The notes below the pieces were generated by a model that made no database searches, had not been told where the DNA came from, and was given only the letters and a program-made list of their open reading frames with translations. Position numbers and translations under genes: made by a program. A stretch of DNA of 64,000 nt from Brevibacillus laterosporus LMG 15441 (GTDB taxonomy: Bacteria > Bacillota > Bacilli > Brevibacillales > Brevibacillaceae): the NCBI RefSeq assembly GCF_000219535.2, contig NZ_CP007806.1, positions 2,700,501-2,764,500 on the forward strand, written 5' to 3'. Of this stretch, positions 1 to 64,000 are shown piece by piece. The first letter of the stretch is position 1; each line of letters begins with the position of its first letter.

Positions 1-425
1 AGGTGAATTCCAACCAGTGATAATGCACTATTAAAATATGCTGACCATCCCCCGGCAACAGATGCTATCGAAACTGTATATCCTCCTACAATAGACCATC
101 CTACCAAGAAAGCTACTATCTCTCCTAATGCTACATAGGTATAGGCGTAGGCACTTCCCGAACTTGGAATCGCTGATGAAAACTCCGCATAACATAAAGC
201 TACCAGACCACATACAATTGCAGAAAGAATAAAAGAAAGAGATATAGCGGGACCTGAGTTTCTTGCAGCTACTAACCCTGTAATAACTAAGACACCTGTT
301 CCAATGGTTGCTCCCATCCCCATTAGTATTAAATCCAAGGCGCCAAGTGACCTTTTTAATTTTTTTGATTGGTTTGAATCTGAGATATCCTTAATATCTT
401 TTTTTCTAAATAAATAGCTCATCAT
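1..425 (-). CDS. APC-family amino-acid permease, N-terminal part
   Basis: This is the first 141 codons of an amino acid/polyamine/organocation (APC) permease that runs out of the window. The N-terminus starts MMSYLFRKKD and continues through a charged cytosolic tail into the family-typical block LGALDLILMGMGATIGTG, which is the first helix with the glycine-rich substrate-binding unwound segment, followed by hydrophobic spans and a SSGSAYAYTY motif before the third helix. Such carriers import cationic or neutral amino acids by proton symport in the cytoplasmic membrane. I translated it directly from the reverse strand. The start is either of two adjacent ATGs (425 or 422), with only a weak purine-rich stretch upstream. 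It stands alone with its own 5' region and is transcribed away from the acetyltransferase and NRPS operon. Substrate cannot be told from the fragment. Confidence 0.85.
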   Translation of the reverse strand, partial: MMSYLFRKKDIKDISDSNQSKKLKRSLGALDLILMGMGATIGTGVLVITGLVAARNSGPAISLSFILSAIVCGLVALCYAEFSSAIPSSGSAYAYTYVALGEIVAFLVGWSIVGGYTVSIASVAGGWSAYFNSALSLVGIH

Positions 426-890
426 TTGTCTCTCTTTCTTTTAATAGGTACGATTTGAGTAATGGTGTTGAAATGAACTTCATTTTATCTTTAAAGATCC
501 CCCATCTTACTTTCTGGCAAAAAAACTGAATATTGTATTAAGTTTTTTAACTTATGTTAACAATAATACTAGTTTTTAATTATATATTATATATTATTTT
601 TTGGACTGTAGCAAAAATAACATTAGGTCAATAAAAACGTAGAATTATATCTGTATCATCGCTGTAACAGGATATCTCTCCTAATAATGAAATAATCGGG
701 TATGAATCTTACAATTATTTCTACTAAAATAGGCCACTTTTAGATCTACTCTAAGTGTTCACAGGGTTTGTGCCATGAGTTGGTATAGTTGTGAAATCTT
801 ACTATTTCATTTTTGTATATAATAATATCAACTTAATAAAATTTTCTAAATATCAGTAAAAACAATAAGCTTTTTTGTTCAAATCGAGAA
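426..890. other. AT-rich intergenic region
   Basis: About 465 bases between the permease start and the acetyltransferase terminator. It is strongly AT-rich and holds the presumed permease promoter, but I could not fix -35/-10 boxes with confidence. No open frame with coding character was seen on either strand. Confidence 0.5.
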
Positions 891-933
891 ATAAAAAACA
901 CCTATTTTCTTCCTTTTCAAGAAAATAGGTGTT
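891..933 (-). terminator. Intrinsic terminator after the GNAT gene
   Basis: A perfect 15-bp inverted repeat (897-911 with 919-933, 7-base loop) is followed on the minus strand by a T-rich tract (complement of 891-898). It lies 29 bases past the stop of the acetyltransferase gene. Confidence 0.85.
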
Positions 934-961
934 TGGTTATTGTGTCAATCCAATAATCTCA

Positions 962-1336
962 CTATACGTCAGACTTCATAATCGTTTTTACCAAGTACTC
1001 ATTGAATTGGCTATATTCCAATTTCGAAATTCTTCTTGGAAAACTCATGATGACAAGTTCATGTGGTACATTCTGTTTTCGATACGCAGGATGTTTATGT
1101 TGGTAATGATTTTCCATAAAGCCAAGCCTCATATAAAAGTTCTTACGTCTAATAGAAATAGACTCTACTGGTGGATCAATTTCTAAAATAACATCACAAT
1201 GATATTCCGAATGATTTAAAGCTACTATTTGATCTTCAAATAATCTTTGTTCATGCTCGGGAAAGCTAGCATTATATAGATCAAAAGCTTTGTTACATAA
1301 AACATCATTTGTGCTAGTTAAACGATAAAAATCCAT
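962..1336 (-). pseudogene. GNAT-like acetyltransferase with internal deletion
   Basis: A 124-aa open frame that resembles the two ends of a GCN5-related N-acetyltransferase joined together. The N-terminal third (LYNASFPEHEQR) matches the usual first strand/helix, and the C-terminal third (IEIRR-like ISIRRKNFYMRLGF, then HKHPAYR and PHELVIMSF) matches the last helix and strands. The central acetyl-CoA binding segment, normally an xxGxGxG/A loop, is missing, as if about 40-50 residues had been removed in frame between EYHCDVI and LEIDPP. Without that loop the protein should not bind acetyl-CoA, so I call it a remnant, although the frame is intact and has its own terminator. It lies downstream of the NRPS operon but past that operon's terminator. 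That the deletion is real rather than an unusual family form is inference from family knowledge. Confidence 0.65.
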
Positions 1337-1452
1337 AATTCGTTTTCCTCTCTTTCTTGATGTTTACTTTCTCTTTATAGTTGTATGTCTTCTATATGAA
1401 TATGACTAGAACTACAATGCTGCTAATCGATTGTCTTTCTTCGACATGAATA

Positions 1453-1490
1453 CAAAAAAAACGACTCCCTTCATCCAGAGCCGTCTTTTT
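1453..1490 (-). terminator. Terminator of the NRPS operon
   Basis: Hairpin formed by AACGACTC and GAGCCGTC (about 1460-1486, one G-U pair) followed on the minus strand by eight Ts. It lies about 40 bases beyond the stop of the last gene of the operon; a shorter T run on the other side may make it bidirectional. Confidence 0.75.
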
Positions 1491-1529
1491 GTTGTCTGCC
1501 TATGTCTGTTCCTGCTGTTTCCCAGGCAA

Positions 1530-2597
1530 TTACATATTCGTGTTTTCTTTATTGTGTTGCTCTTGGAGCTTTTCCATCCTTGAACGAATAGCTTGGGCAA
1601 AAGACTCTGGTTCGTCTACTTTGAACATGATGCGTTTAAACTCCTTTTTCATCCCAAAGACACCATAATAAATGGCTGATTCTTTTACTTTGATCTCGAA
1701 TGATGGAGAGTCCATCATTAGTGTCGTATTGACCACATCAGAATCTCCTTTTTCAAACGGATTGAGTGCAACATTGCTCATGTTTGGAGATTGAATTGCT
1801 TCAATATTAGCAATGTCGATTACAGCAATACTCTGATAACCGGCATAGAGTGTGACTTTATCCTCAGTCACGGTGCAAGGCAGGTATTTAACAGAGTTAT
1901 AGAAGGCGACGATGTACAAAGCTGCGTAGATACTGATCGCTGTTGCAATCCACGCGGCGATGATACTCCACTTTGCGAGTAGCCAGTGAAGCAATACGGT
2001 CTCAGCTATGAGCAACAGACCGAAAACAATCATCATCGTTTTAATAATGGTGGTCTTATGGTAGCTATATGAGATATCTTTTCGAATGTCCGGTTTTTTG
2101 AACAGAACACCGAAAGAATAGTAGAAAAGCTTAATCTCAGCGAGGAAAACATTTTTGAGCGGCGTATCGCCGAACAGCTTGGTCAGTGCCACTTCCATCG
2201 CCTCATAGAAGCTTAATTCTCGATCCGCGTGCTTTTTGCTATCCCGGTATAGACGGATAATTTGAAAGAAGATAAAGCAAAGAAAAAAGATTTCAACCAG
2301 AGGTGCAACATAGAAAATCACATAGTCCAAGTAACGCTGATGGGAAGCTGCTATCAAATATTTCGAGACGAATATCTCAATAAAAAAGGCAAAAAACAGT
2401 GAAATTTTATTGGGAATAACCAGTAGATTGACTAGGAATGGTATCACAAACATCAGCGCTACTGTAACGAATAGATCGACTATATCACTTTTGGCTGTAT
2501 GTACGTGCATGTAATAATAGCTGCCTCCATAGATGATTCCCGCCAAAATCAGGAAGGCTATCAGTGCCACAGAGCGGTTCTTTTTTGTGGTTGTCAT
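1530..2597 (-). CDS. Six-span membrane protein with soluble C-terminal domain, end of NRPS operon
   Basis: A 355-aa protein of unknown function. It has about six hydrophobic spans (roughly residues 9-29, 39-60, 65-83, 92-114, 183-205, 210-235), with a basic linker between the fourth and fifth, and a C-terminal domain of about 110 residues rich in beta-strand-like segments (VTEDKVTLYAG, IDIANIEAI) that recalls a membrane-associated PH-like fold. The start ATG has GAGGTG five bases upstream. It is the last gene before the operon terminator, on the same strand as the synthetases, but is separated from the AdoMetDC-like gene by 112 bases that include a hairpin with a T-rich tail, so part of the transcripts may end before it. 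No transporter signature (no ABC, MFS or MatE motifs) was seen. Self-protection or membrane handling of the peptide is a guess from position only. Confidence 0.8.
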   Translation of the reverse strand: MTTTKKNRSVALIAFLILAGIIYGGSYYYMHVHTAKSDIVDLFVTVALMFVIPFLVNLLVIPNKISLFFAFFIEIFVSKYLIAASHQRYLDYVIFYVAPLVEIFFLCFIFFQIIRLYRDSKKHADRELSFYEAMEVALTKLFGDTPLKNVFLAEIKLFYYSFGVLFKKPDIRKDISYSYHKTTIIKTMMIVFGLLLIAETVLLHWLLAKWSIIAAWIATAISIYAALYIVAFYNSVKYLPCTVTEDKVTLYAGYQSIAVIDIANIEAIQSPNMSNVALNPFEKGDSDVVNTTLMMDSPSFEIKVKESAIYYGVFGMKKEFKRIMFKVDEPESFAQAIRSRMEKLQEQHNKENTNM

Positions 2598-2625
2598 CAG
2601 AACACCTCATCGTAACTTTTACGTA

Positions 2626-2672
2626 GGGGAACAAAAGGAAGAAAAGGGTGGTACCGCCATAAACGATACCAC
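2626..2672 (-). terminator. Hairpin with T-rich tail inside the operon
   Basis: Nine-base arms 2648-2656 and 2664-2672 (GTGGTATCG with CGGTACCAC on the minus strand, one G-U pair, 7-base loop) followed by CCCTTTTCTTCCTTTTG. It sits between the AdoMetDC-like gene and the membrane-protein gene and looks like an attenuating terminator that would reduce expression of the last gene. Confidence 0.6.
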
Positions 2673-2709
2673 TTTCCTCCCCTCCCCTGTTTAAGCCGAT
2701 ATCATCCAT

Positions 2710-3084
2710 TTATTCACGGATGATCACTTGGTACTGAACATTTTCAGGCCCAAATACATCAATGATGCTTTGTTTGACTTGCTCTTCAGAAAAGTCTTTG
2801 CAAGAGAAAACATCTAGGTACCCCTCACGATGCAGATCATTGGTGTGAAGAGTGATACTGCTGGTGTAGATCAATTGTACTGCCGAAAGACCGATTTCTT
2901 CACCGTCGCCAAAGCGATAGCAGTGGCACTCCCCGAAGGCAACCATGTCAATGTCTTTAACGAGTTTCATAATGAAATCCTTTACCACTTCAATGCTGAG
3001 AATGTTTTCGTTGCATCTTTCCATGTGAACCAACACATGTTTTCCATAGCAAGCTTTTCCTTCGTGCATGATACGTTTATACAT
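2710..3084 (-). CDS. AdoMetDC-family pyruvoyl decarboxylase-like protein
   Basis: A 124-aa protein with the layout of bacterial class 1B S-adenosylmethionine decarboxylase (SpeH/SpeD). The N-terminal GKHVLVHMERCNENIL (14-29) matches the family strand GxHvlvdlygC. The active-site block keeps Ser75 (the residue that becomes pyruvoyl after self-cleavage), His80 and Cys95 with the same 5- and 15-residue spacings as Ser63/His68/Cys83 of the Thermotoga enzyme. The family hallmark ESH is changed to TSS (74-76), so cleavage would be between Thr74 and Ser75. Known members decarboxylate AdoMet for spermidine synthesis, and divergent homologues are reported to act on arginine or ornithine; which applies here cannot be read. 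The gene follows the last NRPS by 77 bases with a strong AAGGAGATG ribosome site and is clearly in the operon. No aminopropyltransferase gene is nearby, which argues for a dedicated role in peptide tailoring or supply of an amine. Confidence 0.75.
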   Translation of the reverse strand: MYKRIMHEGKACYGKHVLVHMERCNENILSIEVVKDFIMKLVKDIDMVAFGECHCYRFGDGEEIGLSAVQLIYTSSITLHTNDLHREGYLDVFSCKDFSEEQVKQSIIDVFGPENVQYQVIIRE

Positions 3085-3161
3085 CCTGTAACATCTCCTT
3101 GTGTTTTCTATTTTTCGATAAAAGAATGAATAGTGACGATAACCAATTTTTCAAGCTTCAA

Positions 3162-3545
3162 TTAATTTCTGGCCCTCATGAATCGACCTGTGATGATCTT
3201 TCTGCATTTGCTTGCACCACATCCGCATTCGAATTGGCGGTACAGTTCGTCTTCAGTGGTTTCATAGTCCATGGTTATGTAGTCACCAGGCTTGATTTCT
3301 TTGACAGCAGTGAAAACCTGAGTGTCCATGTCAACCACGGTGTTAGGATCGCACGAGTGAAGTACTTTTCCCATGCAGTATGGGTCTTCCACAAAAAGTC
3401 CCGAATGTTTTTGTAAGGTGTACAGCGTTTGATACGGAAGCTGTGGGCCATCAAAACGGAAGACGATTTCACCCGGTTGAATGATTGTTTTGGAGATCAC
3501 TCCGTCGCCAAATTCTGCTCTATTAATTACCTCTACTCTATCCTT
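3162..3545 (-). other. SET-domain segment at the C-terminus of NRPS subunit 4
   Basis: The last about 125 residues of subunit 4 form a SET domain of the protein-lysine methyltransferase type. Visible elements: the N-terminal AdoMet-binding strand pair FGDGVISKTIIQPGEIVF, the pseudoknot motif HSCDPN (4702-4707, canonical NHSCxPN with the first Asn replaced by Leu), the catalytic-tyrosine motif IKPGDYITMDYETTED with Tyr4733, and a post-SET CxCx4C (Cys4746, 4748, 4753), which with Cys4704 can hold one zinc. Known SET enzymes transfer methyl groups from AdoMet to lysine side chains, and small free-standing bacterial versions exist. Fusion to an NRPS condensation domain is not a standard architecture that I know of. 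None of the readable A-domain codes predicts lysine, so the acceptor is unclear: an amine of the product, an added polyamine, or a protein. Confidence 0.85.
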
Positions 3546-6500
3546 CGTTGGTTCAAAGGGATGGTACGGCACTGTCTCAGGATAGATACGATTTGTGGAT
3601 GGAGGTGAGAGTTCCGGTGCCATCGCTATTGCTACTTCGGAGGTTGCCAGCCTTACTTCATTTTTAACTGCCTGTTTGTCTTTAATGGTAATCCCCACCT
3701 CTGCAAGTTTTGCTTGTGCATTGTTCAAGAGCTCATCAAGTAACGACAAGTAATCCTGTGCCATCTCTTCAATAGTCGACTGTTTGAACAGCTCGACGCT
3801 GTAGCCAAGGGAGAAATGGATAAAATCGTGCTTTTCAATCGCTTCTAAATAGATGTCGTATTCACAAATTTTGAACTCAAATGGATGAGGAACGACGTGA
3901 AGACTGTCGAATTCGATATCGTTCATCTCATAGTTGAGCATGGAGAATACTGCATCAAAGAGCGGTGTACGGTTCTCAACGGTAGGAATCGCTAGTTTTT
4001 CCGTTATCATTTCAAATGGATAGAGCTGGTTCTCATAGCAATGAACGATGTTCTCTTTGACATCGGTGAGGAATTCCTGGAAATTCAAATCCCCTCTTGG
4101 ATTAGCCCGGAAAGCCAGCGTATTGATGAATAAACCAATTACCCTGTTGAATTCTTCACGTGGTCGTCCTGCTTGCCAGGTCCCAACTATGATATCTTCC
4201 TGGTCGGTGTACTTCTGCAAAAGTACGTAGAAAGCGGACAAAAGGGTAATGTAAATTGTGACGCTATGTGCTTCAGAAAATTCATGAAGTAGCTTGGTAC
4301 GTTTGGCATCGACTTGGAAGAAGATTTTTTCTCCATCGAATTTCTTTTGGTCAGGACGCGGGAAGTCAGTTGGGAGTTCCAACTGTGGGATATCTCCATC
4401 AAAATACTTCAGCCAGAACTGCTCTTGTCTTTTCCCCTCTTCGCTAGTTAGCCATTGATCGAGCCAATAGGTATATTCCTTGTATTGGACGGTCAATTCA
4501 GGTAGCTCATGGCCAGCATAAAGCTGCATCAGTTCGTCCATAAAAACGCTAAGCGAAGTTCCGTCGGAAATAATGTGGTTCATGTCAACAAACAATGTGT
4601 GTTTTTCTTCTTCACTACGAATCAAAACGGCACGGAGCAGTGGGGCTTCATGGAAATCAAACGGTCGAACCTGAGCCTGTACCAATTCTGACACCTGTTC
4701 CTCCTCTGCTACCATTACAGGAAGGTCAAAACAAAGCTCGTCATGAACTACGAGTACTACTTCATCATCGACTACATCAAAGGAGCTTCGCAGCGACTCA
4801 TGACGGTTGATCATCGTCTGGAATGAATCGCGTAACCGCTCTACATTCAGCTTACCTTCTAACGTTATCGCGAAAGGAATATTGTAGCTGATCTCCCCTG
4901 CGGCACGCTCGTAAGTGTAACGCTGATACGGAGAGGCTTTATAGTACGGACGTTTTTCCAGTAGCTCAAGCGCGATGTAGGTTCCTGCATCTTGTTTTTT
5001 GATGTACTCCGCTACTTCCCATAGGATTGGAGTCTGGAACAGAACCTTCAGTGGTACCTTCACACCCGTTTCTTTGTGCATCAGGGAGATTAGGGATGCC
5101 GCTTTGAGAGAATGTCCACCTAGCTCAAAGAAATTTCCTTCCCGTCCAACGCGGCTTCTGCCAAGCACTTCGCTCCAAATCATATCCAGCTTCTCTTCCA
5201 GTTCACCCTGCGGCTCCACATAACGGTTAAGAGTGAGTGTGGAGGCATCCGGTTTCGGTAGGGCTTTGCGATCTACTTTGCCATTGACAGTCATCGGGAA
5301 TGTATCGAGTCCGATAAAGTAGGCTGGGATCATGAAGCTGGGCAACGTTTCACCAATGTGTCTTCGCAATTCGCTGATACTAAGCTCGTGGGTTGCAATA
5401 TAGTAGGCGCAAAGTGCAGTGCTGCCAGCATCGTCGATAGCTATCACAAGGGCTTCGTTGATGGCATCATGTTGCAGAAGGCAAGTCTCAATCTCCCCTA
5501 GCTCGATGCGGAAGCCTCGCACTTTTACCTGATGGTCCAGTCGACCCAAATACTCCAGTGTACCGTCATCTAGCCAGCGTGCCAGATCACCTGCACGATA
5601 CATTTTTTGATCAGGTATAAATGGATTAGGTACAAAACGCTCCGCAGTCAAATCAGGTTGATGAAGGTAACCGCGTGCCACACCCTCTCCACCGACGTAT
5701 ATCTCACCTTTTACCCCAATTGGGACAGGTTGCTGGAATTCATCCAAGATGTAAACAGTCAGCGTTGGAATCGGAGTGCCGATGTTTGGCTGATTCTTGT
5801 TCATCTCGGCCAGCGTAATTTCTTTAAACGTTACATGTACAGTGGTCTCGGTAATGCCATACATGTTAATGAGTTGAGTTGCCGGGTATCTTTCATGGAA
5901 CTTGTGAAGCTGGATTGGTGCTAGGGCTTCACCGCCGAAAATCACGTAACGGACAGCCAATTCCTTCTCTTTTCCTTTCGCCTCTTCCTGTATCAGAGAG
6001 TAGAAGGCAGTAGGGGTCTGATTAAGCACGGTCACCCGCTCCTGCTTAAGAAGTTGGATGAAATCCTTCGGCACACGAGCAATCTCTTTTGGTACGATCA
6101 CAACACGGCCACCGTAGAAAAGAGCGCCATACATCTCCCAAACAGAGAAGTCGAAGCAGTAAGAGTGGAACATTGTCCAGACATCGTTGTCGGTAAAATC
6201 AAACCTCATGCGATCATTCGTCATCAAGCGGATCACATTGCGGTGTTCGATCATAACACCTTTAGGCCTACCGGTAGAGCCAGAGGTGAAGATGATGTAT
6301 GCGAGGTCATCTTGTGTTCCAATTGGCTTTGTTAGCAATTTGGCTGGCTGCTTTTCCCACTCATCTAGCTGATCGATATTAATCGGATGGACTTCGGCAA
6401 AAGCCTCATAGATTTCGGCATGATGTGACTCTGTGATGAGCATGTCCATGCCTGTATCCTCAACAATTGCTGCTATACGCTCTACCGGGTATTCCGGATC

Positions 6501-9500
6501 AATTGGCACATAGGCTCCCCCAGCTTTCAAAATAGCCAGAATAGAAATAATCATGCGTTCGGATCGGTCCAAAAGTATTCCGATCAACGGATTACGCTGA
6601 TGCTGACTCTGCTGTAATAGGCGATTAGCAAGACGATTAGCCTGCTCGTCCAATTCCCGGTAGGTAAGGTGTTTGTCGCCGTATGTGACTGCAACACGGT
6701 CTGGTGTTAAACGCACCTGCTTTTCAATCCATGCATGAATGGTAGATTCACGCGGGTAATTCGCATCAGTTTGGTTGAAGTCATAAATCAACTGTTGCTT
6801 CTCAGCTTCGTTTACCATGATGAGTTGTCCCATCGAAAGATCAGGCTGTGTAATTGCACCCATCAGCAATGTGAGAAAATGCTTGGCCATACGTTCCATA
6901 GTAGTACGCTTGTATAGGCTGGTCCGGTACTCCCATTCAAAATAAAGCTTACTGTCTCGCTCCAGCACCGATAATGTCAGGTCGAACTTAGCTGCGTTGT
7001 GCGTATACTCGTACGGAGTCATCTTGAGGCCAGAAATCGTATTATCAGCAAACTCTATGTTCTGCACGGTCAGCATTGTATCAAAGAGCGGATTGCGACT
7101 ACGGTCACGTTGGATGTCGAGTTTTTCGATCAGCTCTTCTAGTGGATACGTCTGGTATTCATAAGCATGTAGCACATTCGCTTTCACTTCACCTAGAAAC
7201 TCACGGAACGATTTAGACATCACAGGGGAGTTTCGTATTGCAAGTGTGTTAACAAACATCCCGATCACATGCTCTACATCTGCTTTGAGGCGCCCTGCTG
7301 TCGGGGTTCCCACAATGATGTCGTCTTGGCCAGTATAGCGAGCAAGGAACAGATTATAAGCCGCCAGTACGTTCATATAAAGAGTGGTATTCGTCTCATG
7401 GACAAACGTGAGTAATTGGGCTGTTTGTTGCTTGTCCAGCTCAAAGCTAATCACGTCACCAGCATAATCAGTAATCGTCGGTCGGCTGTGATCGGTCGGC
7501 ATTTCAAGAACAGGGAGCTCACCTGCAAAGGTATCCAGCCAAAAACGTTCCTCCCTGCCGCTAACCTGACATTGCTCACGTTGCCATACAGCATAATCCT
7601 TGTACTGGATCGTAAGTGATGACAGTTCGTTCCCCAGATATAATTGATTGAGCTCATGCAAAAACAAAGTAAGCGATGTCCCGTCAGAGATAATGTGATG
7701 CATATCTATCAGAAGTACGTGCTGCTTACTAGTCACGCGGAAAATCATAGCGCGGATGAGCGGTGCTTTGCTCAAATCGAATGGTTGAATATAGTCAGAC
7801 AACGTTCTGCGTAGTGTTTCTTCATCTATTTCGACCAACGTCAGCGGGAGGCTCACCTGATCGTGAATCAGTTGGATCACCTCTTCTCCTCTCATTTCAA
7901 AAGAGGTGCGGAATGCCTCATGTCGCTGTATGAGCATATCAAGTGCATTTTGTAGCTTTGATAGATCAAGATCTCCATCTAAACGCACGATCAATGGCAT
8001 ATTATAGCTGATACTTGCTCCCTCAAACTGATTGATGAAATAAAGTCTTCGTTGCGATGGCGATGTCGGATAATACGCTCGCTTCTCTACTGGTTGAATT
8101 GCATGATACGCTTTCCGATCGGATATGCTGATTGCGTTTGCCATCTCTTTGACTGTCTGATGAAGAAAAACCTGCTGAATACTAAACTCTACTTCTAATT
8201 GCTTTTCAATGCTTGCCGAAAGCATCGTGGCACGTAAGGAATGACCACCTCGTTCAAAGAAGTTATCATGGACACCGATTTTTTCTACTCCAAGTACCTC
8301 GGACCAAATCTGGCAAAGTCGTTCTTCGGTCGGGGTGGTAGGTGGTACGTACTGGCTAGCATACAGCTCCAAACTAGGTTCTGGTAGCGCGCGACGGTCT
8401 AGTTTACCATTCGGAGTGAAAGGAATCATCTCAAGCTCCATAAAAACGGCTGGAATCATATACTCTGGCATTCGATTAGAAAGGTGATCCCGCAACTCAG
8501 CAATACCAATTTCAGAATGTGCAGAGAAATAGGCACACAAGTAAGCCTGATTGGTTTGATCATGTTTAACAAGCACAACCGCTTCTTTGACCTGAGGATG
8601 CTCCTTCATCTGTACGGCAATCTCGTCTGGCTCAATACGGAACCCACGGATTTTTACAAGGTTATCAGCACGGTCAAGGTACTCAATATTACCGTCAGGA
8701 AGCCATCTCACAAGATCTCCTGTTTTGTACAAGCGTTCCTCTGGGTTAAACGGACTTGGAATAAACTTCTCATCAGTCAGGTCTTGTCGGTTTAGATACC
8801 CTCGGATCAGTCCTTCTCCGCCAATGTATAGCTCGCCAGGTACACCGATTGGTACAAGATGGAGATGCTTGTTTAACACATATAATTGGGTACGACTGAG
8901 TGGTTTCCCGATCGGTATGGAACTCATGTCCTCCTTGATTTCAAAGATGTGATAATAGGTAGCAAATACAGTACTTTCTGTCGGTCCGTATATGTTGTAA
9001 AAACAGTCCGGACCAAGATAAGCCAGTGCTTTCCTCGCTTGTTTTGGCGACATCTTTTCACCACCGACAAACAACTTACGTACGTTACCTAAGCACTCTA
9101 AATTCACGTCTACTAAAGTGTGAAACAGTGCTGTCGTCATAAATATCACACTAATTCGATGAGTCGTGATTAGATAGGAAAGGGCATGAACATCAAGCAT
9201 TTCATGGCGATTCATCATGACCAGCTTCGCCCCGTTCAAGAGCGCACCATAGATATCGAAGGTAGAACCATCAAATACATAGTTAGAAATTTGCAAAAGC
9301 GTATCTGTACGATTCAAGTCGACATAGTTCGTATCCTTAACGACCCGGATAATGTTCGCATGCGTAGTAAGCGTTCCTTTTGGTTGTCCAGTAGTTCCCG
9401 AAGTAAACATCACGTAGGCGAGATGCTGTGAATGGAGGTCAACTGCTTCGGGATTGCTTACATCACCTTGGTGAAGCAATGTCGGATCATCAAGATTAAT

Positions 9501-12500
9501 CAACTCTTGGTCCAGAGTGAAATTTTTGATCAAATGGGACTGGGACAATACCAGCCGAGTCTTGGTGTCTGCAAGCATAAAGCGAATGCGCTCGATTGGG
9601 TATTCTGGGTCAATTGGTACATAGGCCCCCCCAGCTTTTAGTACCGCTAGCATCGCAACGATCATCATCGGCGATCTGTCGATAATCAAACCAACTTTTT
9701 CTTCTCTTCCTACTCCTCGTGCCTGAAGTGCATGCGCAAGGAGGTTTGCTTGTTCGTTAAGCTGTCGATAGCTCCACTCCTGTTTCTCAAATACCAGCGC
9801 AATCTTATCTGGATACAGCGAGGCCTGCTGTTCGAACAATTGCGGGATGGTAGCTGTGATCGGTGCTTGCCCTTGCTCTGAATTAAACTCTTTTAAAAGC
9901 TGATTCTCCTCCTCTGCCGTCATCATCTGGATGTCTGAGATTGGACTATTCGGATGTTTTAAGGCATGGATGATCAGTTGGTTAAGGTGGTTAGCCATTC
10001 GTTCAATTGTTTCGCGTTTAAATAAGTGACTGCTGTATTCCCAGTTGAAGTATATCTTGCCGTCCGTTTCGATGGCGAGTAACGTCAGATCGAACTTGGC
10101 CTTCTTCATCTCATAAGGAAGGGCAGTAATAGCCACGTCCGTAAGCTGAACAGATGCTAGTTCGAGGTTTTGCAGGGTAAACATTGTATCAAATAGAGGA
10201 TTACGACTCGTGTCACGGGCAAGTCCGAGCTTTTCAATTAGTTCTTCGAGCGGATAATCCTGATGCTCATAGGCTAATAGGACGCTTTCACGTACTTCGG
10301 CAATAAACTGGCGGAAGCTCTTCGCCGCTTCTGGCTGGTTACGCAATGCCAACGTGTTAACGAACATTCCCATCACCCGATCTACGTCGGCAGTTGGACG
10401 TCCCGCAATCGGTGTTCCGACACAAATATCTTCTTGATCAGTATATTTAGCTAGCAACATTTGATATAGCGCAAGTAAGGTCATAAAAAGAGTGACCTGT
10501 TCATTTTGGTTGAACGATTGTAGTTTGGCTGTCCACTCGGCAGGCAGCTCAGTCTGAAGTATCTCTCCAGCAAACTGTTTAACCACAGAACGTGGATAGT
10601 CGGTTTGAAGCTCCAACACCGGAATTTCATCAGCGAACTGATTTAGCCAGTAAGATTCCTTTGTAGCAAATGATTGTAACTGGTTACGTTGCTGCTGCCA
10701 AACGGCATAATCCTTGTACTGAATCTGAAGTTCTGGCAATGTTTCACCAGCATAAAGTTTGCTGAATTCGTCCATAAACAGGCTCATCGAGACACCGTCG
10801 GAAATGATATGGTGCATGTCAATCACAGCCACATAGGACTGTTCATCCAGTTGAATCAGACGAGAACGCATCAGAGGCGCCTGTCCGAGATCAAATGGCT
10901 GAATCGCCTGCTTAATCATCTCATCTCGCTTTGCCTTGCTGGTCTGAATAAGTTCAAAGAGTAGCTTTACTCTTGGATGAATTCGTTGCACCACTTCTCC
11001 ATCCACGACAGCAAAAGAGGTGCGTAGCGCTTCGTGTCGTTCGATCAGTTTTTCAATCACACCTGTAAAGCGCGGGATGTTAAGCGGACCGTTAATTTCC
11101 AGCACAAGTGGCATGTTATAGGCCGTTTCTACACCAGCGAACTGATTGACGACATACATACGTTTTTGTGCAGAAGAAGCAGGGTAATAATCGCTTGTCC
11201 CGACAGGTAGGATCGTTAACTCGTCTGAGCTGTTCTCTTCCTTCTGCTGTTGCAGGATTTGCTCTAGGCAGTCCGCCAGCTCTTGAAGCGTTGGTTTTTG
11301 AAAGAATGCGGAGAGCGGAACCTTCACCCCGAATTCCTTTTGAATGCGAGAGATTACGGTAGTCGCTCTAATCGAGTGTCCCCCACGCTCGAAGAAATGG
11401 TCGTTACGGCCGATACGCTCAACTTGTAAGACGTTACCCCAAATATCCGCCAGTCTCTGCTCCAATTCGCTAATCGGTGGTTCAAAAGGACGATCTGGCA
11501 CATGTACACTGTCTGGTTCCGGTAAGGCACGGCGGTCTACTTTTCCATTTGCGGTAAGCGGCAGACTGTCGAGTTGGATGAAGAACGTTGGAACCATGAA
11601 CGGTGGCAACTGGCTATTCAGGTATTGGCGAAGACCTACATCACTCAGCTCCTCTGTAGCCACGTAATAGGCACAAAGGTTGGTGTCAAAGGCTGTCACA
11701 ACAGCTTCTTTCACCCCGGGATACTGAAGCATTCTGGTCTCAATTTCTCCAAGTTCGATGCGATAGCCTCGGATTTTTACCTGTTGATCAATCCGTCCAA
11801 GGTATTCAAGCTGTCCATCTTGGCTTATCCTTACAAAGTCTCCGGTACGATAAATGGTCTGCTCTGGGAGAAGCGGATGTGAGACGAATTTTTCCGCAGT
11901 CAAGTCCGGTCGATTGAGATAGCCACGCGCAAGTCCTGCTCCGCCAATGCAGAGTTCGCCTGGTACCCCGATTGGTTGTAGCTGTCCGTTTGAGCTGAGC
12001 ACGAGCGCTTGTACATTCTGAATAGGACGTCCTATCGGCAGGTTATTGGATGCCTGAGTCAGCAAAGTAGATGTAGCGACGACGGTGTTTTCAGTTGGTC
12101 CATAGTTGTTGATAAGCTGATATGACCTTGGAATAAAGGTCTTTAGCTTGTCGCCACCAGTCAACAGTACACGCAATGAGCGGTTATCCAGCTCTTGGAA
12201 TAATTCACACATTTGAGTTGGTAAGAAGCTTACGGTAATTCCGTGTACTTCAAAATAGTGATTAAGCAACTCTGCATCGAGACGGATGTCATCAGGAATG
12301 ATGTGCAGAGTGGCACCTGTGATCAGTGTGGGGAAAATTTCCCAAACCGAAGCATCAAAGCCGAAACCTGCATATTTGGTTGTATGATCGGCTGCTGTGA
12401 GATCGAAGGACGTTTGATGCCACAAGCACAGATTAACAAGTGAATGGTGCTCGATCATCACCCCTTTTGGTTGTCCTGTAGAGCCTGAAGTATAGATGAC

Positions 12501-15500
12501 GTAGGCAAGACTATCTGGCTGAACAATCGCATCAAGCGGTTCGTCGGTCACTACTTGATACAGTCTGTCATCTGTAAGCAACAGAGTCTCGCAGATGTCA
12601 GTCCATTCCTCTGATGCTGCAGCTATGTCCCTATTACGGTGAACAAGCAAGATTTTGGCTTTACTATCGGATAGCATGTACTCGATACGTTCTGTTGGAT
12701 ACTCAGGGTCAATTGGCAAAAAGGCTGCTCCCGCCTTAACGATCGCAATCAATCCGATGATCATTTCCAAGGAACGGTCACTGAGAATGGCAACAATATC
12801 TTCCTGTCCCACTCCTTTTGTTCGCAAGGTCTGTGCTAAAAGGCTAGCTTTTTCATCTAATTCACGATAGGTCAGCTGTTGCGCACCAAATACCACGGCA
12901 ATTTGCTCTGGCATCGCAACCGCTACTTGTTCGAATAAGGTCAGTGCAGTGACGTCCTGCGGGATGCTCTTGAATGTGTTGTTTATCTCTGTAAGCAAAT
13001 GTTCTTTTTCAGCATCTGTCATCATGTCAATGTCTCTTAGTTTGATGTTTGGGTCAGCAATCACTTGATTGAGGATACTCAGATAATGCTGAATCATCCG
13101 CTCTATTGTTTCCTGACAAAACAGTTGGGTCCGATATTCCCAGTCAAACACAATTTTGCCTTCACGTTCCGCCGCTACCACTGTCATGTCGAATTTGGCT
13201 ATTTCGTGCGTGAATTCATAGGAACTCATTTCGAGGTTTGCCATCGCAAACGTGGAAACCTCAATGTTCTGTAAGGAGAACATAATGTCAAACAATGGAT
13301 TGCGGCTTATATCACGCTGTACATCCAGCTTTTCAATCAAAGTTTCAAGCGGGTAGTCCTGATTTTCAAACGCTTTGAGGCTATTAGCTTGGACTACACC
13401 TAGGAATTGGTTGAACGTCTCATCAGACTCAAGCTGGTTGCGCATTGCAAGCGTATTAACAAACATTCCCATCACATGTTCTAGTTCAGCTAGCTGACGT
13501 CCGGCAATCGGTGTTCCGATGACAATATCATTTTGGCCCGTGTACTTGTGAAGCAGGACATTTAGTGCGGCTAGCAGGGTCATATACAAGGTACTGCCCC
13601 GTTCGTTGCAATAGGTCAGCAAACGCTCACTTTGACTTTCGGTTAGCTCGAACTGAATGCGCGAGCCAGCGAATTCCTGTACAGTCGGACGCGGGAAGTC
13701 AGTCGCAAGCTCAAGGACAGGAATGTCACCGCTAAAGGTATCGAGCCAATATTTCTCTTTTACCTTTGCCGCACCACTTTCCATGATTGCTTGCTGCCAC
13801 ACGGCATAGTCCTTATATTGAATCGCAAGAGGCGGCAATTCTTTACGGGCGTAGAGTTGCGTCAGCTCATGTAAGAAAATGTTCATGGAAACACCATCAG
13901 AAATGATGTGATGCATATCGAGTACGAGTAAATGCTCTTGCTTGCCAATTTGGAAAAGTCCAACTCGTGACAGTGGAGCCTGACTTAGGTCAAAAGGCTG
14001 AATAAATGTCTGGACCTCTTCTTGCAATAAATCTTCAGTGGTTTCGATATAAGAAAACGGCATTTCTACATCTTTATGAATCTGTTGCATCAGCTTATCT
14101 TCCACGGTGACGAAAGAAGTGCGAAGCGATTCATGGCGCCGGGTCAATGCACGAACAGCATCTTGTAGAGATTCGACATCAAGCAATCCGTTAAGACGTA
14201 CCATCAACGGCATATTATAAGTTAATTCCGCGCCATCGAATTGGATACTCACATACAGACGTTTCTGTGCAGAGGTCGCCGGATAAAAATCGCGGGCTTC
14301 TGTTGGAATAAGCGGCGGTAAGGCATCCTTATCGGCCTGTGTGATGTAAGCCGCCATCTCCTCGATGGTTGGACGGTTAAACACTTCTTTGAGCGGATAC
14401 ACGATACCGAATTGTTTGTGGATTCTAGCAACCAGTAACGTTGCTTTAATTGAATGGCCACCCCGTTCGAAAAAGTTATCAGTAATCCCTACTTGTGTCA
14501 GTCCGAGCACATCGACCCATATTTTTGCTAGTTGTTCCTGCGTTTGATTCTTCGGTGCAACATATTCACTTTCACTAAAAATGTTCTCCGGCATCGGGAG
14601 TGATTTATGATCAACTTTGCCGTTAACAGTAAGTGGTAGGGATTGGAGTTCTATAAAATAAGCTGGCATCATGTAATCTGGTAGCTCTGTTGACATATAA
14701 TCACGCAGTTCGTTGATACTTACTTCATCAGCCGGCACGTAGTACGCACAAAGAACTGCATCGCCAGCGATCTCCTGCACAGTTATGACCGCTTCATTTA
14801 TCGCAGGATGCTTCCGTAGCAAGGTCTCGATTTCCCCAGTCTCGATACGGTGACCGCGTATTTTGACCTGATTATCGATGCGACCGTGAAAAATTAAATT
14901 CCCATCTTCCGTCCAACTCACAATGTCTCCTGTACGGTACATACGCTCATCTGGTTCAAATGGACTTGCTACAAACTTTTCGGCTGTAAGTTCAGGAAGA
15001 TTGTGGTAGCCGCGAGCAAGACCTACACCACTAACACACAGTTCACCAGATATTCCAATAGGCTGAAGCTGATCATGAGCAGTTAACACGTAAGCACGGG
15101 TATTCGCAATCGGACCGCCAATCGTAATCGGCTTATCTACTCGCATGTTGCGAGAAAAGGTAGAAACGATCGCGTTCTCTGTTGGACCGTATTCGTTAAT
15201 TAGTTCGATACGAGCGTTAAGGTTTTTACTCTGACGGATGACGTTCTCTGTCAGTTTATCTGCCCCCAAGCAGATCAAGCGTAACGACTGAGTCTCTTCA
15301 GCAGTCATGGTATCGATGATTGCACTGTACATGACAGGTACGGTAATAAAACTTGTTACGTTCCAGCGCAGGATATGACGTTTAATCGCCACTGGATCTT
15401 TAGCATCCTCAGTCGGTAGAATGACCGCTTTCGCACCGGCGATCAGTGGTGAGAACAAGCTAATGACGAAACCGTCAAATGCGAAGGAAAAGAGCTGCAA

Positions 15501-17462
15501 CACACTGTCTGTCTCACAAAATTGATACTCACGGCTACGCCAATAGATTGTATTAACCACATTTCGGTGTTCAATCATGACCCCTTTTGGTTTACCGGTG
15601 GTGCCAGAAGTGTAGATCATATAAGCCAGATCAGAAGGTCTATTTACCGACTCAAGCGGGCTATTGTCAGTGTCGTCGTTTCCAGTAGTTATCGAAATCA
15701 GTCTATAGGATGAAACATTCTCCCCAAGAGTAGAAGTAATGGTTTTATGCAGATGCTCTTGGATCAAAACCAATTCAATATGGCTATCCGTTAAGATGTA
15801 CTCGATACGCTCTTTGGGATATTCTGGATCGATCGGTACATACGCGCCCCCTGCTTTGAGAATTGCAAAAAGTCCTACAACCATCTCAATGGAGCGTTCA
15901 GCTACAATACCGACTAATTGATTGGGTCCAACACCCTGTCTTCGCAATACACGAGCTAGCTGGTTGGCTTTCTCGTCTAGTTGTTGATAGGTCAGACTCT
16001 GTTCATTGTATGCAATCGCGATGGCATTCGGCGTGCGAGCAACCTGTTCCTCAAACAATTGATGCAACGTTTTCTCGTTCGGAAAGTCTACTGCCGTGCT
16101 GTTAAATGTAGCAAGAAGCTGTTGTTTTTCCTCATCTGTGACTAACTCATAGCTATGGACAGCTTGATGAGGTTCTGCAATGACTTGCTTCATCAGCTTT
16201 GTTAGATGTGCACCTATACGCTCGATAAACGCTTGGTCATACTTGTTTGCATTGTAGCTTAAGCGAATCGTGAATAAATCTCCAGGAATGACAACGAGAT
16301 GAAAGTCATAGTTCGTCATCTCATGGGCATCCACGCTGACTACAGTAAAACCCAGTTCTTTGTCCCATTCAGTCTGATATAGTCCCTGATTATCTACATG
16401 ATTTTGAAAACCTATAATATGATTAAACAGATCGCTTCCAAGTCCAGACCGGGACTGAATATCGGCAAGCGAGACATATTCATAGGATTTAGCTTCCAAG
16501 GAGTTCTGCTTCACCGCATTTAGCAACTGGCTAAATGTCTGCTCATTTCCACTTTTAATTCGTACAGGTACGGTATTGATAAATAGGCCGACAATTTGCT
16601 CCACATCCTCAATTTCTGAGGGACGGCCTGAGACAACCGAACCAAATACGACATCTGAGGTGTTATTGTAACGCTGTAGCAAAAGACCCCAGATCGCTTG
16701 AAATACATTGTTTGACGTGGTCTGATGCTCGCGGGCGATGCGGTAGATTCCCGCGCTTAGTTCTTTATCTACAGGAACGGTTACTTCCCCATAGGCAAAA
16801 CCATCAGAATGTGTAAACTGATGTGCCATAACCGCAGGCTTTTCATAAGCAGAGAGGTAGTTTTCCCAGTAGGTAATGGCCTCAGTCTGATCTTGCTTTT
16901 GCAACCAATGAATATAGCTGCTATAGGGTGTTGTCTTTTCCTTGACTAGGGCCTGATTCATGACTAGCATTTTGTAGAAACGGAAAAAATCCTGCATGAC
17001 AATGCCAAAGCACCAACCATCCATCAAGATATGATGATGACTCCAAACCAATTGATACTCCTTTTCTTTGGTCAAAATGATGCTTATACGCATTAGGATA
17101 TCTTTGGAGAGATCAAAGCCTCTTTCTCGATCAGCTTGGAGTAAAGCCTCGATATGTGCCGTTTGTTCGTCGCAAGAAAGGTTTACAATATTATGAAAGG
17201 CAACAGTGGTCTTGCGTTCTTTTAACACAACTTGGCGTGGTCGCTGTAGCTTTTCGTAAAGAAACAGCGTACGGAAAATATCATATTTGCTGATTAAATG
17301 GTTTAGGCTTTGTTCCACATAACTAACGTTGAGGTCACCTTGAATGATCAGCCTCATCTGTTCAAAGTAAGCATGCTGGGTGTCACCAAGTAAGGAGTGG
17401 AAAAGCATTCCCTCCTGCATGGGTGATAAAGGGTACACCTTTTCGATTTGATTATTTTTCAT
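3162..17462 (-). CDS. NRPS subunit 4: four modules, terminal C domain and SET domain
   Basis: A 4766-aa synthetase: C-A-PCP x4, then C-SET. The first C domain (HHHILMDG about 142-149) is the type that accepts a D-configured donor, as expected after the E domain of subunit 3. Adenylation cores (TSGTTG/TSGSTG) lie near 614, 1652, 2683 and 3721; PCP serines (GGHS) near 1001, 2026, 3070 and 4110. Specificity residues I aligned to GrsA: module 1 DGIICGEIVK (unassigned), module 2 DAWFLGNVVK (Leu), module 3 DGFFFGIVFK (Ile/Val-like), module 4 DFWNIGMVHK (Thr, exact textbook code). No epimerase is present. After the Thr module comes a fifth C domain whose HHxxxDG is NHIISDG (4295-4301), a linker, and a SET domain from about 4640 to the C-terminus. 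There is no thioesterase or reductase, so chain release must use the C domain, the SET part or a separate enzyme. Ribosome site GGGAG lies nine bases before ATG. It is the last synthetase and is followed by the AdoMetDC-like gene. Confidence 0.95.
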   Translation of the reverse strand: MKNNQIEKVYPLSPMQEGMLFHSLLGDTQHAYFEQMRLIIQGDLNVSYVEQSLNHLISKYDIFRTLFLYEKLQRPRQVVLKERKTTVAFHNIVNLSCDEQTAHIEALLQADRERGFDLSKDILMRISIILTKEKEYQLVWSHHHILMDGWCFGIVMQDFFRFYKMLVMNQALVKEKTTPYSSYIHWLQKQDQTEAITYWENYLSAYEKPAVMAHQFTHSDGFAYGEVTVPVDKELSAGIYRIAREHQTTSNNVFQAIWGLLLQRYNNTSDVVFGSVVSGRPSEIEDVEQIVGLFINTVPVRIKSGNEQTFSQLLNAVKQNSLEAKSYEYVSLADIQSRSGLGSDLFNHIIGFQNHVDNQGLYQTEWDKELGFTVVSVDAHEMTNYDFHLVVIPGDLFTIRLSYNANKYDQAFIERIGAHLTKLMKQVIAEPHQAVHSYELVTDEEKQQLLATFNSTAVDFPNEKTLHQLFEEQVARTPNAIAIAYNEQSLTYQQLDEKANQLARVLRRQGVGPNQLVGIVAERSIEMVVGLFAILKAGGAYVPIDPEYPKERIEYILTDSHIELVLIQEHLHKTITSTLGENVSSYRLISITTGNDDTDNSPLESVNRPSDLAYMIYTSGTTGKPKGVMIEHRNVVNTIYWRSREYQFCETDSVLQLFSFAFDGFVISLFSPLIAGAKAVILPTEDAKDPVAIKRHILRWNVTSFITVPVMYSAIIDTMTAEETQSLRLICLGADKLTENVIRQSKNLNARIELINEYGPTENAIVSTFSRNMRVDKPITIGGPIANTRAYVLTAHDQLQPIGISGELCVSGVGLARGYHNLPELTAEKFVASPFEPDERMYRTGDIVSWTEDGNLIFHGRIDNQVKIRGHRIETGEIETLLRKHPAINEAVITVQEIAGDAVLCAYYVPADEVSINELRDYMSTELPDYMMPAYFIELQSLPLTVNGKVDHKSLPMPENIFSESEYVAPKNQTQEQLAKIWVDVLGLTQVGITDNFFERGGHSIKATLLVARIHKQFGIVYPLKEVFNRPTIEEMAAYITQADKDALPPLIPTEARDFYPATSAQKRLYVSIQFDGAELTYNMPLMVRLNGLLDVESLQDAVRALTRRHESLRTSFVTVEDKLMQQIHKDVEMPFSYIETTEDLLQEEVQTFIQPFDLSQAPLSRVGLFQIGKQEHLLVLDMHHIISDGVSMNIFLHELTQLYARKELPPLAIQYKDYAVWQQAIMESGAAKVKEKYWLDTFSGDIPVLELATDFPRPTVQEFAGSRIQFELTESQSERLLTYCNERGSTLYMTLLAALNVLLHKYTGQNDIVIGTPIAGRQLAELEHVMGMFVNTLAMRNQLESDETFNQFLGVVQANSLKAFENQDYPLETLIEKLDVQRDISRNPLFDIMFSLQNIEVSTFAMANLEMSSYEFTHEIAKFDMTVVAAEREGKIVFDWEYRTQLFCQETIERMIQHYLSILNQVIADPNIKLRDIDMMTDAEKEHLLTEINNTFKSIPQDVTALTLFEQVAVAMPEQIAVVFGAQQLTYRELDEKASLLAQTLRTKGVGQEDIVAILSDRSLEMIIGLIAIVKAGAAFLPIDPEYPTERIEYMLSDSKAKILLVHRNRDIAAASEEWTDICETLLLTDDRLYQVVTDEPLDAIVQPDSLAYVIYTSGSTGQPKGVMIEHHSLVNLCLWHQTSFDLTAADHTTKYAGFGFDASVWEIFPTLITGATLHIIPDDIRLDAELLNHYFEVHGITVSFLPTQMCELFQELDNRSLRVLLTGGDKLKTFIPRSYQLINNYGPTENTVVATSTLLTQASNNLPIGRPIQNVQALVLSSNGQLQPIGVPGELCIGGAGLARGYLNRPDLTAEKFVSHPLLPEQTIYRTGDFVRISQDGQLEYLGRIDQQVKIRGYRIELGEIETRMLQYPGVKEAVVTAFDTNLCAYYVATEELSDVGLRQYLNSQLPPFMVPTFFIQLDSLPLTANGKVDRRALPEPDSVHVPDRPFEPPISELEQRLADIWGNVLQVERIGRNDHFFERGGHSIRATTVISRIQKEFGVKVPLSAFFQKPTLQELADCLEQILQQQKEENSSDELTILPVGTSDYYPASSAQKRMYVVNQFAGVETAYNMPLVLEINGPLNIPRFTGVIEKLIERHEALRTSFAVVDGEVVQRIHPRVKLLFELIQTSKAKRDEMIKQAIQPFDLGQAPLMRSRLIQLDEQSYVAVIDMHHIISDGVSMSLFMDEFSKLYAGETLPELQIQYKDYAVWQQQRNQLQSFATKESYWLNQFADEIPVLELQTDYPRSVVKQFAGEILQTELPAEWTAKLQSFNQNEQVTLFMTLLALYQMLLAKYTDQEDICVGTPIAGRPTADVDRVMGMFVNTLALRNQPEAAKSFRQFIAEVRESVLLAYEHQDYPLEELIEKLGLARDTSRNPLFDTMFTLQNLELASVQLTDVAITALPYEMKKAKFDLTLLAIETDGKIYFNWEYSSHLFKRETIERMANHLNQLIIHALKHPNSPISDIQMMTAEEENQLLKEFNSEQGQAPITATIPQLFEQQASLYPDKIALVFEKQEWSYRQLNEQANLLAHALQARGVGREEKVGLIIDRSPMMIVAMLAVLKAGGAYVPIDPEYPIERIRFMLADTKTRLVLSQSHLIKNFTLDQELINLDDPTLLHQGDVSNPEAVDLHSQHLAYVMFTSGTTGQPKGTLTTHANIIRVVKDTNYVDLNRTDTLLQISNYVFDGSTFDIYGALLNGAKLVMMNRHEMLDVHALSYLITTHRISVIFMTTALFHTLVDVNLECLGNVRKLFVGGEKMSPKQARKALAYLGPDCFYNIYGPTESTVFATYYHIFEIKEDMSSIPIGKPLSRTQLYVLNKHLHLVPIGVPGELYIGGEGLIRGYLNRQDLTDEKFIPSPFNPEERLYKTGDLVRWLPDGNIEYLDRADNLVKIRGFRIEPDEIAVQMKEHPQVKEAVVLVKHDQTNQAYLCAYFSAHSEIGIAELRDHLSNRMPEYMIPAVFMELEMIPFTPNGKLDRRALPEPSLELYASQYVPPTTPTEERLCQIWSEVLGVEKIGVHDNFFERGGHSLRATMLSASIEKQLEVEFSIQQVFLHQTVKEMANAISISDRKAYHAIQPVEKRAYYPTSPSQRRLYFINQFEGASISYNMPLIVRLDGDLDLSKLQNALDMLIQRHEAFRTSFEMRGEEVIQLIHDQVSLPLTLVEIDEETLRRTLSDYIQPFDLSKAPLIRAMIFRVTSKQHVLLIDMHHIISDGTSLTLFLHELNQLYLGNELSSLTIQYKDYAVWQREQCQVSGREERFWLDTFAGELPVLEMPTDHSRPTITDYAGDVISFELDKQQTAQLLTFVHETNTTLYMNVLAAYNLFLARYTGQDDIIVGTPTAGRLKADVEHVIGMFVNTLAIRNSPVMSKSFREFLGEVKANVLHAYEYQTYPLEELIEKLDIQRDRSRNPLFDTMLTVQNIEFADNTISGLKMTPYEYTHNAAKFDLTLSVLERDSKLYFEWEYRTSLYKRTTMERMAKHFLTLLMGAITQPDLSMGQLIMVNEAEKQQLIYDFNQTDANYPRESTIHAWIEKQVRLTPDRVAVTYGDKHLTYRELDEQANRLANRLLQQSQHQRNPLIGILLDRSERMIISILAILKAGGAYVPIDPEYPVERIAAIVEDTGMDMLITESHHAEIYEAFAEVHPINIDQLDEWEKQPAKLLTKPIGTQDDLAYIIFTSGSTGRPKGVMIEHRNVIRLMTNDRMRFDFTDNDVWTMFHSYCFDFSVWEMYGALFYGGRVVIVPKEIARVPKDFIQLLKQERVTVLNQTPTAFYSLIQEEAKGKEKELAVRYVIFGGEALAPIQLHKFHERYPATQLINMYGITETTVHVTFKEITLAEMNKNQPNIGTPIPTLTVYILDEFQQPVPIGVKGEIYVGGEGVARGYLHQPDLTAERFVPNPFIPDQKMYRAGDLARWLDDGTLEYLGRLDHQVKVRGFRIELGEIETCLLQHDAINEALVIAIDDAGSTALCAYYIATHELSISELRRHIGETLPSFMIPAYFIGLDTFPMTVNGKVDRKALPKPDASTLTLNRYVEPQGELEEKLDMIWSEVLGRSRVGREGNFFELGGHSLKAASLISLMHKETGVKVPLKVLFQTPILWEVAEYIKKQDAGTYIALELLEKRPYYKASPYQRYTYERAAGEISYNIPFAITLEGKLNVERLRDSFQTMINRHESLRSSFDVVDDEVVLVVHDELCFDLPVMVAEEEQVSELVQAQVRPFDFHEAPLLRAVLIRSEEEKHTLFVDMNHIISDGTSLSVFMDELMQLYAGHELPELTVQYKEYTYWLDQWLTSEEGKRQEQFWLKYFDGDIPQLELPTDFPRPDQKKFDGEKIFFQVDAKRTKLLHEFSEAHSVTIYITLLSAFYVLLQKYTDQEDIIVGTWQAGRPREEFNRVIGLFINTLAFRANPRGDLNFQEFLTDVKENIVHCYENQLYPFEMITEKLAIPTVENRTPLFDAVFSMLNYEMNDIEFDSLHVVPHPFEFKICEYDIYLEAIEKHDFIHFSLGYSVELFKQSTIEEMAQDYLSLLDELLNNAQAKLAEVGITIKDKQAVKNEVRLATSEVAIAMAPELSPPSTNRIYPETVPYHPFEPTKDRVEVINRAEFGDGVISKTIIQPGEIVFRFDGPQLPYQTLYTLQKHSGLFVEDPYCMGKVLHSCDPNTVVDMDTQVFTAVKEIKPGDYITMDYETTEDELYRQFECGCGASKCRKIITGRFMRARN

Positions 17463-17509
17463 GTCGGTTACTCCCTATTTTTTTCTCCCTAGGTATGTAT
17501 GAGTGAACA

Positions 17510-17583
17510 TAACAAGGAAGAGATATGTGAGCCGTAAGTTGTTTTTGAGCCTAACAGCTCACATTCCCTTTTAACCCTTGTTA
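17510..17583 (-). repeat. Nested inverted repeats between NRPS subunits 3 and 4
   Basis: Two nested 8-bp perfect inverted repeats: outer TAACAAGG (17510-17517) with CCTTGTTA (17576-17583), inner ATGTGAGC (17525-17532) with GCTCACAT (17557-17564). They fill the 137-base gap before the last synthetase gene. In the mRNA this would form a long interrupted stem with no T-run after it, so it is more likely an RNA-stability or processing element than a terminator. Confidence 0.55.
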
Positions 17584-17599
17584 ACAGGACGGCAGTAGA

Positions 17600-20500
17600 C
17601 TAGAGATTATTGATAAAGTCAGCAATGTCGTCCAGTTCTTCGAAGGTTAGCTCCTCGTCACCTACGTCACTTGGGGTGATATCAGGGCCTTCTTTTTGCA
17701 AGCAGTGATTGATAATCAAGCGTAAATGGTGCATGTAACGATCTACTAATTTGGCGATTGTGCTGTCTTGATAATGCTTTTGACTATACAAGATTTGAAT
17801 GTGCAGCTGTTTCTCACTTACACTCCCGATCACATCCAACTGATAACTGCGATTGCTATTGGGACTAAACAGTGGACCTTTAGGCATGTCAGAGGGTTGC
17901 AACAGTCCCTCTCCTTTCGCCTGCTCGAATTGCCCCAGATAATTGAAACTAATTTCAGACTTTCTAGTGAGTTGGCAGCCTTCACACTGGTCTGAGCCAG
18001 CGAGATAGGTAAGGATTCCGTACCCAATCCCCTTTTGTGGAACTGATCGTAGGGATTCCTTAGTCGCCTTAATTTGATAAGAGAGATCATGCTCAGAGCT
18101 GATAGTCAGATTGACAGGATACAGGGAAGTAAACCAACCGATCGTTCGACTGATGTTGATTTCTTTAATGATATTTTCACGTCCGTGCCCTTCTAGATCG
18201 ACTAGTATGTTGCTCTCTCCTGTCCACTCGTGAATCGTCCGGGCAAGCGCTGTGAGCAACAAGTCGTTAATCTCTGTATGATAGGCTTGAGTAGCATGCT
18301 TGAGTAGGTTATCTGTCTCTTCACTTGTCAAATGAGCTACTTCACTTTGAAGGTCCTGCCATTTATTCGTTCCATCCATATGATCTTGTGGCAACGGCTG
18401 TATCTGGATTGTTTCGAGCTTTTTCCAATAGTCCCATTCTTTAGCGATCGTTTTACTGTCAGCATACTCCTTCAGAGCCCGTGCCCAATCCTGATACGAA
18501 TGCGTTTTGTCAGGTAGCTGAATCACTTCTCCTCGTTGTACTTGGTCGTAGGCAGTCTGTAAATCTTCTAATAAGATTCGCCAGGATACACCGTCTACGA
18601 CCAAATGGTGGATGGTAAGCAACAGATGATCGCCCCACGCTGTTTGAAATACGGTTGCTTTGAACAGCGGGCCTTGGGTCAAGTCGAGACTCTCTTGGAT
18701 ACGAGTGGCTTCCGCCTCGATTCGTGAAGTCAAAACGGCTGAGTCGTACTCGTTACGTAAGTCGATGATCGCAAGGCTGAATGCTTTCTCGTCTGCTTCT
18801 TTGACCCCTCGATTGATCTGTATGACATGACCGACCGATTCCATGGAATAGATCATTCTCAATGCGTCATGATGACTGATTAATTCTGTCAGGACAGCCC
18901 GAAGAATCTCCACTTCTAAACCAGTTGGAGCATGCAACATCACCGATTGATTCCAGTGATGCTGGTCAGCCATTTGTTGAGCAAAAAACCAGTGTTGGAT
19001 GGGTGTCAGCGGAACCTCTCCCACGATTTCCTCTTGAGTCGCTACACTTTTCATCTGTTTGACATAGAGACTGAGCTCTTCGATGGTCGGATACAGGAAA
19101 ATCTGATTAATGTCTGCCTTCAATTGATATTTGCCCAAACGAGCCACGATCTGGATTGCGTTAATCGAATCACCACCGAGTTCAAAGAAGTTATCCTGAA
19201 TCCCAATACGATCAATCCCTAGTACCTCAGCAAATATCTTTGCTAGCAGCTCTTGCGTTTCGTTGGTTGGAGCGACATATTGTTTCCCGTATTGCTCATC
19301 GGTGCTGGGCAATGGTAAGGCTTTTCGGTCGACTTTACCATTGGTTGTCAAGGGTAGCTTCGGCAAGGTTATGTAGAACGTCGGAATCATATAGTCCGGT
19401 AGGTGTACGGCAAGGTATTTGCGCAGTTCACCATAATCAGGAGCTTCATCTGCGACGATATAAGCACATAGGACTTTTTTGGATTCTAATTCCTTTGGCT
19501 CCACAACAGCCATCTGAATTGTCTCGAAAGCATTCAAACGACTTTCTATCTCCCCAAGCTCGATGCGATAGCCACGAATTTTGACTTGTTGATCTTTACG
19601 GCCGAGAAATTCAAGATTACCGTCTGGGAGCCAGCGGGCGATGTCACCCGTGCGGTACATCCTTTCTCCCTCAACAAATGGATTAGGGGTAAATGCCGTA
19701 TTAGTAAGATCGTCCCGATTGAGATAACCACGTGCCAGACCAGCCCCGGAAATGCATAGCTCACCTGGCACCCCGATTGGTTGAAGCTGTCCATGATGGT
19801 TTATCACATATATGAATACATTATTAGCGGGTTTGCCAATCGGGATATTTGGCAAAGCCTTGGTCACTTCATAGGACGTTGCTAATACCGTGTTTTCTGA
19901 CGGACCATAGTTGTTAATAAATCGGCATGGCTGTGGGATAAAGCGATTCAGCTTGTCACCGCCTGTGTTCAAGATGCGCAGGCTCTGTGTCGGCCATTCC
20001 ATGAATAATTCAAACATTTGGGTCGGTAGATAACTCACCGTAATCTGATGTTGTTGATAGTAGCGGTGCAAACGCTCGATATCATAGCGCACCTCATCAC
20101 TAAGTAGATGAAGAGTGGCCCCTGAAGTTAAGCAAGGGAAAATCTCCCAAATGGTTGCATCGAAACTGAATCCAGCGTATTTGGTCATTCGATCTTGCGA
20201 GGTCAGCTCGTACTTCTCCTTAACTCCACAGCAGAGATTAATGAGTGAACGGTGTTCAATCATCACACCTTTTGGCTGCCCCGTAGAGCCGGAAGTAAAG
20301 ATGACATATGCCAAATTGCTGGAGGTATTGACCGGCTCTAAATCATCAGTCTCACCCTGATACAGGGAAGCATCGGAGAGAGCCAAAATGTCTCCGTCAA
20401 AAGCCAATGGGATTGGTAATTTGGTATGGATTAACAGCCACTTACTACCTGCCTCTTTAAGCATATAGTCCATCCGCTCAACAGGATAATCTGGAGCAAT

Positions 20501-23500
20501 CGGCAGGAATGCACCACCGGCTTTGAGCACTGCGAGTACAGCAATTGCCATTTCCACTGAATGGTCTGCGATGATGGCTACGATGCTTTCCGAACCAACG
20601 CCTTTGGATCGCAGCTTGCGGGCTAATTGATTCGCTTTTTCGTTGAACTGCTGGTAGGTCAATTGTTGCCAATCATCTATGAGTGCAATGTGATTTGGGC
20701 GTTTTTTAGCATGGTATTCGATTAGCTCATGCACCAGTTGATGAACAGGGTAATCCACTTGCGTATCGTTAAAAGTAGTGAGTAATTGTTTTTTCTCCTC
20801 TGGCGTTACCATGTCAATCTGAGCAAGCAATTGATCCGAGTCTAATACCACTGCGCTAATGATTTGAATCAAATGCCCCGCCATACGCTCGATGGTTTCT
20901 TGTTTATACAGAGAGGTACTGTACTCCCAATCAAACATCAGTTTGCCATCCATTTCTGCGACCTGAACTGTCATATCAAACTTCGCTACCTTGTATGGAT
21001 AGGCGTAGTTGTCAATTGTTAAAGCCGGCAGATTTTGATCGGTAAACGTTATATTTTGTACGGCAAATGTCATGTCAAACAATGGATTACGACTAAGGTC
21101 CCGACGCAGGCTAAGCTTGTCTATCAGTTCCTCAAGTGGGTAATCCTGATGCTCATAGGCATTTAGCAGGTTCTCTTTTACTTCACTCAGAAACTCTCGG
21201 AAGCTCTTGTTAGCAGTCGGTTTGTTACGCAGTGCCAAGGTGTTGACGAACATCCCAACCAACGGCTCCAACTCAGCATGTTGACGCCCAGCGATAGGTG
21301 AGCCGACTATAATATCTTCCTGACCGGTATATTTAGAAAGCAACACATTATACGCCGCGATCAGAGTCATAAATAATGTCACCTGATTGTGCTCGCAGAA
21401 ACGGTTAATCATCGCTGTCTGCTTCTCATCCAAGGTAAAGGTGTATCGATCCCCCTTAAACTGTTGAACAGAACCACGCGCATAGTCTGTAGGCATATCA
21501 AGCACTGGTAACTCACCTGAAAAGGTATGAAGCCAAAACTCTTCCTGTCGCGCAGCCTCTCCGCCTTGCATCCGAGTTTGCAGCCAGGCAGCATAATCCT
21601 TGTATTGAATACGCAGCTCTGGTAATTCTTTTCCAAGGTAGAGTTGGTTAAACTCTTCAACCAAAAGCTTCATGGATACACCGTCAGAGATGATATGATG
21701 CATATCCACAACAAGAACAAAGCGTGTGTCGCTAACACGGATGATTAGGCCGCGTACAAGTGGCGCTTGGCTCAAATCAAATGGTTGAATGAATTGTTCG
21801 ATCATCTTATTCAATTCTGCTTCGCTCGCCTTTGGTGCTTCCCTCACCTCGAAGGACACTTCCAAATTTTCATGTACCTGTTGCATGAGAACACCATCTA
21901 CCAATGTAAAAGAGGTTCGTAGCGCTTCATGGCGATCCATCAAGCTTCTCCATACAGAGCATGTACGCTGTATATCGAGAGATCCCTGAATAGAGAGCAT
22001 CAAAGGCATGTTGTAGCTGGTTTCTGCTCCTTCGAACTGTTGGATTACATAGAGGCGTTTCTGCGCAGAAGTGGTACCATAATATTTTTTATGGTCAATT
22101 TTTTCGATTGTTTCATATTCGCACGTGGTAGCATTACGGATAAAATCAGCCATTCCGCGAATCGTCGGACATTGAAACACTGCCTTGAGTGGAAAAGTAA
22201 TTTCTAGCTGCATACTGATGCGTGATGCAAGCATGGTCGCTTTGATTGAATGACCGCCGATACTGAAAAAATTGTCCTTCACTCCAACCCTCGACTGCCC
22301 CAGCACTTCTTCCCATATCTGGACAAGTGCAATCTCCAACTCATCTGACGGTGCGATATATTCGAAGCCCTGTTGGAGTTGTTCGCTAACCTCAGGAAGC
22401 TGGTTGCGATCAACCTTACCGTTTGGTGTAAGTGGGAGTTTTTCCATTCCAACAAAATAGCCTGGAATCATATAGTCAGGTAAGCTTTGGCCAAGTGCCT
22501 GTCGGAGTTCATCTGGCTCAACATCGTTGCCTACGTAATAGGCGACGAGATAGACAAGTCCGCTAGAGTCTTTGCGATCAACCACAATAGCGTCCTGCAC
22601 CTTTGGATGTTGCAACAAAACATGTGTAACCTCGCCGGGCTCAATACGATAACCGCGGATTTTCACCAAATGATCGAGACGTGAAACGTATTCTAGGTTT
22701 CCATCCCAAAGCCACTTAACCACGTCACCAGTACGGTAGATACGCTCACCGGGTAGGAAGGGATGTGGAATGAATTTTTCTTCGGTCAGCTCATCGCGAT
22801 CCAAATAACCTCGTACTAAGCCTCCCCCTCCGATGCACAGCTCTCCTGGAACACCGATTGGCTGGAGATTTTGCTTTTGATCAAGGACAAAAAGTTGAGT
22901 TTGGTTTACTGGTTTGCCGATAGGAATTGTGAATGCATCTGCTGAAACCTGTTCAACCGAATAATATGTCGAATAGACCGTATTTTCCGACGGACCGTAT
23001 AGATGAATAAGTCGGTTCGGACCAAGATATCGCATCGCTTTACGGACGTGGTGAACCGAGACCTTTTCCCCACCAAATAAAATCTTGTGCAACGGAGCTA
23101 AACAGCGTAAGTCTGCGTCCACCACCGCGTTGAATAAAGCCGTTGTCATCAGTGTCATGGTAACGCCATTCTTCGTGATTACCCGGGGCAGTTGAGTCAT
23201 GTCGAGCATCTCTTCACGTTTAATCAGCACCAATCTAGCGCCATTGAGCAATGCTCCATAAATATCAAAGATAGAGCCGTCAAAAATATAGTTCGACAAC
23301 TGCAAAATCCGGTCTTGTTCACGGATATTGACATAATTAGGCTTAACCACAGTCCTTAACACGTTGGCATGAGTAGTCAGATTCCCTTTTGGATTGCCTG
23401 TTGAGCCGGAAGTATATTGAATGAGCGCAAGTGTTTGTCCGTCGCTCTGAGGCGGCAGATTGCTCGCATCACCTTGGTAGAGAGAGCTGTCATCAACAGG

Positions 23501-25255
23501 AATGGCTTCGACCCGCCATGGATACACATTCATTAGCTGTGCTTGGGTCAATACAAGTTGAACACCAGCATCCTTTAGCAGGAACCCTATGCGCTCTGCC
23601 GGAAACTGAGGGTCAATGGGTAGATAGGCCCCTCCTGCTTTGAGTACGGCCAGCATGGCCACAATCATCTCAATGGACCGGTCTAATACCAACGCAACCG
23701 AACGCTCTTCCCGAATTCCCTTCGCTTGCAGATGGCGGGCCAACTGATTGGCTTTCTCATTTAATTGCTTATAAGTTAACTGATCGTCTCCGAACACGAT
23801 GGCGATGCTATCTTTTTGACATTCGGCCCAGGATTCGAATACCTCGGCAATGCTTTGAGTGTAAGGTTTATGGCATTGTTCTGGGTTAAATTGGTTGAGT
23901 AGCCGCTGTTTTTCCTCATCGGTGACGATTTCGAGCTGATTGACTACAATTCCAGGGTCAGCTGATATCTGCTCCATCATCTTAATCAGATGTCCGCTTA
24001 TCCCTTGAATTAAATCTGACGTAAATCTTTGCCCGTTATAAATAAACTTAAGTAGCATTTGGTCGTCAGATTGGGCGGCTAGTATATTAAAATCGTAGTT
24101 GGTTTGCTCAAATACCTCGATATTCGATATGTGAAGACCAATTCGCTGCTCCAATTCGTCCGTACTGATTCGTGATGGATAGTTTTGGTACGCCAGCAGA
24201 TGGTCAAACAAATTTTGCTGAAGGCTAGACTGCTGTTGAATATCGGCAAGCGACACATAGTCATACGCTTCACAATGAAGTGCCGCACTTTTTACCTGCT
24301 GAAGCAGGTCCTCAAAGGTCAATCCGTCTTGTATCTGAACGCGAACTGGGATCGAGTTGATAAACAGCCCTACAATTCTCTCCACATCCGGGATATCAGA
24401 TGGACGGCCGGAAACAACTGCGCCGAACACAACATCATCAGTGTTGTTATAGCGTTGAAGCAGGATACTCCACACTGCCTGAAATACATGGTTCATCGTA
24501 ACCTGATACTGGCGTGCAAGTCTGGTCAGCTTAGCAGTGAGCTCTGTCGATAAGGTCACGAGATATTCCTGCGGTTGATAGCCATTCTCTGACGGAGATG
24601 GTGATAGCTGAGCCGGTACGCTTACCCGTTCCTCGTAGCCTAAGAGATACTGTTTCCAGTAGGCCAATGCCTCTTCTCGATCCTGATTTTCCAGCCATTG
24701 AATATAGTGACTGTACGGTACCACAGCATCTAATGTAAGAGGTAGATTGTTACTCACCTGCTTATAGAACTCGAAAAACTCTCCAAGAATGATTCCAAAG
24801 CACCAGCCATCCATTAAGATATGATGATAGCTCCAGATGACTTGATAGGTAGCCTCCCCTGTCTTGAGTACAGCCATACGAGTGAGCAAGTCACTGGACA
24901 AATCGAATCCTTTTGCTTTGTCCTGCTGGCAGAAAGCTTCCACTTGGTTCCTTTTTTCTGCATCGGGAAGAGACGAGATGTCCTCATAATGTATGGTCGT
25001 ACTACGCTGCTTCAAAACAATCTGAATCGGTTCATCTAAATCCTCGTACATGAAAACCGAACGCAGAATATCGTAACGATCAATAAGCAGGTTAAGACTT
25101 TTTTGGAGGGCCTCAAGATTTAGCGGCCCTTCCAGCTTGAAACGCATCTGCTCAAAGTAAGCGTTATGCTTACGATCCAGTATGTGATGAAATAGCATCC
25201 CTTCCTGGAGAGGGGACAGCCGTTGGATTAGCTTAATCTCTGCATGTTCTCCCAT
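17600..25255 (-). CDS. NRPS subunit 3: C-A-PCP-C-A-PCP-E
   Basis: A 2551-aa two-module synthetase. The N-terminal C domain (HHILMDG about 143) follows an epimerising module and is of the D-donor kind. Adenylation core TSGSTG lies near 608, PCP GGHS near 1000, second C domain HHIISDG near 1185, second A core near 1651, PCP with the GGDS form typical before epimerases near 2025, and the E domain with HHLVVDG near 2215 and an EGHGRE motif further on. Specificity residues: module 1 DGFLLGLVYK (close to the Ile code DGFFLGVVYK), module 2 DAWYNGNVLK (a variant of the Leu code, substrate not assigned, probably hydrophobic). The product step is therefore Ile/Val then a D-residue. The C-terminus TPSD...LTFEELDDIADFINNL is a COM-type donor helix for subunit 4. 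It starts 18 bases after subunit 2 with AAGGAGAGG as ribosome site. Confidence 0.95.
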   Translation of the reverse strand: MGEHAEIKLIQRLSPLQEGMLFHHILDRKHNAYFEQMRFKLEGPLNLEALQKSLNLLIDRYDILRSVFMYEDLDEPIQIVLKQRSTTIHYEDISSLPDAEKRNQVEAFCQQDKAKGFDLSSDLLTRMAVLKTGEATYQVIWSYHHILMDGWCFGIILGEFFEFYKQVSNNLPLTLDAVVPYSHYIQWLENQDREEALAYWKQYLLGYEERVSVPAQLSPSPSENGYQPQEYLVTLSTELTAKLTRLARQYQVTMNHVFQAVWSILLQRYNNTDDVVFGAVVSGRPSDIPDVERIVGLFINSIPVRVQIQDGLTFEDLLQQVKSAALHCEAYDYVSLADIQQQSSLQQNLFDHLLAYQNYPSRISTDELEQRIGLHISNIEVFEQTNYDFNILAAQSDDQMLLKFIYNGQRFTSDLIQGISGHLIKMMEQISADPGIVVNQLEIVTDEEKQRLLNQFNPEQCHKPYTQSIAEVFESWAECQKDSIAIVFGDDQLTYKQLNEKANQLARHLQAKGIREERSVALVLDRSIEMIVAMLAVLKAGGAYLPIDPQFPAERIGFLLKDAGVQLVLTQAQLMNVYPWRVEAIPVDDSSLYQGDASNLPPQSDGQTLALIQYTSGSTGNPKGNLTTHANVLRTVVKPNYVNIREQDRILQLSNYIFDGSIFDIYGALLNGARLVLIKREEMLDMTQLPRVITKNGVTMTLMTTALFNAVVDADLRCLAPLHKILFGGEKVSVHHVRKAMRYLGPNRLIHLYGPSENTVYSTYYSVEQVSADAFTIPIGKPVNQTQLFVLDQKQNLQPIGVPGELCIGGGGLVRGYLDRDELTEEKFIPHPFLPGERIYRTGDVVKWLWDGNLEYVSRLDHLVKIRGYRIEPGEVTHVLLQHPKVQDAIVVDRKDSSGLVYLVAYYVGNDVEPDELRQALGQSLPDYMIPGYFVGMEKLPLTPNGKVDRNQLPEVSEQLQQGFEYIAPSDELEIALVQIWEEVLGQSRVGVKDNFFSIGGHSIKATMLASRISMQLEITFPLKAVFQCPTIRGMADFIRNATTCEYETIEKIDHKKYYGTTSAQKRLYVIQQFEGAETSYNMPLMLSIQGSLDIQRTCSVWRSLMDRHEALRTSFTLVDGVLMQQVHENLEVSFEVREAPKASEAELNKMIEQFIQPFDLSQAPLVRGLIIRVSDTRFVLVVDMHHIISDGVSMKLLVEEFNQLYLGKELPELRIQYKDYAAWLQTRMQGGEAARQEEFWLHTFSGELPVLDMPTDYARGSVQQFKGDRYTFTLDEKQTAMINRFCEHNQVTLFMTLIAAYNVLLSKYTGQEDIIVGSPIAGRQHAELEPLVGMFVNTLALRNKPTANKSFREFLSEVKENLLNAYEHQDYPLEELIDKLSLRRDLSRNPLFDMTFAVQNITFTDQNLPALTIDNYAYPYKVAKFDMTVQVAEMDGKLMFDWEYSTSLYKQETIERMAGHLIQIISAVVLDSDQLLAQIDMVTPEEKKQLLTTFNDTQVDYPVHQLVHELIEYHAKKRPNHIALIDDWQQLTYQQFNEKANQLARKLRSKGVGSESIVAIIADHSVEMAIAVLAVLKAGGAFLPIAPDYPVERMDYMLKEAGSKWLLIHTKLPIPLAFDGDILALSDASLYQGETDDLEPVNTSSNLAYVIFTSGSTGQPKGVMIEHRSLINLCCGVKEKYELTSQDRMTKYAGFSFDATIWEIFPCLTSGATLHLLSDEVRYDIERLHRYYQQHQITVSYLPTQMFELFMEWPTQSLRILNTGGDKLNRFIPQPCRFINNYGPSENTVLATSYEVTKALPNIPIGKPANNVFIYVINHHGQLQPIGVPGELCISGAGLARGYLNRDDLTNTAFTPNPFVEGERMYRTGDIARWLPDGNLEFLGRKDQQVKIRGYRIELGEIESRLNAFETIQMAVVEPKELESKKVLCAYIVADEAPDYGELRKYLAVHLPDYMIPTFYITLPKLPLTTNGKVDRKALPLPSTDEQYGKQYVAPTNETQELLAKIFAEVLGIDRIGIQDNFFELGGDSINAIQIVARLGKYQLKADINQIFLYPTIEELSLYVKQMKSVATQEEIVGEVPLTPIQHWFFAQQMADQHHWNQSVMLHAPTGLEVEILRAVLTELISHHDALRMIYSMESVGHVIQINRGVKEADEKAFSLAIIDLRNEYDSAVLTSRIEAEATRIQESLDLTQGPLFKATVFQTAWGDHLLLTIHHLVVDGVSWRILLEDLQTAYDQVQRGEVIQLPDKTHSYQDWARALKEYADSKTIAKEWDYWKKLETIQIQPLPQDHMDGTNKWQDLQSEVAHLTSEETDNLLKHATQAYHTEINDLLLTALARTIHEWTGESNILVDLEGHGRENIIKEINISRTIGWFTSLYPVNLTISSEHDLSYQIKATKESLRSVPQKGIGYGILTYLAGSDQCEGCQLTRKSEISFNYLGQFEQAKGEGLLQPSDMPKGPLFSPNSNRSYQLDVIGSVSEKQLHIQILYSQKHYQDSTIAKLVDRYMHHLRLIINHCLQKEGPDITPSDVGDEELTFEELDDIADFINNL

Positions 25256-25273
25256 TTGGTTTACTACCTCTCC

Positions 25274-28200
25274 TTAGATTTTGATAGATTTGAGTTTCCC
25301 TGATATTTTAGTAAGCTTGTCGATAGAAAGCTTGTTGTAGCCTACATCACTTGGGGTCAGATCGGTACCTTCTTTCGTAAGACAGTGGTCGATGCAGCGA
25401 ATCAATTGGGAACGGTACATCTCAGCAAGACGTTCAATCGTTGCTGAATTGTATTGCTGGGAGCTATACATCCAGTGCAGGGTCAATTGGTCGTCTGCAA
25501 CACTGCCCGTAATGTCGATCAAATTGCTACGGTTACTTGACGGGCTAAATAAGGAGCCCGTCGGCATCTCAGCTCGTTGGAAACCAGTTGAGGATTTTCC
25601 ATGGCCGAATTGCCCCAGATAGTTGAAGCTGATTTCAGGCTTGATCATAGGTAGATCCTCTTTTTCCAGCGAATTGTTCATGTACCGTAAAATCCCGTAG
25701 CCGATCCCCTTATTCGGAATTTGACGAATGGATTCTTTGATCATCTTAATTTGATAGGATAGATCTGAAATATAGGACATATCTAGCACAAACGGATACA
25801 TGCTAGTAAACCATCCGACGGTACGGCTAATGTCGACAGTATGGATGATATCCTCGCGACCATGACCTTCAAGCTCGACGGCAAAGCAATTCTCACCTGT
25901 CCACTCATGCAAGGACAATCCCAATGCGGTCAAGAGCAGATCATTCATTTCGGTCTGATATGCATGATGAACGCTCGTGAGCAGGTTCTTTGTCGCATCT
26001 TTGGATAGTGCTGATGTGATCACCTGCATGTCGCCCCATGTATTTCCACCAGCTAAGTAATCTGCCGGAATACTTGCCACCTTGCTCTTTTCTAGCTGAA
26101 CCCAATAATCTAGTTCCCTATGCACTGTTTTTCCTGAAGCATAATCCGCCAACTCATTTGCCCAGTGCTGATAGGAATGCGTCTTCTGCGGTAGGTTGAT
26201 GGGTTGCTTGGAAAGGGCTTGTTGATAGGCATTTTCCAAATCCTCAAGGATAATGCGCCAGGATACACCATCAACCACAAGGTGATGAATTGCGATCAAC
26301 AAATAGTCAACTTGTTTCGTACGGAAAAGACCTGCTTGGACGAGTGGCCCCTCCTGCAAATTAATGCCAGATTGAATACGCGTTCCCTCGCGCTCAAGGC
26401 GGACCCTCACGTCCGATTCATCACACAAATCAAGTACTTCTAGAGTAAACAGCTCTCCTGTGTTGCTTCGATTTATCTGACAAACCTCAGCGATAGCATC
26501 TTCCTTGGTTATATACACCATCCGCAATGCATCATGATGTTCCACCAGTTTTTGCAGGGCTTGGCGTAGAGCTGCTTCGTCTATACCCGCTGGATGAGTT
26601 AACATCATCGCCTGATTCCAATGATGTGCATCAGTGAGATCTTGAGTAAAGAACCACCTTTGAATTGGCGTCAATCTGACTTCACCCTCAACTGCTCCTT
26701 GCTCAATTACGATGCTGGTAGCACTGATATAGGGTGTCACCTGCTCAATTGTCGGATTTTGAAACAAATCTCGGATTGTCAGTTTAAGGTTTTGACTGTT
26801 CAGACGAGCCGCAATCTGAATTGCCTTGATCGAGTCACCACCAAGGTCAAAGAAGTTATCCTTCACCCCGACACGTTCAACGCTTAGTACATCGGCCCAG
26901 ATGTTTGCCAGTGTTTCTTCGATGCTGGTGGTGGCCGCAATATATTCGGTTTGAGCAAGCATTGTAGCATCTGGCTTCGGTAAAGCATTGTAATCAACCT
27001 TGCCATTAGCAGTTAATGGGAATTTTTCCATGGCGGCAAAATGGCTGGGAATCATATAATCTGGCAAAATGCGAGCCAGATGTTGGCGTAGTTCGTCCGT
27101 GCCAATCGATTTAGATGCGCAATAGTAAGCACAAATCATGTCGTTGTGTATAATAACCGCTGAGGCAATAATTTCTGGATAGGTTAAGAGTTGGGCTTCA
27201 ATCTCACCCAATTCCACGCGATAGCCTCTTACTTTTACCTGTTGATCTATGCGGCCCAGATAGATCAGATTACCGTCTTGGCTCCATGAGACCAAATCCC
27301 CGGTGCGATACATTCGTCCGCCAGGCACAAACGGATCATCAACGAATTTTTCAGCAGTCAGGTCGGGACGGTTCAAGTAGCCACGCGCCAAACTGTCACC
27401 TGCCACGCATAACTCCCCTGGCACACCGATTGGCTGAAGCTGTGATGCTTGGTTTAGTACATAGACTCGGACATTGTGAATCGGCTGACCGATTGGTATG
27501 TGCGGCATCTCTGACTCGATACGATATCGAGTTGTAACAACTGTATTTTCTGTCGGGCCATAATTGTTGACCAACTGATAACGCTGAGGGGTATACGATT
27601 TGAGCTTGTCACCACCAGTCAGCAACAGACGAAGTGATTGGTTTGATTCAGGCAAATTCATGAACGCTTCGCATATCTGTGTTGGCAAAAAGCTTACTGT
27701 TATGCAGTTTTTTTCGAAATATTCGTTCAGCTGATCAATACTGAGACGGATATCAGGGCTTATTACGTGCAACGATGCTCCCGCAACTAAAGTAGGGAAA
27801 ATTTCCCACACAGATGCATCAAAGCCCAAGCCTGCATATTTAGTAGTGATATCGTTTGCTAAAAGCTGATATTCACATTGGTGCCATAAAGTCAGATTAA
27901 CGAGGGAACGATGCTCCACCATAACCCCTTTTGGTTGTCCCGTAGAACCAGACGTATAGATGACATAGGCCAGATGATTTTCGTTGGTTTCTGTAGGCTG
28001 CAATGCTTGCCTTTCTTGATATAGCTCTACATCAGTCAGGTCATGTATTTCTCCAGCAAAGTCAAGGGCCTCCAGATTCGTACCACAGTTAGTCAGCATC
28101 CATTTCGTACCACTATCAGATAACATATACTGCACACGATCGCTCGGATACGTCGGGTCAATAGGCAAGAAGGCTCCTCCCGCTTTAAGGATAGCGAGGA

Positions 28201-31200
28201 CACCAACGATCATTTCTAAAGACGGATCAGCCATGATTGCTACGATGCTTTCTGCCCCCACTCCTTTTTTCTGAAGGAAAGCAGCTAGATTGTTAGCTCG
28301 ACGATTCAATTCGCTGTAGCTGAGGCGTTGATCCTGATATACCACCGCAGTTTGCTCTGGGTGTTTATGCACTTGCGCTTCAATTAATGCATGGATTGTT
28401 TGGTTCAGCTCATGATCACGACTTGTCCGATTAAATCCATCGAGTAGTTGCTCTTTTTCCGCATCTGTCACTAACTCAATCTGTTCAATTGATAGATCAA
28501 TCTTTTCTACCACTTGGGCGAGGATATGGACATAATGCTTTGCCATCCTCTGTAGGGTCTCACGCGTGAAAAGCTTAGTGGCATATTCCCAATCAAATAC
28601 CAGCTTATCGTTCATCTCTCGCCCTTGCAGAGTAAGATCGAACTTGGCGACTTGATAGTTATATGTATACGGTTTGGTTTGTAATCCCGTGAACCCATCA
28701 AATCCCAGCTCGATATTTTGCAAGGTAAACATGGTGTCAAACAACGGATTGCGACTTAGGTCACGGCGTAATCCAAGTTGTTCTAGCAATAATTCGAGCG
28801 GATAATCCTGATGCTCGTAGGCTTTCAGCAGATTCTCCTTGACCTCATGTAGAAACATCCGAAACGTTTTATCTGCGTTTGGCTTATTCCGAAGTGGGAT
28901 CGTATTGACAAACATCCCGATAATCGACTCCAGATCGGCATGTTGTCGACCGGCGATGGCTGAACCGACGATCATATCCTGCTGACCCGTATATTTGGCA
29001 AGTAATACGTTGTAGGCAGCCAAAAGGGTCATGAACAGCGTAGAACCATTTTGTGCCGACAGCTCTTTAAGTTTGTTTGTCAAATCGGTATCTATTTCAA
29101 AACCAATTCGGTCACCTTCAAAGCTTTGCATAGCCGGTCGCGGGTAGTCAGTCGGCATTTGGAGCACTGGTAATTCACCTTTACATTGTTCTTGCCAGAA
29201 AGATGCCTGCTCATCGGCTTCACGATCGTTCAGCCGTTCTTGTTGCCAAACAGCATAATCCTTATATTGAAGGTAGGGCATTGGCAGGTCTTGACCACTA
29301 TACAGCTTCCCTAATTCTTGGAAAAATAAATGAATAGAAACACCATCTGCAATTATGTGATGCAGGTCGATCAGGAGAACTGAGCTTCTCGCATTCAATC
29401 GTACGAGTGCAGCCCGTGCCAATGGTGCAAGTCCTAGATCAAACGGCTGGATCAACGATGTGATCACATCATCCACATTTTCTTCCATCGCTTCCTTCAC
29501 GATCAGCGGAATTTCTGCGTTTGGCTGGATGCGTTGTACCAGATGATCCTTTTTCATAGCAAAAGAGGTACGCAATGCTTCATGTCGGCGAGTCATCTCA
29601 TTCAATGCATCACGCAGACGGTTAAGGTCTATCTCTCCCTCGATATCAATCATCATCGGCATGTTATAGCTGGTCTCTACACCCTCGAACTGACTGATGA
29701 CAAATATCCGTTTTTGGGCAGGTGTGGCTGTATACTCATTATCCTCAGTCGGCGCTGCTAGCTGAATCGATACGTAATTCCCCATCTCCTTTTGGGTAAC
29801 ATAAGCAGCCAGTTCACGTACGGTAGGACGCTGGAAAATTACCTTGAGCGGCACATCGACATTGAACTGCTTATAAATACGTGATACCAGCATGGTCGCC
29901 TTAAGCGAATGACCGCCCAAGTCAAAGAAATTATCGGTCACCCCTAGCCGCAATACCCCCAGAATTTCCGACCAAATCACTGTCAAAGTCTCTTCTGTAG
30001 GATTAGAAGGAGCTACATAGATACGCCCCGATTGCATGTCTGGCTTAGGCAAAGCGCGACGATCAATCTTATTGTTGGGTGTAAGCGGCATATCTTCTAG
30101 TTCAATAAACGCCGAAGGAATCATATAATCTGGAAGGATTACTCCCAAATCACTGCGAAGCTCCTCCTGCGTAATTGGCTCGGCTGGAACATAGTAGGCG
30201 CACAAACCTGGGGTCCCCCCCTGTTCGTAAACAGTGACGAATCCTTTTTGTACCGCACGATGGTTAAGTAATTGCGCCTCAATCTCGCCTAGTTCGATTC
30301 GGTAGCCACGTATTTTTACCTGATGGTCAATCCGTCCCTGAAACTCAATCATGCCATCTGCTAGATATCTTCCCACGTCACCAGTGCGATACATCTTATA
30401 ACCAGGACGGAATGGGTCATCGACGAACTTCTCTGTCGTTAGCTCTGGCTGGTTTAGATATCCTGCTCCCACATTCTCGCCAGCGATATAGATTTCTCCA
30501 CTAATCCCCACTGGTTGCAATTGATTGAAGCGATTCAAGATGTAGATTTGGGTATTTGCGATCGGACGACCAATTGGTACAAGCTCTAAAAGGCTGTCTC
30601 CTGCTTTCATGGTCAGTGTGGTGACGACATGCGTTTCAGACGGACCGTAGTGATTGTACAGTTGAAGCTCATGCTTTTGAAGATAATCGATAAACGAAGC
30701 TGGAATAACTAATTGTTCACCTGCTGTAACGATATGCTTGAGATTCACAGGCAATTTCTCCACATAAAGCGGCTCTGCGATGATAAATTTAACTAGTGCA
30801 GTCGGTAAAAAAGCTGTTTCAATCTGATGTTTCTCCACAAACTGAAGCAGACGAAGCACATCTCGTTTTTCATCACTAGCGATGATGTGTAGCTCTCCAC
30901 CTCTGAGCAAGGTTGAAAAAATCTCCTGCGCACAAACATCGAAACTAATCGTTGTAAATTGCATCACTCGATCGAAAGTAAGTGAGGTGCTCGCGTATTC
31001 AAAGCTGATCAGGTTTACAAGATTGCGATGCTTAACCAGAGTACATTTTGGCTTTCCCGTCGTCCCTGAAGTATAAATGGCATACAAGATGTCCTGTGAG
31101 GTATTGATTCGCTCCGGATTTTGGTTATTACGATTTTTTGAATCCGGTATTTCGGAGAGCTGTAGCACCTCACCGCTAAAGAACTGATCAACCTCTGACT

Positions 31201-32923
31201 TTTTGTCAGTTAACAGTAGGCGCGCTCCACTGTCCCTCAACATATAGGTAATCCGTTCCGCTGGATATTCAGGGTCGATTGGTAAATAGGCTCCCCCTGC
31301 TTTTAAAATAGCAAGCAAACCAATCACCATTGGAATCGAACGTTCCGCCAGAATTCCAATGATCTCGGATGGTTGTATCCCGCGATCACGCAAGCGATGA
31401 GCCAGTTGATTTGCTCTACGGTTCAGCTCCGCATACGTAATCGACTCCCCGTCATGAACCACAGCCACTTGATCAGGTGTCCGAGCCGCCTGTTCCTCGA
31501 ACAATTGATGAATCGTTTTGTCTAGTGGATAATCGGCTGTAGTATCGTTACATTTTGCCAGCGTGTTTACATCGTCTTCTGTAACGATATTGATCTTTTG
31601 AGCAGCAATCTCTGGGTCGTGTGTGATCTGTTGAATAATCACTTGAAGATGCCGTCCGATCCGGTGGATAAATTCGTTCGTATATTTATTGGCGTTGTAA
31701 TTGAATGTAAGTGTCAATTGTTTACCAGGAACGACAATTACGTTGATCCCGTAGTTGGTTTGTTCAAACGCCTCTAGCTTTCCAAGTGTAAAGCCTAAGT
31801 CGCGACCACTGCCGTAGTGTCCTAATTCTGATTTAAGCGGGTAATTCTGAAAAACAATGATATTGTCAAACATTTCTTGCTGCCCACCGTCAGAGGCCGC
31901 TTGGATATCAGCGAGAGACACATAGGCGTACTTTTCTGAGGAGAGAGCTTGCTTTTTAATCTCCTGCACGAGTTGTTCAAATGTAATCCCACTCCCACCA
32001 TTGACACGGACTGGGATCGTATTGATGCAGACTCCTACAATTTTATCAATGCCCTCAATCTCTGAAGGACGACCGTTTACTACCGCACCGAATACTACGT
32101 CGTCATTGTTATTGTAGCGTTGCAACAAAATGCCCCAGACTGCTTGAAACAGATGGTTGATTGTCACCTGATATTTCTTCGCTAGTTTGGAAAGCTCTGA
32201 AGTAGCTGCTTCATCAAACTTGAAGAAAAGTTCCTCTTGACGGTAACCCGATTCGATTTTGACACCATTCGGATAAGGTGATGGTAAAGTGGTCTGCTGG
32301 TCGTAGTTTTGCAAGCAAGCTTTCCAATAATCAAGCGCCTCTTCTTGATCCTGTTGCTCCAACCATTTGATGTAGCGGCTGTAGGGTACGACTCTATCCA
32401 TTGGAAGCTGCTTATTCGTGCGAGCAATTTCATACAATCTGAAAAAATCATCCATCACAATCCCGAAACACCAACCATCCATTAAAATATGATGGTAGCT
32501 CCAGATCAGATTCCAGCTTTCGTCCCCTCTCTGTACGACGGTGTATCGAGTCAATGGATCGCCTGACAGGGAAAAACCCTTCGCTTTATCCGCATTTTTC
32601 AGATCAGTCAGGTAGGTATGCTGCTGCTGTTCATTTAGATGGCGTATATCGCGATAATCCACCTTGATCGGACGTTGTTTGAGTACCACTTGTAATGGCT
32701 TGCTTACATTTTTATAAAGAAAAGCAGTGCGCAGAATGCTGTAACGACTAATCAAGTGATTGGCTGCCTGTTCCACAAGTTCGACACTTAATTCGCCTTT
32801 TATGGGAAAATCGAGCTGTTCAAAGTATGTATGTTGCTCCGTGTCTTTTAAAGAATGAAACAGCATCCCTGCTTGCATGGGAGATAAAAAGTAAATATCT
32901 TCTACATTTTGCTTGTCAAACAT
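25274..32923 (-). CDS. NRPS subunit 2: C-A(Pro)-PCP-C-A(Leu)-PCP-E
   Basis: A two-module synthetase of 2549 aa when started at the ATG at 32923 (MFDKQNVEDIYFLSPMQAGML). I prefer this start to the longer frame from 32995 because it gives the same short COM-acceptor N-terminus as subunits 3 and 4; a GAGGGG lies 13 bases upstream. Domains in order: C with HHILMDG, A, PCP, C with HHIIADG, A, PCP (GGDS form) and E with HHLVVDG and EGHGRE. Specificity residues are DVQFVAHVVK (proline) and DAWFLGNVVK (leucine), so this subunit should add Pro then D-Leu, repeating what the second half of subunit 1 adds. The C-terminus TPSDVGYNKLSIDKLTK is a COM donor segment for subunit 3. The gene lies 140 bases downstream of subunit 1, a gap with a hairpin. 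Confidence 0.95.
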   Translation of the reverse strand: MFDKQNVEDIYFLSPMQAGMLFHSLKDTEQHTYFEQLDFPIKGELSVELVEQAANHLISRYSILRTAFLYKNVSKPLQVVLKQRPIKVDYRDIRHLNEQQQHTYLTDLKNADKAKGFSLSGDPLTRYTVVQRGDESWNLIWSYHHILMDGWCFGIVMDDFFRLYEIARTNKQLPMDRVVPYSRYIKWLEQQDQEEALDYWKACLQNYDQQTTLPSPYPNGVKIESGYRQEELFFKFDEAATSELSKLAKKYQVTINHLFQAVWGILLQRYNNNDDVVFGAVVNGRPSEIEGIDKIVGVCINTIPVRVNGGSGITFEQLVQEIKKQALSSEKYAYVSLADIQAASDGGQQEMFDNIIVFQNYPLKSELGHYGSGRDLGFTLGKLEAFEQTNYGINVIVVPGKQLTLTFNYNANKYTNEFIHRIGRHLQVIIQQITHDPEIAAQKINIVTEDDVNTLAKCNDTTADYPLDKTIHQLFEEQAARTPDQVAVVHDGESITYAELNRRANQLAHRLRDRGIQPSEIIGILAERSIPMVIGLLAILKAGGAYLPIDPEYPAERITYMLRDSGARLLLTDKKSEVDQFFSGEVLQLSEIPDSKNRNNQNPERINTSQDILYAIYTSGTTGKPKCTLVKHRNLVNLISFEYASTSLTFDRVMQFTTISFDVCAQEIFSTLLRGGELHIIASDEKRDVLRLLQFVEKHQIETAFLPTALVKFIIAEPLYVEKLPVNLKHIVTAGEQLVIPASFIDYLQKHELQLYNHYGPSETHVVTTLTMKAGDSLLELVPIGRPIANTQIYILNRFNQLQPVGISGEIYIAGENVGAGYLNQPELTTEKFVDDPFRPGYKMYRTGDVGRYLADGMIEFQGRIDHQVKIRGYRIELGEIEAQLLNHRAVQKGFVTVYEQGGTPGLCAYYVPAEPITQEELRSDLGVILPDYMIPSAFIELEDMPLTPNNKIDRRALPKPDMQSGRIYVAPSNPTEETLTVIWSEILGVLRLGVTDNFFDLGGHSLKATMLVSRIYKQFNVDVPLKVIFQRPTVRELAAYVTQKEMGNYVSIQLAAPTEDNEYTATPAQKRIFVISQFEGVETSYNMPMMIDIEGEIDLNRLRDALNEMTRRHEALRTSFAMKKDHLVQRIQPNAEIPLIVKEAMEENVDDVITSLIQPFDLGLAPLARAALVRLNARSSVLLIDLHHIIADGVSIHLFFQELGKLYSGQDLPMPYLQYKDYAVWQQERLNDREADEQASFWQEQCKGELPVLQMPTDYPRPAMQSFEGDRIGFEIDTDLTNKLKELSAQNGSTLFMTLLAAYNVLLAKYTGQQDMIVGSAIAGRQHADLESIIGMFVNTIPLRNKPNADKTFRMFLHEVKENLLKAYEHQDYPLELLLEQLGLRRDLSRNPLFDTMFTLQNIELGFDGFTGLQTKPYTYNYQVAKFDLTLQGREMNDKLVFDWEYATKLFTRETLQRMAKHYVHILAQVVEKIDLSIEQIELVTDAEKEQLLDGFNRTSRDHELNQTIHALIEAQVHKHPEQTAVVYQDQRLSYSELNRRANNLAAFLQKKGVGAESIVAIMADPSLEMIVGVLAILKAGGAFLPIDPTYPSDRVQYMLSDSGTKWMLTNCGTNLEALDFAGEIHDLTDVELYQERQALQPTETNENHLAYVIYTSGSTGQPKGVMVEHRSLVNLTLWHQCEYQLLANDITTKYAGLGFDASVWEIFPTLVAGASLHVISPDIRLSIDQLNEYFEKNCITVSFLPTQICEAFMNLPESNQSLRLLLTGGDKLKSYTPQRYQLVNNYGPTENTVVTTRYRIESEMPHIPIGQPIHNVRVYVLNQASQLQPIGVPGELCVAGDSLARGYLNRPDLTAEKFVDDPFVPGGRMYRTGDLVSWSQDGNLIYLGRIDQQVKVRGYRVELGEIEAQLLTYPEIIASAVIIHNDMICAYYCASKSIGTDELRQHLARILPDYMIPSHFAAMEKFPLTANGKVDYNALPKPDATMLAQTEYIAATTSIEETLANIWADVLSVERVGVKDNFFDLGGDSIKAIQIAARLNSQNLKLTIRDLFQNPTIEQVTPYISATSIVIEQGAVEGEVRLTPIQRWFFTQDLTDAHHWNQAMMLTHPAGIDEAALRQALQKLVEHHDALRMVYITKEDAIAEVCQINRSNTGELFTLEVLDLCDESDVRVRLEREGTRIQSGINLQEGPLVQAGLFRTKQVDYLLIAIHHLVVDGVSWRIILEDLENAYQQALSKQPINLPQKTHSYQHWANELADYASGKTVHRELDYWVQLEKSKVASIPADYLAGGNTWGDMQVITSALSKDATKNLLTSVHHAYQTEMNDLLLTALGLSLHEWTGENCFAVELEGHGREDIIHTVDISRTVGWFTSMYPFVLDMSYISDLSYQIKMIKESIRQIPNKGIGYGILRYMNNSLEKEDLPMIKPEISFNYLGQFGHGKSSTGFQRAEMPTGSLFSPSSNRSNLIDITGSVADDQLTLHWMYSSQQYNSATIERLAEMYRSQLIRCIDHCLTKEGTDLTPSDVGYNKLSIDKLTKISGKLKSIKI

Positions 32924-32989
32924 GCTTATACATACACCCCTCATTCCAATAATTGGTAGATTCTTCCATTGGTAGAAAAAGTATCTCCA

Positions 32990-33023
32990 GCACACACAGC
33001 CACAAGACCGTATCTGTGTGCGC
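32990..33023 (-). repeat. Hairpin between NRPS subunits 1 and 2
   Basis: Arms GCACACACAG (32990-32999) and CTGTGTGCGC (33014-33023), nine of ten bases paired plus one G-U, 14-base loop, in the 140-base gap between the first two synthetase genes. No T-run follows on the minus strand, so it may act in mRNA processing or stability. Confidence 0.45.
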
Positions 33024-33063
33024 CAGAGTATTTTTGCTGGTTTTCGGGGATGATCGAATTACT

Positions 33064-36000
33064 TCATCTGTTAAAAAGATCCAGCGCTGCTTCTAGGTCA
33101 TCAAAGCTCAAACCGCTTGAGGTAAAATCGCTTGGGGTTAACTCATTGGTTTGCTTACTTACACAGTGCAAAATACAACGCAGCAAGTTCTCTTTGAACC
33201 GCTCCAACAGGCTTGCGATCGTTTTTGCTTGATGGATCTGGGTGTTATATAGGACAGAAAGCTTTAATCTACCGTCTGTTACCATGCCAAGGAAATCAAG
33301 CAAATAGGTTCGCTCGGCTCTTGGACTGAACATTTCACCAACAGACTTGTCAGATGCTTGGAATGATCCCACCTGTTGACTGTTGTCAAATTGACCAAGA
33401 TAGTTAAAGCTAACTTCTGCCTGTTTGCCGGTAAGCGGTGTTTCGCCGAGGTAATTCAGGATGCCATAGCCAACGCCTTTGTTGGGAATTTGGCGAAGAG
33501 ATTCTTTCATCTGTTTAATTTGTTCACCTAAGTCTTGCAGTGAATTCATCTTCAGTACCACAGGATAGATAGAAGTAAACCAGCCAACTGTTCGTGCGAC
33601 GCTGATATCCGCTATAATCTCTTCACGGCCATGACCTTCTAAATCAACGCGGATCTGCGTCTGTCCACTCCATTCGCTTAGTGTTAATCCTAGTGCAGTC
33701 AGCAGAATATCGTTAATCTCGGTGTTATAAGTGTGATGAGCGTGTTTTAACAAATCTTCCGTTTCTTTTGTACTCAGCCAGATCGTTTTTTCCGTTGTTT
33801 CAGCCCAACTGTTGCATGACGATGTTGCATCCTTTGGTATTGGTTCGGTTGTAGTTTGCAGCACAGATTGCCAGTAGCTCATTTCTCTTTGTCCCATACG
33901 GGTGCTGGCGTATCTGGTAAGCGCCTCTGCCCAGTCTTGGTAGGAGTGTGTTTTTTCAGCAAAGTGAATTAACTGATCACCTATAGCCTGTTCGTAGCCA
34001 CGGGCCAAATCTTCAAGTAGGATGCGCCACGAGACACCATCTACTACTAAATGATGGATCGCCAGCAATAGGTGGTCACCTTCCGCCGTATGGAATAAGC
34101 CGGCATGGATAAGCGGCCCACAAGTCAGGTCGAGACTTTGTTGAATGCGGGAAGCCTCCTTTTGGATGGCTAAATCAAGCTCTTTCTCAGCACTCAGATG
34201 ACTCAGGTCAATCACCTCAAAGCCATACAAACACCCTTCTTCCCCACGGTTTACTTGCTTGATATCAAGCTCGGATATTTCATAGGACATACGCAGAGCA
34301 TCATGGTGTAACACCAGTTCGTGCAAGACACGACAAAGGGCTTGTTCGTCAAAGCCTTCACGACGATAGACCATCATTGCTTGGTTCCAATGATGAGAAT
34401 CAGTGAATTTCTGAGCGAAGAACCATCGTTGAATTGGTGTCAATTCTACCGCCCCTGTAACCATGCCCTGATCAGCCTTGGCTTCTAGCGGTTTGACATA
34501 CATGCTGAGTTCCTCAATGGTTGGATTCATGAAGATGTCTTTAATCTCTACTTTCAATTGATGCTTGTTCAACAGGGCAATTACTTGGATAGCCTTGATC
34601 GAGTCTCCTCCCAGATCATAGAAGTTGCTTTGAATACCGATTCGTTCTTCTCCTAATACTTCTTGCCAGATCGTGGCGAGTATAGCATCTGTCTCGTTTT
34701 GCGGTGCTTTATAGGAAATAGCGACCTCAGCGGATTTGTCAACAGCAGGCAATGCCTTTCGATCTACCTTGCCGTTAGCGGTCAGCGGTAGCCGCTCTAC
34801 CTCAATAAAATAGGCTGGCACCATGTAATCCGGGAGTGATTGAGCAAGCCATTTGCGCAATTCATTCGTAGTTACCACCGAATCAACCGTAAAGTATGCC
34901 GCTAGCATGTTACTGTTACTATCTTGCCAAGCGACGACAGCAACCTCCTTGACAGATGGATGCTGCATGAGTGTTGTTTCAATCTCGCCCAGTTCAATTC
35001 GGTGTCCACGGATTTTTACTTGGGCATCCATTCGGCCTACATATTCAAGATTACCGTCTGGAAGCCACCGCACTAGATCGCCTGTGCGATACATACGCTC
35101 GCCCGTAGCAAACGGATTGGCAACGAACTTTTCATCGGTCAGCTCCTGCTTATTCCAGTAACCGCGTGCTAAATTAATTCCTGATACACATAACTCGCCT
35201 GGCACACCGATTGGCTGAAGCTGATTGTAAGAATTAAGCACATATGCCTTGACGTTGTGGATCGGCTTACCAATTGGAATGCTACTACCTGCCTCTGTGA
35301 TGAAGCAATTGGTGGCAACGACCGTATTTTCCGTTGGCCCATAGTTGTTTACCAGCTGATAGCTTTGCGGTTCATAGGTTCTAAGCTTATCGCCACCCGT
35401 AAGCAGATAACGAAGCGATCGGTTACAAAGACTCATGAAGGTCTCACATAGTTGGGTTGGCAAAAAGCTGATCGTGATACGATTTTGTTCATAGTACTCA
35501 TTAAGTTTGTGAATATCGTACCGAATTTCGTCTCCGATTACATGGATAGTGGCCCCACTAATCAGGTACGGGAATATCTCCCAAACTGAGGCATCGAAGC
35601 CGAATCCAGCGTATTTAGTCGTAGCATCATCGGCAGTGATACCATACTCACTCCGATGCCAGAAGCACAGATTAACAAGGGAACGGTGCTCGATCATAAC
35701 ACCTTTTGGCTTCCCTGTTGAACCCGATGTGTAGATGATATATGCCAAATTCGATGGCTGCGTCATCTCTGGAAGGTTGGCTATGTCTCTCTGATAGGAA
35801 AACTGATCAGAGATTCGAATAACCTCCCTTGCGTAAGTATCGAGCTTTACGTCTTGATTCGTGTGATGGAGTAACAGCTTCGCCTGGCTATCGTCAAGCA
35901 TATATTGGATGCGTTCAGCAGGGTATTCTGGATCAATTGGCACGAATGCAGCTCCTGCCTTTAGTATGGCAAGTAAACCGATGAACATCTCTAAGGAACG

Positions 36001-39000
36001 ATCCGCTATGATGGCGATGACCTGCTCAGGACCTGCTCCCTTTTCACGCAGGGTATGGGCAAGTTGATTCGCTTTCTCATTGAGTTGCTGATAGGTCAAT
36101 GCCTCTGAGCGAAATACAACTGCGGTCTGATCAGGTGCTTGGAGCGCTTGCTTTTCAATCAAAGCATGAATCGTCTGTTCAACCGGATGCTCCCATTCCG
36201 TACGGTTAAAATCATGCAATAGTTGTGTTTTTTCTGCTTCTGTTATTAGCTCGATGTCGACAATAGAGAGCTGGGGCTGTTCTATGATTTGCTCCAACAG
36301 ATGGATCAGATGTTTAGACATCCGCACAATCGTCTCGCGAGTAAACAGCTTTGTGCTGTATTCCCACTCAAAACGGAGTCGGCCGTCTTTCTCCACGCAC
36401 AATAAGGTCAAATCAAACTTGGAAATCGGGTATTGGTAATCATATGCGCTGACTTGGACATCTTGCATCACGTTGTAATCAATATCCACATTTTGCAAGG
36501 TAAACATCGTATCAAATAACGGGTTACGGCTTAAGTCGCGGCGTATGCCCAGCTTTTCGATCAATTCTTCTAGTGGATAATCTTGGTGTTCGTGGGCCTG
36601 AAGCACGTGTTCCTTTACTTCTGCAACGAACTGACTGAATGACTTATTGGCTTCAGGATAATTACGCAGTGCGAGCGTGTTGACAAACATACCCATTATC
36701 GGCTCTACATCGGCATGTGGGCGACCAGCAATCGGTGATCCTACGATAATATCTTCCTGATTCGTCCATTTAGCCAAAAAGACATTGTATATAGCAAGCA
36801 ATAGCATATAAAGCGTAGTATCAAGACTTGTAGCCAAAGCTTTCAGTTTTGCGGTCCAGTCTTCGTCCTGATCGATCCAAATACGATCTCCCTCGAAACT
36901 TTGGACAGATGGTCGCTGGAAATCAGTTGGTAGCTCTAGCACAGGTGGCTCGTTCGTAAATATGTCAAGCCAATACGCCTCATGCTGTTGATTCTCTTCA
37001 CTGCCAAGGTAAGATTGCTTCCAAACTGCATAATCCTTGTATTGTATGTGAAGCGGCGGCAGTGACTTACCTTGGTAGTACGCCCCAAGATCGTTCATAA
37101 AAATATTCAACGACACCCCGTCTGCGGCGATGTGGTGCATATCGACCACGAGGATAGCATGCTCTGGAGCTAGTTCAATCAGGGTGGCTCGCAGTTGTGG
37201 AGCTATACGCAAGTGAAACGGTCGTATTGCATTACTAATCAAGTCGTGTATCTTCCTATCAGCAGAAGATATGGCTTCGGTGGTCTGAAGCTGTACAATC
37301 TCCAAAGATACATCAGCGCTCTCATGAATCCGTTGCACGAGTACGCCATCCATCATTTCATAGCTGGTACGGAGCGTGTCATGGCGAAGAACAACAGCTT
37401 CAAGAGCTTGTCGTAAGCGTTCTTTATCCAGGTTGCCGCGTAATTCTGCGATGACTGGCATGTTATACCCTGTCTTCACACCATCAAACTGACTAATAAC
37501 ATAGAGACGTTTTTGTGCGGAGGTAACAGGATAGTGAGTCATGGCTGGCGCAGACTCTATCGTAGTGAAGGATCGAACAGCCGCTTGCTCGATATAGCCT
37601 GCCATCTGTTGAATCGTCGGTTTGTGAAAAACCTCTTTGAGCGGGAATTCGATGCCAAAATGCTTATGAATCCGCGCTACCAGCATTGTTGCTTTGAGAG
37701 AATGACCCCCTATTTTGAAGAAATTGCTGGTTACACTCACATTCTCGACTCCCAAAACCTCCGACCAAATCTTGGCCAATGTTTCCTCTATTTCATTACT
37801 CGGGTCCACATACTCTTCCATTGTCATAGACGAGTCGGGAATTGGCAGAGCGCGACGGTCAATTTTGCCATTGTGATTGAGTGGCAATTCATTCAGTGGA
37901 ATCAGGTAAGCTGGCACCATATAGTCAGGTAATGATTCAGCTAAATAGCTATGGACAGCCTCTGGTGACAAGGCTTCCTCCGCCACATAGTACCCACACA
38001 GACTGGCATTCGTCCCATTTTGATACACCATGACAAATGCTTTGCTAATCATCGGATGGTTCAACAACTGAATTTCGATCTCTCCCGGCTCAATTCGATA
38101 GCCCCGGATTTTTATTTGATGGTCAATACGCCCTAAGTATTCAATCGTGCCGTCTGGTAACCATCGGGCTATGTCACCTGTGCGATACATAATCTCATCT
38201 GGCGCAAACGGATTTATCACAAATTTTTCAGCAGTTAATTCTTTCCGGTTAAGATATCCTAGTCCAACCGTGTCACCTGAGACACAAAGTTCCCCCGGTA
38301 CACCAACAGGTTGAAGCTGCATTTCCTCACTAACAATGAAAATTCGTGTATTCGCTAGTGGGCGTCCAATCGGTGGAATCCCCATGATCGACTCTTTTGC
38401 CTTCATCGTTAGGCTGGTAATAACATGTGTTTCTGACGGTCCATAATGGTTGTGCAACTGGATATCATGCTGATGTAGATAGGCGATGAACGATTCTGGC
38501 AGGACAAGCTGCTCGCCTGCAACGACCAAATGCTTCAACGTTTTCGGTAATTTTTCCACATAATACGATTCATTGATGATGAATTTAAACAATGAGGTCG
38601 GCAGAAATGCTGTCTCCAACCTGTATTCTTCAATAAATGCTAAAAGCTTTAGGATATCGCGCTTGTCATCATTTCCGATGATATGAAGCTCCCCACCCGC
38701 CAACAGCGTTGAGAAAATTTCCTGATAGCACACGTCAAAGCTCATAGTGGTAAACTGCAAAACTCGTCTAAAATCAAGCGTGGTCCGGTTATATTCAAAA
38801 TGAACAATATTAGATAAATTGCGATGTGTAAGCATAATTCCTTTTGGATGACCCGTTGTACCAGACGTATATATGGCATACAACAAATCGGACGAAGTGT
38901 TGATACAATCTAGATTATCTGCATTGTTATGCTGGTATGTGGTGTCATCTAGCTTGATCAAGTCGCCATTGAAGGGTAGATCTGCCATATCAAAATCTGT

Positions 39001-42000
39001 TAGTAACAGGGTACTACCACTGTTTTCTAGCATGTAGCTGATTCGCTCTTTCGGTAGCGCCGGATCAATTGGCAGAAAAGCCCCTCCCGCCTTGAGAATA
39101 GCAAGTAAACCGGTTAACATCTTAATGGAACGATCAGCCATAAGCCCTACAACCTGATTTGCTTTGACCCCTCTTGTTCTTAAGTGAACGGCAAGTTGGT
39201 TTGCACGTCTGTTCAGTTCCTTATAGGTGATCGTCTGAACTCCATCCCCTTCGACAACCGCTACAGCATCTGGGCTACGATCTACCTGCTGTTCAAATTG
39301 TTGATGCAACGTCAGGTCTCGTGGATAATCCATCTCTGTTTGATTAAATGCCGAGAGCAGATGGATGTCTGCGTCAGAGAGGAACGTTACCTGAGAAAGA
39401 GGCTGAGCTACATCTTCACTTATTGCCCTAAGAAGCCGTTCAAAGTGTGACAGCATTCGATCCATCGTATCATCGCGGTACAGCTCCGTATCATATTCAA
39501 GCATAACCTGTAAGTCTTCTCCCGCTTCAAAGACCTGAACGGTAATATCAAACTTAGACGTTTCGCTGTTCTCGATATGCATCGTCATCGTAGCATCTGC
39601 CAGGTCAATCGCACGCATTTTGGCATTTTGAACAATAAACAACACTTGAGAAAGAGGATGAAGATGTGGCCTACGTTCAAGAGAAAGTTCGTCTACTACC
39701 ATCTCAAACGGAACGTCCTGATTATCGAACGCTTCCAGTGTAGCTGCTTTTACTTTTTGCAAAAGATCAGCAAAGCTTTCTGTCATATCGATATCTGCAC
39801 GAATAGCCAATGTATTCACGAAAAATCCTATCAAACGCTCGATCTCGACTTGATTCCGGTTAGCAGTAACGGATGAGACAATAACATCACGCTGGCCAGA
39901 ATAACGGGACAGCAGGGTTAAAAAGGAGGATAACAGGGTCATGTACAGTGTTGCGCCCTCTTGTTGACTCAACTTCTCCAGTTTTTTTCGTAGATGTGAA
40001 CTGAAATTTCGTTCAATGGTTTTACCCACACGTTTTGGATGAACGGGACGCGGATAATCGGTTGGCAGTTGTAATTCAGTTGCATCCGCAAGCTTATTTT
40101 TCCAATAGGTTAATTGATGGACGATCAGTTCATCTGAGAGCAGGTTTTGCTGCCAAAGTGTATAATCTGCATATTGAATCGGCAATGCTGGCAATTCTAC
40201 GCGCTTTCCAGCTCTCATTTGGTCATAGGCATTAGCTAATTCCTCAATGAATACCCCTACAGACCAACCATCAGAGACAATATGATGAATCGAGACCACC
40301 ATGACGTGATCATCGTCTCCGGCCCGGATCAACACAGCACGAATAAGTTGATCCTTTTCTAAATGAAATGGTGTAGTCGCTTCTTGACGGATGTGTGCTT
40401 GTACTGCCTGCTCACGTTCACTGCGGGGTAGATGAGTCAAATCCACCAACGGCACTTCCATTACCTGTTTTGGATCAATAATCTGTACCGCCTCGTCCTC
40501 CTGTAAAGCAAATCGGGTTCGCAGTATTTCATGTCGGTCCACAATTAGTTGCACCGCCTGTGAAAGCAGATGAACGTGAAGCTTCTCTCCTTTCAGATGG
40601 AGGCTGACGGTGTTGTTGTAGTATGGGCTTTCTGGGTTTAATTGGTATAGGTACCATTGACGCTTTTGTGCGTTAGACATTGGGAGCGTGTTTCCGTACA
40701 CAGCTTTTGTGATCTTACGCTGCTCTTCTGTGTTACATGGACTCGCCCCCATTTGATGTTCAAGCTCTTTGGCAAGCTCCTCAATCGTCGGATTAGCAAA
40801 CAATACACGTAATGGAAGGTCCACCTGACACATTTCTCGAACCTGTGTTAGCAGTTGTGTCGCCTTAATTGATTGTCCACCAAGAGCAAAGAAGTTATCA
40901 TGGACTCCAAAATCATCTGTTCCAAGTAAGCTTGACCAAATGCCGAACAGAGCATTTTCTAAGGGAGACCTAGGTTTGATACGTTCGACGTCTCCTGCTT
41001 TTTTAGCCAATGCCACAAGCATTGCTTCACTATCGGGTTCCCCTGTCTCGGTGTACAACCATTCATCTGTTTCATGCAACGCCACTAGGATTGGCTCACT
41101 AGAGTTTTTGGTCAGAAGAATTTGCTCTGTCTTTTCTCTCAATGTTTGATACGTCAGATCGATGGTTTGATCCAATTGGAAAAAGAGATGAAGGATTTTT
41201 TGTCTCTTAGGCTCGATAGCCAGAAGCCTGGACATGTCCGGTTTGGATTCATCAATCCCTACATAAAGGAAGGCATCATTGGCCATCAAGCCTATCAGCC
41301 AGGAATAAAGACCTTTAACAGAGCGGATCGCTTGATGCCCCCGGCTTTGCAGGATCTTTTTCATCACCAGCAGGTCACGTCCCATCCCGATGTCATCCCA
41401 TAAGCTCCAGGCAAAGCAATATGTTTTCACATCACCACTCGCCTGCATATGCTGACTGAAGCTTTCCACAAACTGATTTGCCGCCGCATAGGCACCCGCC
41501 ATATAGCCAGAAGACAATGTAGTCGTTGAGGATGACGTGATATAAATGCTGTTAGGCCGATTTTTCAAAAGCTGATAAAGCGCAAACGTACCATACACCT
41601 TTGCCCTGAACATTTCATCTAATGTGGACATGGTTTCATCCTTGAGCAATGTCTCTCGGTAGACACCCGCCAGATGAATCACTCCATTCAGAGCTTGGCC
41701 AAAACGTTCCTCCCACTCAGCAACGATAGCTTCGAGCTGCACAGGATCAGCGATATTACATGCAACATAGTGAACTTCCCCACCATTTTGTGCCAAGCTT
41801 TTAAGCTCCTTGAGACATTTCATTTTTTCTTTTGTACTAGTTGATCTGTCAAAATAGCCTTCCTCTACATTGTCTGGAAGCGTTGTTCGACCAACAAGAA
41901 GCACTTTTGCCTGGCAGTGACGCAATAGATGCTCGGTAAAAAGCTTCGCTACTCCACCAAGACCACCAGTAATTAAATAAAAACCGTTTTGTCTCAGCGG

Positions 42001-44769
42001 GCTATCCGAAAGCGCTTTATTTTCCAATTCCACACGGGTTATTCTTGGGCTATAGCGCTTATTTCCACGGTAAGCAACGATAGCTGTTTTGGAATAATCC
42101 GTTTCATCTTTTTCCTGAGCTAATTTGGCGAGGGCTAGAAGATTGTTTAGCTCTTTTTTTATGTATAGACTGTAGTTCTCATGTACGTCATCAGAAAAAT
42201 CGATATGAAGAAATGTTGTCTCTGGGAATTCATGTGGTAATGTTTTGAAAAAACCAATCAACGGAGAATATGCATAGGAAATCATTTCCATGTCATTCGT
42301 CTGGTAGAGATTATGTGTAACCAAGCTAAACGTTGATGGTTGTAAATTGCGATCAGCCATGACTTTTGCTAGGTGGACGATCGCATAGTTGTGTTCTTGA
42401 ATGGCTTTCAACTCGTCTATCGTCTGTGGCTGATTCCCTGTGACATTATTACTCATCCCATGCAAATAGAACACATACGAAACGTCAAGCTGCTCTTCTT
42501 TCAGGGCGCCGAATAATTGATCGAGGTCATGAGGTTTATTGAAATTAGCGACATAGTGAAGTCGACTAATTTTGGAGAATTCTTTTCCGTTTGTAACGCT
42601 AATACATTCTCCTTCATCCATTTCCCCTACAACAAACTTGCTCGCCAGATCCATCGAATCAATCATGAGTAGACAATGGCCAGCCAGTTGCATATCCTCG
42701 ATATTCGTCATATTCACAGAAGAAGTCTCTTCCGCTGGAGATTCGACCCATACCGGCTTGTAGAACCAGCTCGGAAGCGTGTTGTCATTTTCCAGCTTTA
42801 GATCAATTTGCTTGAGAATCTCGTCAAACTCTCCCTTAGCCAAACGTCTGGAAAGCTCGGGACGCTGGATTTTTCCAGAGTTCGTTTTCGGGAACTCCTC
42901 CTGTGTAATTGGAACGATTAACGCTGGATTTAGACCCATCTTGACGTTCAGATGACGGCGAATTTCTTTGATTACACCTAAGCAGGATTCCAGATCAGGT
43001 TCTTCAGGAACGAAGAAAATTGCCAGTTCATCGCTGCCGCTAGACACCTTGGGAATGGAGACAGCCGCGGAGAACGTGACCTTTACGCCTTTTACCTCTT
43101 CCACGAACGATTCTATTTCATAATTATGAATATTATTTCCATTGATGATAATTACGTCTTTTTCACGACCGGTGATTGTTAGCCTACCTTGATGCAGGAA
43201 GCCAAGGTCGCCTGTGATAAACCAGCCATCCTCGACGAATACTTCTGCATTCGCTTCCGGGTTTTGGTAATAGCCCACCATGATGTTGTTACCTTTAACC
43301 TGCAAGCGTCCAATTTGGTTTTCTCGAATTACGTTGTTGTTGGAATCGACAATACGAATGGATACACCTGGGATCGGCCCGCCTACCTCGGTAAACATTA
43401 CATGGTTTGGATGATCTACAGGAACACTACGAACCGTTCCCCCAAGCGATGCCTTATCCAAAATCTGATACCCACTGGTCGGAGATAGTCGATTGAGAAG
43501 CTTATTAAAAACGATTCCTGAAGAAGTCTCAGACATCCCAAAGGAAGGAGCCATCGTATCATCAGGCAGTCCGTGAGGTTGAAGCAGGCTGAGGAATTGC
43601 TGTACAACCTTAGAGACGACCGGCTCTCCCCCATTCAGAATATGCCGCATGCAGGAGAGATCCCAGTTGTTTTGCTTGATTTTTTCGGCTTGATCGTTCA
43701 CCAGAGCAAATGCGAAATTCGGTGCCCAGGTCATTGTTGCGCGATAGTGGTTAATCCAGTAAAACCAATTTAGTGGATTTGCAATAAAGCTGTCGATTTT
43801 GGGCAAAATCTGTTCACTTGCCAGATAGACACCAAGCACATGAAACATCACGATTCCACCCACGTGATCCAATGGCATCCAATTCAGAATGATTTCATCC
43901 GATGTAAAGTTATGGCATGCAACGGTGCCGCGTGCACGAGCGAGAATACTTTCGTTGCAATGCTGCACACATTTCGGGATTCCAGTGCTGCCTGATGTCA
44001 AAAGATGAAGTACAAGTGAATCTGGTGAAGCCTCGTAATACTGCTGATCTGGCTCGTTTTGTAATAAAGGCTCCAATGCTACATAGCGTAGCTCGTCCGT
44101 CTCCCAAAGGTTTTTTAGTTGATCAATCGATTCAATCAATGCCTCGTCCGCTAGCACCAATGGCTTTTGTAATAGCTTCCAAGCATTATATATACGGCTG
44201 ATTCCAGAATTCCAGTCTGTATAAGTTGGTGCAATGGCGATCGGTGTCGGCAAAAAGCCACCCAGTACACACGCCCAAAACGCAGTGACGAAATTTTTAT
44301 TATCATCGAGCTGGAAGATCACTGGATCACCTGGTTGAAGTCCTTGTTGCCGCAAACCCCGCAGGATCGACTCCGCCTCTTGCAATAATTGGGCATACGT
44401 CATTGTGACTTCGCTACCATCTAGTTGAACAAAAATCAGCTTTTTGTCGTGGGCGATACGAGTCGCCCTCAAGAGAACCTCGACTAGCGTACCCGGCTCA
44501 TCCACCGCCAGTTGTAGCTCTCCCCCAAAGCTGTAAGCAAGAGGCAAGGTTTCATCCCTCTCGTCATGGTGCGATGTAGATGCAGAAGTTTGGCTCCCGG
44601 TCAATAATTGTTCTGATTTCCAGTCGGAGAAAAAGTGACTCAGATGAACGGCTGGCACTGTAACAGGGTCCTCTGTCGCCAGCACCGCTATTTGTCCAAT
44701 CCCTTTCAGCGTCTTCAGCTCTTTTTCCAAGTCGATTGGAATCGTCCGAGAATCAACAGATTGTGACAT
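33064..44769 (-). CDS. NRPS subunit 1: AL-KR-PCP loading module, then Pro and D-Leu modules
   Basis: A 3901-aa starter synthetase. Residues 1 to about 650 are an acyl-AMP ligase-type adenylation domain (LTSGSTG near 255, MPLDHVGG, TWAPNFAF, closing Lys in TNSGKIQR) of the kind seen in loading modules that activate carboxylic or alpha-keto acids rather than amino acids. It is followed by a full PKS-type ketoreductase half pair (about 690-1200) with Rossmann motif ITGGLGG near 928 and the catalytic Lys, Ser and Tyr (KVYGTF, SSSTTT, YAAANQF), then a PCP with GGQS near 1292. There is no KS or AT. Then come C (HHIVSDG near 1493), A DVQFVAHVIK (Pro), PCP, C (HHIAADG near 2543), A DAWFLGNVVK (Leu, exact code), PCP (GGDS) and E. 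Expected product: a reduced, probably 2-hydroxy, acyl group on Pro-D-Leu. The organisation resembles A-KR-PCP loading units such as AerA of aeruginosin synthesis (family knowledge). Ribosome site GAAGGGAG precedes ATG. First gene of the operon. Confidence 0.95.
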   Translation of the reverse strand: MSQSVDSRTIPIDLEKELKTLKGIGQIAVLATEDPVTVPAVHLSHFFSDWKSEQLLTGSQTSASTSHHDERDETLPLAYSFGGELQLAVDEPGTLVEVLLRATRIAHDKKLIFVQLDGSEVTMTYAQLLQEAESILRGLRQQGLQPGDPVIFQLDDNKNFVTAFWACVLGGFLPTPIAIAPTYTDWNSGISRIYNAWKLLQKPLVLADEALIESIDQLKNLWETDELRYVALEPLLQNEPDQQYYEASPDSLVLHLLTSGSTGIPKCVQHCNESILARARGTVACHNFTSDEIILNWMPLDHVGGIVMFHVLGVYLASEQILPKIDSFIANPLNWFYWINHYRATMTWAPNFAFALVNDQAEKIKQNNWDLSCMRHILNGGEPVVSKVVQQFLSLLQPHGLPDDTMAPSFGMSETSSGIVFNKLLNRLSPTSGYQILDKASLGGTVRSVPVDHPNHVMFTEVGGPIPGVSIRIVDSNNNVIRENQIGRLQVKGNNIMVGYYQNPEANAEVFVEDGWFITGDLGFLHQGRLTITGREKDVIIINGNNIHNYEIESFVEEVKGVKVTFSAAVSIPKVSSGSDELAIFFVPEEPDLESCLGVIKEIRRHLNVKMGLNPALIVPITQEEFPKTNSGKIQRPELSRRLAKGEFDEILKQIDLKLENDNTLPSWFYKPVWVESPAEETSSVNMTNIEDMQLAGHCLLMIDSMDLASKFVVGEMDEGECISVTNGKEFSKISRLHYVANFNKPHDLDQLFGALKEEQLDVSYVFYLHGMSNNVTGNQPQTIDELKAIQEHNYAIVHLAKVMADRNLQPSTFSLVTHNLYQTNDMEMISYAYSPLIGFFKTLPHEFPETTFLHIDFSDDVHENYSLYIKKELNNLLALAKLAQEKDETDYSKTAIVAYRGNKRYSPRITRVELENKALSDSPLRQNGFYLITGGLGGVAKLFTEHLLRHCQAKVLLVGRTTLPDNVEEGYFDRSTSTKEKMKCLKELKSLAQNGGEVHYVACNIADPVQLEAIVAEWEERFGQALNGVIHLAGVYRETLLKDETMSTLDEMFRAKVYGTFALYQLLKNRPNSIYITSSSTTTLSSGYMAGAYAAANQFVESFSQHMQASGDVKTYCFAWSLWDDIGMGRDLLVMKKILQSRGHQAIRSVKGLYSWLIGLMANDAFLYVGIDESKPDMSRLLAIEPKRQKILHLFFQLDQTIDLTYQTLREKTEQILLTKNSSEPILVALHETDEWLYTETGEPDSEAMLVALAKKAGDVERIKPRSPLENALFGIWSSLLGTDDFGVHDNFFALGGQSIKATQLLTQVREMCQVDLPLRVLFANPTIEELAKELEHQMGASPCNTEEQRKITKAVYGNTLPMSNAQKRQWYLYQLNPESPYYNNTVSLHLKGEKLHVHLLSQAVQLIVDRHEILRTRFALQEDEAVQIIDPKQVMEVPLVDLTHLPRSEREQAVQAHIRQEATTPFHLEKDQLIRAVLIRAGDDDHVMVVSIHHIVSDGWSVGVFIEELANAYDQMRAGKRVELPALPIQYADYTLWQQNLLSDELIVHQLTYWKNKLADATELQLPTDYPRPVHPKRVGKTIERNFSSHLRKKLEKLSQQEGATLYMTLLSSFLTLLSRYSGQRDVIVSSVTANRNQVEIERLIGFFVNTLAIRADIDMTESFADLLQKVKAATLEAFDNQDVPFEMVVDELSLERRPHLHPLSQVLFIVQNAKMRAIDLADATMTMHIENSETSKFDITVQVFEAGEDLQVMLEYDTELYRDDTMDRMLSHFERLLRAISEDVAQPLSQVTFLSDADIHLLSAFNQTEMDYPRDLTLHQQFEQQVDRSPDAVAVVEGDGVQTITYKELNRRANQLAVHLRTRGVKANQVVGLMADRSIKMLTGLLAILKAGGAFLPIDPALPKERISYMLENSGSTLLLTDFDMADLPFNGDLIKLDDTTYQHNNADNLDCINTSSDLLYAIYTSGTTGHPKGIMLTHRNLSNIVHFEYNRTTLDFRRVLQFTTMSFDVCYQEIFSTLLAGGELHIIGNDDKRDILKLLAFIEEYRLETAFLPTSLFKFIINESYYVEKLPKTLKHLVVAGEQLVLPESFIAYLHQHDIQLHNHYGPSETHVITSLTMKAKESIMGIPPIGRPLANTRIFIVSEEMQLQPVGVPGELCVSGDTVGLGYLNRKELTAEKFVINPFAPDEIMYRTGDIARWLPDGTIEYLGRIDHQIKIRGYRIEPGEIEIQLLNHPMISKAFVMVYQNGTNASLCGYYVAEEALSPEAVHSYLAESLPDYMVPAYLIPLNELPLNHNGKIDRRALPIPDSSMTMEEYVDPSNEIEETLAKIWSEVLGVENVSVTSNFFKIGGHSLKATMLVARIHKHFGIEFPLKEVFHKPTIQQMAGYIEQAAVRSFTTIESAPAMTHYPVTSAQKRLYVISQFDGVKTGYNMPVIAELRGNLDKERLRQALEAVVLRHDTLRTSYEMMDGVLVQRIHESADVSLEIVQLQTTEAISSADRKIHDLISNAIRPFHLRIAPQLRATLIELAPEHAILVVDMHHIAADGVSLNIFMNDLGAYYQGKSLPPLHIQYKDYAVWKQSYLGSEENQQHEAYWLDIFTNEPPVLELPTDFQRPSVQSFEGDRIWIDQDEDWTAKLKALATSLDTTLYMLLLAIYNVFLAKWTNQEDIIVGSPIAGRPHADVEPIMGMFVNTLALRNYPEANKSFSQFVAEVKEHVLQAHEHQDYPLEELIEKLGIRRDLSRNPLFDTMFTLQNVDIDYNVMQDVQVSAYDYQYPISKFDLTLLCVEKDGRLRFEWEYSTKLFTRETIVRMSKHLIHLLEQIIEQPQLSIVDIELITEAEKTQLLHDFNRTEWEHPVEQTIHALIEKQALQAPDQTAVVFRSEALTYQQLNEKANQLAHTLREKGAGPEQVIAIIADRSLEMFIGLLAILKAGAAFVPIDPEYPAERIQYMLDDSQAKLLLHHTNQDVKLDTYAREVIRISDQFSYQRDIANLPEMTQPSNLAYIIYTSGSTGKPKGVMIEHRSLVNLCFWHRSEYGITADDATTKYAGFGFDASVWEIFPYLISGATIHVIGDEIRYDIHKLNEYYEQNRITISFLPTQLCETFMSLCNRSLRYLLTGGDKLRTYEPQSYQLVNNYGPTENTVVATNCFITEAGSSIPIGKPIHNVKAYVLNSYNQLQPIGVPGELCVSGINLARGYWNKQELTDEKFVANPFATGERMYRTGDLVRWLPDGNLEYVGRMDAQVKIRGHRIELGEIETTLMQHPSVKEVAVVAWQDSNSNMLAAYFTVDSVVTTNELRKWLAQSLPDYMVPAYFIEVERLPLTANGKVDRKALPAVDKSAEVAISYKAPQNETDAILATIWQEVLGEERIGIQSNFYDLGGDSIKAIQVIALLNKHQLKVEIKDIFMNPTIEELSMYVKPLEAKADQGMVTGAVELTPIQRWFFAQKFTDSHHWNQAMMVYRREGFDEQALCRVLHELVLHHDALRMSYEISELDIKQVNRGEEGCLYGFEVIDLSHLSAEKELDLAIQKEASRIQQSLDLTCGPLIHAGLFHTAEGDHLLLAIHHLVVDGVSWRILLEDLARGYEQAIGDQLIHFAEKTHSYQDWAEALTRYASTRMGQREMSYWQSVLQTTTEPIPKDATSSCNSWAETTEKTIWLSTKETEDLLKHAHHTYNTEINDILLTALGLTLSEWSGQTQIRVDLEGHGREEIIADISVARTVGWFTSIYPVVLKMNSLQDLGEQIKQMKESLRQIPNKGVGYGILNYLGETPLTGKQAEVSFNYLGQFDNSQQVGSFQASDKSVGEMFSPRAERTYLLDFLGMVTDGRLKLSVLYNTQIHQAKTIASLLERFKENLLRCILHCVSKQTNELTPSDFTSSGLSFDDLEAALDLFNR

Positions 44770-45031
44770 ATTCTGAAACTCCCTTCGTTACGATGGATAG
44801 TGAAAGACTGGGTAATCTTGTATAAAACAAATTGTTCTAAATTTTTTGAAACTGTAAATTTCAACCTGACTAAAAATATGTATGCAGAAAATATTAATCC
44901 AAAACATAAATAAATGCAATTTTTATTATGTAAAAAAATATAAGCTAATCTTTAAACAAGTATAAATAGCATTTATTTACATGAAAGAAAATGAAATGTG
45001 TGCTAGTAAAAAGCGCAGCTTATCCACCCTC

Positions 45032-45071
45032 TAGATAAAGGCCCTGTTCTTGACATACCAGGCTTTATCTA
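45032..45071. repeat. Inverted repeat in the NRPS leader region
   Basis: TAGATAAAGGCC (45032-45043) pairs with GGCTTTATCTA (45061-45071) with one bulged G, separated by 17 bases. No T-run on either side. It could be an operator, an RNA structure or an IS scar. Confidence 0.5.
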
Positions 45072-45640
45072 CTGAACCTTAGTAACACCACACTGTTTTA
45101 TCACTTATGTCCAACATCGTAACTGCTAAGGTATCAAAAGCTTACCTGAAGTCATCAAATGGGTTCAGTCTGTTCTGTTTACTGTCTATGCTAGGAAAGA
45201 ATACATGTAAAAAAGTCATTTTAGTGAAATTTAAAATAGGTGTGTCAGATGTTATATCAGATAGGACTAACGAGGTACTTTACTCAATATTTCCGTGGAG
45301 CGATCAATCGAAATTTACTTGCATAAAAAATCTCTCAAAAATCAAGAATCGCCTTCTCAGTTCAAATCGCGGACAATCAAAATCAATTAACTCTGCTAAT
45401 AAAAAAGCGCATTACTAATTGGTATTGTAAGTATTAGGAAGTATTTACAAATCATATTATAAATAATTTTTACAAAAAAATAAATAGATTCATCTTTTGT
45501 AAAAGAATTCTTTTTCAGAATCCTCCTCTTAGAATTTTCAATTTGTTAGTTAAATAAAAATATCATTTTCCTGTAAAAAGGGAGCAGTTTTGTCCATTTC
45601 GGTTGATGAGGGGAGCATTTTACGTAAAAAAAGAAGGGGT

Positions 45641-45665
45641 TCTTTGATGCACCTCACATCAAAGA
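45641..45665. repeat. 9-bp hairpin in the NRPS leader region
   Basis: Perfect arms TCTTTGATG (45641-45649) and CATCAAAGA (45657-45665) with a 7-base loop. On the plus strand a loosely T-rich stretch follows, so a weak terminator is possible, but no plus-strand gene ends here. Confidence 0.4.
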
Positions 45666-45829
45666 GTAAATTGTTACTTTTTATTATCTCACTAACATGT
45701 ACATGTATGGGCTAGTTGATCTTTGAAGCATTTTTACATACGATCACACTTCCTATCCCTTTAATAAGCCAACTCGATCACGTTTCTCACCTCCGAGATC
45801 GAGATCGATATCCATTTCACAAAACAAAA

Positions 45830-45867
45830 CTATCTTATCTCATCGTTTGGGCAATGAAATAAGATAG
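45830..45867 (-). terminator. Probable bidirectional terminator
   Basis: Fourteen-base arms (45830-45843 and 45854-45867, 13 of 14 paired, 10-base loop), with T-rich tracts on both sides (minus: TTTTGTTTTG; plus: ATTTGTTATTTTT). It closes the small frame at 45889-46143 and so separates that block from the NRPS leader. Confidence 0.7.
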
Positions 45868-45888
45868 ATTTGTTATTTTTCTAGAATC

Positions 45889-46143
45889 CTATTCACTTTT
45901 TCTCAATCGGCGTCGAGTTTCCTTAGCTCCTGATCGAGTGGTACCCTTTCCCCTCTTTTTGCCTTCTACTGTTAGATCAAGTACCACAAGTAGCTGAACA
46001 AAAGATATCAGCAGAATGCATAATCCAATAGCTTCTTCATTTGACTGTTTCAAGCTCTGCTTGCTGACGTTTGGATATACTTTCGCTATCGTATTCCTAA
46101 TTATCAAAATCGCCATCATCTGGTCATCTGTTCTTTCTGACAA
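45889..46143 (-). CDS. Possible small single-span membrane protein
   Basis: An 84-codon frame, TTG start (or internal ATGs ten codons in), with one hydrophobic span (AIGLCILLISFVQLLVVLDL) and a very basic C-terminal tail (KKRGKGTTRSGAKETRRRLRK). No clear ribosome site is visible. Its stop lies 20 bases before a good terminator, which is the main support for it being real. No family recognised. Confidence 0.3.
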   Translation of the reverse strand: MSERTDDQMMAILIIRNTIAKVYPNVSKQSLKQSNEEAIGLCILLISFVQLLVVLDLTVEGKKRGKGTTRSGAKETRRRLRKSE

Positions 46144-46317
46144 GTTCGGGGATTAGCTAGTTCTCTTTGTCTTCTAGTTTGCTGGAGTCTGCTATCGTCG
46201 TGTGTTAAAAATTTATTTATAACAAAATCTTCATTCCTAGGTGATTCTTACAGATTACTTCTTCCTTTCCATACATCAAAGCCATCTTACAAAACGATTT
46301 GACGCTTAGATTGCTGC

Positions 46318-46335
46318 AATTCCCCGTGGGGAATT
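46318..46335. repeat. Short palindrome
   Basis: AATTCCCC and GGGGAATT around a 2-base centre. It lies 60 bases past the stop of the duplicated-domain gene. The tiny centre favours a protein-binding site over an RNA hairpin; function unknown. Confidence 0.35.
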
Positions 46336-46395
46336 CTCTTCTCCTGATACTCATTGTATAGTCCGTTTAACCATTCATCGCTGTATGTAAACACT

Positions 46396-47319
46396 CTAGA
46401 CTTCTCTTTTCTCATCAGGATAATAGATAATTCGAACATAATCCGAATCCTTTGAATCCATATCCCCTAGAAACATTCGCTCATGCTCGGGTACAAGCTC
46501 ATACTTTTCCTGAAGTCTAGCTCGATTAAACTCGGATGGATCTTCTAAATACTCATAATAGACCTGTCTGCATAGTTCTAAAGAAGCTGTTTCTCCCTTA
46601 AGCTTTTTAAGCATATCCTGCAATTCATCATACTTATCATTGATTTCGCTTGCATACTGAGCTACTGAGAATGTTACCTCGCCTAAATGATCAAGTACGA
46701 TAGCAGTAGGTTCTTCAAATGAAGTAAATAAGACTTTATTGTCCCACAATTCCTTAACACTCTCGATACTATATTCAAATGTAAAAAATGAATTGTAACA
46801 AACCACAGCATCATCCTTATAAACAACAATTCGCACAAGATAATTTTTCCCCTCATGCTTCATAAAGGCTGTGAATCCTTGACCCGCTACAGTGTCATAT
46901 CCAATTTCGTGAGTAACACGGAAGTCTTCGGGGGTTGGAGAATGCAGAATCCTTCTAGCATTCCATAGCTCCTTCTCTTCCTCAGAAATACGATAGATAT
47001 TACGGAGTGAGGGATTTAGTTGTGTAACAGTGTCGCGGATCAAATTCATATATTGGCCTTGGTCAAAATTCCACTGTGCATCCGCTATCTCATACGATCC
47101 CAATCCAAATATAGAGATCGCTTCACCTTGAGGGACACTAGGGACGAGCCAATTCTTATTGAGCTTTTCAACCATTCCATCTAAATCGACTAGCTCCCAG
47201 CAATTAACCATTCCATCCTCATAAACGTCTACATAAATAAAAAAATAACTCCCGCCATTGCAAATAAAACCAGGTATCTTCGTTCCTTCTATCGTTTTCG
47301 TTCTGCGAATTTTTTGCAT
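46396..47319 (-). CDS. Hypothetical protein with two repeated domains
   Basis: A 307-aa cytosolic protein I do not recognise with certainty. It seems to consist of two copies of a roughly 90-residue domain. Copy one (about 17-105) contains YFFIYVDVYEDGMVNCW and VEKLNKNWLVPSVPQGEAISIFGLGS; copy two (about 145-240) contains YLVRIVVYKDDAVVCYN and VKELWDNKVLFTSFEEPTAIVLDHLG. The shared pattern is a strand with VY.D..V.C, a helix ending in L..N.V..S, a short loop with an A..I/V, and then LG. A C-terminal helical part with DELQDMLKKLKGE follows. It starts 37 bases after the NADAR gene, so the two are probably co-transcribed. No catalytic motif or membrane span is evident. Confidence 0.8.
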   Translation of the reverse strand: MQKIRRTKTIEGTKIPGFICNGGSYFFIYVDVYEDGMVNCWELVDLDGMVEKLNKNWLVPSVPQGEAISIFGLGSYEIADAQWNFDQGQYMNLIRDTVTQLNPSLRNIYRISEEEKELWNARRILHSPTPEDFRVTHEIGYDTVAGQGFTAFMKHEGKNYLVRIVVYKDDAVVCYNSFFTFEYSIESVKELWDNKVLFTSFEEPTAIVLDHLGEVTFSVAQYASEINDKYDELQDMLKKLKGETASLELCRQVYYEYLEDPSEFNRARLQEKYELVPEHERMFLGDMDSKDSDYVRIIYYPDEKREV

Positions 47320-47355
47320 ATGGTTCTCCCCTTTGTCATTTATTAATCGACTCGA

Positions 47356-47904
47356 CTACCGAAATTGCTCTCGCACCCTCATAAGGGCAAAGCCTAACAG
47401 ATTCTCTCCCCTCCAGTGCTGTGGCCGTTCAGCATCAGGATGATCTTGCGCTAGTCCAATCCCCCATACTTTGTCATAAGGACTAGCTTCCACTAGAACT
47501 CGATTCCCAGTCTGGAGTAAATAGGATTTTAACTGAGGATGTTGACCGAATTTTAGTAAATTCGCTTGTTGAACAATTTCGAGTTTATGTGCATTCCACA
47601 CTTCTTCGTTAAAAGCTTGTACTCTACGTCCCAGTGCTTTTGCTTGATTTGGATGCTTCTGCTGCAAAATCTGATCACGAATCGCAGCATCGCCAAACAA
47701 TTCCGCTTTTTTCGCCATCATATAATGCTCTGCGGTAGGGTATGTAATGCCATCCTCTACAAAAGGAGCTGGATACCACTGGCTGAAGCAGGATTTATCT
47801 ACAATTCCCTCTCTCTTCGGGGTATTTCCCCAGAAAAACAAATATTTCAACTGTTTTTTATGCGATTCCCTGATCAATGTCTGTACATCTTGTATCAGTT
47901 CCAT
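47356..47904 (-). CDS. NADAR family protein (YbiA-like)
   Basis: A 182-aa protein with the NADAR fold signature. Seen: KYLFFWGNTP near the N-terminus, FSQWYPAPFVEDGITYPTAEHYMMAKKAELFGD in the middle (family form F.NFyP.pF...g..Y.T.EHyf.a.KA), YDKVWGIG, and the C-terminal GENLLGFALMRVREQF. The Glu-His of the AEHY motif and the Trp of VWGIG are the conserved active-site residues. NADAR proteins are N-glycosidases: YbiA acts on early riboflavin intermediates, and others remove ADP-ribose from guanine to reverse DarT-type modification. Which activity this one has cannot be told; no darT-like toxin gene is seen in the window. It lies upstream of and close to the duplicated-domain gene. Confidence 0.85.
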   Translation of the reverse strand: MELIQDVQTLIRESHKKQLKYLFFWGNTPKREGIVDKSCFSQWYPAPFVEDGITYPTAEHYMMAKKAELFGDAAIRDQILQQKHPNQAKALGRRVQAFNEEVWNAHKLEIVQQANLLKFGQHPQLKSYLLQTGNRVLVEASPYDKVWGIGLAQDHPDAERPQHWRGENLLGFALMRVREQFR

Positions 47905-48025
47905 CTATTCCACCCCTTGCAAATAATCCTAACAATCATGCACATAAAATGACTACTCTTGCTCGATCTATTTATCTTTTGCTTCACCATTGTCCGTACA
48001 AATTCTATGTAATAAGCTAGCGTAA

Positions 48026-49222
48026 TTAGGTATGTGGTATACTATCATCCCATTCTGCTTGACCATTTCCGCCAACAAGCCAATTAAATGCATAATGTCT
48101 TTCCAACACGACCCCCGCGTCTAATTCAGCCGGAGCATTTTGCTGGTTAATGCGGGCATCCACACATGCCCAGTCATAACGCATAATTAGATCGGCTGCA
48201 TCTAGTAATTCTTTTTGAGACCTCGGTTCACAATGTTGTATTAAATCGTCCAAACTTTGATATTGAATGAGTAATTCCGAAATTCGTGGGACATGACACG
48301 TGCTATCTGGGTATGTTAATTCATCTATCAATCCAAGCGCCCATAGTAAGACCTCGCAGCACTCATACCTCCACACAAACTGAATACATTCAATCTCCTT
48401 ACATTCTGCTTTTTCTATATATGCTCTTTCCTTTGGCGTCAGCCAATCTCTAACTTGATATACCTCGTCTACCCTCTCAAAATAAGACAAGGCTTCCTTC
48501 CGATTTCCCTCTGGAGACAATACTACTTCCGAATATAGCGCTACGGCGAACAGGGCACTAACTCTTTTCGCGATAGATGTAAGGTCTCTAATGACTGCAT
48601 CCTCTTCCACCAACGCTACTCTCAAATGAGAAATATATGGAATATTTCTTGCTTCTAATAAAGCAATAGAGCGATTCATTCGATCGCGATCTGCCTCTGA
48701 TTCCTCCCCCTTATCACGGTCTAACAGGTCGGAATTCGCTATTGGAATGAGTTGCTCCAGCTCACTTTTTCCCTCTAATGAGAACACAAGCCTTCCTTCA
48801 CTATTAAATATCTCCATGCTTGGATACAGTAAATAAGCATTTATCTCGCTGGCAACAGCATAAATAGCATCCATTAAAAAATGGGTCCGATTCGTATCAT
48901 TGGTAAGCTCAAATCGAATTCCAACGATGCAGGTAAAGCACAAAATCTGTTGAATAACACTTTGCTGTAGATCAAATCGTTCGGTTTTTACCTGGGAATA
49001 GTAAGCAGCCATCCCGTTTATTTGCTGTTCCACTTCTTCTTGATTCGCAATATAATCAATGCGATTTATTTTCATGAAAGTATCATCTTGCAAGGTAATC
49101 GTTAACTGCCCACCATCTACCTGATGTGATTTGCTAACTTGCTCAAAATTACTGATAATGGAATTAAAAACTCGATCTGGGTTACCTATCCCTGTATATA
49201 GCGTAATAACGGCCTCTTCCAT
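48026..49222 (-). CDS. DUF4272-like hypothetical protein
   Basis: A 398-aa soluble protein. The C-terminal half (about 180-398) has the form of DUF4272: a stretch with MNRSIALLEARNIPY, LTPKERAYIE, then WRYECCEVLLWALGLI, and the closing ERHYAFNWLVGGNGQAEWDDSIPHT, in which the RHYAxNWL and W-D-D pattern is the clearest hallmark. The N-terminal half (IITLYTGIGNPDRVF to LVFSLEGK) is a separate alpha/beta domain with a strand-rich start. Function of DUF4272 is unknown. It lies 12 bases after the YwiC gene stop and is co-transcribed with it. Confidence 0.75.
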   Translation of the reverse strand: MEEAVITLYTGIGNPDRVFNSIISNFEQVSKSHQVDGGQLTITLQDDTFMKINRIDYIANQEEVEQQINGMAAYYSQVKTERFDLQQSVIQQILCFTCIVGIRFELTNDTNRTHFLMDAIYAVASEINAYLLYPSMEIFNSEGRLVFSLEGKSELEQLIPIANSDLLDRDKGEESEADRDRMNRSIALLEARNIPYISHLRVALVEEDAVIRDLTSIAKRVSALFAVALYSEVVLSPEGNRKEALSYFERVDEVYQVRDWLTPKERAYIEKAECKEIECIQFVWRYECCEVLLWALGLIDELTYPDSTCHVPRISELLIQYQSLDDLIQHCEPRSQKELLDAADLIMRYDWACVDARINQQNAPAELDAGVVLERHYAFNWLVGGNGQAEWDDSIPHT

Positions 49223-49234
49223 GTGTTCGCTCCT

Positions 49235-49963
49235 TTACAGATAAAAGCTACTAGACAGTATCAAAAACTGTACCGCACCTATAATTTCAATGATTCCAGC
49301 CTTCCATGGACGCATCGCTTTTCCAGCATAGACAAAAGCTCTCACAGTTGAATAGACATAAGCAATTGCCATCCAAGGAAAGCCTATTAGCCACGGAACA
49401 ACCAGTAATAGTCCATGATAAATATGAGCATACATGATCCAACGCTTGTTGTCTCGTTCCCGAAAAACTGACTTTACAAAAAATGCACTACCCATAAAAT
49501 GCAACCAACTGAACAATACAATAGCAGCCATCGTTACATCAAACTCTCCACCAGCCAAAAGGTAAGAAGCAGCACCTCCAATGGAAAAAATAAGAATGGC
49601 ACATAAATCGTTAACGATCGCCCTCTCTTTTTTACGTTTTGCATGCCATACATTTACCAAAAGAAGAATAAGTAGCGGTAGTGCAAAAGCACAAAGGAAT
49701 GGATTGCTTACAAGCGCTGGTATTAAGCAAATAAGGGCAAGTAAACCGTACAATAATCCCCATTTCAGCAAGTGCTCAGCTCGTGTGATTCGTTTCATAT
49801 ATTGAAGAAACGGATAAGATGACAAATAGAGAAATAGCCAAGCTAGAAATAAGAGGATATGCATCCATTGAGGTTTTCCAGCCAGCATTCCGAAAAGAAA
49901 CGGGACGCTAACCATTGCCCATCCCCCGTGTTCATGGGGTATTACAATACTACTTTTTTTCAC
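49235..49963 (-). CDS. ywiC: YwiC-like membrane protein
   Basis: A 242-aa integral membrane protein of the YwiC family. The N-terminal IPHEHGGWAMVSVPFLFG is the family signature (PrEHGaWamL..P). About seven to eight hydrophobic spans follow, with conserved polar residues including a HAKRKKERAIVNDL cytosolic loop and WLHFMGSAFFVKS. The exact function is unknown; in Bacillus subtilis the homologue lies near nitrate respiration genes. It precedes the DUF4272-like gene and starts at an ATG with GAAAGGAGTG upstream. Confidence 0.85.
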   Translation of the reverse strand: MKKSSIVIPHEHGGWAMVSVPFLFGMLAGKPQWMHILLFLAWLFLYLSSYPFLQYMKRITRAEHLLKWGLLYGLLALICLIPALVSNPFLCAFALPLLILLLVNVWHAKRKKERAIVNDLCAILIFSIGGAASYLLAGGEFDVTMAAIVLFSWLHFMGSAFFVKSVFRERDNKRWIMYAHIYHGLLLVVPWLIGFPWMAIAYVYSTVRAFVYAGKAMRPWKAGIIEIIGAVQFLILSSSFYL

Positions 49964-50216
49964 AGAATTTCACTCCTTTCAAAAGGGGCTCAATCGTAAA
50001 TCAATTCTTACAATTCGTTTTTTTAAGCTCTTTTCATTCGAAACGTTCTACGCAATAAAAAAAGCCTTCTGCCTCTTTACAGACCTGACTACAGAGCGAA
50101 GTATAGCATTACAACGAGTAGTTTGCCATTCCTTCGATCAATCTGCCACAAGAAAGCCAAACATCCTAAAGCATCCGCAAGTAAATCTATCGAAATCGAG
50201 AACACTGTCCATACAA

Positions 50217-50266
50217 AAAATGGTGGAAATTGTAGGTAAACGAAATAACTACAATTCCACCATTTC
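50217..50266 (-). terminator. Terminator of the MFS exporter gene
   Basis: Arms AAATGGTGGAAATTGTAG (50218-50235) and CTACAATTCCACCATTT (50249-50265), 17 pairs with one bulge, followed on the minus strand by TTTTTT. It lies directly after the exporter stop. Confidence 0.9.
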
Positions 50267-50270
50267 TCTT

Positions 50271-51482
50271 TTACTTACCGATATCACTAGTTGTTCTTGA
50301 TCGCGATTTGTTCGACCACAAGCCACGATGCGTACTCCAGACATAAATCGTCAACAACGCAACTACAAGGAACCCTACCCAATAAGGAGCTTCCGGCTGA
50401 ATTCGGTATAATGCCGTTCCAGCAATCGGTGCTACAAAAGAGCCCACCCCTGTTGCCGCCGTAGTCAAGCCTGCTGCTGCTCCCTGTTCCTCTTCTCCTG
50501 ATGCCAACGAAACACCTGCTGTATAACCTGGCATGGCGAATCCGCCTCCAACACCCAGTAGTAAAAAAGCGAGGACGAAACTAAATAAATTGTTAATGAA
50601 AACAAGAAGCAGCAGGCCTCCCCCCAGTATCGGCAGACCGATACGAAGCAAGGTACGCGGCATGAAGGAGCGTTTCCGAATGACTACTATTTGGACCAAT
50701 GCCATCATAAAACCGACGCAAAACAAACTGATTCCAACCCACAGCGCCGTATCTTTGGAGTTTAATCCAAATTTATCTTGGACATAAAAGCCTGCTGTCA
50801 CCTGTAGCATCACAATGGCGCTCATCATACACAAGGCAATCAATAAATAAGGCCGTATACCTGGCTTTCGTAGATTAAGCTTGTTTCTTTTACCAGATGA
50901 CTTTGGTGTAAAACGCGGAATACGTACATACACCATAAGAGCAGCAAATAATGATAGAACAGCAGCAACAACAATAGGAAACAGGAGGTGAATCCCTGAT
51001 AATGCTGCCCCCATGGCGGGGCCGATCAGAAAACCAATACCACTTGCCGCACCAATCATCGCCATTCCCGCCGAGCGTTCATTCAATGAAGTTAAATCGG
51101 CCATCAGTGCTTGCCCAGAGGAAGTCATTGCAGGGAAAAACAGACCGAACAGCATCCGTGAAAGCAACAATAGGATAAAAAGCAAAGTCAGCTCTGTTCT
51201 CCCCTGTAAACCAATCCAAGAGAGCCAAGCAAATAGCACCAAGCTAAACGTAAACCCAACCAAACCAATAATCATAATCGGTTTTCGACCGAATCGATCA
51301 CTTTGTTTCCCCCAGATGGGAGCACCAAGTAACAAGATGAGGGCGGAAGCTGAAATGATCCAGCCTGCATGCATTTCATCGAGGCCCATCTCTTGAATTA
51401 ATGGAGCCAGCACCGGATTAATGACTCCTAGGCCGATATAACAAATCATTAATGACAAGAAAATAACACGTTTCGGTTCCAT
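50271..51482 (-). CDS. MFS multidrug-type exporter
   Basis: A 403-aa major facilitator transporter of the 12-span drug/proton antiporter type. Motif A is clear in the second loop (GAPIWGKQSDRFGRKPIM, about 58-76), and the glycine/proline-rich motif C appears in the fifth helix (ASGIGFLIGPAMGAAL). A long cytosolic loop (IPRFTPKSSGKRNKLNLRKP) separates the halves. It should export hydrophobic or cationic small molecules with proton influx. The ribosome site GGAGGTGG lies five to eight bases before ATG. It is a single-gene unit with its own terminator, about 5.5 kb upstream of the NRPS operon on the same strand, so a role in exporting the peptide is possible but not shown. Confidence 0.9.
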   Translation of the reverse strand: MEPKRVIFLSLMICYIGLGVINPVLAPLIQEMGLDEMHAGWIISASALILLLGAPIWGKQSDRFGRKPIMIIGLVGFTFSLVLFAWLSWIGLQGRTELTLLFILLLLSRMLFGLFFPAMTSSGQALMADLTSLNERSAGMAMIGAASGIGFLIGPAMGAALSGIHLLFPIVVAAVLSLFAALMVYVRIPRFTPKSSGKRNKLNLRKPGIRPYLLIALCMMSAIVMLQVTAGFYVQDKFGLNSKDTALWVGISLFCVGFMMALVQIVVIRKRSFMPRTLLRIGLPILGGGLLLLVFINNLFSFVLAFLLLGVGGGFAMPGYTAGVSLASGEEEQGAAAGLTTAATGVGSFVAPIAGTALYRIQPEAPYWVGFLVVALLTIYVWSTHRGLWSNKSRSRTTSDIGK

Positions 51483-51759
51483 GTAACCACCTCCATTAGT
51501 ACTTGTAATTCTTGCGGTATTCCGTTCGTTGCAATTGCTTCAAAAAACTCGACAGCAAAAGAGAATGCCCCCCCTTTTGCTGTTACCTTTTTGTGCATTT
51601 AAGAGCAACTTCTGCCCCATTAAGCTCTGACCGCCTCCCTATTACTTCAAATCTGTATTTATTATCAATAAAATGTAAATGCTGTTCCGCCAATAAACGG
51701 ATGATTTCTGACGTTTAACGGATTATTTTCTATCAGACAAAACAAAAATTTGATTTAAC

Positions 51760-52880
51760 TCACACTAGCCCAGTTATCGGATTAATAATGTGTGCGGGTT
51801 GATCGTGCATATTTAGTAAATTTTTGTTGAAATCAAAAGATAATTTAAAGGGAAAATTAATGGAACACTCCCATTTTTTATTTAGTTGGTAATCCAATTT
51901 AAAAACAAAACGATTGTTATAGGTATACAAATTTAGTTGATCATCAAAAACAATTTGTTTAAATCCAGGATTAGGGAATTGACTGGATGATACCCAACTC
52001 CCTGTATTTGGGTCTATCTTTGCCAAGAAACTTGTTCCATTTTGAGTATAATTATTTACGCCAACCAATAAAAATCCATCCTGTCTAATCGCAGGAGTTG
52101 AAAGTTGAAGGCTATCTGAACCTACTTTTTTTGTAAATTTAATTGACCCATCTTCTTTATTTATAGCTACTATTTGGTTCTTGCTAGTTGTGTAAATAAT
52201 CCCTTTCTTTGAAAGAACTAATCCTTCCAAAGAAAATGATAGGGGTAATTTTTGTTCCCATTTAAGCTGACCATCTTTATCAATAGCTCTGATTGATAAA
52301 GTTTTGGAGTTCTCATAAACGCCAGTATAATAGGTTCCCGCAGCATCTAGAGAGCCGTTTTCTACTAGGCCCGCTGATTTAAAACTCCACAATTCTTTAC
52401 ATTTTTAGTATCTAAAGCCTTCATTGTTTTATTATGTCCAGCTATATTTTGCATGACTAGAATAACATCATCATTTCTTAATCCAATGACCCCATGTCCT
52501 GGAGCTCTCCATAAAACTTTCCCTATAGGTGTTACTGCCAAAATTTCTTTCCCAGCTGCTCCATACATTGTTCCATCTTTGCCAATTAACTTAGGATCAA
52601 AATTGTTTATCTTCCATACATATGGATATTCCTTTTCTGTATATCTTTTATTGCTGTTTTTACTAGGGGTATAAACAGGATTCATTGGATTTATTGCCTT
52701 TTTATCATAGGCCCCTTCTTCATAACCTCCTTCCATAATATCTACTGTTTCTTGATCATAACCAGCATTTTGAGTGAAAAGATTATTGGAAGCAAAGCTT
52801 GAATCCGGTGGAATACCAATCATCACCGCTGATATTGATAGTAATAAAGCTAGAAAACCATTAAAAAACTCTATTCTAAT
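51760..52880 (-). pseudogene. Frameshifted PQQ-type beta-propeller protein
   Basis: Two overlapping frames (52365-52826 and 51760-52392) together encode one protein with PQQ-like beta-propeller repeats: IGKDGTMYGAAGKEILAVTPIGKVLWR, then DKDGQLKWEQKL, GIIYTTSKNQIVAINKEDGSIKF and LAKIDPNTGSW. The join is lost by a one-base deletion near 52400: the text gives DTKN then VKNCG where DTKNGKELWSFKS is expected. Upstream of the GTG at 52826 the same frame continues through a signal-peptide-like stretch (RIEFFNGFLALLLSISAV) back to an ATT codon at 52880 that has GAGGTG just before it, but no normal start codon, so the start has decayed too or is unusual. If intact it would be a secreted or cell-surface propeller. 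A sequencing error could explain one of the two defects. Confidence 0.75.
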
Positions 52881-52888
52881 AACACCTC

Positions 52889-52955
52889 AAAAAAAAATAA
52901 AGACACAGCAAAACAACAGCCTATTTTCATAGACTTTTGTTGTTTCACTGTGTCT
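52889..52955 (-). terminator. Strong intrinsic terminator just before the propeller pseudogene
   Basis: Long hairpin (arms about 52900-52918 and 52938-52955, AGACACAGTGAAACAACA with TGTTGTTTTGCTGTGTCT on the minus strand, about 16 of 18 paired) followed by TTTATTTTTTTTTT. It stops leftward transcription immediately before the start region of the propeller gene; it may be the terminator of the decayed gene upstream or an attenuator. Confidence 0.8.
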
Positions 52956-53042
52956 GCACACCCATGAATATCATGTGTAATTTTTTACATTATAACATTG
53001 CGATGGATTATATTAAATAGATACCACATAAATTTTACTATC

Positions 53043-53285
53043 TTAATTACTGGATGGACACTTCCATAGTTTTATAAACCGCTTTTGATTTATGTACTTA
53101 TCAAATTTCAAAAGTAGCTCATCCTCTGTTAACGGCTTCCCAATCAGATTCTTGTCACATAAAGCTGACATAACATTTCTGAATATTTTATTACAAGTGG
53201 ATCATTATGCAATTGCTCGAAATTACTTTTTTCTTACAAATATAAAATCCTCTGTCACTTCAATTTTTCCAGAGTTCACTTGATT
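53043..53285 (-). pseudogene. Remnant of a small unknown gene, two frameshifts
   Basis: Minus-strand translation gives coding-looking pieces in three frames that read on from one another: VNSGKIEVTEDFIFVRKK, then SNFEQLHNDPLVIKY, then FRNVMSALCDKNLIGKPL followed by TEDELLLKFDKYINQKRFIKLWKCPSSN and a stop at 53043. The last piece is 46 residues without a stop and of normal composition. I do not recognise the family. The terminator at 52889-52955 lies downstream and could once have served this gene. Confidence 0.5.
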
Positions 53286-53588
53286 AGAATTTTAAAATCC
53301 TATATTCCAAACAACTTCTCCCGCAGCGTTCTCTTTACCCGTAGAGGGAAGATTTCATTACCGCCTCGTTTACTTTGGCCTCCCCATTATCATTATTCTA
53401 CCCACTCTGACTAATCTGTCCTACTTCCAGATGAGTCGTACGACGTTATGTGTCATAGAAATAGCATAGCCCTGTTGTACACCATTGCTTCGGCGGGGTA
53501 AGACATAAATTCGAGGGTCAAAATATTGTCATTTGATAAACTTTAGATATATGGATTCATGAAAAAATTTAGGAGGTAATGAACAGAA
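53286..53588. other. Intergenic region
   Basis: About 300 bases between the remnant and the next plus-strand gene. No coding frame is convincing. The last 60 bases hold the presumed promoter of the following gene and its AGGAGGTAA ribosome site. Confidence 0.4.
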
Positions 53589-53990
53589 ATGTATATTAAG
53601 GCATGTAAAAAAGATGGAACAACTGTGCATGGAGGAAGAACGCCACTAAAAATCGGTGAAGAAGTCGACTTTGAAGATGGAAATGGATACCTTGTTAAGG
53701 ACTTTCCTTCATTAATTTGTGGTCATCCTGGATTTGACAATCCTTATAACCTATGCTTCTTTGAAGTAGAACCACGAAGCGAAATCGAAAGTAATTTTAG
53801 TGGCGGTACGCTTCAATGCAGGAAGTTATTTATTAAAAGAGTTATCCAATTAGACGAACTAAAAGAATTAGGTGATAGATTGTTTAATGAAAGGTGTAAT
53901 TTCTTTGAACCTTCAAAATATGGACGAACTACTAATAAAGCCATCAATCGATTCGTTCGATTTATTAAAAATCTATTTAACGTTAAGTAA
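53589..53990 (+). CDS. Small hypothetical protein
   Basis: A 133-aa soluble protein with a very strong ribosome site (TAGGAGGTAATGAACAGAA before ATG), one of the few intact genes in this stretch. It begins MYIKACKKDGTTVHGG and has a compact, strand-rich first half (FEDGNGYLVKDFPSLICGHPGF, EVEPRSEIESN), then a helical C-terminal half with a basic end (NKAINRFVRFIKNLF). Four to five cysteines are scattered and form no obvious metal motif. I do not recognise a family. Being alone on the plus strand among pseudogenes, it may be a mobile-element or phage-derived accessory gene. Confidence 0.7.
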   Translation: MYIKACKKDGTTVHGGRTPLKIGEEVDFEDGNGYLVKDFPSLICGHPGFDNPYNLCFFEVEPRSEIESNFSGGTLQCRKLFIKRVIQLDELKELGDRLFNERCNFFEPSKYGRTTNKAINRFVRFIKNLFNVK

Positions 53991-54846
53991 TCCTTTTATA
54001 ATAATACCAACAACTTTTCCATACCAACCAAGACTAAGTTGAACATCTGGTTTGAGAAAGGCCGGTTGCTACTAAAATAATTACGGGTCCTTGGCTCTGT
54101 CTTGCAATTCTTAAGTTGCTTGAAGGAGTACCGATAGTCTTTTCTAAGTATGTTCAAGTTTGGATTATATGTTATCTTGTATTCCATCGTTTGTTAACTA
54201 GAACAGTGTCCCAACTAGCCTCAACATGGTAGTAAAAAGTAAGTCTGAACATTATAGCTGACGGGAGGATCATCAAGTTCTACGGGAGGTACTTTCGACT
54301 CAGTCCCCTACAATCGTCGACAAAAAATGTATAAGGATCAACCAACAATAATTGGTTGATCCTATAATACGAACGGCAAAAATGGACCTGATGAAGCATG
54401 TCAGGTTTTAGATTCGGTGCATAACCCAAAATAAACTAAGAGGTCGAGGATTCGCTTCAAAAACTTTAAAGGCTTTCTGTTAAGTTCTTTGTTTACAGCA
54501 AAACAACTGTCATATCAACAGATTAATGATTCTGAATATGCGGAGTGCCAAGAACATGTAGCGTCTCATTGGAGGGGATACTTGCTGGCTACAACCCTAT
54601 TCTGGGCGGTTATTTCCTAAGAGATTACTGCACAATATATACGACTATTCGTAGCCAAATCTTCTTGTTTTATGTACCAGTTACTACAATACTTTATAGA
54701 AGTCTTCAATACTCAACATTAAGGTTAACTGGTACAAACATATTTTAGCATGTTGTTCAAAATTGATAAAAGCGAATTTATTGAGCTATTGTGCTTTCCA
54801 TCTTCCGTTCCTATTTCTTCAGAAGCACAATCCGTTCTTGATCAAG
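53991..54846. other. 856-base region without a recognisable gene
   Basis: Short frames exist (for example minus 53996-54187 and plus 54545-54748) but none has a ribosome site together with normal composition. The region contains a perfect 12-bp inverted repeat at 54334-54363. It looks like the junction of several decayed segments. Confidence 0.4.
54334..54363 (+). repeat. Perfect 12-bp inverted repeat
   Basis: AGGATCAACCAA (54334-54345) and TTGGTTGATCCT (54352-54363) with a 6-base spacer. It is followed by ATAATACG, not a T-run. It could be an old terminator or an IS end. Confidence 0.5.
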
Positions 54847-55283
54847 CTATCCAATGAAAATCTTATTACTACTGTCAGCCCAAGGGCTTCTTCTAAATAA
54901 AGCATCTAAATCCATGAGTGGTTTTATTAGATCAGGCAAGCAGCTATTATTCTCTACAGCACTAATATACTCTTGATAGGTTTCGAATATTTTAAATGAT
55001 ACGTAGACATCGTCAGTTTCGTTAACACGTTCTACAAGCAATTTTTGTAGGGTCAATAGCTTCTCCCATCTCGTTTACAATAAAACAGTGCCGTACCATA
55101 ATATTCTCAACACTTGGCATGTAGCCATAAGCTACTTTCCAATCTCCTTCAATAAATTTGCTTTTAATATGCAAAGAAGCGTAAAAGACATTTGAGTAGT
55201 GCTTCATCTCCATCTGAATCGGCACTCACATTATATACATGCTCAGACTCATCCCAGTTAATCTTATGTTTAATAATCTCCAA
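54847..55283 (-). pseudogene. Hypothetical gene broken by two frameshifts
   Basis: Three minus-strand pieces read on from each other: a start region from a TTG at 55283 with GGAGGT eight bases upstream (LEIIKHKINWDESEHVYNVSADSDGDE), a middle piece (MKHYSNVFYASLHIKSKFIEGDWKVAYGY to AIDPTKIAC) and an end piece (VNETDDVYVSFKIFETYQEYISAVENN to SSNKIFIG, stop at 54847). Joined they would give about 145 residues. The frame changes lie near 55205 and near 55040. The family is not recognised. It lies just downstream of the truncated HsdS gene on the same strand and may have formed an operon with it. Confidence 0.6.
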
Positions 55284-55305
55284 ATTAATTACCTCCATTA
55301 TGGTG

Positions 55306-56163
55306 TTAATGCATATGCTTTTTCAGCTCGGTTGAGTTAGCAAAAGAATCAACACTTGCGTCAATCGATAAAGAGGGGATCTCCGTTTCTGAATCGACGA
55401 TACCTTTAAATTTGGAATGAATATCACCGTAATGGATGTGGTAATATTCACCCTCCCCCTCATAACTACGTGAATATGCGTACGATTTTACAAAAGAACC
55501 TAGATCACCTAATGCTACTTCTCTCCATTCTGGAAACTCCCGCCCATTCTCATCCTTAAAACGGATATCTTGCGAGAATATCTTCTGCAGCATCCCCTTC
55601 TTTAACAGTTCCATTTGTTCGATCTTCTCTTGCTGTTTCTCGATCTCTTGGTCGAGAAGCGAGAGAAAGGAAGCGATTTTTGATTGCTCTTCTTTGTCGG
55701 GCAGAACCACTTTGAAATTCTCTATATCACTCTTCGTTAAATTAGGGCCTTTCCTGCTACTGGCTGCTACATTTCTCCACTTTCCTACATTATGATTTAA
55801 GTAGTTTTGAAGAAAAACTACATCAAAGAAATCCCCTTTCAGTATAAGAGATGAGATGGCTTGATTTGTAACTCCAACAAAGGTTGTTATGCCTGTCCTA
55901 CCGATTTGATTAAATCCGCCATACATCGCAATTAACAATGTATCACTCGGCAACAAAATTAGAGAGGTTTCAGAAATTGCCCTTTCACTAACTTTTTCGT
56001 CAGTAGCCTTTATGAATGAATTATTGAAATCCATTGTTTTAACCCAGGGAATAGTGCCCTTTTCATAATAACTTAGATTTGATCTTAGAGGTGTTAACCC
56101 GCTGGATACAGTGGCAATAGCTCCTATCTTGATTTCTTGCCATTTACCTTTGAACCTTAACAT
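55306..56163 (-). pseudogene. Truncated type I restriction specificity subunit (HsdS)
   Basis: A 285-aa HsdS-like protein; full-length subunits are usually about 400 aa. Residues 1-160 form a complete first target-recognition domain (WQEIKIGAIATVSSGLTP at the front, NLTKSDIENFKVVLPDKEEQSKIASFLSLLD at the end), followed by the coiled-coil spacer (DQEIEKQQEKIEQMELLKKGMLQKIF, about 165-195) and the linker FPEWREVALGDLGSF that opens the second domain. The second domain stops after about 70 residues. No hsdM or hsdR is in the window, so this is an orphan and probably a scar, although half-size HsdS proteins can dimerise or serve as donors for recombination. The other side of its start is phage-derived DNA on the opposite strand. 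Confidence 0.8.
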
Positions 56164-56183
56164 GGGAAATCCTTAGCCCATAC

Positions 56184-56728
56184 ATGGTCTTTTCTAACAG
56201 CCATGACGGTAGCGGAAGTATCAAAGTGGCAATGACCCCAATTCGGGTTGTTTACCAAAATACCTTGAACCACCTTGCCCTTAGTACTGAAAAAAGAATG
56301 TGGGAAACCATTCATACTGGAGATATCAAGTCCAAACTGGAGGAAGCAAAGAGGACGTTACTTATGGCTGAATCTTATATGGACTCTACGAGTCGAGTCA
56401 GACCGATTAAACCAAATTAAACTTTTAGATCGTAAGGTCATGGAATACATCGAGCTCCTTCTTCCCTTGACTGACAGCGCCTCAAAAACTCAAGAAAAAA
56501 ATAACCGGCTGTTGCGAGCAGATATAACAACATAGATATTTCGATGCTCCAGATCTTATTGATGTCGGTAAAAATGCATTTCGCTTTATCAATGCCGTTT
56601 CCGATTTTGCCACTCATGCAAAACCGCTGCGAGAAACAGAATCGTACAAAGAAAACCTGTTTCTAAAAACAACGGAAGGAAATCCACTCATTGATAAAGC
56701 TTATGAAATCATTGTAGCCTCGGCATAA
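56184..56728 (+). pseudogene. DUF932 phage/plasmid-like protein (TIGR03299 type), decayed
   Basis: The C-terminal part of a DUF932 protein is spread over three frames. Frame one: HDGSGSIKVAMTPIRVVYQNTLN, then WETIHTGDIKSKLEEAKRTLLMAESYM. Frame two: LNQIKLLDRKVMEYIELLLPLTDSASKTQEKN. Frame three: RYFDAPDL, then VGKNAFRFINAVSDFATHAKPLRET and ENLFLKTTEGNPLIDKAYEIIVASA, stop at 56728. The order and residues match what I know of the family, which is common in phages and integrative elements and is usually found near recombination genes. The N-terminal half is absent; the left end meets the HsdS fragment head to head. It cannot be expressed as one protein. Confidence 0.7.
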
Positions 56729-56789
56729 TCCCATTTACAGGATTGCCAAGGCATTTTTATTTCCTTTTTGTAAAAATCAATTAGATGTA

Positions 56790-57214
56790 TTGGAGGTTTT
56801 CCAGATTGATTCTTACAAGCAAACGGAATTGAAATCCTTACTGACAGATTCTTTACGTGAAAAGCCAGGCAGCTACATTATTGAAGAGATATTTACTATG
56901 TTCCCAACAACAAAAGAACTACTCCAGGCAACAGTAGAAGAACTAGTGAGCATCAAGGGAATTGGTACAGCCAAAGCCCGTCAAATTATATCTGCCCTAA
57001 GATCAACTCACACGCTCTCTATTCCTTCTCACTGCTCATACACCGTCCGTAAGCCTGAAGATGTATACAAACTGTTATCATCCGACTTAAGTCATTTACA
57101 GAACATTTTGTTTGCCTTTTGCTTAACACTAAAAACTACGTAATTGGTAAAGAAACGATCTCTATTGGGTCGCTTAATGCCAGCATCGTACATCCAAGAG
57201 AAGTTTGCAAGTAA
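56790..57214 (+). pseudogene. RadC-like N-terminal fragment
   Basis: A 117-codon frame with a helix-hairpin-helix (VEELVSIKGIGTAKARQIISALR, about 50-72) typical of RadC family proteins. The JAB/MPN metalloprotease-like domain begins after a frame change in an A-run near 57130 ([24 protein letters not shown]) and stops at TAA 57212-57214, before the HxHxnP...D zinc motif. The catalytic part is therefore lost. The frame begins with TTG inside a TGGAGG stretch, so the true start may be slightly downstream. It lies between two other phage-type remnants, in an order seen in prophages and conjugative elements. Confidence 0.7.
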
Positions 57215-57748
57215 TCATCCTAAATGTGCCGTTCTTGAACAAAAAGTGATTTATGCTCATCCCCAACACGATTGGGCTTTAGGAAATCTGGACCGCATGA
57301 TCATTTGTCCGAATCGCGGGCGCGGTATTTTTGAGATCAAAACAGCCAGCGATATTTGCGTAACGAATGGGATGACGGGAATATCCCTGACTATTATTAC
57401 GTCCAATTACAATGGTACTTCTTTGTCACCGGGCTAGATTGGGACTACTTTGCTACGTTGATCGGAGGAAACAAGTATCGGGAATATGAAGTCATGCGTG
57501 ATGAGGAAATTATTAACCAATTGCTTCGACTTGCGAGTGACTTTTGGTATCATCATGTGCTTACTCGTGAGGCTCCTCCTGTTGACGGTTCCGATGCGTC
57601 CACTATTCTATTAAGTCGTATGTATCCTGAAGCGACTAATAAGTTGAAGATACAGATGGAGCAAACAGACATTTTTGAGAAGTATTTCGAGAAAAAACAG
57701 CAAATCAAGCATCTTGAAGAAGAGGTTTCTGAAATCACTCTCATTTGA
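57215..57748 (+). pseudogene. YqaJ-type phage recombinase/exonuclease remnant
   Basis: Two overlapping frames carry the middle and end of a YqaJ-family (lambda exonuclease-like, PD-(D/E)xK) nuclease. Frame one has NHPKCAVLEQKVIYAHPQHDWALGNLDRMIICPNRG and FEIKTAS, which provide the Asp of GNLDR and the ExK catalytic pair. After a frame change near 57350 the second frame continues NEWDDGNIPDYYYVQLQWYFFVTGLDW, LIGGNKYREYEV and a C-terminal coiled-coil (FEKYFEKKQQIKHLEEEV). The N-terminus is missing and was probably removed when this piece was joined to the RadC fragment. Phage YqaJ proteins work with a RecT-like annealing protein, which is not present. Confidence 0.75.
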
Positions 57749-57978
57749 TCGTCTCCAATGGTCATCGATACAAAGAATCGCTATTACACAGTAAATAGTT
57801 TCAGGAATGGTAAGTAGTACATTTTTAATTGCCATTTGGTACATTTCTTACTTGCCAAAAACAGATACGCTTCGCTTAACCAAACACCGTTTCTTTCTAT
57901 GTTTAGTGGAGTTAGTATTGTTTCATGGACACCTCTTAGTTAAGTCCTTACAATGAAAACAAGAGGAGATGAGTCCGG

Positions 57979-58254
57979 ATGAAACACAAAAAAACGAACA
58001 AGAGATACAATGAAGATTTTAAAAGAACAGTGGTAGATCTTTATCACTCTGGTTACTCTGTAAAGGAATTATCTAGCGATTATGGTATTTCAGAAGTCAC
58101 TATTTACAAATGGATCAAAGAATTTACTCCTCTCGGAGAAGCAGGACAATCTATTGCACCTAAAGAGATTGCTGCTATGAAGAAGGAAATGCTTCGATTG
58201 AAACAGGAAAATGAAATTCTAAAAAAGGCTATGGCCATATTCGCGAAAAAGTAG
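57979..58254 (+). CDS. IS3-family transposase OrfA
   Basis: A 91-aa protein with an N-terminal helix-turn-helix (YNEDFKRTVVDLYHSGYSVKELSSDYGISEVTIYKWIKEF, about 9-48) and a C-terminal leucine-zipper-like helix (MKKEMLRLKQENEILKKAMAIFAKK). It binds the inverted repeats and is normally fused to OrfB by a -1 ribosomal frameshift; an A6G heptamer at 58221-58227 near its end is the likely slippery site. The gene is intact with a GAGGAGATGAG ribosome site. Confidence 0.9.
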   Translation: MKHKKTNKRYNEDFKRTVVDLYHSGYSVKELSSDYGISEVTIYKWIKEFTPLGEAGQSIAPKEIAAMKKEMLRLKQENEILKKAMAIFAKK

Positions 58255-59008
58255 AAATTGCAGAACTGAATCAAATTATTGCAGCAAACAGAGAAAAGTA
58301 CTCTGTACAGACTATGTGTGAGGTACTCAATCTTTCCAGAAGTACATACTATCAATTCCAAAAGAAAGAGCACTCTCCACGTCATAAAGAGAACCAACTG
58401 ATTACAAAGAGAATGATTGAAATTTATCAGGATAGCAAGGGACGTTATGGTGCTCCCAAGATTCATTATCTTTTGAATAGAGAAGGCTTTTCTATTAGCC
58501 AGAAAAAAGTGCAACGATTAATGATTAAGGCCGATATTCGATCCATTACGCGTAAGAAATTCCGCCCACAAGGAAGCAAAGACAGAGTTATGGAGAGACC
58601 TAATCTACTTCAGCAAGATTTTAAAACAACATCTAGTAACGAGAAATGGGTAGCAGATATTACGTATATTCATACTCTTCGGGATGGTTGGTGTTATTTG
58701 GCATCCGTTCTTGATCTACATTCTAAAAAAATCATAGGGTACTCTTTTTCACGCAATATGTTAAGCAACTTCACATTGTTCACTCATTTAGCAGAAAGCG
58801 CTGTCCCTATGACAATGCCTGTATCGAATCGTTCCATGCCATTTTGAAGAAAGAAGAAGTAAACCATGTGACTTACATTGATTATGAATCCGCAAAGCTT
58901 GCGCTTTTTACATATATAGAAGGTTGGTATAACCGAACCCGAATACATGGTAGTCTAGGCTACAAAACACCTCAAGAAGTAGAAGACTTGCAAAGAAAAG
59001 CATCCTAG
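58239..59008 (+). pseudogene. IS3-family transposase OrfB, deleted and frameshifted
   Basis: The frame opens with IREKVEIAELNQIIAANREKYS, has the first catalytic Asp in WVADITYI and reads to KIIGYSFSRNML at about 58764. There it changes frame and jumps to SFSRKRCPYDNACIESFHAILKK, which holds the catalytic Glu, and ends LQRKAS at 59008. The segment between, which in active transposases carries the second Asp (HSDxGxQYTS), is missing, about 45 residues. The DDE triad is incomplete and the element cannot move by itself. Confidence 0.85.
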
Positions 59009-59029
59009 TGCTTAACTTAATTGTGTCCA

Positions 59030-59408
59030 AGATATTGACTCTAATCCATAGCAATTAAGACATCTTCTGTTTAGTATAATAGTAATATTCTTAACAAAGT
59101 GCTAATTTTTCTATCAATATCTGACGAATTTTATAACTTAATGTTTATTATAGTGTCTGGGCTAGTTTAATTGGATGAGTTTATATAACTCCGCATGGAA
59201 GGAGAGCGATTGTTGTTTCGTAGAATTTAAGCATGAAATCCAACTCTTTCGTTTTCTTTAATTATATAACAAGAACCAGTACACGAACGTACTGGTTCTT
59301 GTTTTTACAGAAAATGTATGAATTTTGCAAAGCCCTCTTCAATAGCAGGTTTTATTATTTCACCTGTCTACTTTTAGTGGAGCATATCACTTTAGGGACA
59401 GCCCCTTC
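59030..59408. other. Intergenic region after the IS element
   Basis: About 380 AT-rich bases with no coding frame of note; contains the terminator at 59269-59306. Confidence 0.5.
59269..59306 (+). terminator. Intrinsic terminator, probably bidirectional
   Basis: Perfect 14-bp arms ACAAGAACCAGTAC (59269-59282) and GTACTGGTTCTTGT (59289-59302), 6-base loop, then TTTTT on the plus strand; the minus side is also A/T-rich. It could close the DUF3953-like gene on the minus strand. Confidence 0.8.
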
Positions 59409-59735
59409 TTAAATTTCCAAAATTAATGTCAACGAACAGCTGTAGCATTGAAATAAAGTTATATTTTTTACCATTTTACCAGTAATGCTCAATAATCGCT
59501 CCTTCTTTTTAACTTTAAAAGTATAGATGTAAACAGAAATGACAAAAGTAGACCCAAGGAAAGCTAATATTGCATTCCTATTTCGCTTTTCTATTAGTTC
59601 AGAGACACCCTTAACCAACATCATGCTCCTAAAAAACAACATATAAGGAAATAATTCATTATTATCAGTTATCAATCAGTACACTGCTAAACCCATCGCA
59701 GTCACCACAAAGATACCCCTCATTACTTTTAACAA
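59409..59735 (-). pseudogene. DUF3953-like small membrane protein with internal stop
   Basis: The same frame is open from a TTG at 59735 (LLKVMRGIFVVTAMGLAVY), is interrupted by one TGA at 59676-59678, and goes on with LITDNNELFPYMLFFRSMMLVKGVSELIEKRNRN and a second hydrophobic span. Together these match the two- to three-span DUF3953 layout (short first helix, then PYMxFFxGxMxLVxGxSELxxKR). AGGAG lies seven bases before the TTG. A single nonsense change therefore splits an otherwise normal gene. The function of the family is unknown. Confidence 0.65.
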
Positions 59736-59967
59736 ACATCCGACTCCTAGACAATCAACGTATAATTTTATAAAATAACCATGCTTTGTTTTTATAGGAG
59801 ACGTCTCCCGCGAAACTGTTGGTACAGGTCCACATTTTAGGAAGGCGTCGTTTCCCTTCTCAAACAAACATCTCGGTTATACGTCGGTTAAAGTCTGGTC
59901 AAGTAATAACATTGACATTCTGAATTTTTAGATTAGAAAAAGATAAATTAATAATAAAACTATTCAA

Positions 59968-61206
59968 TTAAATTGAGTTTGATATTATTCTTAAGATTGA
60001 TTGTTTGATAGCAGGTGTAAATTCCTTTAATGGAGGAGAAGTCTCGACTTTTAAATTTTTCTCATCCAAAGATAAAATCTTAACAGGTATTTCCACTCTA
60101 TCTAACTCCGCCTGGGCTCTATAGACACTTTGATCGTCTATTTTAGCGTTGTTACATTTTTCTCGTTGTGATATTGGGCAAACAGATATTGAACAATCAT
60201 GTTGTTTTTCAAACTGTAATAAAGTAATACTAGGTACTTCAAGAGCATGTGTTAAAGCACAGGAAGAATGATAGTATACGGGGGTCGTAGGAAAATATTC
60301 TTTTGTAACTTTTACAATATAGTTCCATAAATCATCCGACATACTTTTAATATTATCCTCTTTTATAATTGGAGGCATTTCTAAATCTCTTGCTTCTGTC
60401 AAACCGTATTCTATACCCTCAGTCCACCTAAGACCACCAGGTACAATAGAATCAATCATTCCATCATAATTTTCCTTTACATATTTCACCATATGGAGAA
60501 CATTTTCAGGTGTTCCATTCCACTCAGGAACAAATGGTCTCATGTACCAGTTTACTGAAATATTATCAATATGCTGAATTTTTTCCAGGTTCCTAAATCT
60601 GTTATTTTGGGCAGGTTCTATTTCTTTTGGAGCATTAGCCCAACAAAGAGAAATAATAATCCTATTTGTTTTAGTGATTTGCTCAAAATCTGTTATTTTT
60701 TGAGAAGGGATACCATACTTTGTAACAATCCAAAATGGATTAGTTAATCCTCTTTTTACAAATGCCTGCATTAAATCAAAGGTACTGTCTACTACCTCTC
60801 CTTTTGCAAATGGTTCTGTACTTGAAGTGCCAATACTAATAAGACTAGTATTCGCAATAAAATAAGGATGTTCTATAAGACTATCTACAATCTCGTCAAT
60901 GGAGAAATTATTCCTTTTTACAGGTTGAACAAGCATTTTTCCATCATCACCAATGTCTTCAATCATCCCTTGTACGTGGCAATAACTACATTGAAAAGAA
61001 CAGCCTGTCCACAAATCAATACTAAAAGAATTGTTTGAAACACTTACACAGGAAAGAGGATGACTTCTATCTGGTACCAATACAGCGTACATATAATCTC
61101 TCATAAGATAATCATTATCACTTCTTAAACCTTTAACAGGGCTAAAAGTTTCAATATTAGCTAATTTAAAGTAATCATTCTTGGATATTTCTTTATTCAT
61201 CAACAT
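59968..61206 (-). CDS. Radical SAM enzyme with extra C-terminal cysteines
   Basis: A 412-aa protein with the radical SAM cluster motif CSFQCSYC (Cys69, 73, 76; CxxxCxxC) in the context IDLWTGCSFQCSYCHVQG, which binds a [4Fe-4S] cluster and AdoMet to make a 5'-deoxyadenosyl radical. A second set of cysteines near the end (316, 338, 343 and 351, within SSCALTH and HDCSISVCPISQREKC) could hold an auxiliary iron-sulfur cluster. The N-terminal block (SPVKGLRSDNDYLMRDYMYAVLVPDRSHPLSC) recalls the spore photoproduct lyase-like branch, but I cannot assign a subfamily. I chose the ATG at 61206 because GGAGAG lies seven bases upstream; an ATG at 61224, directly after the stop of the preceding gene, has no ribosome site. 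It is the last gene of the AT-rich operon and is translationally close to the aldo/keto reductase. Confidence 0.85.
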   Translation of the reverse strand: MLMNKEISKNDYFKLANIETFSPVKGLRSDNDYLMRDYMYAVLVPDRSHPLSCVSVSNNSFSIDLWTGCSFQCSYCHVQGMIEDIGDDGKMLVQPVKRNNFSIDEIVDSLIEHPYFIANTSLISIGTSSTEPFAKGEVVDSTFDLMQAFVKRGLTNPFWIVTKYGIPSQKITDFEQITKTNRIIISLCWANAPKEIEPAQNNRFRNLEKIQHIDNISVNWYMRPFVPEWNGTPENVLHMVKYVKENYDGMIDSIVPGGLRWTEGIEYGLTEARDLEMPPIIKEDNIKSMSDDLWNYIVKVTKEYFPTTPVYYHSSCALTHALEVPSITLLQFEKQHDCSISVCPISQREKCNNAKIDDQSVYRAQAELDRVEIPVKILSLDEKNLKVETSPPLKEFTPAIKQSILRIISNSI

Positions 61207-61224
61207 AAAAACACTCTCCATCAT

Positions 61225-61956
61225 TTATTTTATTATAAAATCAATATTTTGTTTAACTTGTTCTTTATTAGTCATTCCGATTGCAATAAGGTCAGAAATG
61301 ATTGCCGCTTTTCTGATCTTTTCTCTAATATATAAATCTTTATTTTCTTTTGGAATCAAATTCCCTTGTTTAAATAAACTTCTAGTAATAATCTCAACTT
61401 TATTCAAAGTCAGTAATTCTTTATTACTTAATACCCACTGATCATTATCGTTATAAGGAACTTCTACAATATCTATAAGTTGCAAAACAGTATCAGATAG
61501 ATTCCCACAATATGAGTTAGGTAAAGATATTCCGATCTTTTCGCAATATCCTTTTTCTTTTAATTTCCTTAAATAATCTAATATCTCTAGTGAAGATATC
61601 CAATTATCGCTCCAATTATGAAGTAGAAAAGTATTTGGATAGCAATTTAAATTGTTAATAGATTTTCTTACACAGGATTCTATCCAATCAATATCATAGT
61701 ATTCAGAAATGTGAGCTTGCACTTGTAAACTAGGCTTTGTTTTAGCAGGGATCTTTGTAATTATGTTTAACCTATTAACATTAGTTTTTGAAATTAATCT
61801 TTCAATTTCACCATCCTCATAAGCTAGAGCTGTATCAATATTTCTTATACCTAAATCAATAGCAAACTCTAACAGATTTAAAGCATCTTCTTTTGTAACT
61901 TTGTTAAATGATTTTTCAAATTGCCAAGTGCCAAAACATATTTTTTTAAAATTCAT
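61225..61956 (-). CDS. Aldo/keto reductase-like protein
   Basis: A 243-aa protein of the aldo/keto reductase superfamily, somewhat short (typical 270-330). The catalytic tetrad is visible: Asp41 and Tyr46 in IRNIDTALAYEDGE, Lys68 in IITKIPAK and His113 in LLHNWSD. The NADPH-binding C-terminal part is present but compact (LFKQGNLIP, LIAIGMTNKEQVKQNI). It should reduce a carbonyl with NADPH, or be a related lyase-like member. The start overlaps the nucleotidyltransferase by 11 bases and has GGAGGGG in front, so the two genes are translationally coupled. The radical SAM gene follows at once. Confidence 0.85.
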   Translation of the reverse strand: MNFKKICFGTWQFEKSFNKVTKEDALNLLEFAIDLGIRNIDTALAYEDGEIERLISKTNVNRLNIITKIPAKTKPSLQVQAHISEYYDIDWIESCVRKSINNLNCYPNTFLLHNWSDNWISSLEILDYLRKLKEKGYCEKIGISLPNSYCGNLSDTVLQLIDIVEVPYNDNDQWVLSNKELLTLNKVEIITRSLFKQGNLIPKENKDLYIREKIRKAAIISDLIAIGMTNKEQVKQNIDFIIK

Positions 61957-62722
61957 ATTTCCCCTCCAAAACTAAATGGTTTAATATCTTGTTAGCAAAG
62001 ATACTTGTATCTCTACTATTTTCTGTTTTCGAAAAATAGGATAACATTTGATAAAAATAGGTGTTAAGTTTGGAGTCCAATTTTTTAAACCCGGTCAAGT
62101 CCGAGCAAGTTAATAATGAAGATAACCTAATAAAAGTAAGTAACAAGTCATTTCTTATGATTTTAATTTCTAAATCACTTATTTTACTATTAAGGTAGTT
62201 AATTTTTGTATTAATTTCACACTTACATTTTTCAATTATCATATTTCTAAAATCTACTTCTCTCCCACTAATAAAATTTAAAATATCATTGAAATTATTC
62301 TCTCTATCATAAATTATTGTGCATTTCAACAGATCTTGTATTAACATTTCTGGAAGCCAATATCCTATCGCCCATTCTCTATGTTCCCCGATGGGGTTAT
62401 TTTCTTTAAATAAACTATAAACCTTATTACTAAACTCTTTATTAGTATACAGAGCTAAATTAATATCTTTATTGTTATCTTCAAATGTAATCCTAATGCT
62501 GTCATCAATAGTTGAAATATTGTATTCACTGAATATATTTTTTAGTTTCCCAAAAACCTCCTCATGTTCGTGAAGTATTAATAAATCATAATCATTAAAA
62601 CTATCACTGATATTGATAGAACCAACTAATGCAATACCATTAATATATTCTTGTTGTTTTAATACATGCATTATATTTAAGGTAATCTGATTCAATCGAT
62701 TCTTAATTTTATTACTTATCAT
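61946..62722 (-). CDS. Pol-beta-superfamily nucleotidyltransferase-like protein
   Basis: A 258-aa protein whose N-terminus has the nucleotidyltransferase signature: hG[GS] (ALVGSINISD, Gly34-Ser35) followed by DYD (Asp44, Asp46), the metal-binding pair. A third acidic strand may be IRITFEDNNKDINLAL (about 75-90). The C-terminal half is helical and very AT-rich in codon use. Members of this group adenylylate antibiotics (lincosamides, aminoglycosides), tRNA or metabolites. In this operon it could activate or inactivate the small molecule made by its neighbours. A GGGAGGATATT ribosome site precedes the ATG. Confidence 0.8.
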   Translation of the reverse strand: MISNKIKNRLNQITLNIMHVLKQQEYINGIALVGSINISDSFNDYDLLILHEHEEVFGKLKNIFSEYNISTIDDSIRITFEDNNKDINLALYTNKEFSNKVYSLFKENNPIGEHREWAIGYWLPEMLIQDLLKCTIIYDRENNFNDILNFISGREVDFRNMIIEKCKCEINTKINYLNSKISDLEIKIIRNDLLLTFIRLSSLLTCSDLTGFKKLDSKLNTYFYQMLSYFSKTENSRDTSIFANKILNHLVLEGKYEF

Positions 62723-62744
62723 AATATCCTCCCTTATCAGTTTT

Positions 62745-63998
62745 TTATTTGTATTGAGATTCCTTTGATCTTATTGCAATATCTATAGATTTATAAACTA
62801 ACATATAAAATATTAAACCTATTAAGACCATTGAAATTCCAAGACTTATATATATAACTCTTATATTTATTAAATCAGTTAGTAGGCCCGATACACCAAT
62901 TGATAGTGGTAAAGATATTTGTGAAATAATAAAAAGTACAGAGTTAACTCTTCCCAAAAAATTTATGGGAGTCATTTGTTGAACAAGAGTGTTATAACTA
63001 ACGTTAAACAATATGATCATAGCAATATTTATAAAATTACTAATAGATGCCATGACAACATTAGTTGAGAACCCTAAAGAGATTATACCTATACCTAAAA
63101 AACTAATATTGATTAGGAAAATAACTGAAAAAGATTTAACATGATTTTTTATTTTGGGAACTAAAAACCCCATCATAAGTCCACCTATAGAACCGCATGC
63201 ATAAATAATACCAATTTCCATAGATGAGGCATTAAAACTATCTTGTAAAAAATATACTAATAAAGCTAATATTGGTCCTAGAGCGATATTAATAAAAAAA
63301 CTACCTAATGCTACCTTTATTAAAAAGTTATTTTCTTTAAGAAAAACAAAACCTAATTTTATTGAATGAAAAATTGAATCTTTTGAGGAAGCAACTGACT
63401 CATTTAATTTAGGGATTGACATAAAACCTGCCAATACTATTAATATGAAGAAAGATGCTACATCAATCAAAAGGACATCTTGGACACCAAAGATTCCAAT
63501 TAAACTGCCAGCTATTACAGGCCCTATCAAACGGCTAGCAGAATTAATCAACCCAAATTGAGCATTTAAGGCGGCATAATATTTCTTATTAAAAAGCATT
63601 GGAAGTATAACGCCTTCAGCACTCAAGTAAAAACTACTTAATAACGCAACAAAAGCTGCCAATATACAAATTGTTAAGGTATTTAATAAATTATGTATGC
63701 TTAATAAGTAAATTAATCCTACAATTCCTCCCTGTAGTAGTGCTGAAATTATTAATATTACTTTTCTATTTGTACGGTCAACTATTACCCCCGCCCAAAG
63801 TGAACTTAACAGTTTGGCTAAATACTCACACGCGACAACTAAAGATAAAGCAAAACCTGAGCCTGTTAATTTAAGAGTAAGGAGCGGTAAACCTAGCAAA
63901 TAAAGTTGATCTCCCACACTTGAGAAAAACTTGCCTAGAAATAAAAGTCTAAAATTCTTATCTTTCCAAATAACCTTTAAATAATTTTCATTTTCCAT
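62745..63998 (-). CDS. MFS transporter, efflux type (may begin beyond the window edge)
   Basis: A 417-aa, 12-span major facilitator of the macrolide-efflux/enterobactin-exporter-like group. Seen: an N-terminal WKDKNFRLLFLGKFFSSVGDQLY, a motif-A-like loop GVIVDRTNRKVIL, and a large central loop (PKLNESVASSKDSI). The start ATG is three bases from the window end, so the ribosome site is not visible and a longer form is possible. It is the first visible gene of the four-gene operon (22 bases before the nucleotidyltransferase), consistent with export of, or resistance to, the operon's product. Confidence 0.85.
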   Translation of the reverse strand: MENENYLKVIWKDKNFRLLFLGKFFSSVGDQLYLLGLPLLTLKLTGSGFALSLVVACEYLAKLLSSLWAGVIVDRTNRKVILIISALLQGGIVGLIYLLSIHNLLNTLTICILAAFVALLSSFYLSAEGVILPMLFNKKYYAALNAQFGLINSASRLIGPVIAGSLIGIFGVQDVLLIDVASFFILIVLAGFMSIPKLNESVASSKDSIFHSIKLGFVFLKENNFLIKVALGSFFINIALGPILALLVYFLQDSFNASSMEIGIIYACGSIGGLMMGFLVPKIKNHVKSFSVIFLINISFLGIGIISLGFSTNVVMASISNFINIAMIILFNVSYNTLVQQMTPINFLGRVNSVLFIISQISLPLSIGVSGLLTDLINIRVIYISLGISMVLIGLIFYMLVYKSIDIAIRSKESQYK

Positions 63999-64000
63999 AC

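Follow-up and report, generated by a model that had tools for sequence, protein, structure and literature searches.

SET-domain proteins are known mainly as protein-lysine methyltransferases, but BurB, a SET-domain protein of the DMSP/malleicyprol pathway of B. thailandensis, methylates free methionine with SAM to S-methylmethionine (PMC12542666; PMC7496086) and does not act on two related thioethers that were tested (PMC12542666). BurB is a stand-alone protein of 172 aa which leads to DMSP as a starter unit and works together with a decarboxylase, BurI. BurI is PLP-dependent. The second related system is the SpeD family of pyruvoyl decarboxylases, in which the substrate range has evolved from AdoMet decarboxylase (AdoMetDC) to new substrates in SpeDC and SpeDA. 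In the published comparison a fully conserved proline marks AdoMet decarboxylases, and Gln, Thr, Phe and Tyr mark the SpeDC ornithine decarboxylases (PMC10407285). Third, in glidonin biosynthesis the terminal C domain C13 has been shown to release the chain with free putrescine, and the second His of its HHxxxDG motif matters; in this assembly line A*, T and TE follow C13 (PMC10587159). Finally, bleomycin A2 is a peptide ending in a 3-aminopropyl-dimethylsulfonium amide, made on a different assembly line; no C-SET fusion is known to us.

We analyzed a window of 64,000 nt from Brevibacillus laterosporus LMG 15441 (GCF_000219535.2, contig NZ_CP007806.1, positions 2,700,501 to 2,764,500), whose positions are used throughout. 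On the minus strand four NRPS genes are followed by a small decarboxylase-like gene, and the last NRPS gene ends C-A-T(Thr)-C-SET in one frame without a thioesterase. The following features were identified:

33064..44769, minus strand: NRPS gene A, with an FAAL-type acyl ligase start, a KR-like region and two modules (Pro-code; Leu-code + E)
25274..32995, minus strand: NRPS gene B (Pro-code; Leu-code + E)
17600..25255, minus strand: NRPS gene C (Ile/Val-like code; uncertain code + E)
3162..17462, minus strand: NRPS gene D, with four C-A-T modules (uncertain, Leu, Ile/Val-like, Thr), then a terminal C domain, then the SET domain
5030..5225, minus strand (limits approximate): last carrier (T) domain with GGHS motif, donor of the finished chain
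3738..5030, minus strand (limits approximate): terminal condensation domain, LCL-like, with NHIISDG motif; no A or T domain after it
3183..3587, minus strand: BurB-like SET domain, proposed methionine S-methyltransferase; the reading frame ends at 3162
2710..3084, minus strand: SpeD-like pyruvoyl decarboxylase gene, proposed S-methylmethionine decarboxylase
2648..2672, minus strand: terminator-like hairpin after the SpeD-like gene (11 pairs, T-rich tail), possible operon end

The FAAL-type and KR-like parts of gene A were named by reading the N-terminal sequence and not from a family search. The ten A domains carry codes that we read as Pro, Leu, Pro, Leu, Ile/Val, uncertain, uncertain, Leu, Ile/Val and Thr, the third of them read by hand from the sequence, and E-type motifs end the first three genes. 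The evidence for the hairpin is weak, as two such matches were found in the region while 1.8 were expected from shuffled sequences. Directly after this terminator-like site, at 1530-2597 on the minus strand, lies a 355-aa protein with hydrophobic segments and no Pfam or NCBIfam match, which could be unrelated or a self-protection gene. A search against Rfam gave nothing of use.

The original prediction had described a SET domain fused to an extra C domain after the Thr module, with the protein ending there without a thioesterase, and this observation is confirmed. Gene D is one uninterrupted ORF of 4766 aa. A Pfam scan found 5 Condensation, 4 AMP-binding and 4 PP-binding stretches and a C-terminal SET match, and listed no thioesterase family. 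In the whole protein the SET match is below the family cut-off (20.1 against 22.4 bits, E 8.7e-4), whereas the last 172 aa scanned alone pass it (27.9 bits, E 3.3e-6). The HSCDPN motif, the DY tyrosine and the post-SET CxCx4C are present. The last A domain has the code DFWNIGMVHK, the Thr code. One small correction concerns the terminal C domain, which does not stop within 3162-4700 but runs to about 5030. It is full length, is 39% identical to the C domain of the preceding module and keeps the second His of its motif, although the first His is Asn.

To evaluate the nature of the SET domain we compared it with solved structures by sequence and by predicted fold. In a sequence search of the PDB the best hit was BurB (E 4.9e-21), while the next, a histone methyltransferase with a lysine SET, reached only 2.5e-7. 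The AlphaFold2 model, built from a 40-row alignment (mean pLDDT 90.4), best matches BurB with bound S-methylmethionine and SAM at an rmsd of 1.7 A and TM 0.76/0.81, compared to TMq 0.59 or less for the lysine SETs among the 50 rows listed, so that the fold is not a chance match. The HSCxPN, DY and TED-x-L...F-x-C-x-C-x4-C signature is shared with BurB, and the equivalents of its His93, Tyr124 and Arg133 are kept (H108, Y139 and R148 of the 172-aa fragment). However, several side chains of BurB that touch SAM are not kept: His138 is Gly, Arg42 aligns with Phe and His72 with Tyr, and Ser88 near the active site aligns with Met. The S88A variant of BurB retains over 60% activity (PMC12542666) and position 138 varies among the relatives, so these changes do not exclude the function. 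We also built a tree of 48 SET rows, consisting of 40 BurB-like rows picked from more than 80 and 8 of 20 generic bacterial loci; BurB itself was not included. The eight generic SETs fall outside the 40 BurB-like rows (92/98), and the window SET falls in a supported group of 14 (100/99), 11 of which are linked to a SpeD-like gene. The other three (loci found in the searches described below are numbered with the prefix L) are L020 and L024, where the 2.5 and 1.3 kb before the SET show no SpeD-like match, and L023, where only 0.2 kb lies before it. L009, from a virus contig, is SpeD-linked but lies outside this group.

Next, we investigated which genes accompany BurB-like SET domains. A first scan of the genome collection with a single sequence led nowhere, but a scan with a four-row SET alignment found 136 relatives, of which the best 80 were kept. 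Of these 80 loci, 12 have a SpeD-like gene directly beside the SET and 27 an ornithine/DAP/arginine-type PLP decarboxylase, 26 of the latter within 200 bases or fused and one 5 kb away. In 41 loci neither was detected as far as four tblastn queries can tell; 32 of these are Pseudomonas or Pandoraea, and Pfam scans of a few of their neighbours showed no amino-acid decarboxylase either. Among them, the 390-aa ORF just before the SET in L055 has no Pfam match, and L042 has a Cys/Met-metabolism PLP enzyme right behind it. In two loci (L025:7735-9450 and L031:4287-5999) the PLP decarboxylase is fused to the BurB-like SET domain, which probably combines S-methylmethionine synthesis and decarboxylation in one protein. 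The SET and SpeD-like pair was observed in Paenibacillus, Alicyclobacillus, spirochaetes, a Rhizobium plasmid and an IMG/VR virus contig. For a test in the other direction we searched 247 genomes of the phylum of G404, the genome of a spirochaete locus, with the SpeD-like protein alone. This matched 59 genomes in two separate groups, with 11 places at 114-122 bits and the rest at 56 bits or less. All 10 of the 11 upper places whose loci were retrieved have the BurB-like SET adjacent, although six of the ten repeat earlier genomes or have identical SpeD-like sequences. Of 20 lower loci retrieved, 17 have no SET, and the other three (L129, L133 and L135) carry a generic SET domain fused to an ornithine-decarboxylase-like SpeDC domain (313-318 aa) next to a canonical SpeD gene.

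The C-SET fusion itself was found nowhere else. In 84 BurB-like loci outside this genome (the best 80 of 136, plus L006-L009) the SET lies in open frames of 573 aa or less, so none is an NRPS fusion, and none was found in 4 genomes that hold the pair. Among 199 relatives one other genome matched, with a 175-aa frame; among 398 genomes of the class six others matched, one of them strongly (178.8 bits, 224-aa frame); and among 39 genomes of the order 13 others matched at 20-25 bits in frames of 202-274 aa.

The partner gene encodes 124 aa, starts 77 bases behind the NRPS gene and belongs to the AdoMet_dc family. Unlike SpeD, SpeDC and SpeDA, it is linked to a SET gene instead of polyamine genes. 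Its model (mean pLDDT 93.0) has the fold of T. maritima AdoMetDC (rmsd 1.6 A). All 25 SET-linked rows, several of them from the same or near-identical genomes, keep the equivalents of the self-processing and catalytic residues Ser63, which becomes the pyruvoyl group, His68 and Cys83, and read H[TS]ND where the canonical rows read HT[WYF]P; one wrongly extracted row (L098) was left out. The conserved proline is Asp in 25 of 25 rows, and the window protein scores below the TIGR03330 cut-off (39.8 against 75.65 bits). The genome has a separate and far better AdoMetDC elsewhere (124.9 against 58.6 bits), and we therefore rejected a true AdoMet decarboxylase. Of the four ornithine decarboxylase markers the window protein has Gln, Thr and Tyr, but the Phe is Thr or Ser in all 25 SET-linked rows and Phe in 19 of 20 ODC-like rows, the exception being the odd row L145. 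Which Pro and which Phe are meant in the published comparison is our inference from residue order. In an unrooted tree without L105, L118 and L145, the AdoMetDC rows and the ODC-like rows each form one side of a branch (100/100). The SET-linked rows lie outside both, between them, and the ODC-like clade branches from among them; long branches call for caution here.

Taken together, our findings suggest that the end of this NRPS is a release unit that makes and uses its own amine. In this view, the SET domain transfers a methyl group from SAM to free methionine, giving S-methylmethionine; the SpeD-like protein cleaves itself to form a pyruvoyl cofactor and decarboxylates S-methylmethionine to 3-(dimethylsulfonio)propylamine; and the terminal C domain takes the peptidyl-Thr thioester from the last carrier domain and, as there is no downstream carrier, couples it to this free amine. 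This would release a linear lipopeptide with a permanently cationic dimethylsulfoniopropyl amide at its C-terminus, so that no thioesterase would be needed. While architecture, homology, predicted fold, conserved residues and gene linkage are established by our analysis, the three activities in these proteins, including acceptance of a free amine by the C domain, and the product are inferred. S-methylmethionine has its positive charge about where ornithine has it, and we infer that an ornithine-like pocket is a plausible relative; the SET partner would supply exactly this substrate. We hold it very likely that the SET domain is a methionine S-methyltransferase and likely that its partner is an S-methylmethionine decarboxylase, whereas the whole scheme is only somewhat more likely than not. 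Several observations weigh against it: the SAM contacts noted above are changed, about half of the SET loci show neither decarboxylase, the SpeD-like protein has three of the four ODC markers and its next relatives are ODC-like, BurB is a tetramer in solution (PMC12542666), which is awkward for a domain of a megasynthase, and the fusion is a single case. The acceptor specificity of the C domain cannot be read from sequence, and mapping of the glidonin acceptor residues gave no reliable assignment. The original interpretation is partly supported: the C-SET pair does look like a new off-loading unit, but methylation of a released amine, a carrier or a partner protein is not supported, and the SET domain more likely makes the precursor of the releasing amine.

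The individual parts are of known kinds, as is amine release by a C domain; what appears new is their combination and, probably, a new substrate for the SpeD family. Searches of openly licensed papers showed neither this fusion nor a pyruvoyl S-methylmethionine decarboxylase: nothing was found on SET and condensation domains with sulfonium peptides, on dimethylsulfonium lipopeptides, on amine release by a terminal C domain with a decarboxylase, or on a C domain adding the sulfonium amine of bleomycin. A looser search on the terminal amine of bleomycin A2 returned the glidonin paper, S-methylmethionine decarboxylase returned papers on plants, and its combination with SET domains and DMSP returned only the BurB paper. 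It is slightly more probable than not that we see a new class of NRPS release unit that builds a sulfonium amine and caps the peptide with it, and that the SET-linked SpeD-like family, observed in Bacillota, Spirochaetota, Pseudomonadota and a virus contig, is a third neofunctionalised branch of the SpeD family, namely pyruvoyl S-methylmethionine decarboxylases. If true, this predicts a permanently charged lipopeptide that pH cannot neutralise, a new way to end peptide assembly lines and a route to 3-(dimethylsulfonio)propylamine that needs no PLP. It would also assign a function to a small decarboxylase family that is easily mistaken for AdoMet or ornithine decarboxylase, and show a domain of the histone-methylase fold built into a peptide synthetase to make a small-molecule building block.

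Alternatively, the SpeD-like gene could encode an ornithine or arginine decarboxylase, so that the C domain releases the chain with putrescine or agmatine and the SET domain does something unrelated or methylates that amine. The descent of SpeDC from SpeD (PMC10407285), the three shared markers, the ODC-like next relatives and the known release with putrescine speak for this. However, we regard it as unlikely because the presumed diagnostic Phe is lacking, the ODC-like rows form one well-supported clade that holds no SET-linked row, and the linked SETs are BurB-like while those fused to an ODC-like domain are generic. Equally unlikely, the SET and SpeD-like proteins could make a free sulfonium compound (amine or DMSP, osmolyte-like) for the cell, with the fusion only co-locating them and the terminal C domain cyclising or hydrolysing the chain on its own. 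In Paenibacillus, Alicyclobacillus and spirochaetes the pair is indeed a two-gene unit with a stand-alone SET, and in one genome that holds the pair (G402) the NRPS matches lie on another contig. Here, however, the SET is physically part of the synthetase and the SpeD-like gene follows directly. Moreover, we observed no aminotransferase or aldehyde dehydrogenase, and thus no genes completing DMSP, among the window ORFs scanned outside the NRPS genes or among 9 downstream ORFs scanned (of 16 ORFs of at least 110 aa in an 18.5-kb stretch whose last 2.5 kb overlap the window). The pathway therefore seems to stop at the amine, and DMSP as end product was rejected, although trans-acting genes are not excluded; no thioesterase was found among these 9 ORFs either. 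Methylation of the released amine, the carrier or a partner protein is very unlikely: the catalytic-type Tyr and the usual role of SET domains would fit, but the domain is closest to BurB by sequence and fold, lies apart from the generic SETs in the tree, and belongs to a group linked to decarboxylases. A degenerate or chimeric tail without function, as the single example, the Asn in the C motif and the lost BurB contacts might suggest, is likewise very unlikely given the open frame, the invariant SET columns kept, the confident model and the conserved partner gene next door.

Related arrangements were also observed in other contexts. In Eleftheria terrae (L007:6894-30369) a PKS/NRPS cluster is annotated with SET, dioxygenase, aminotransferase and aldehyde dehydrogenase, as for a DMSP starter, and in Aquabacterium (L060) a related SET has the PLP decarboxylase located 5 kb away. 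The SET and SpeD-like pair occurs in the same arrangement on a phage-like plasmid with helicase, ribonucleotide reductase, RuvC and ParB genes (Rhizobium bangladeshense plasmid p7, L006:10952-14018) and on the IMG/VR contig (L009:1518-4913). In both a 363-aa ORF follows, with no PHROGs match in either and no Pfam match for the plasmid one, and on the plasmid an Asn-synthase-like gene precedes. These pairs could serve a phage nucleic-acid or other modification with a sulfonium amine.
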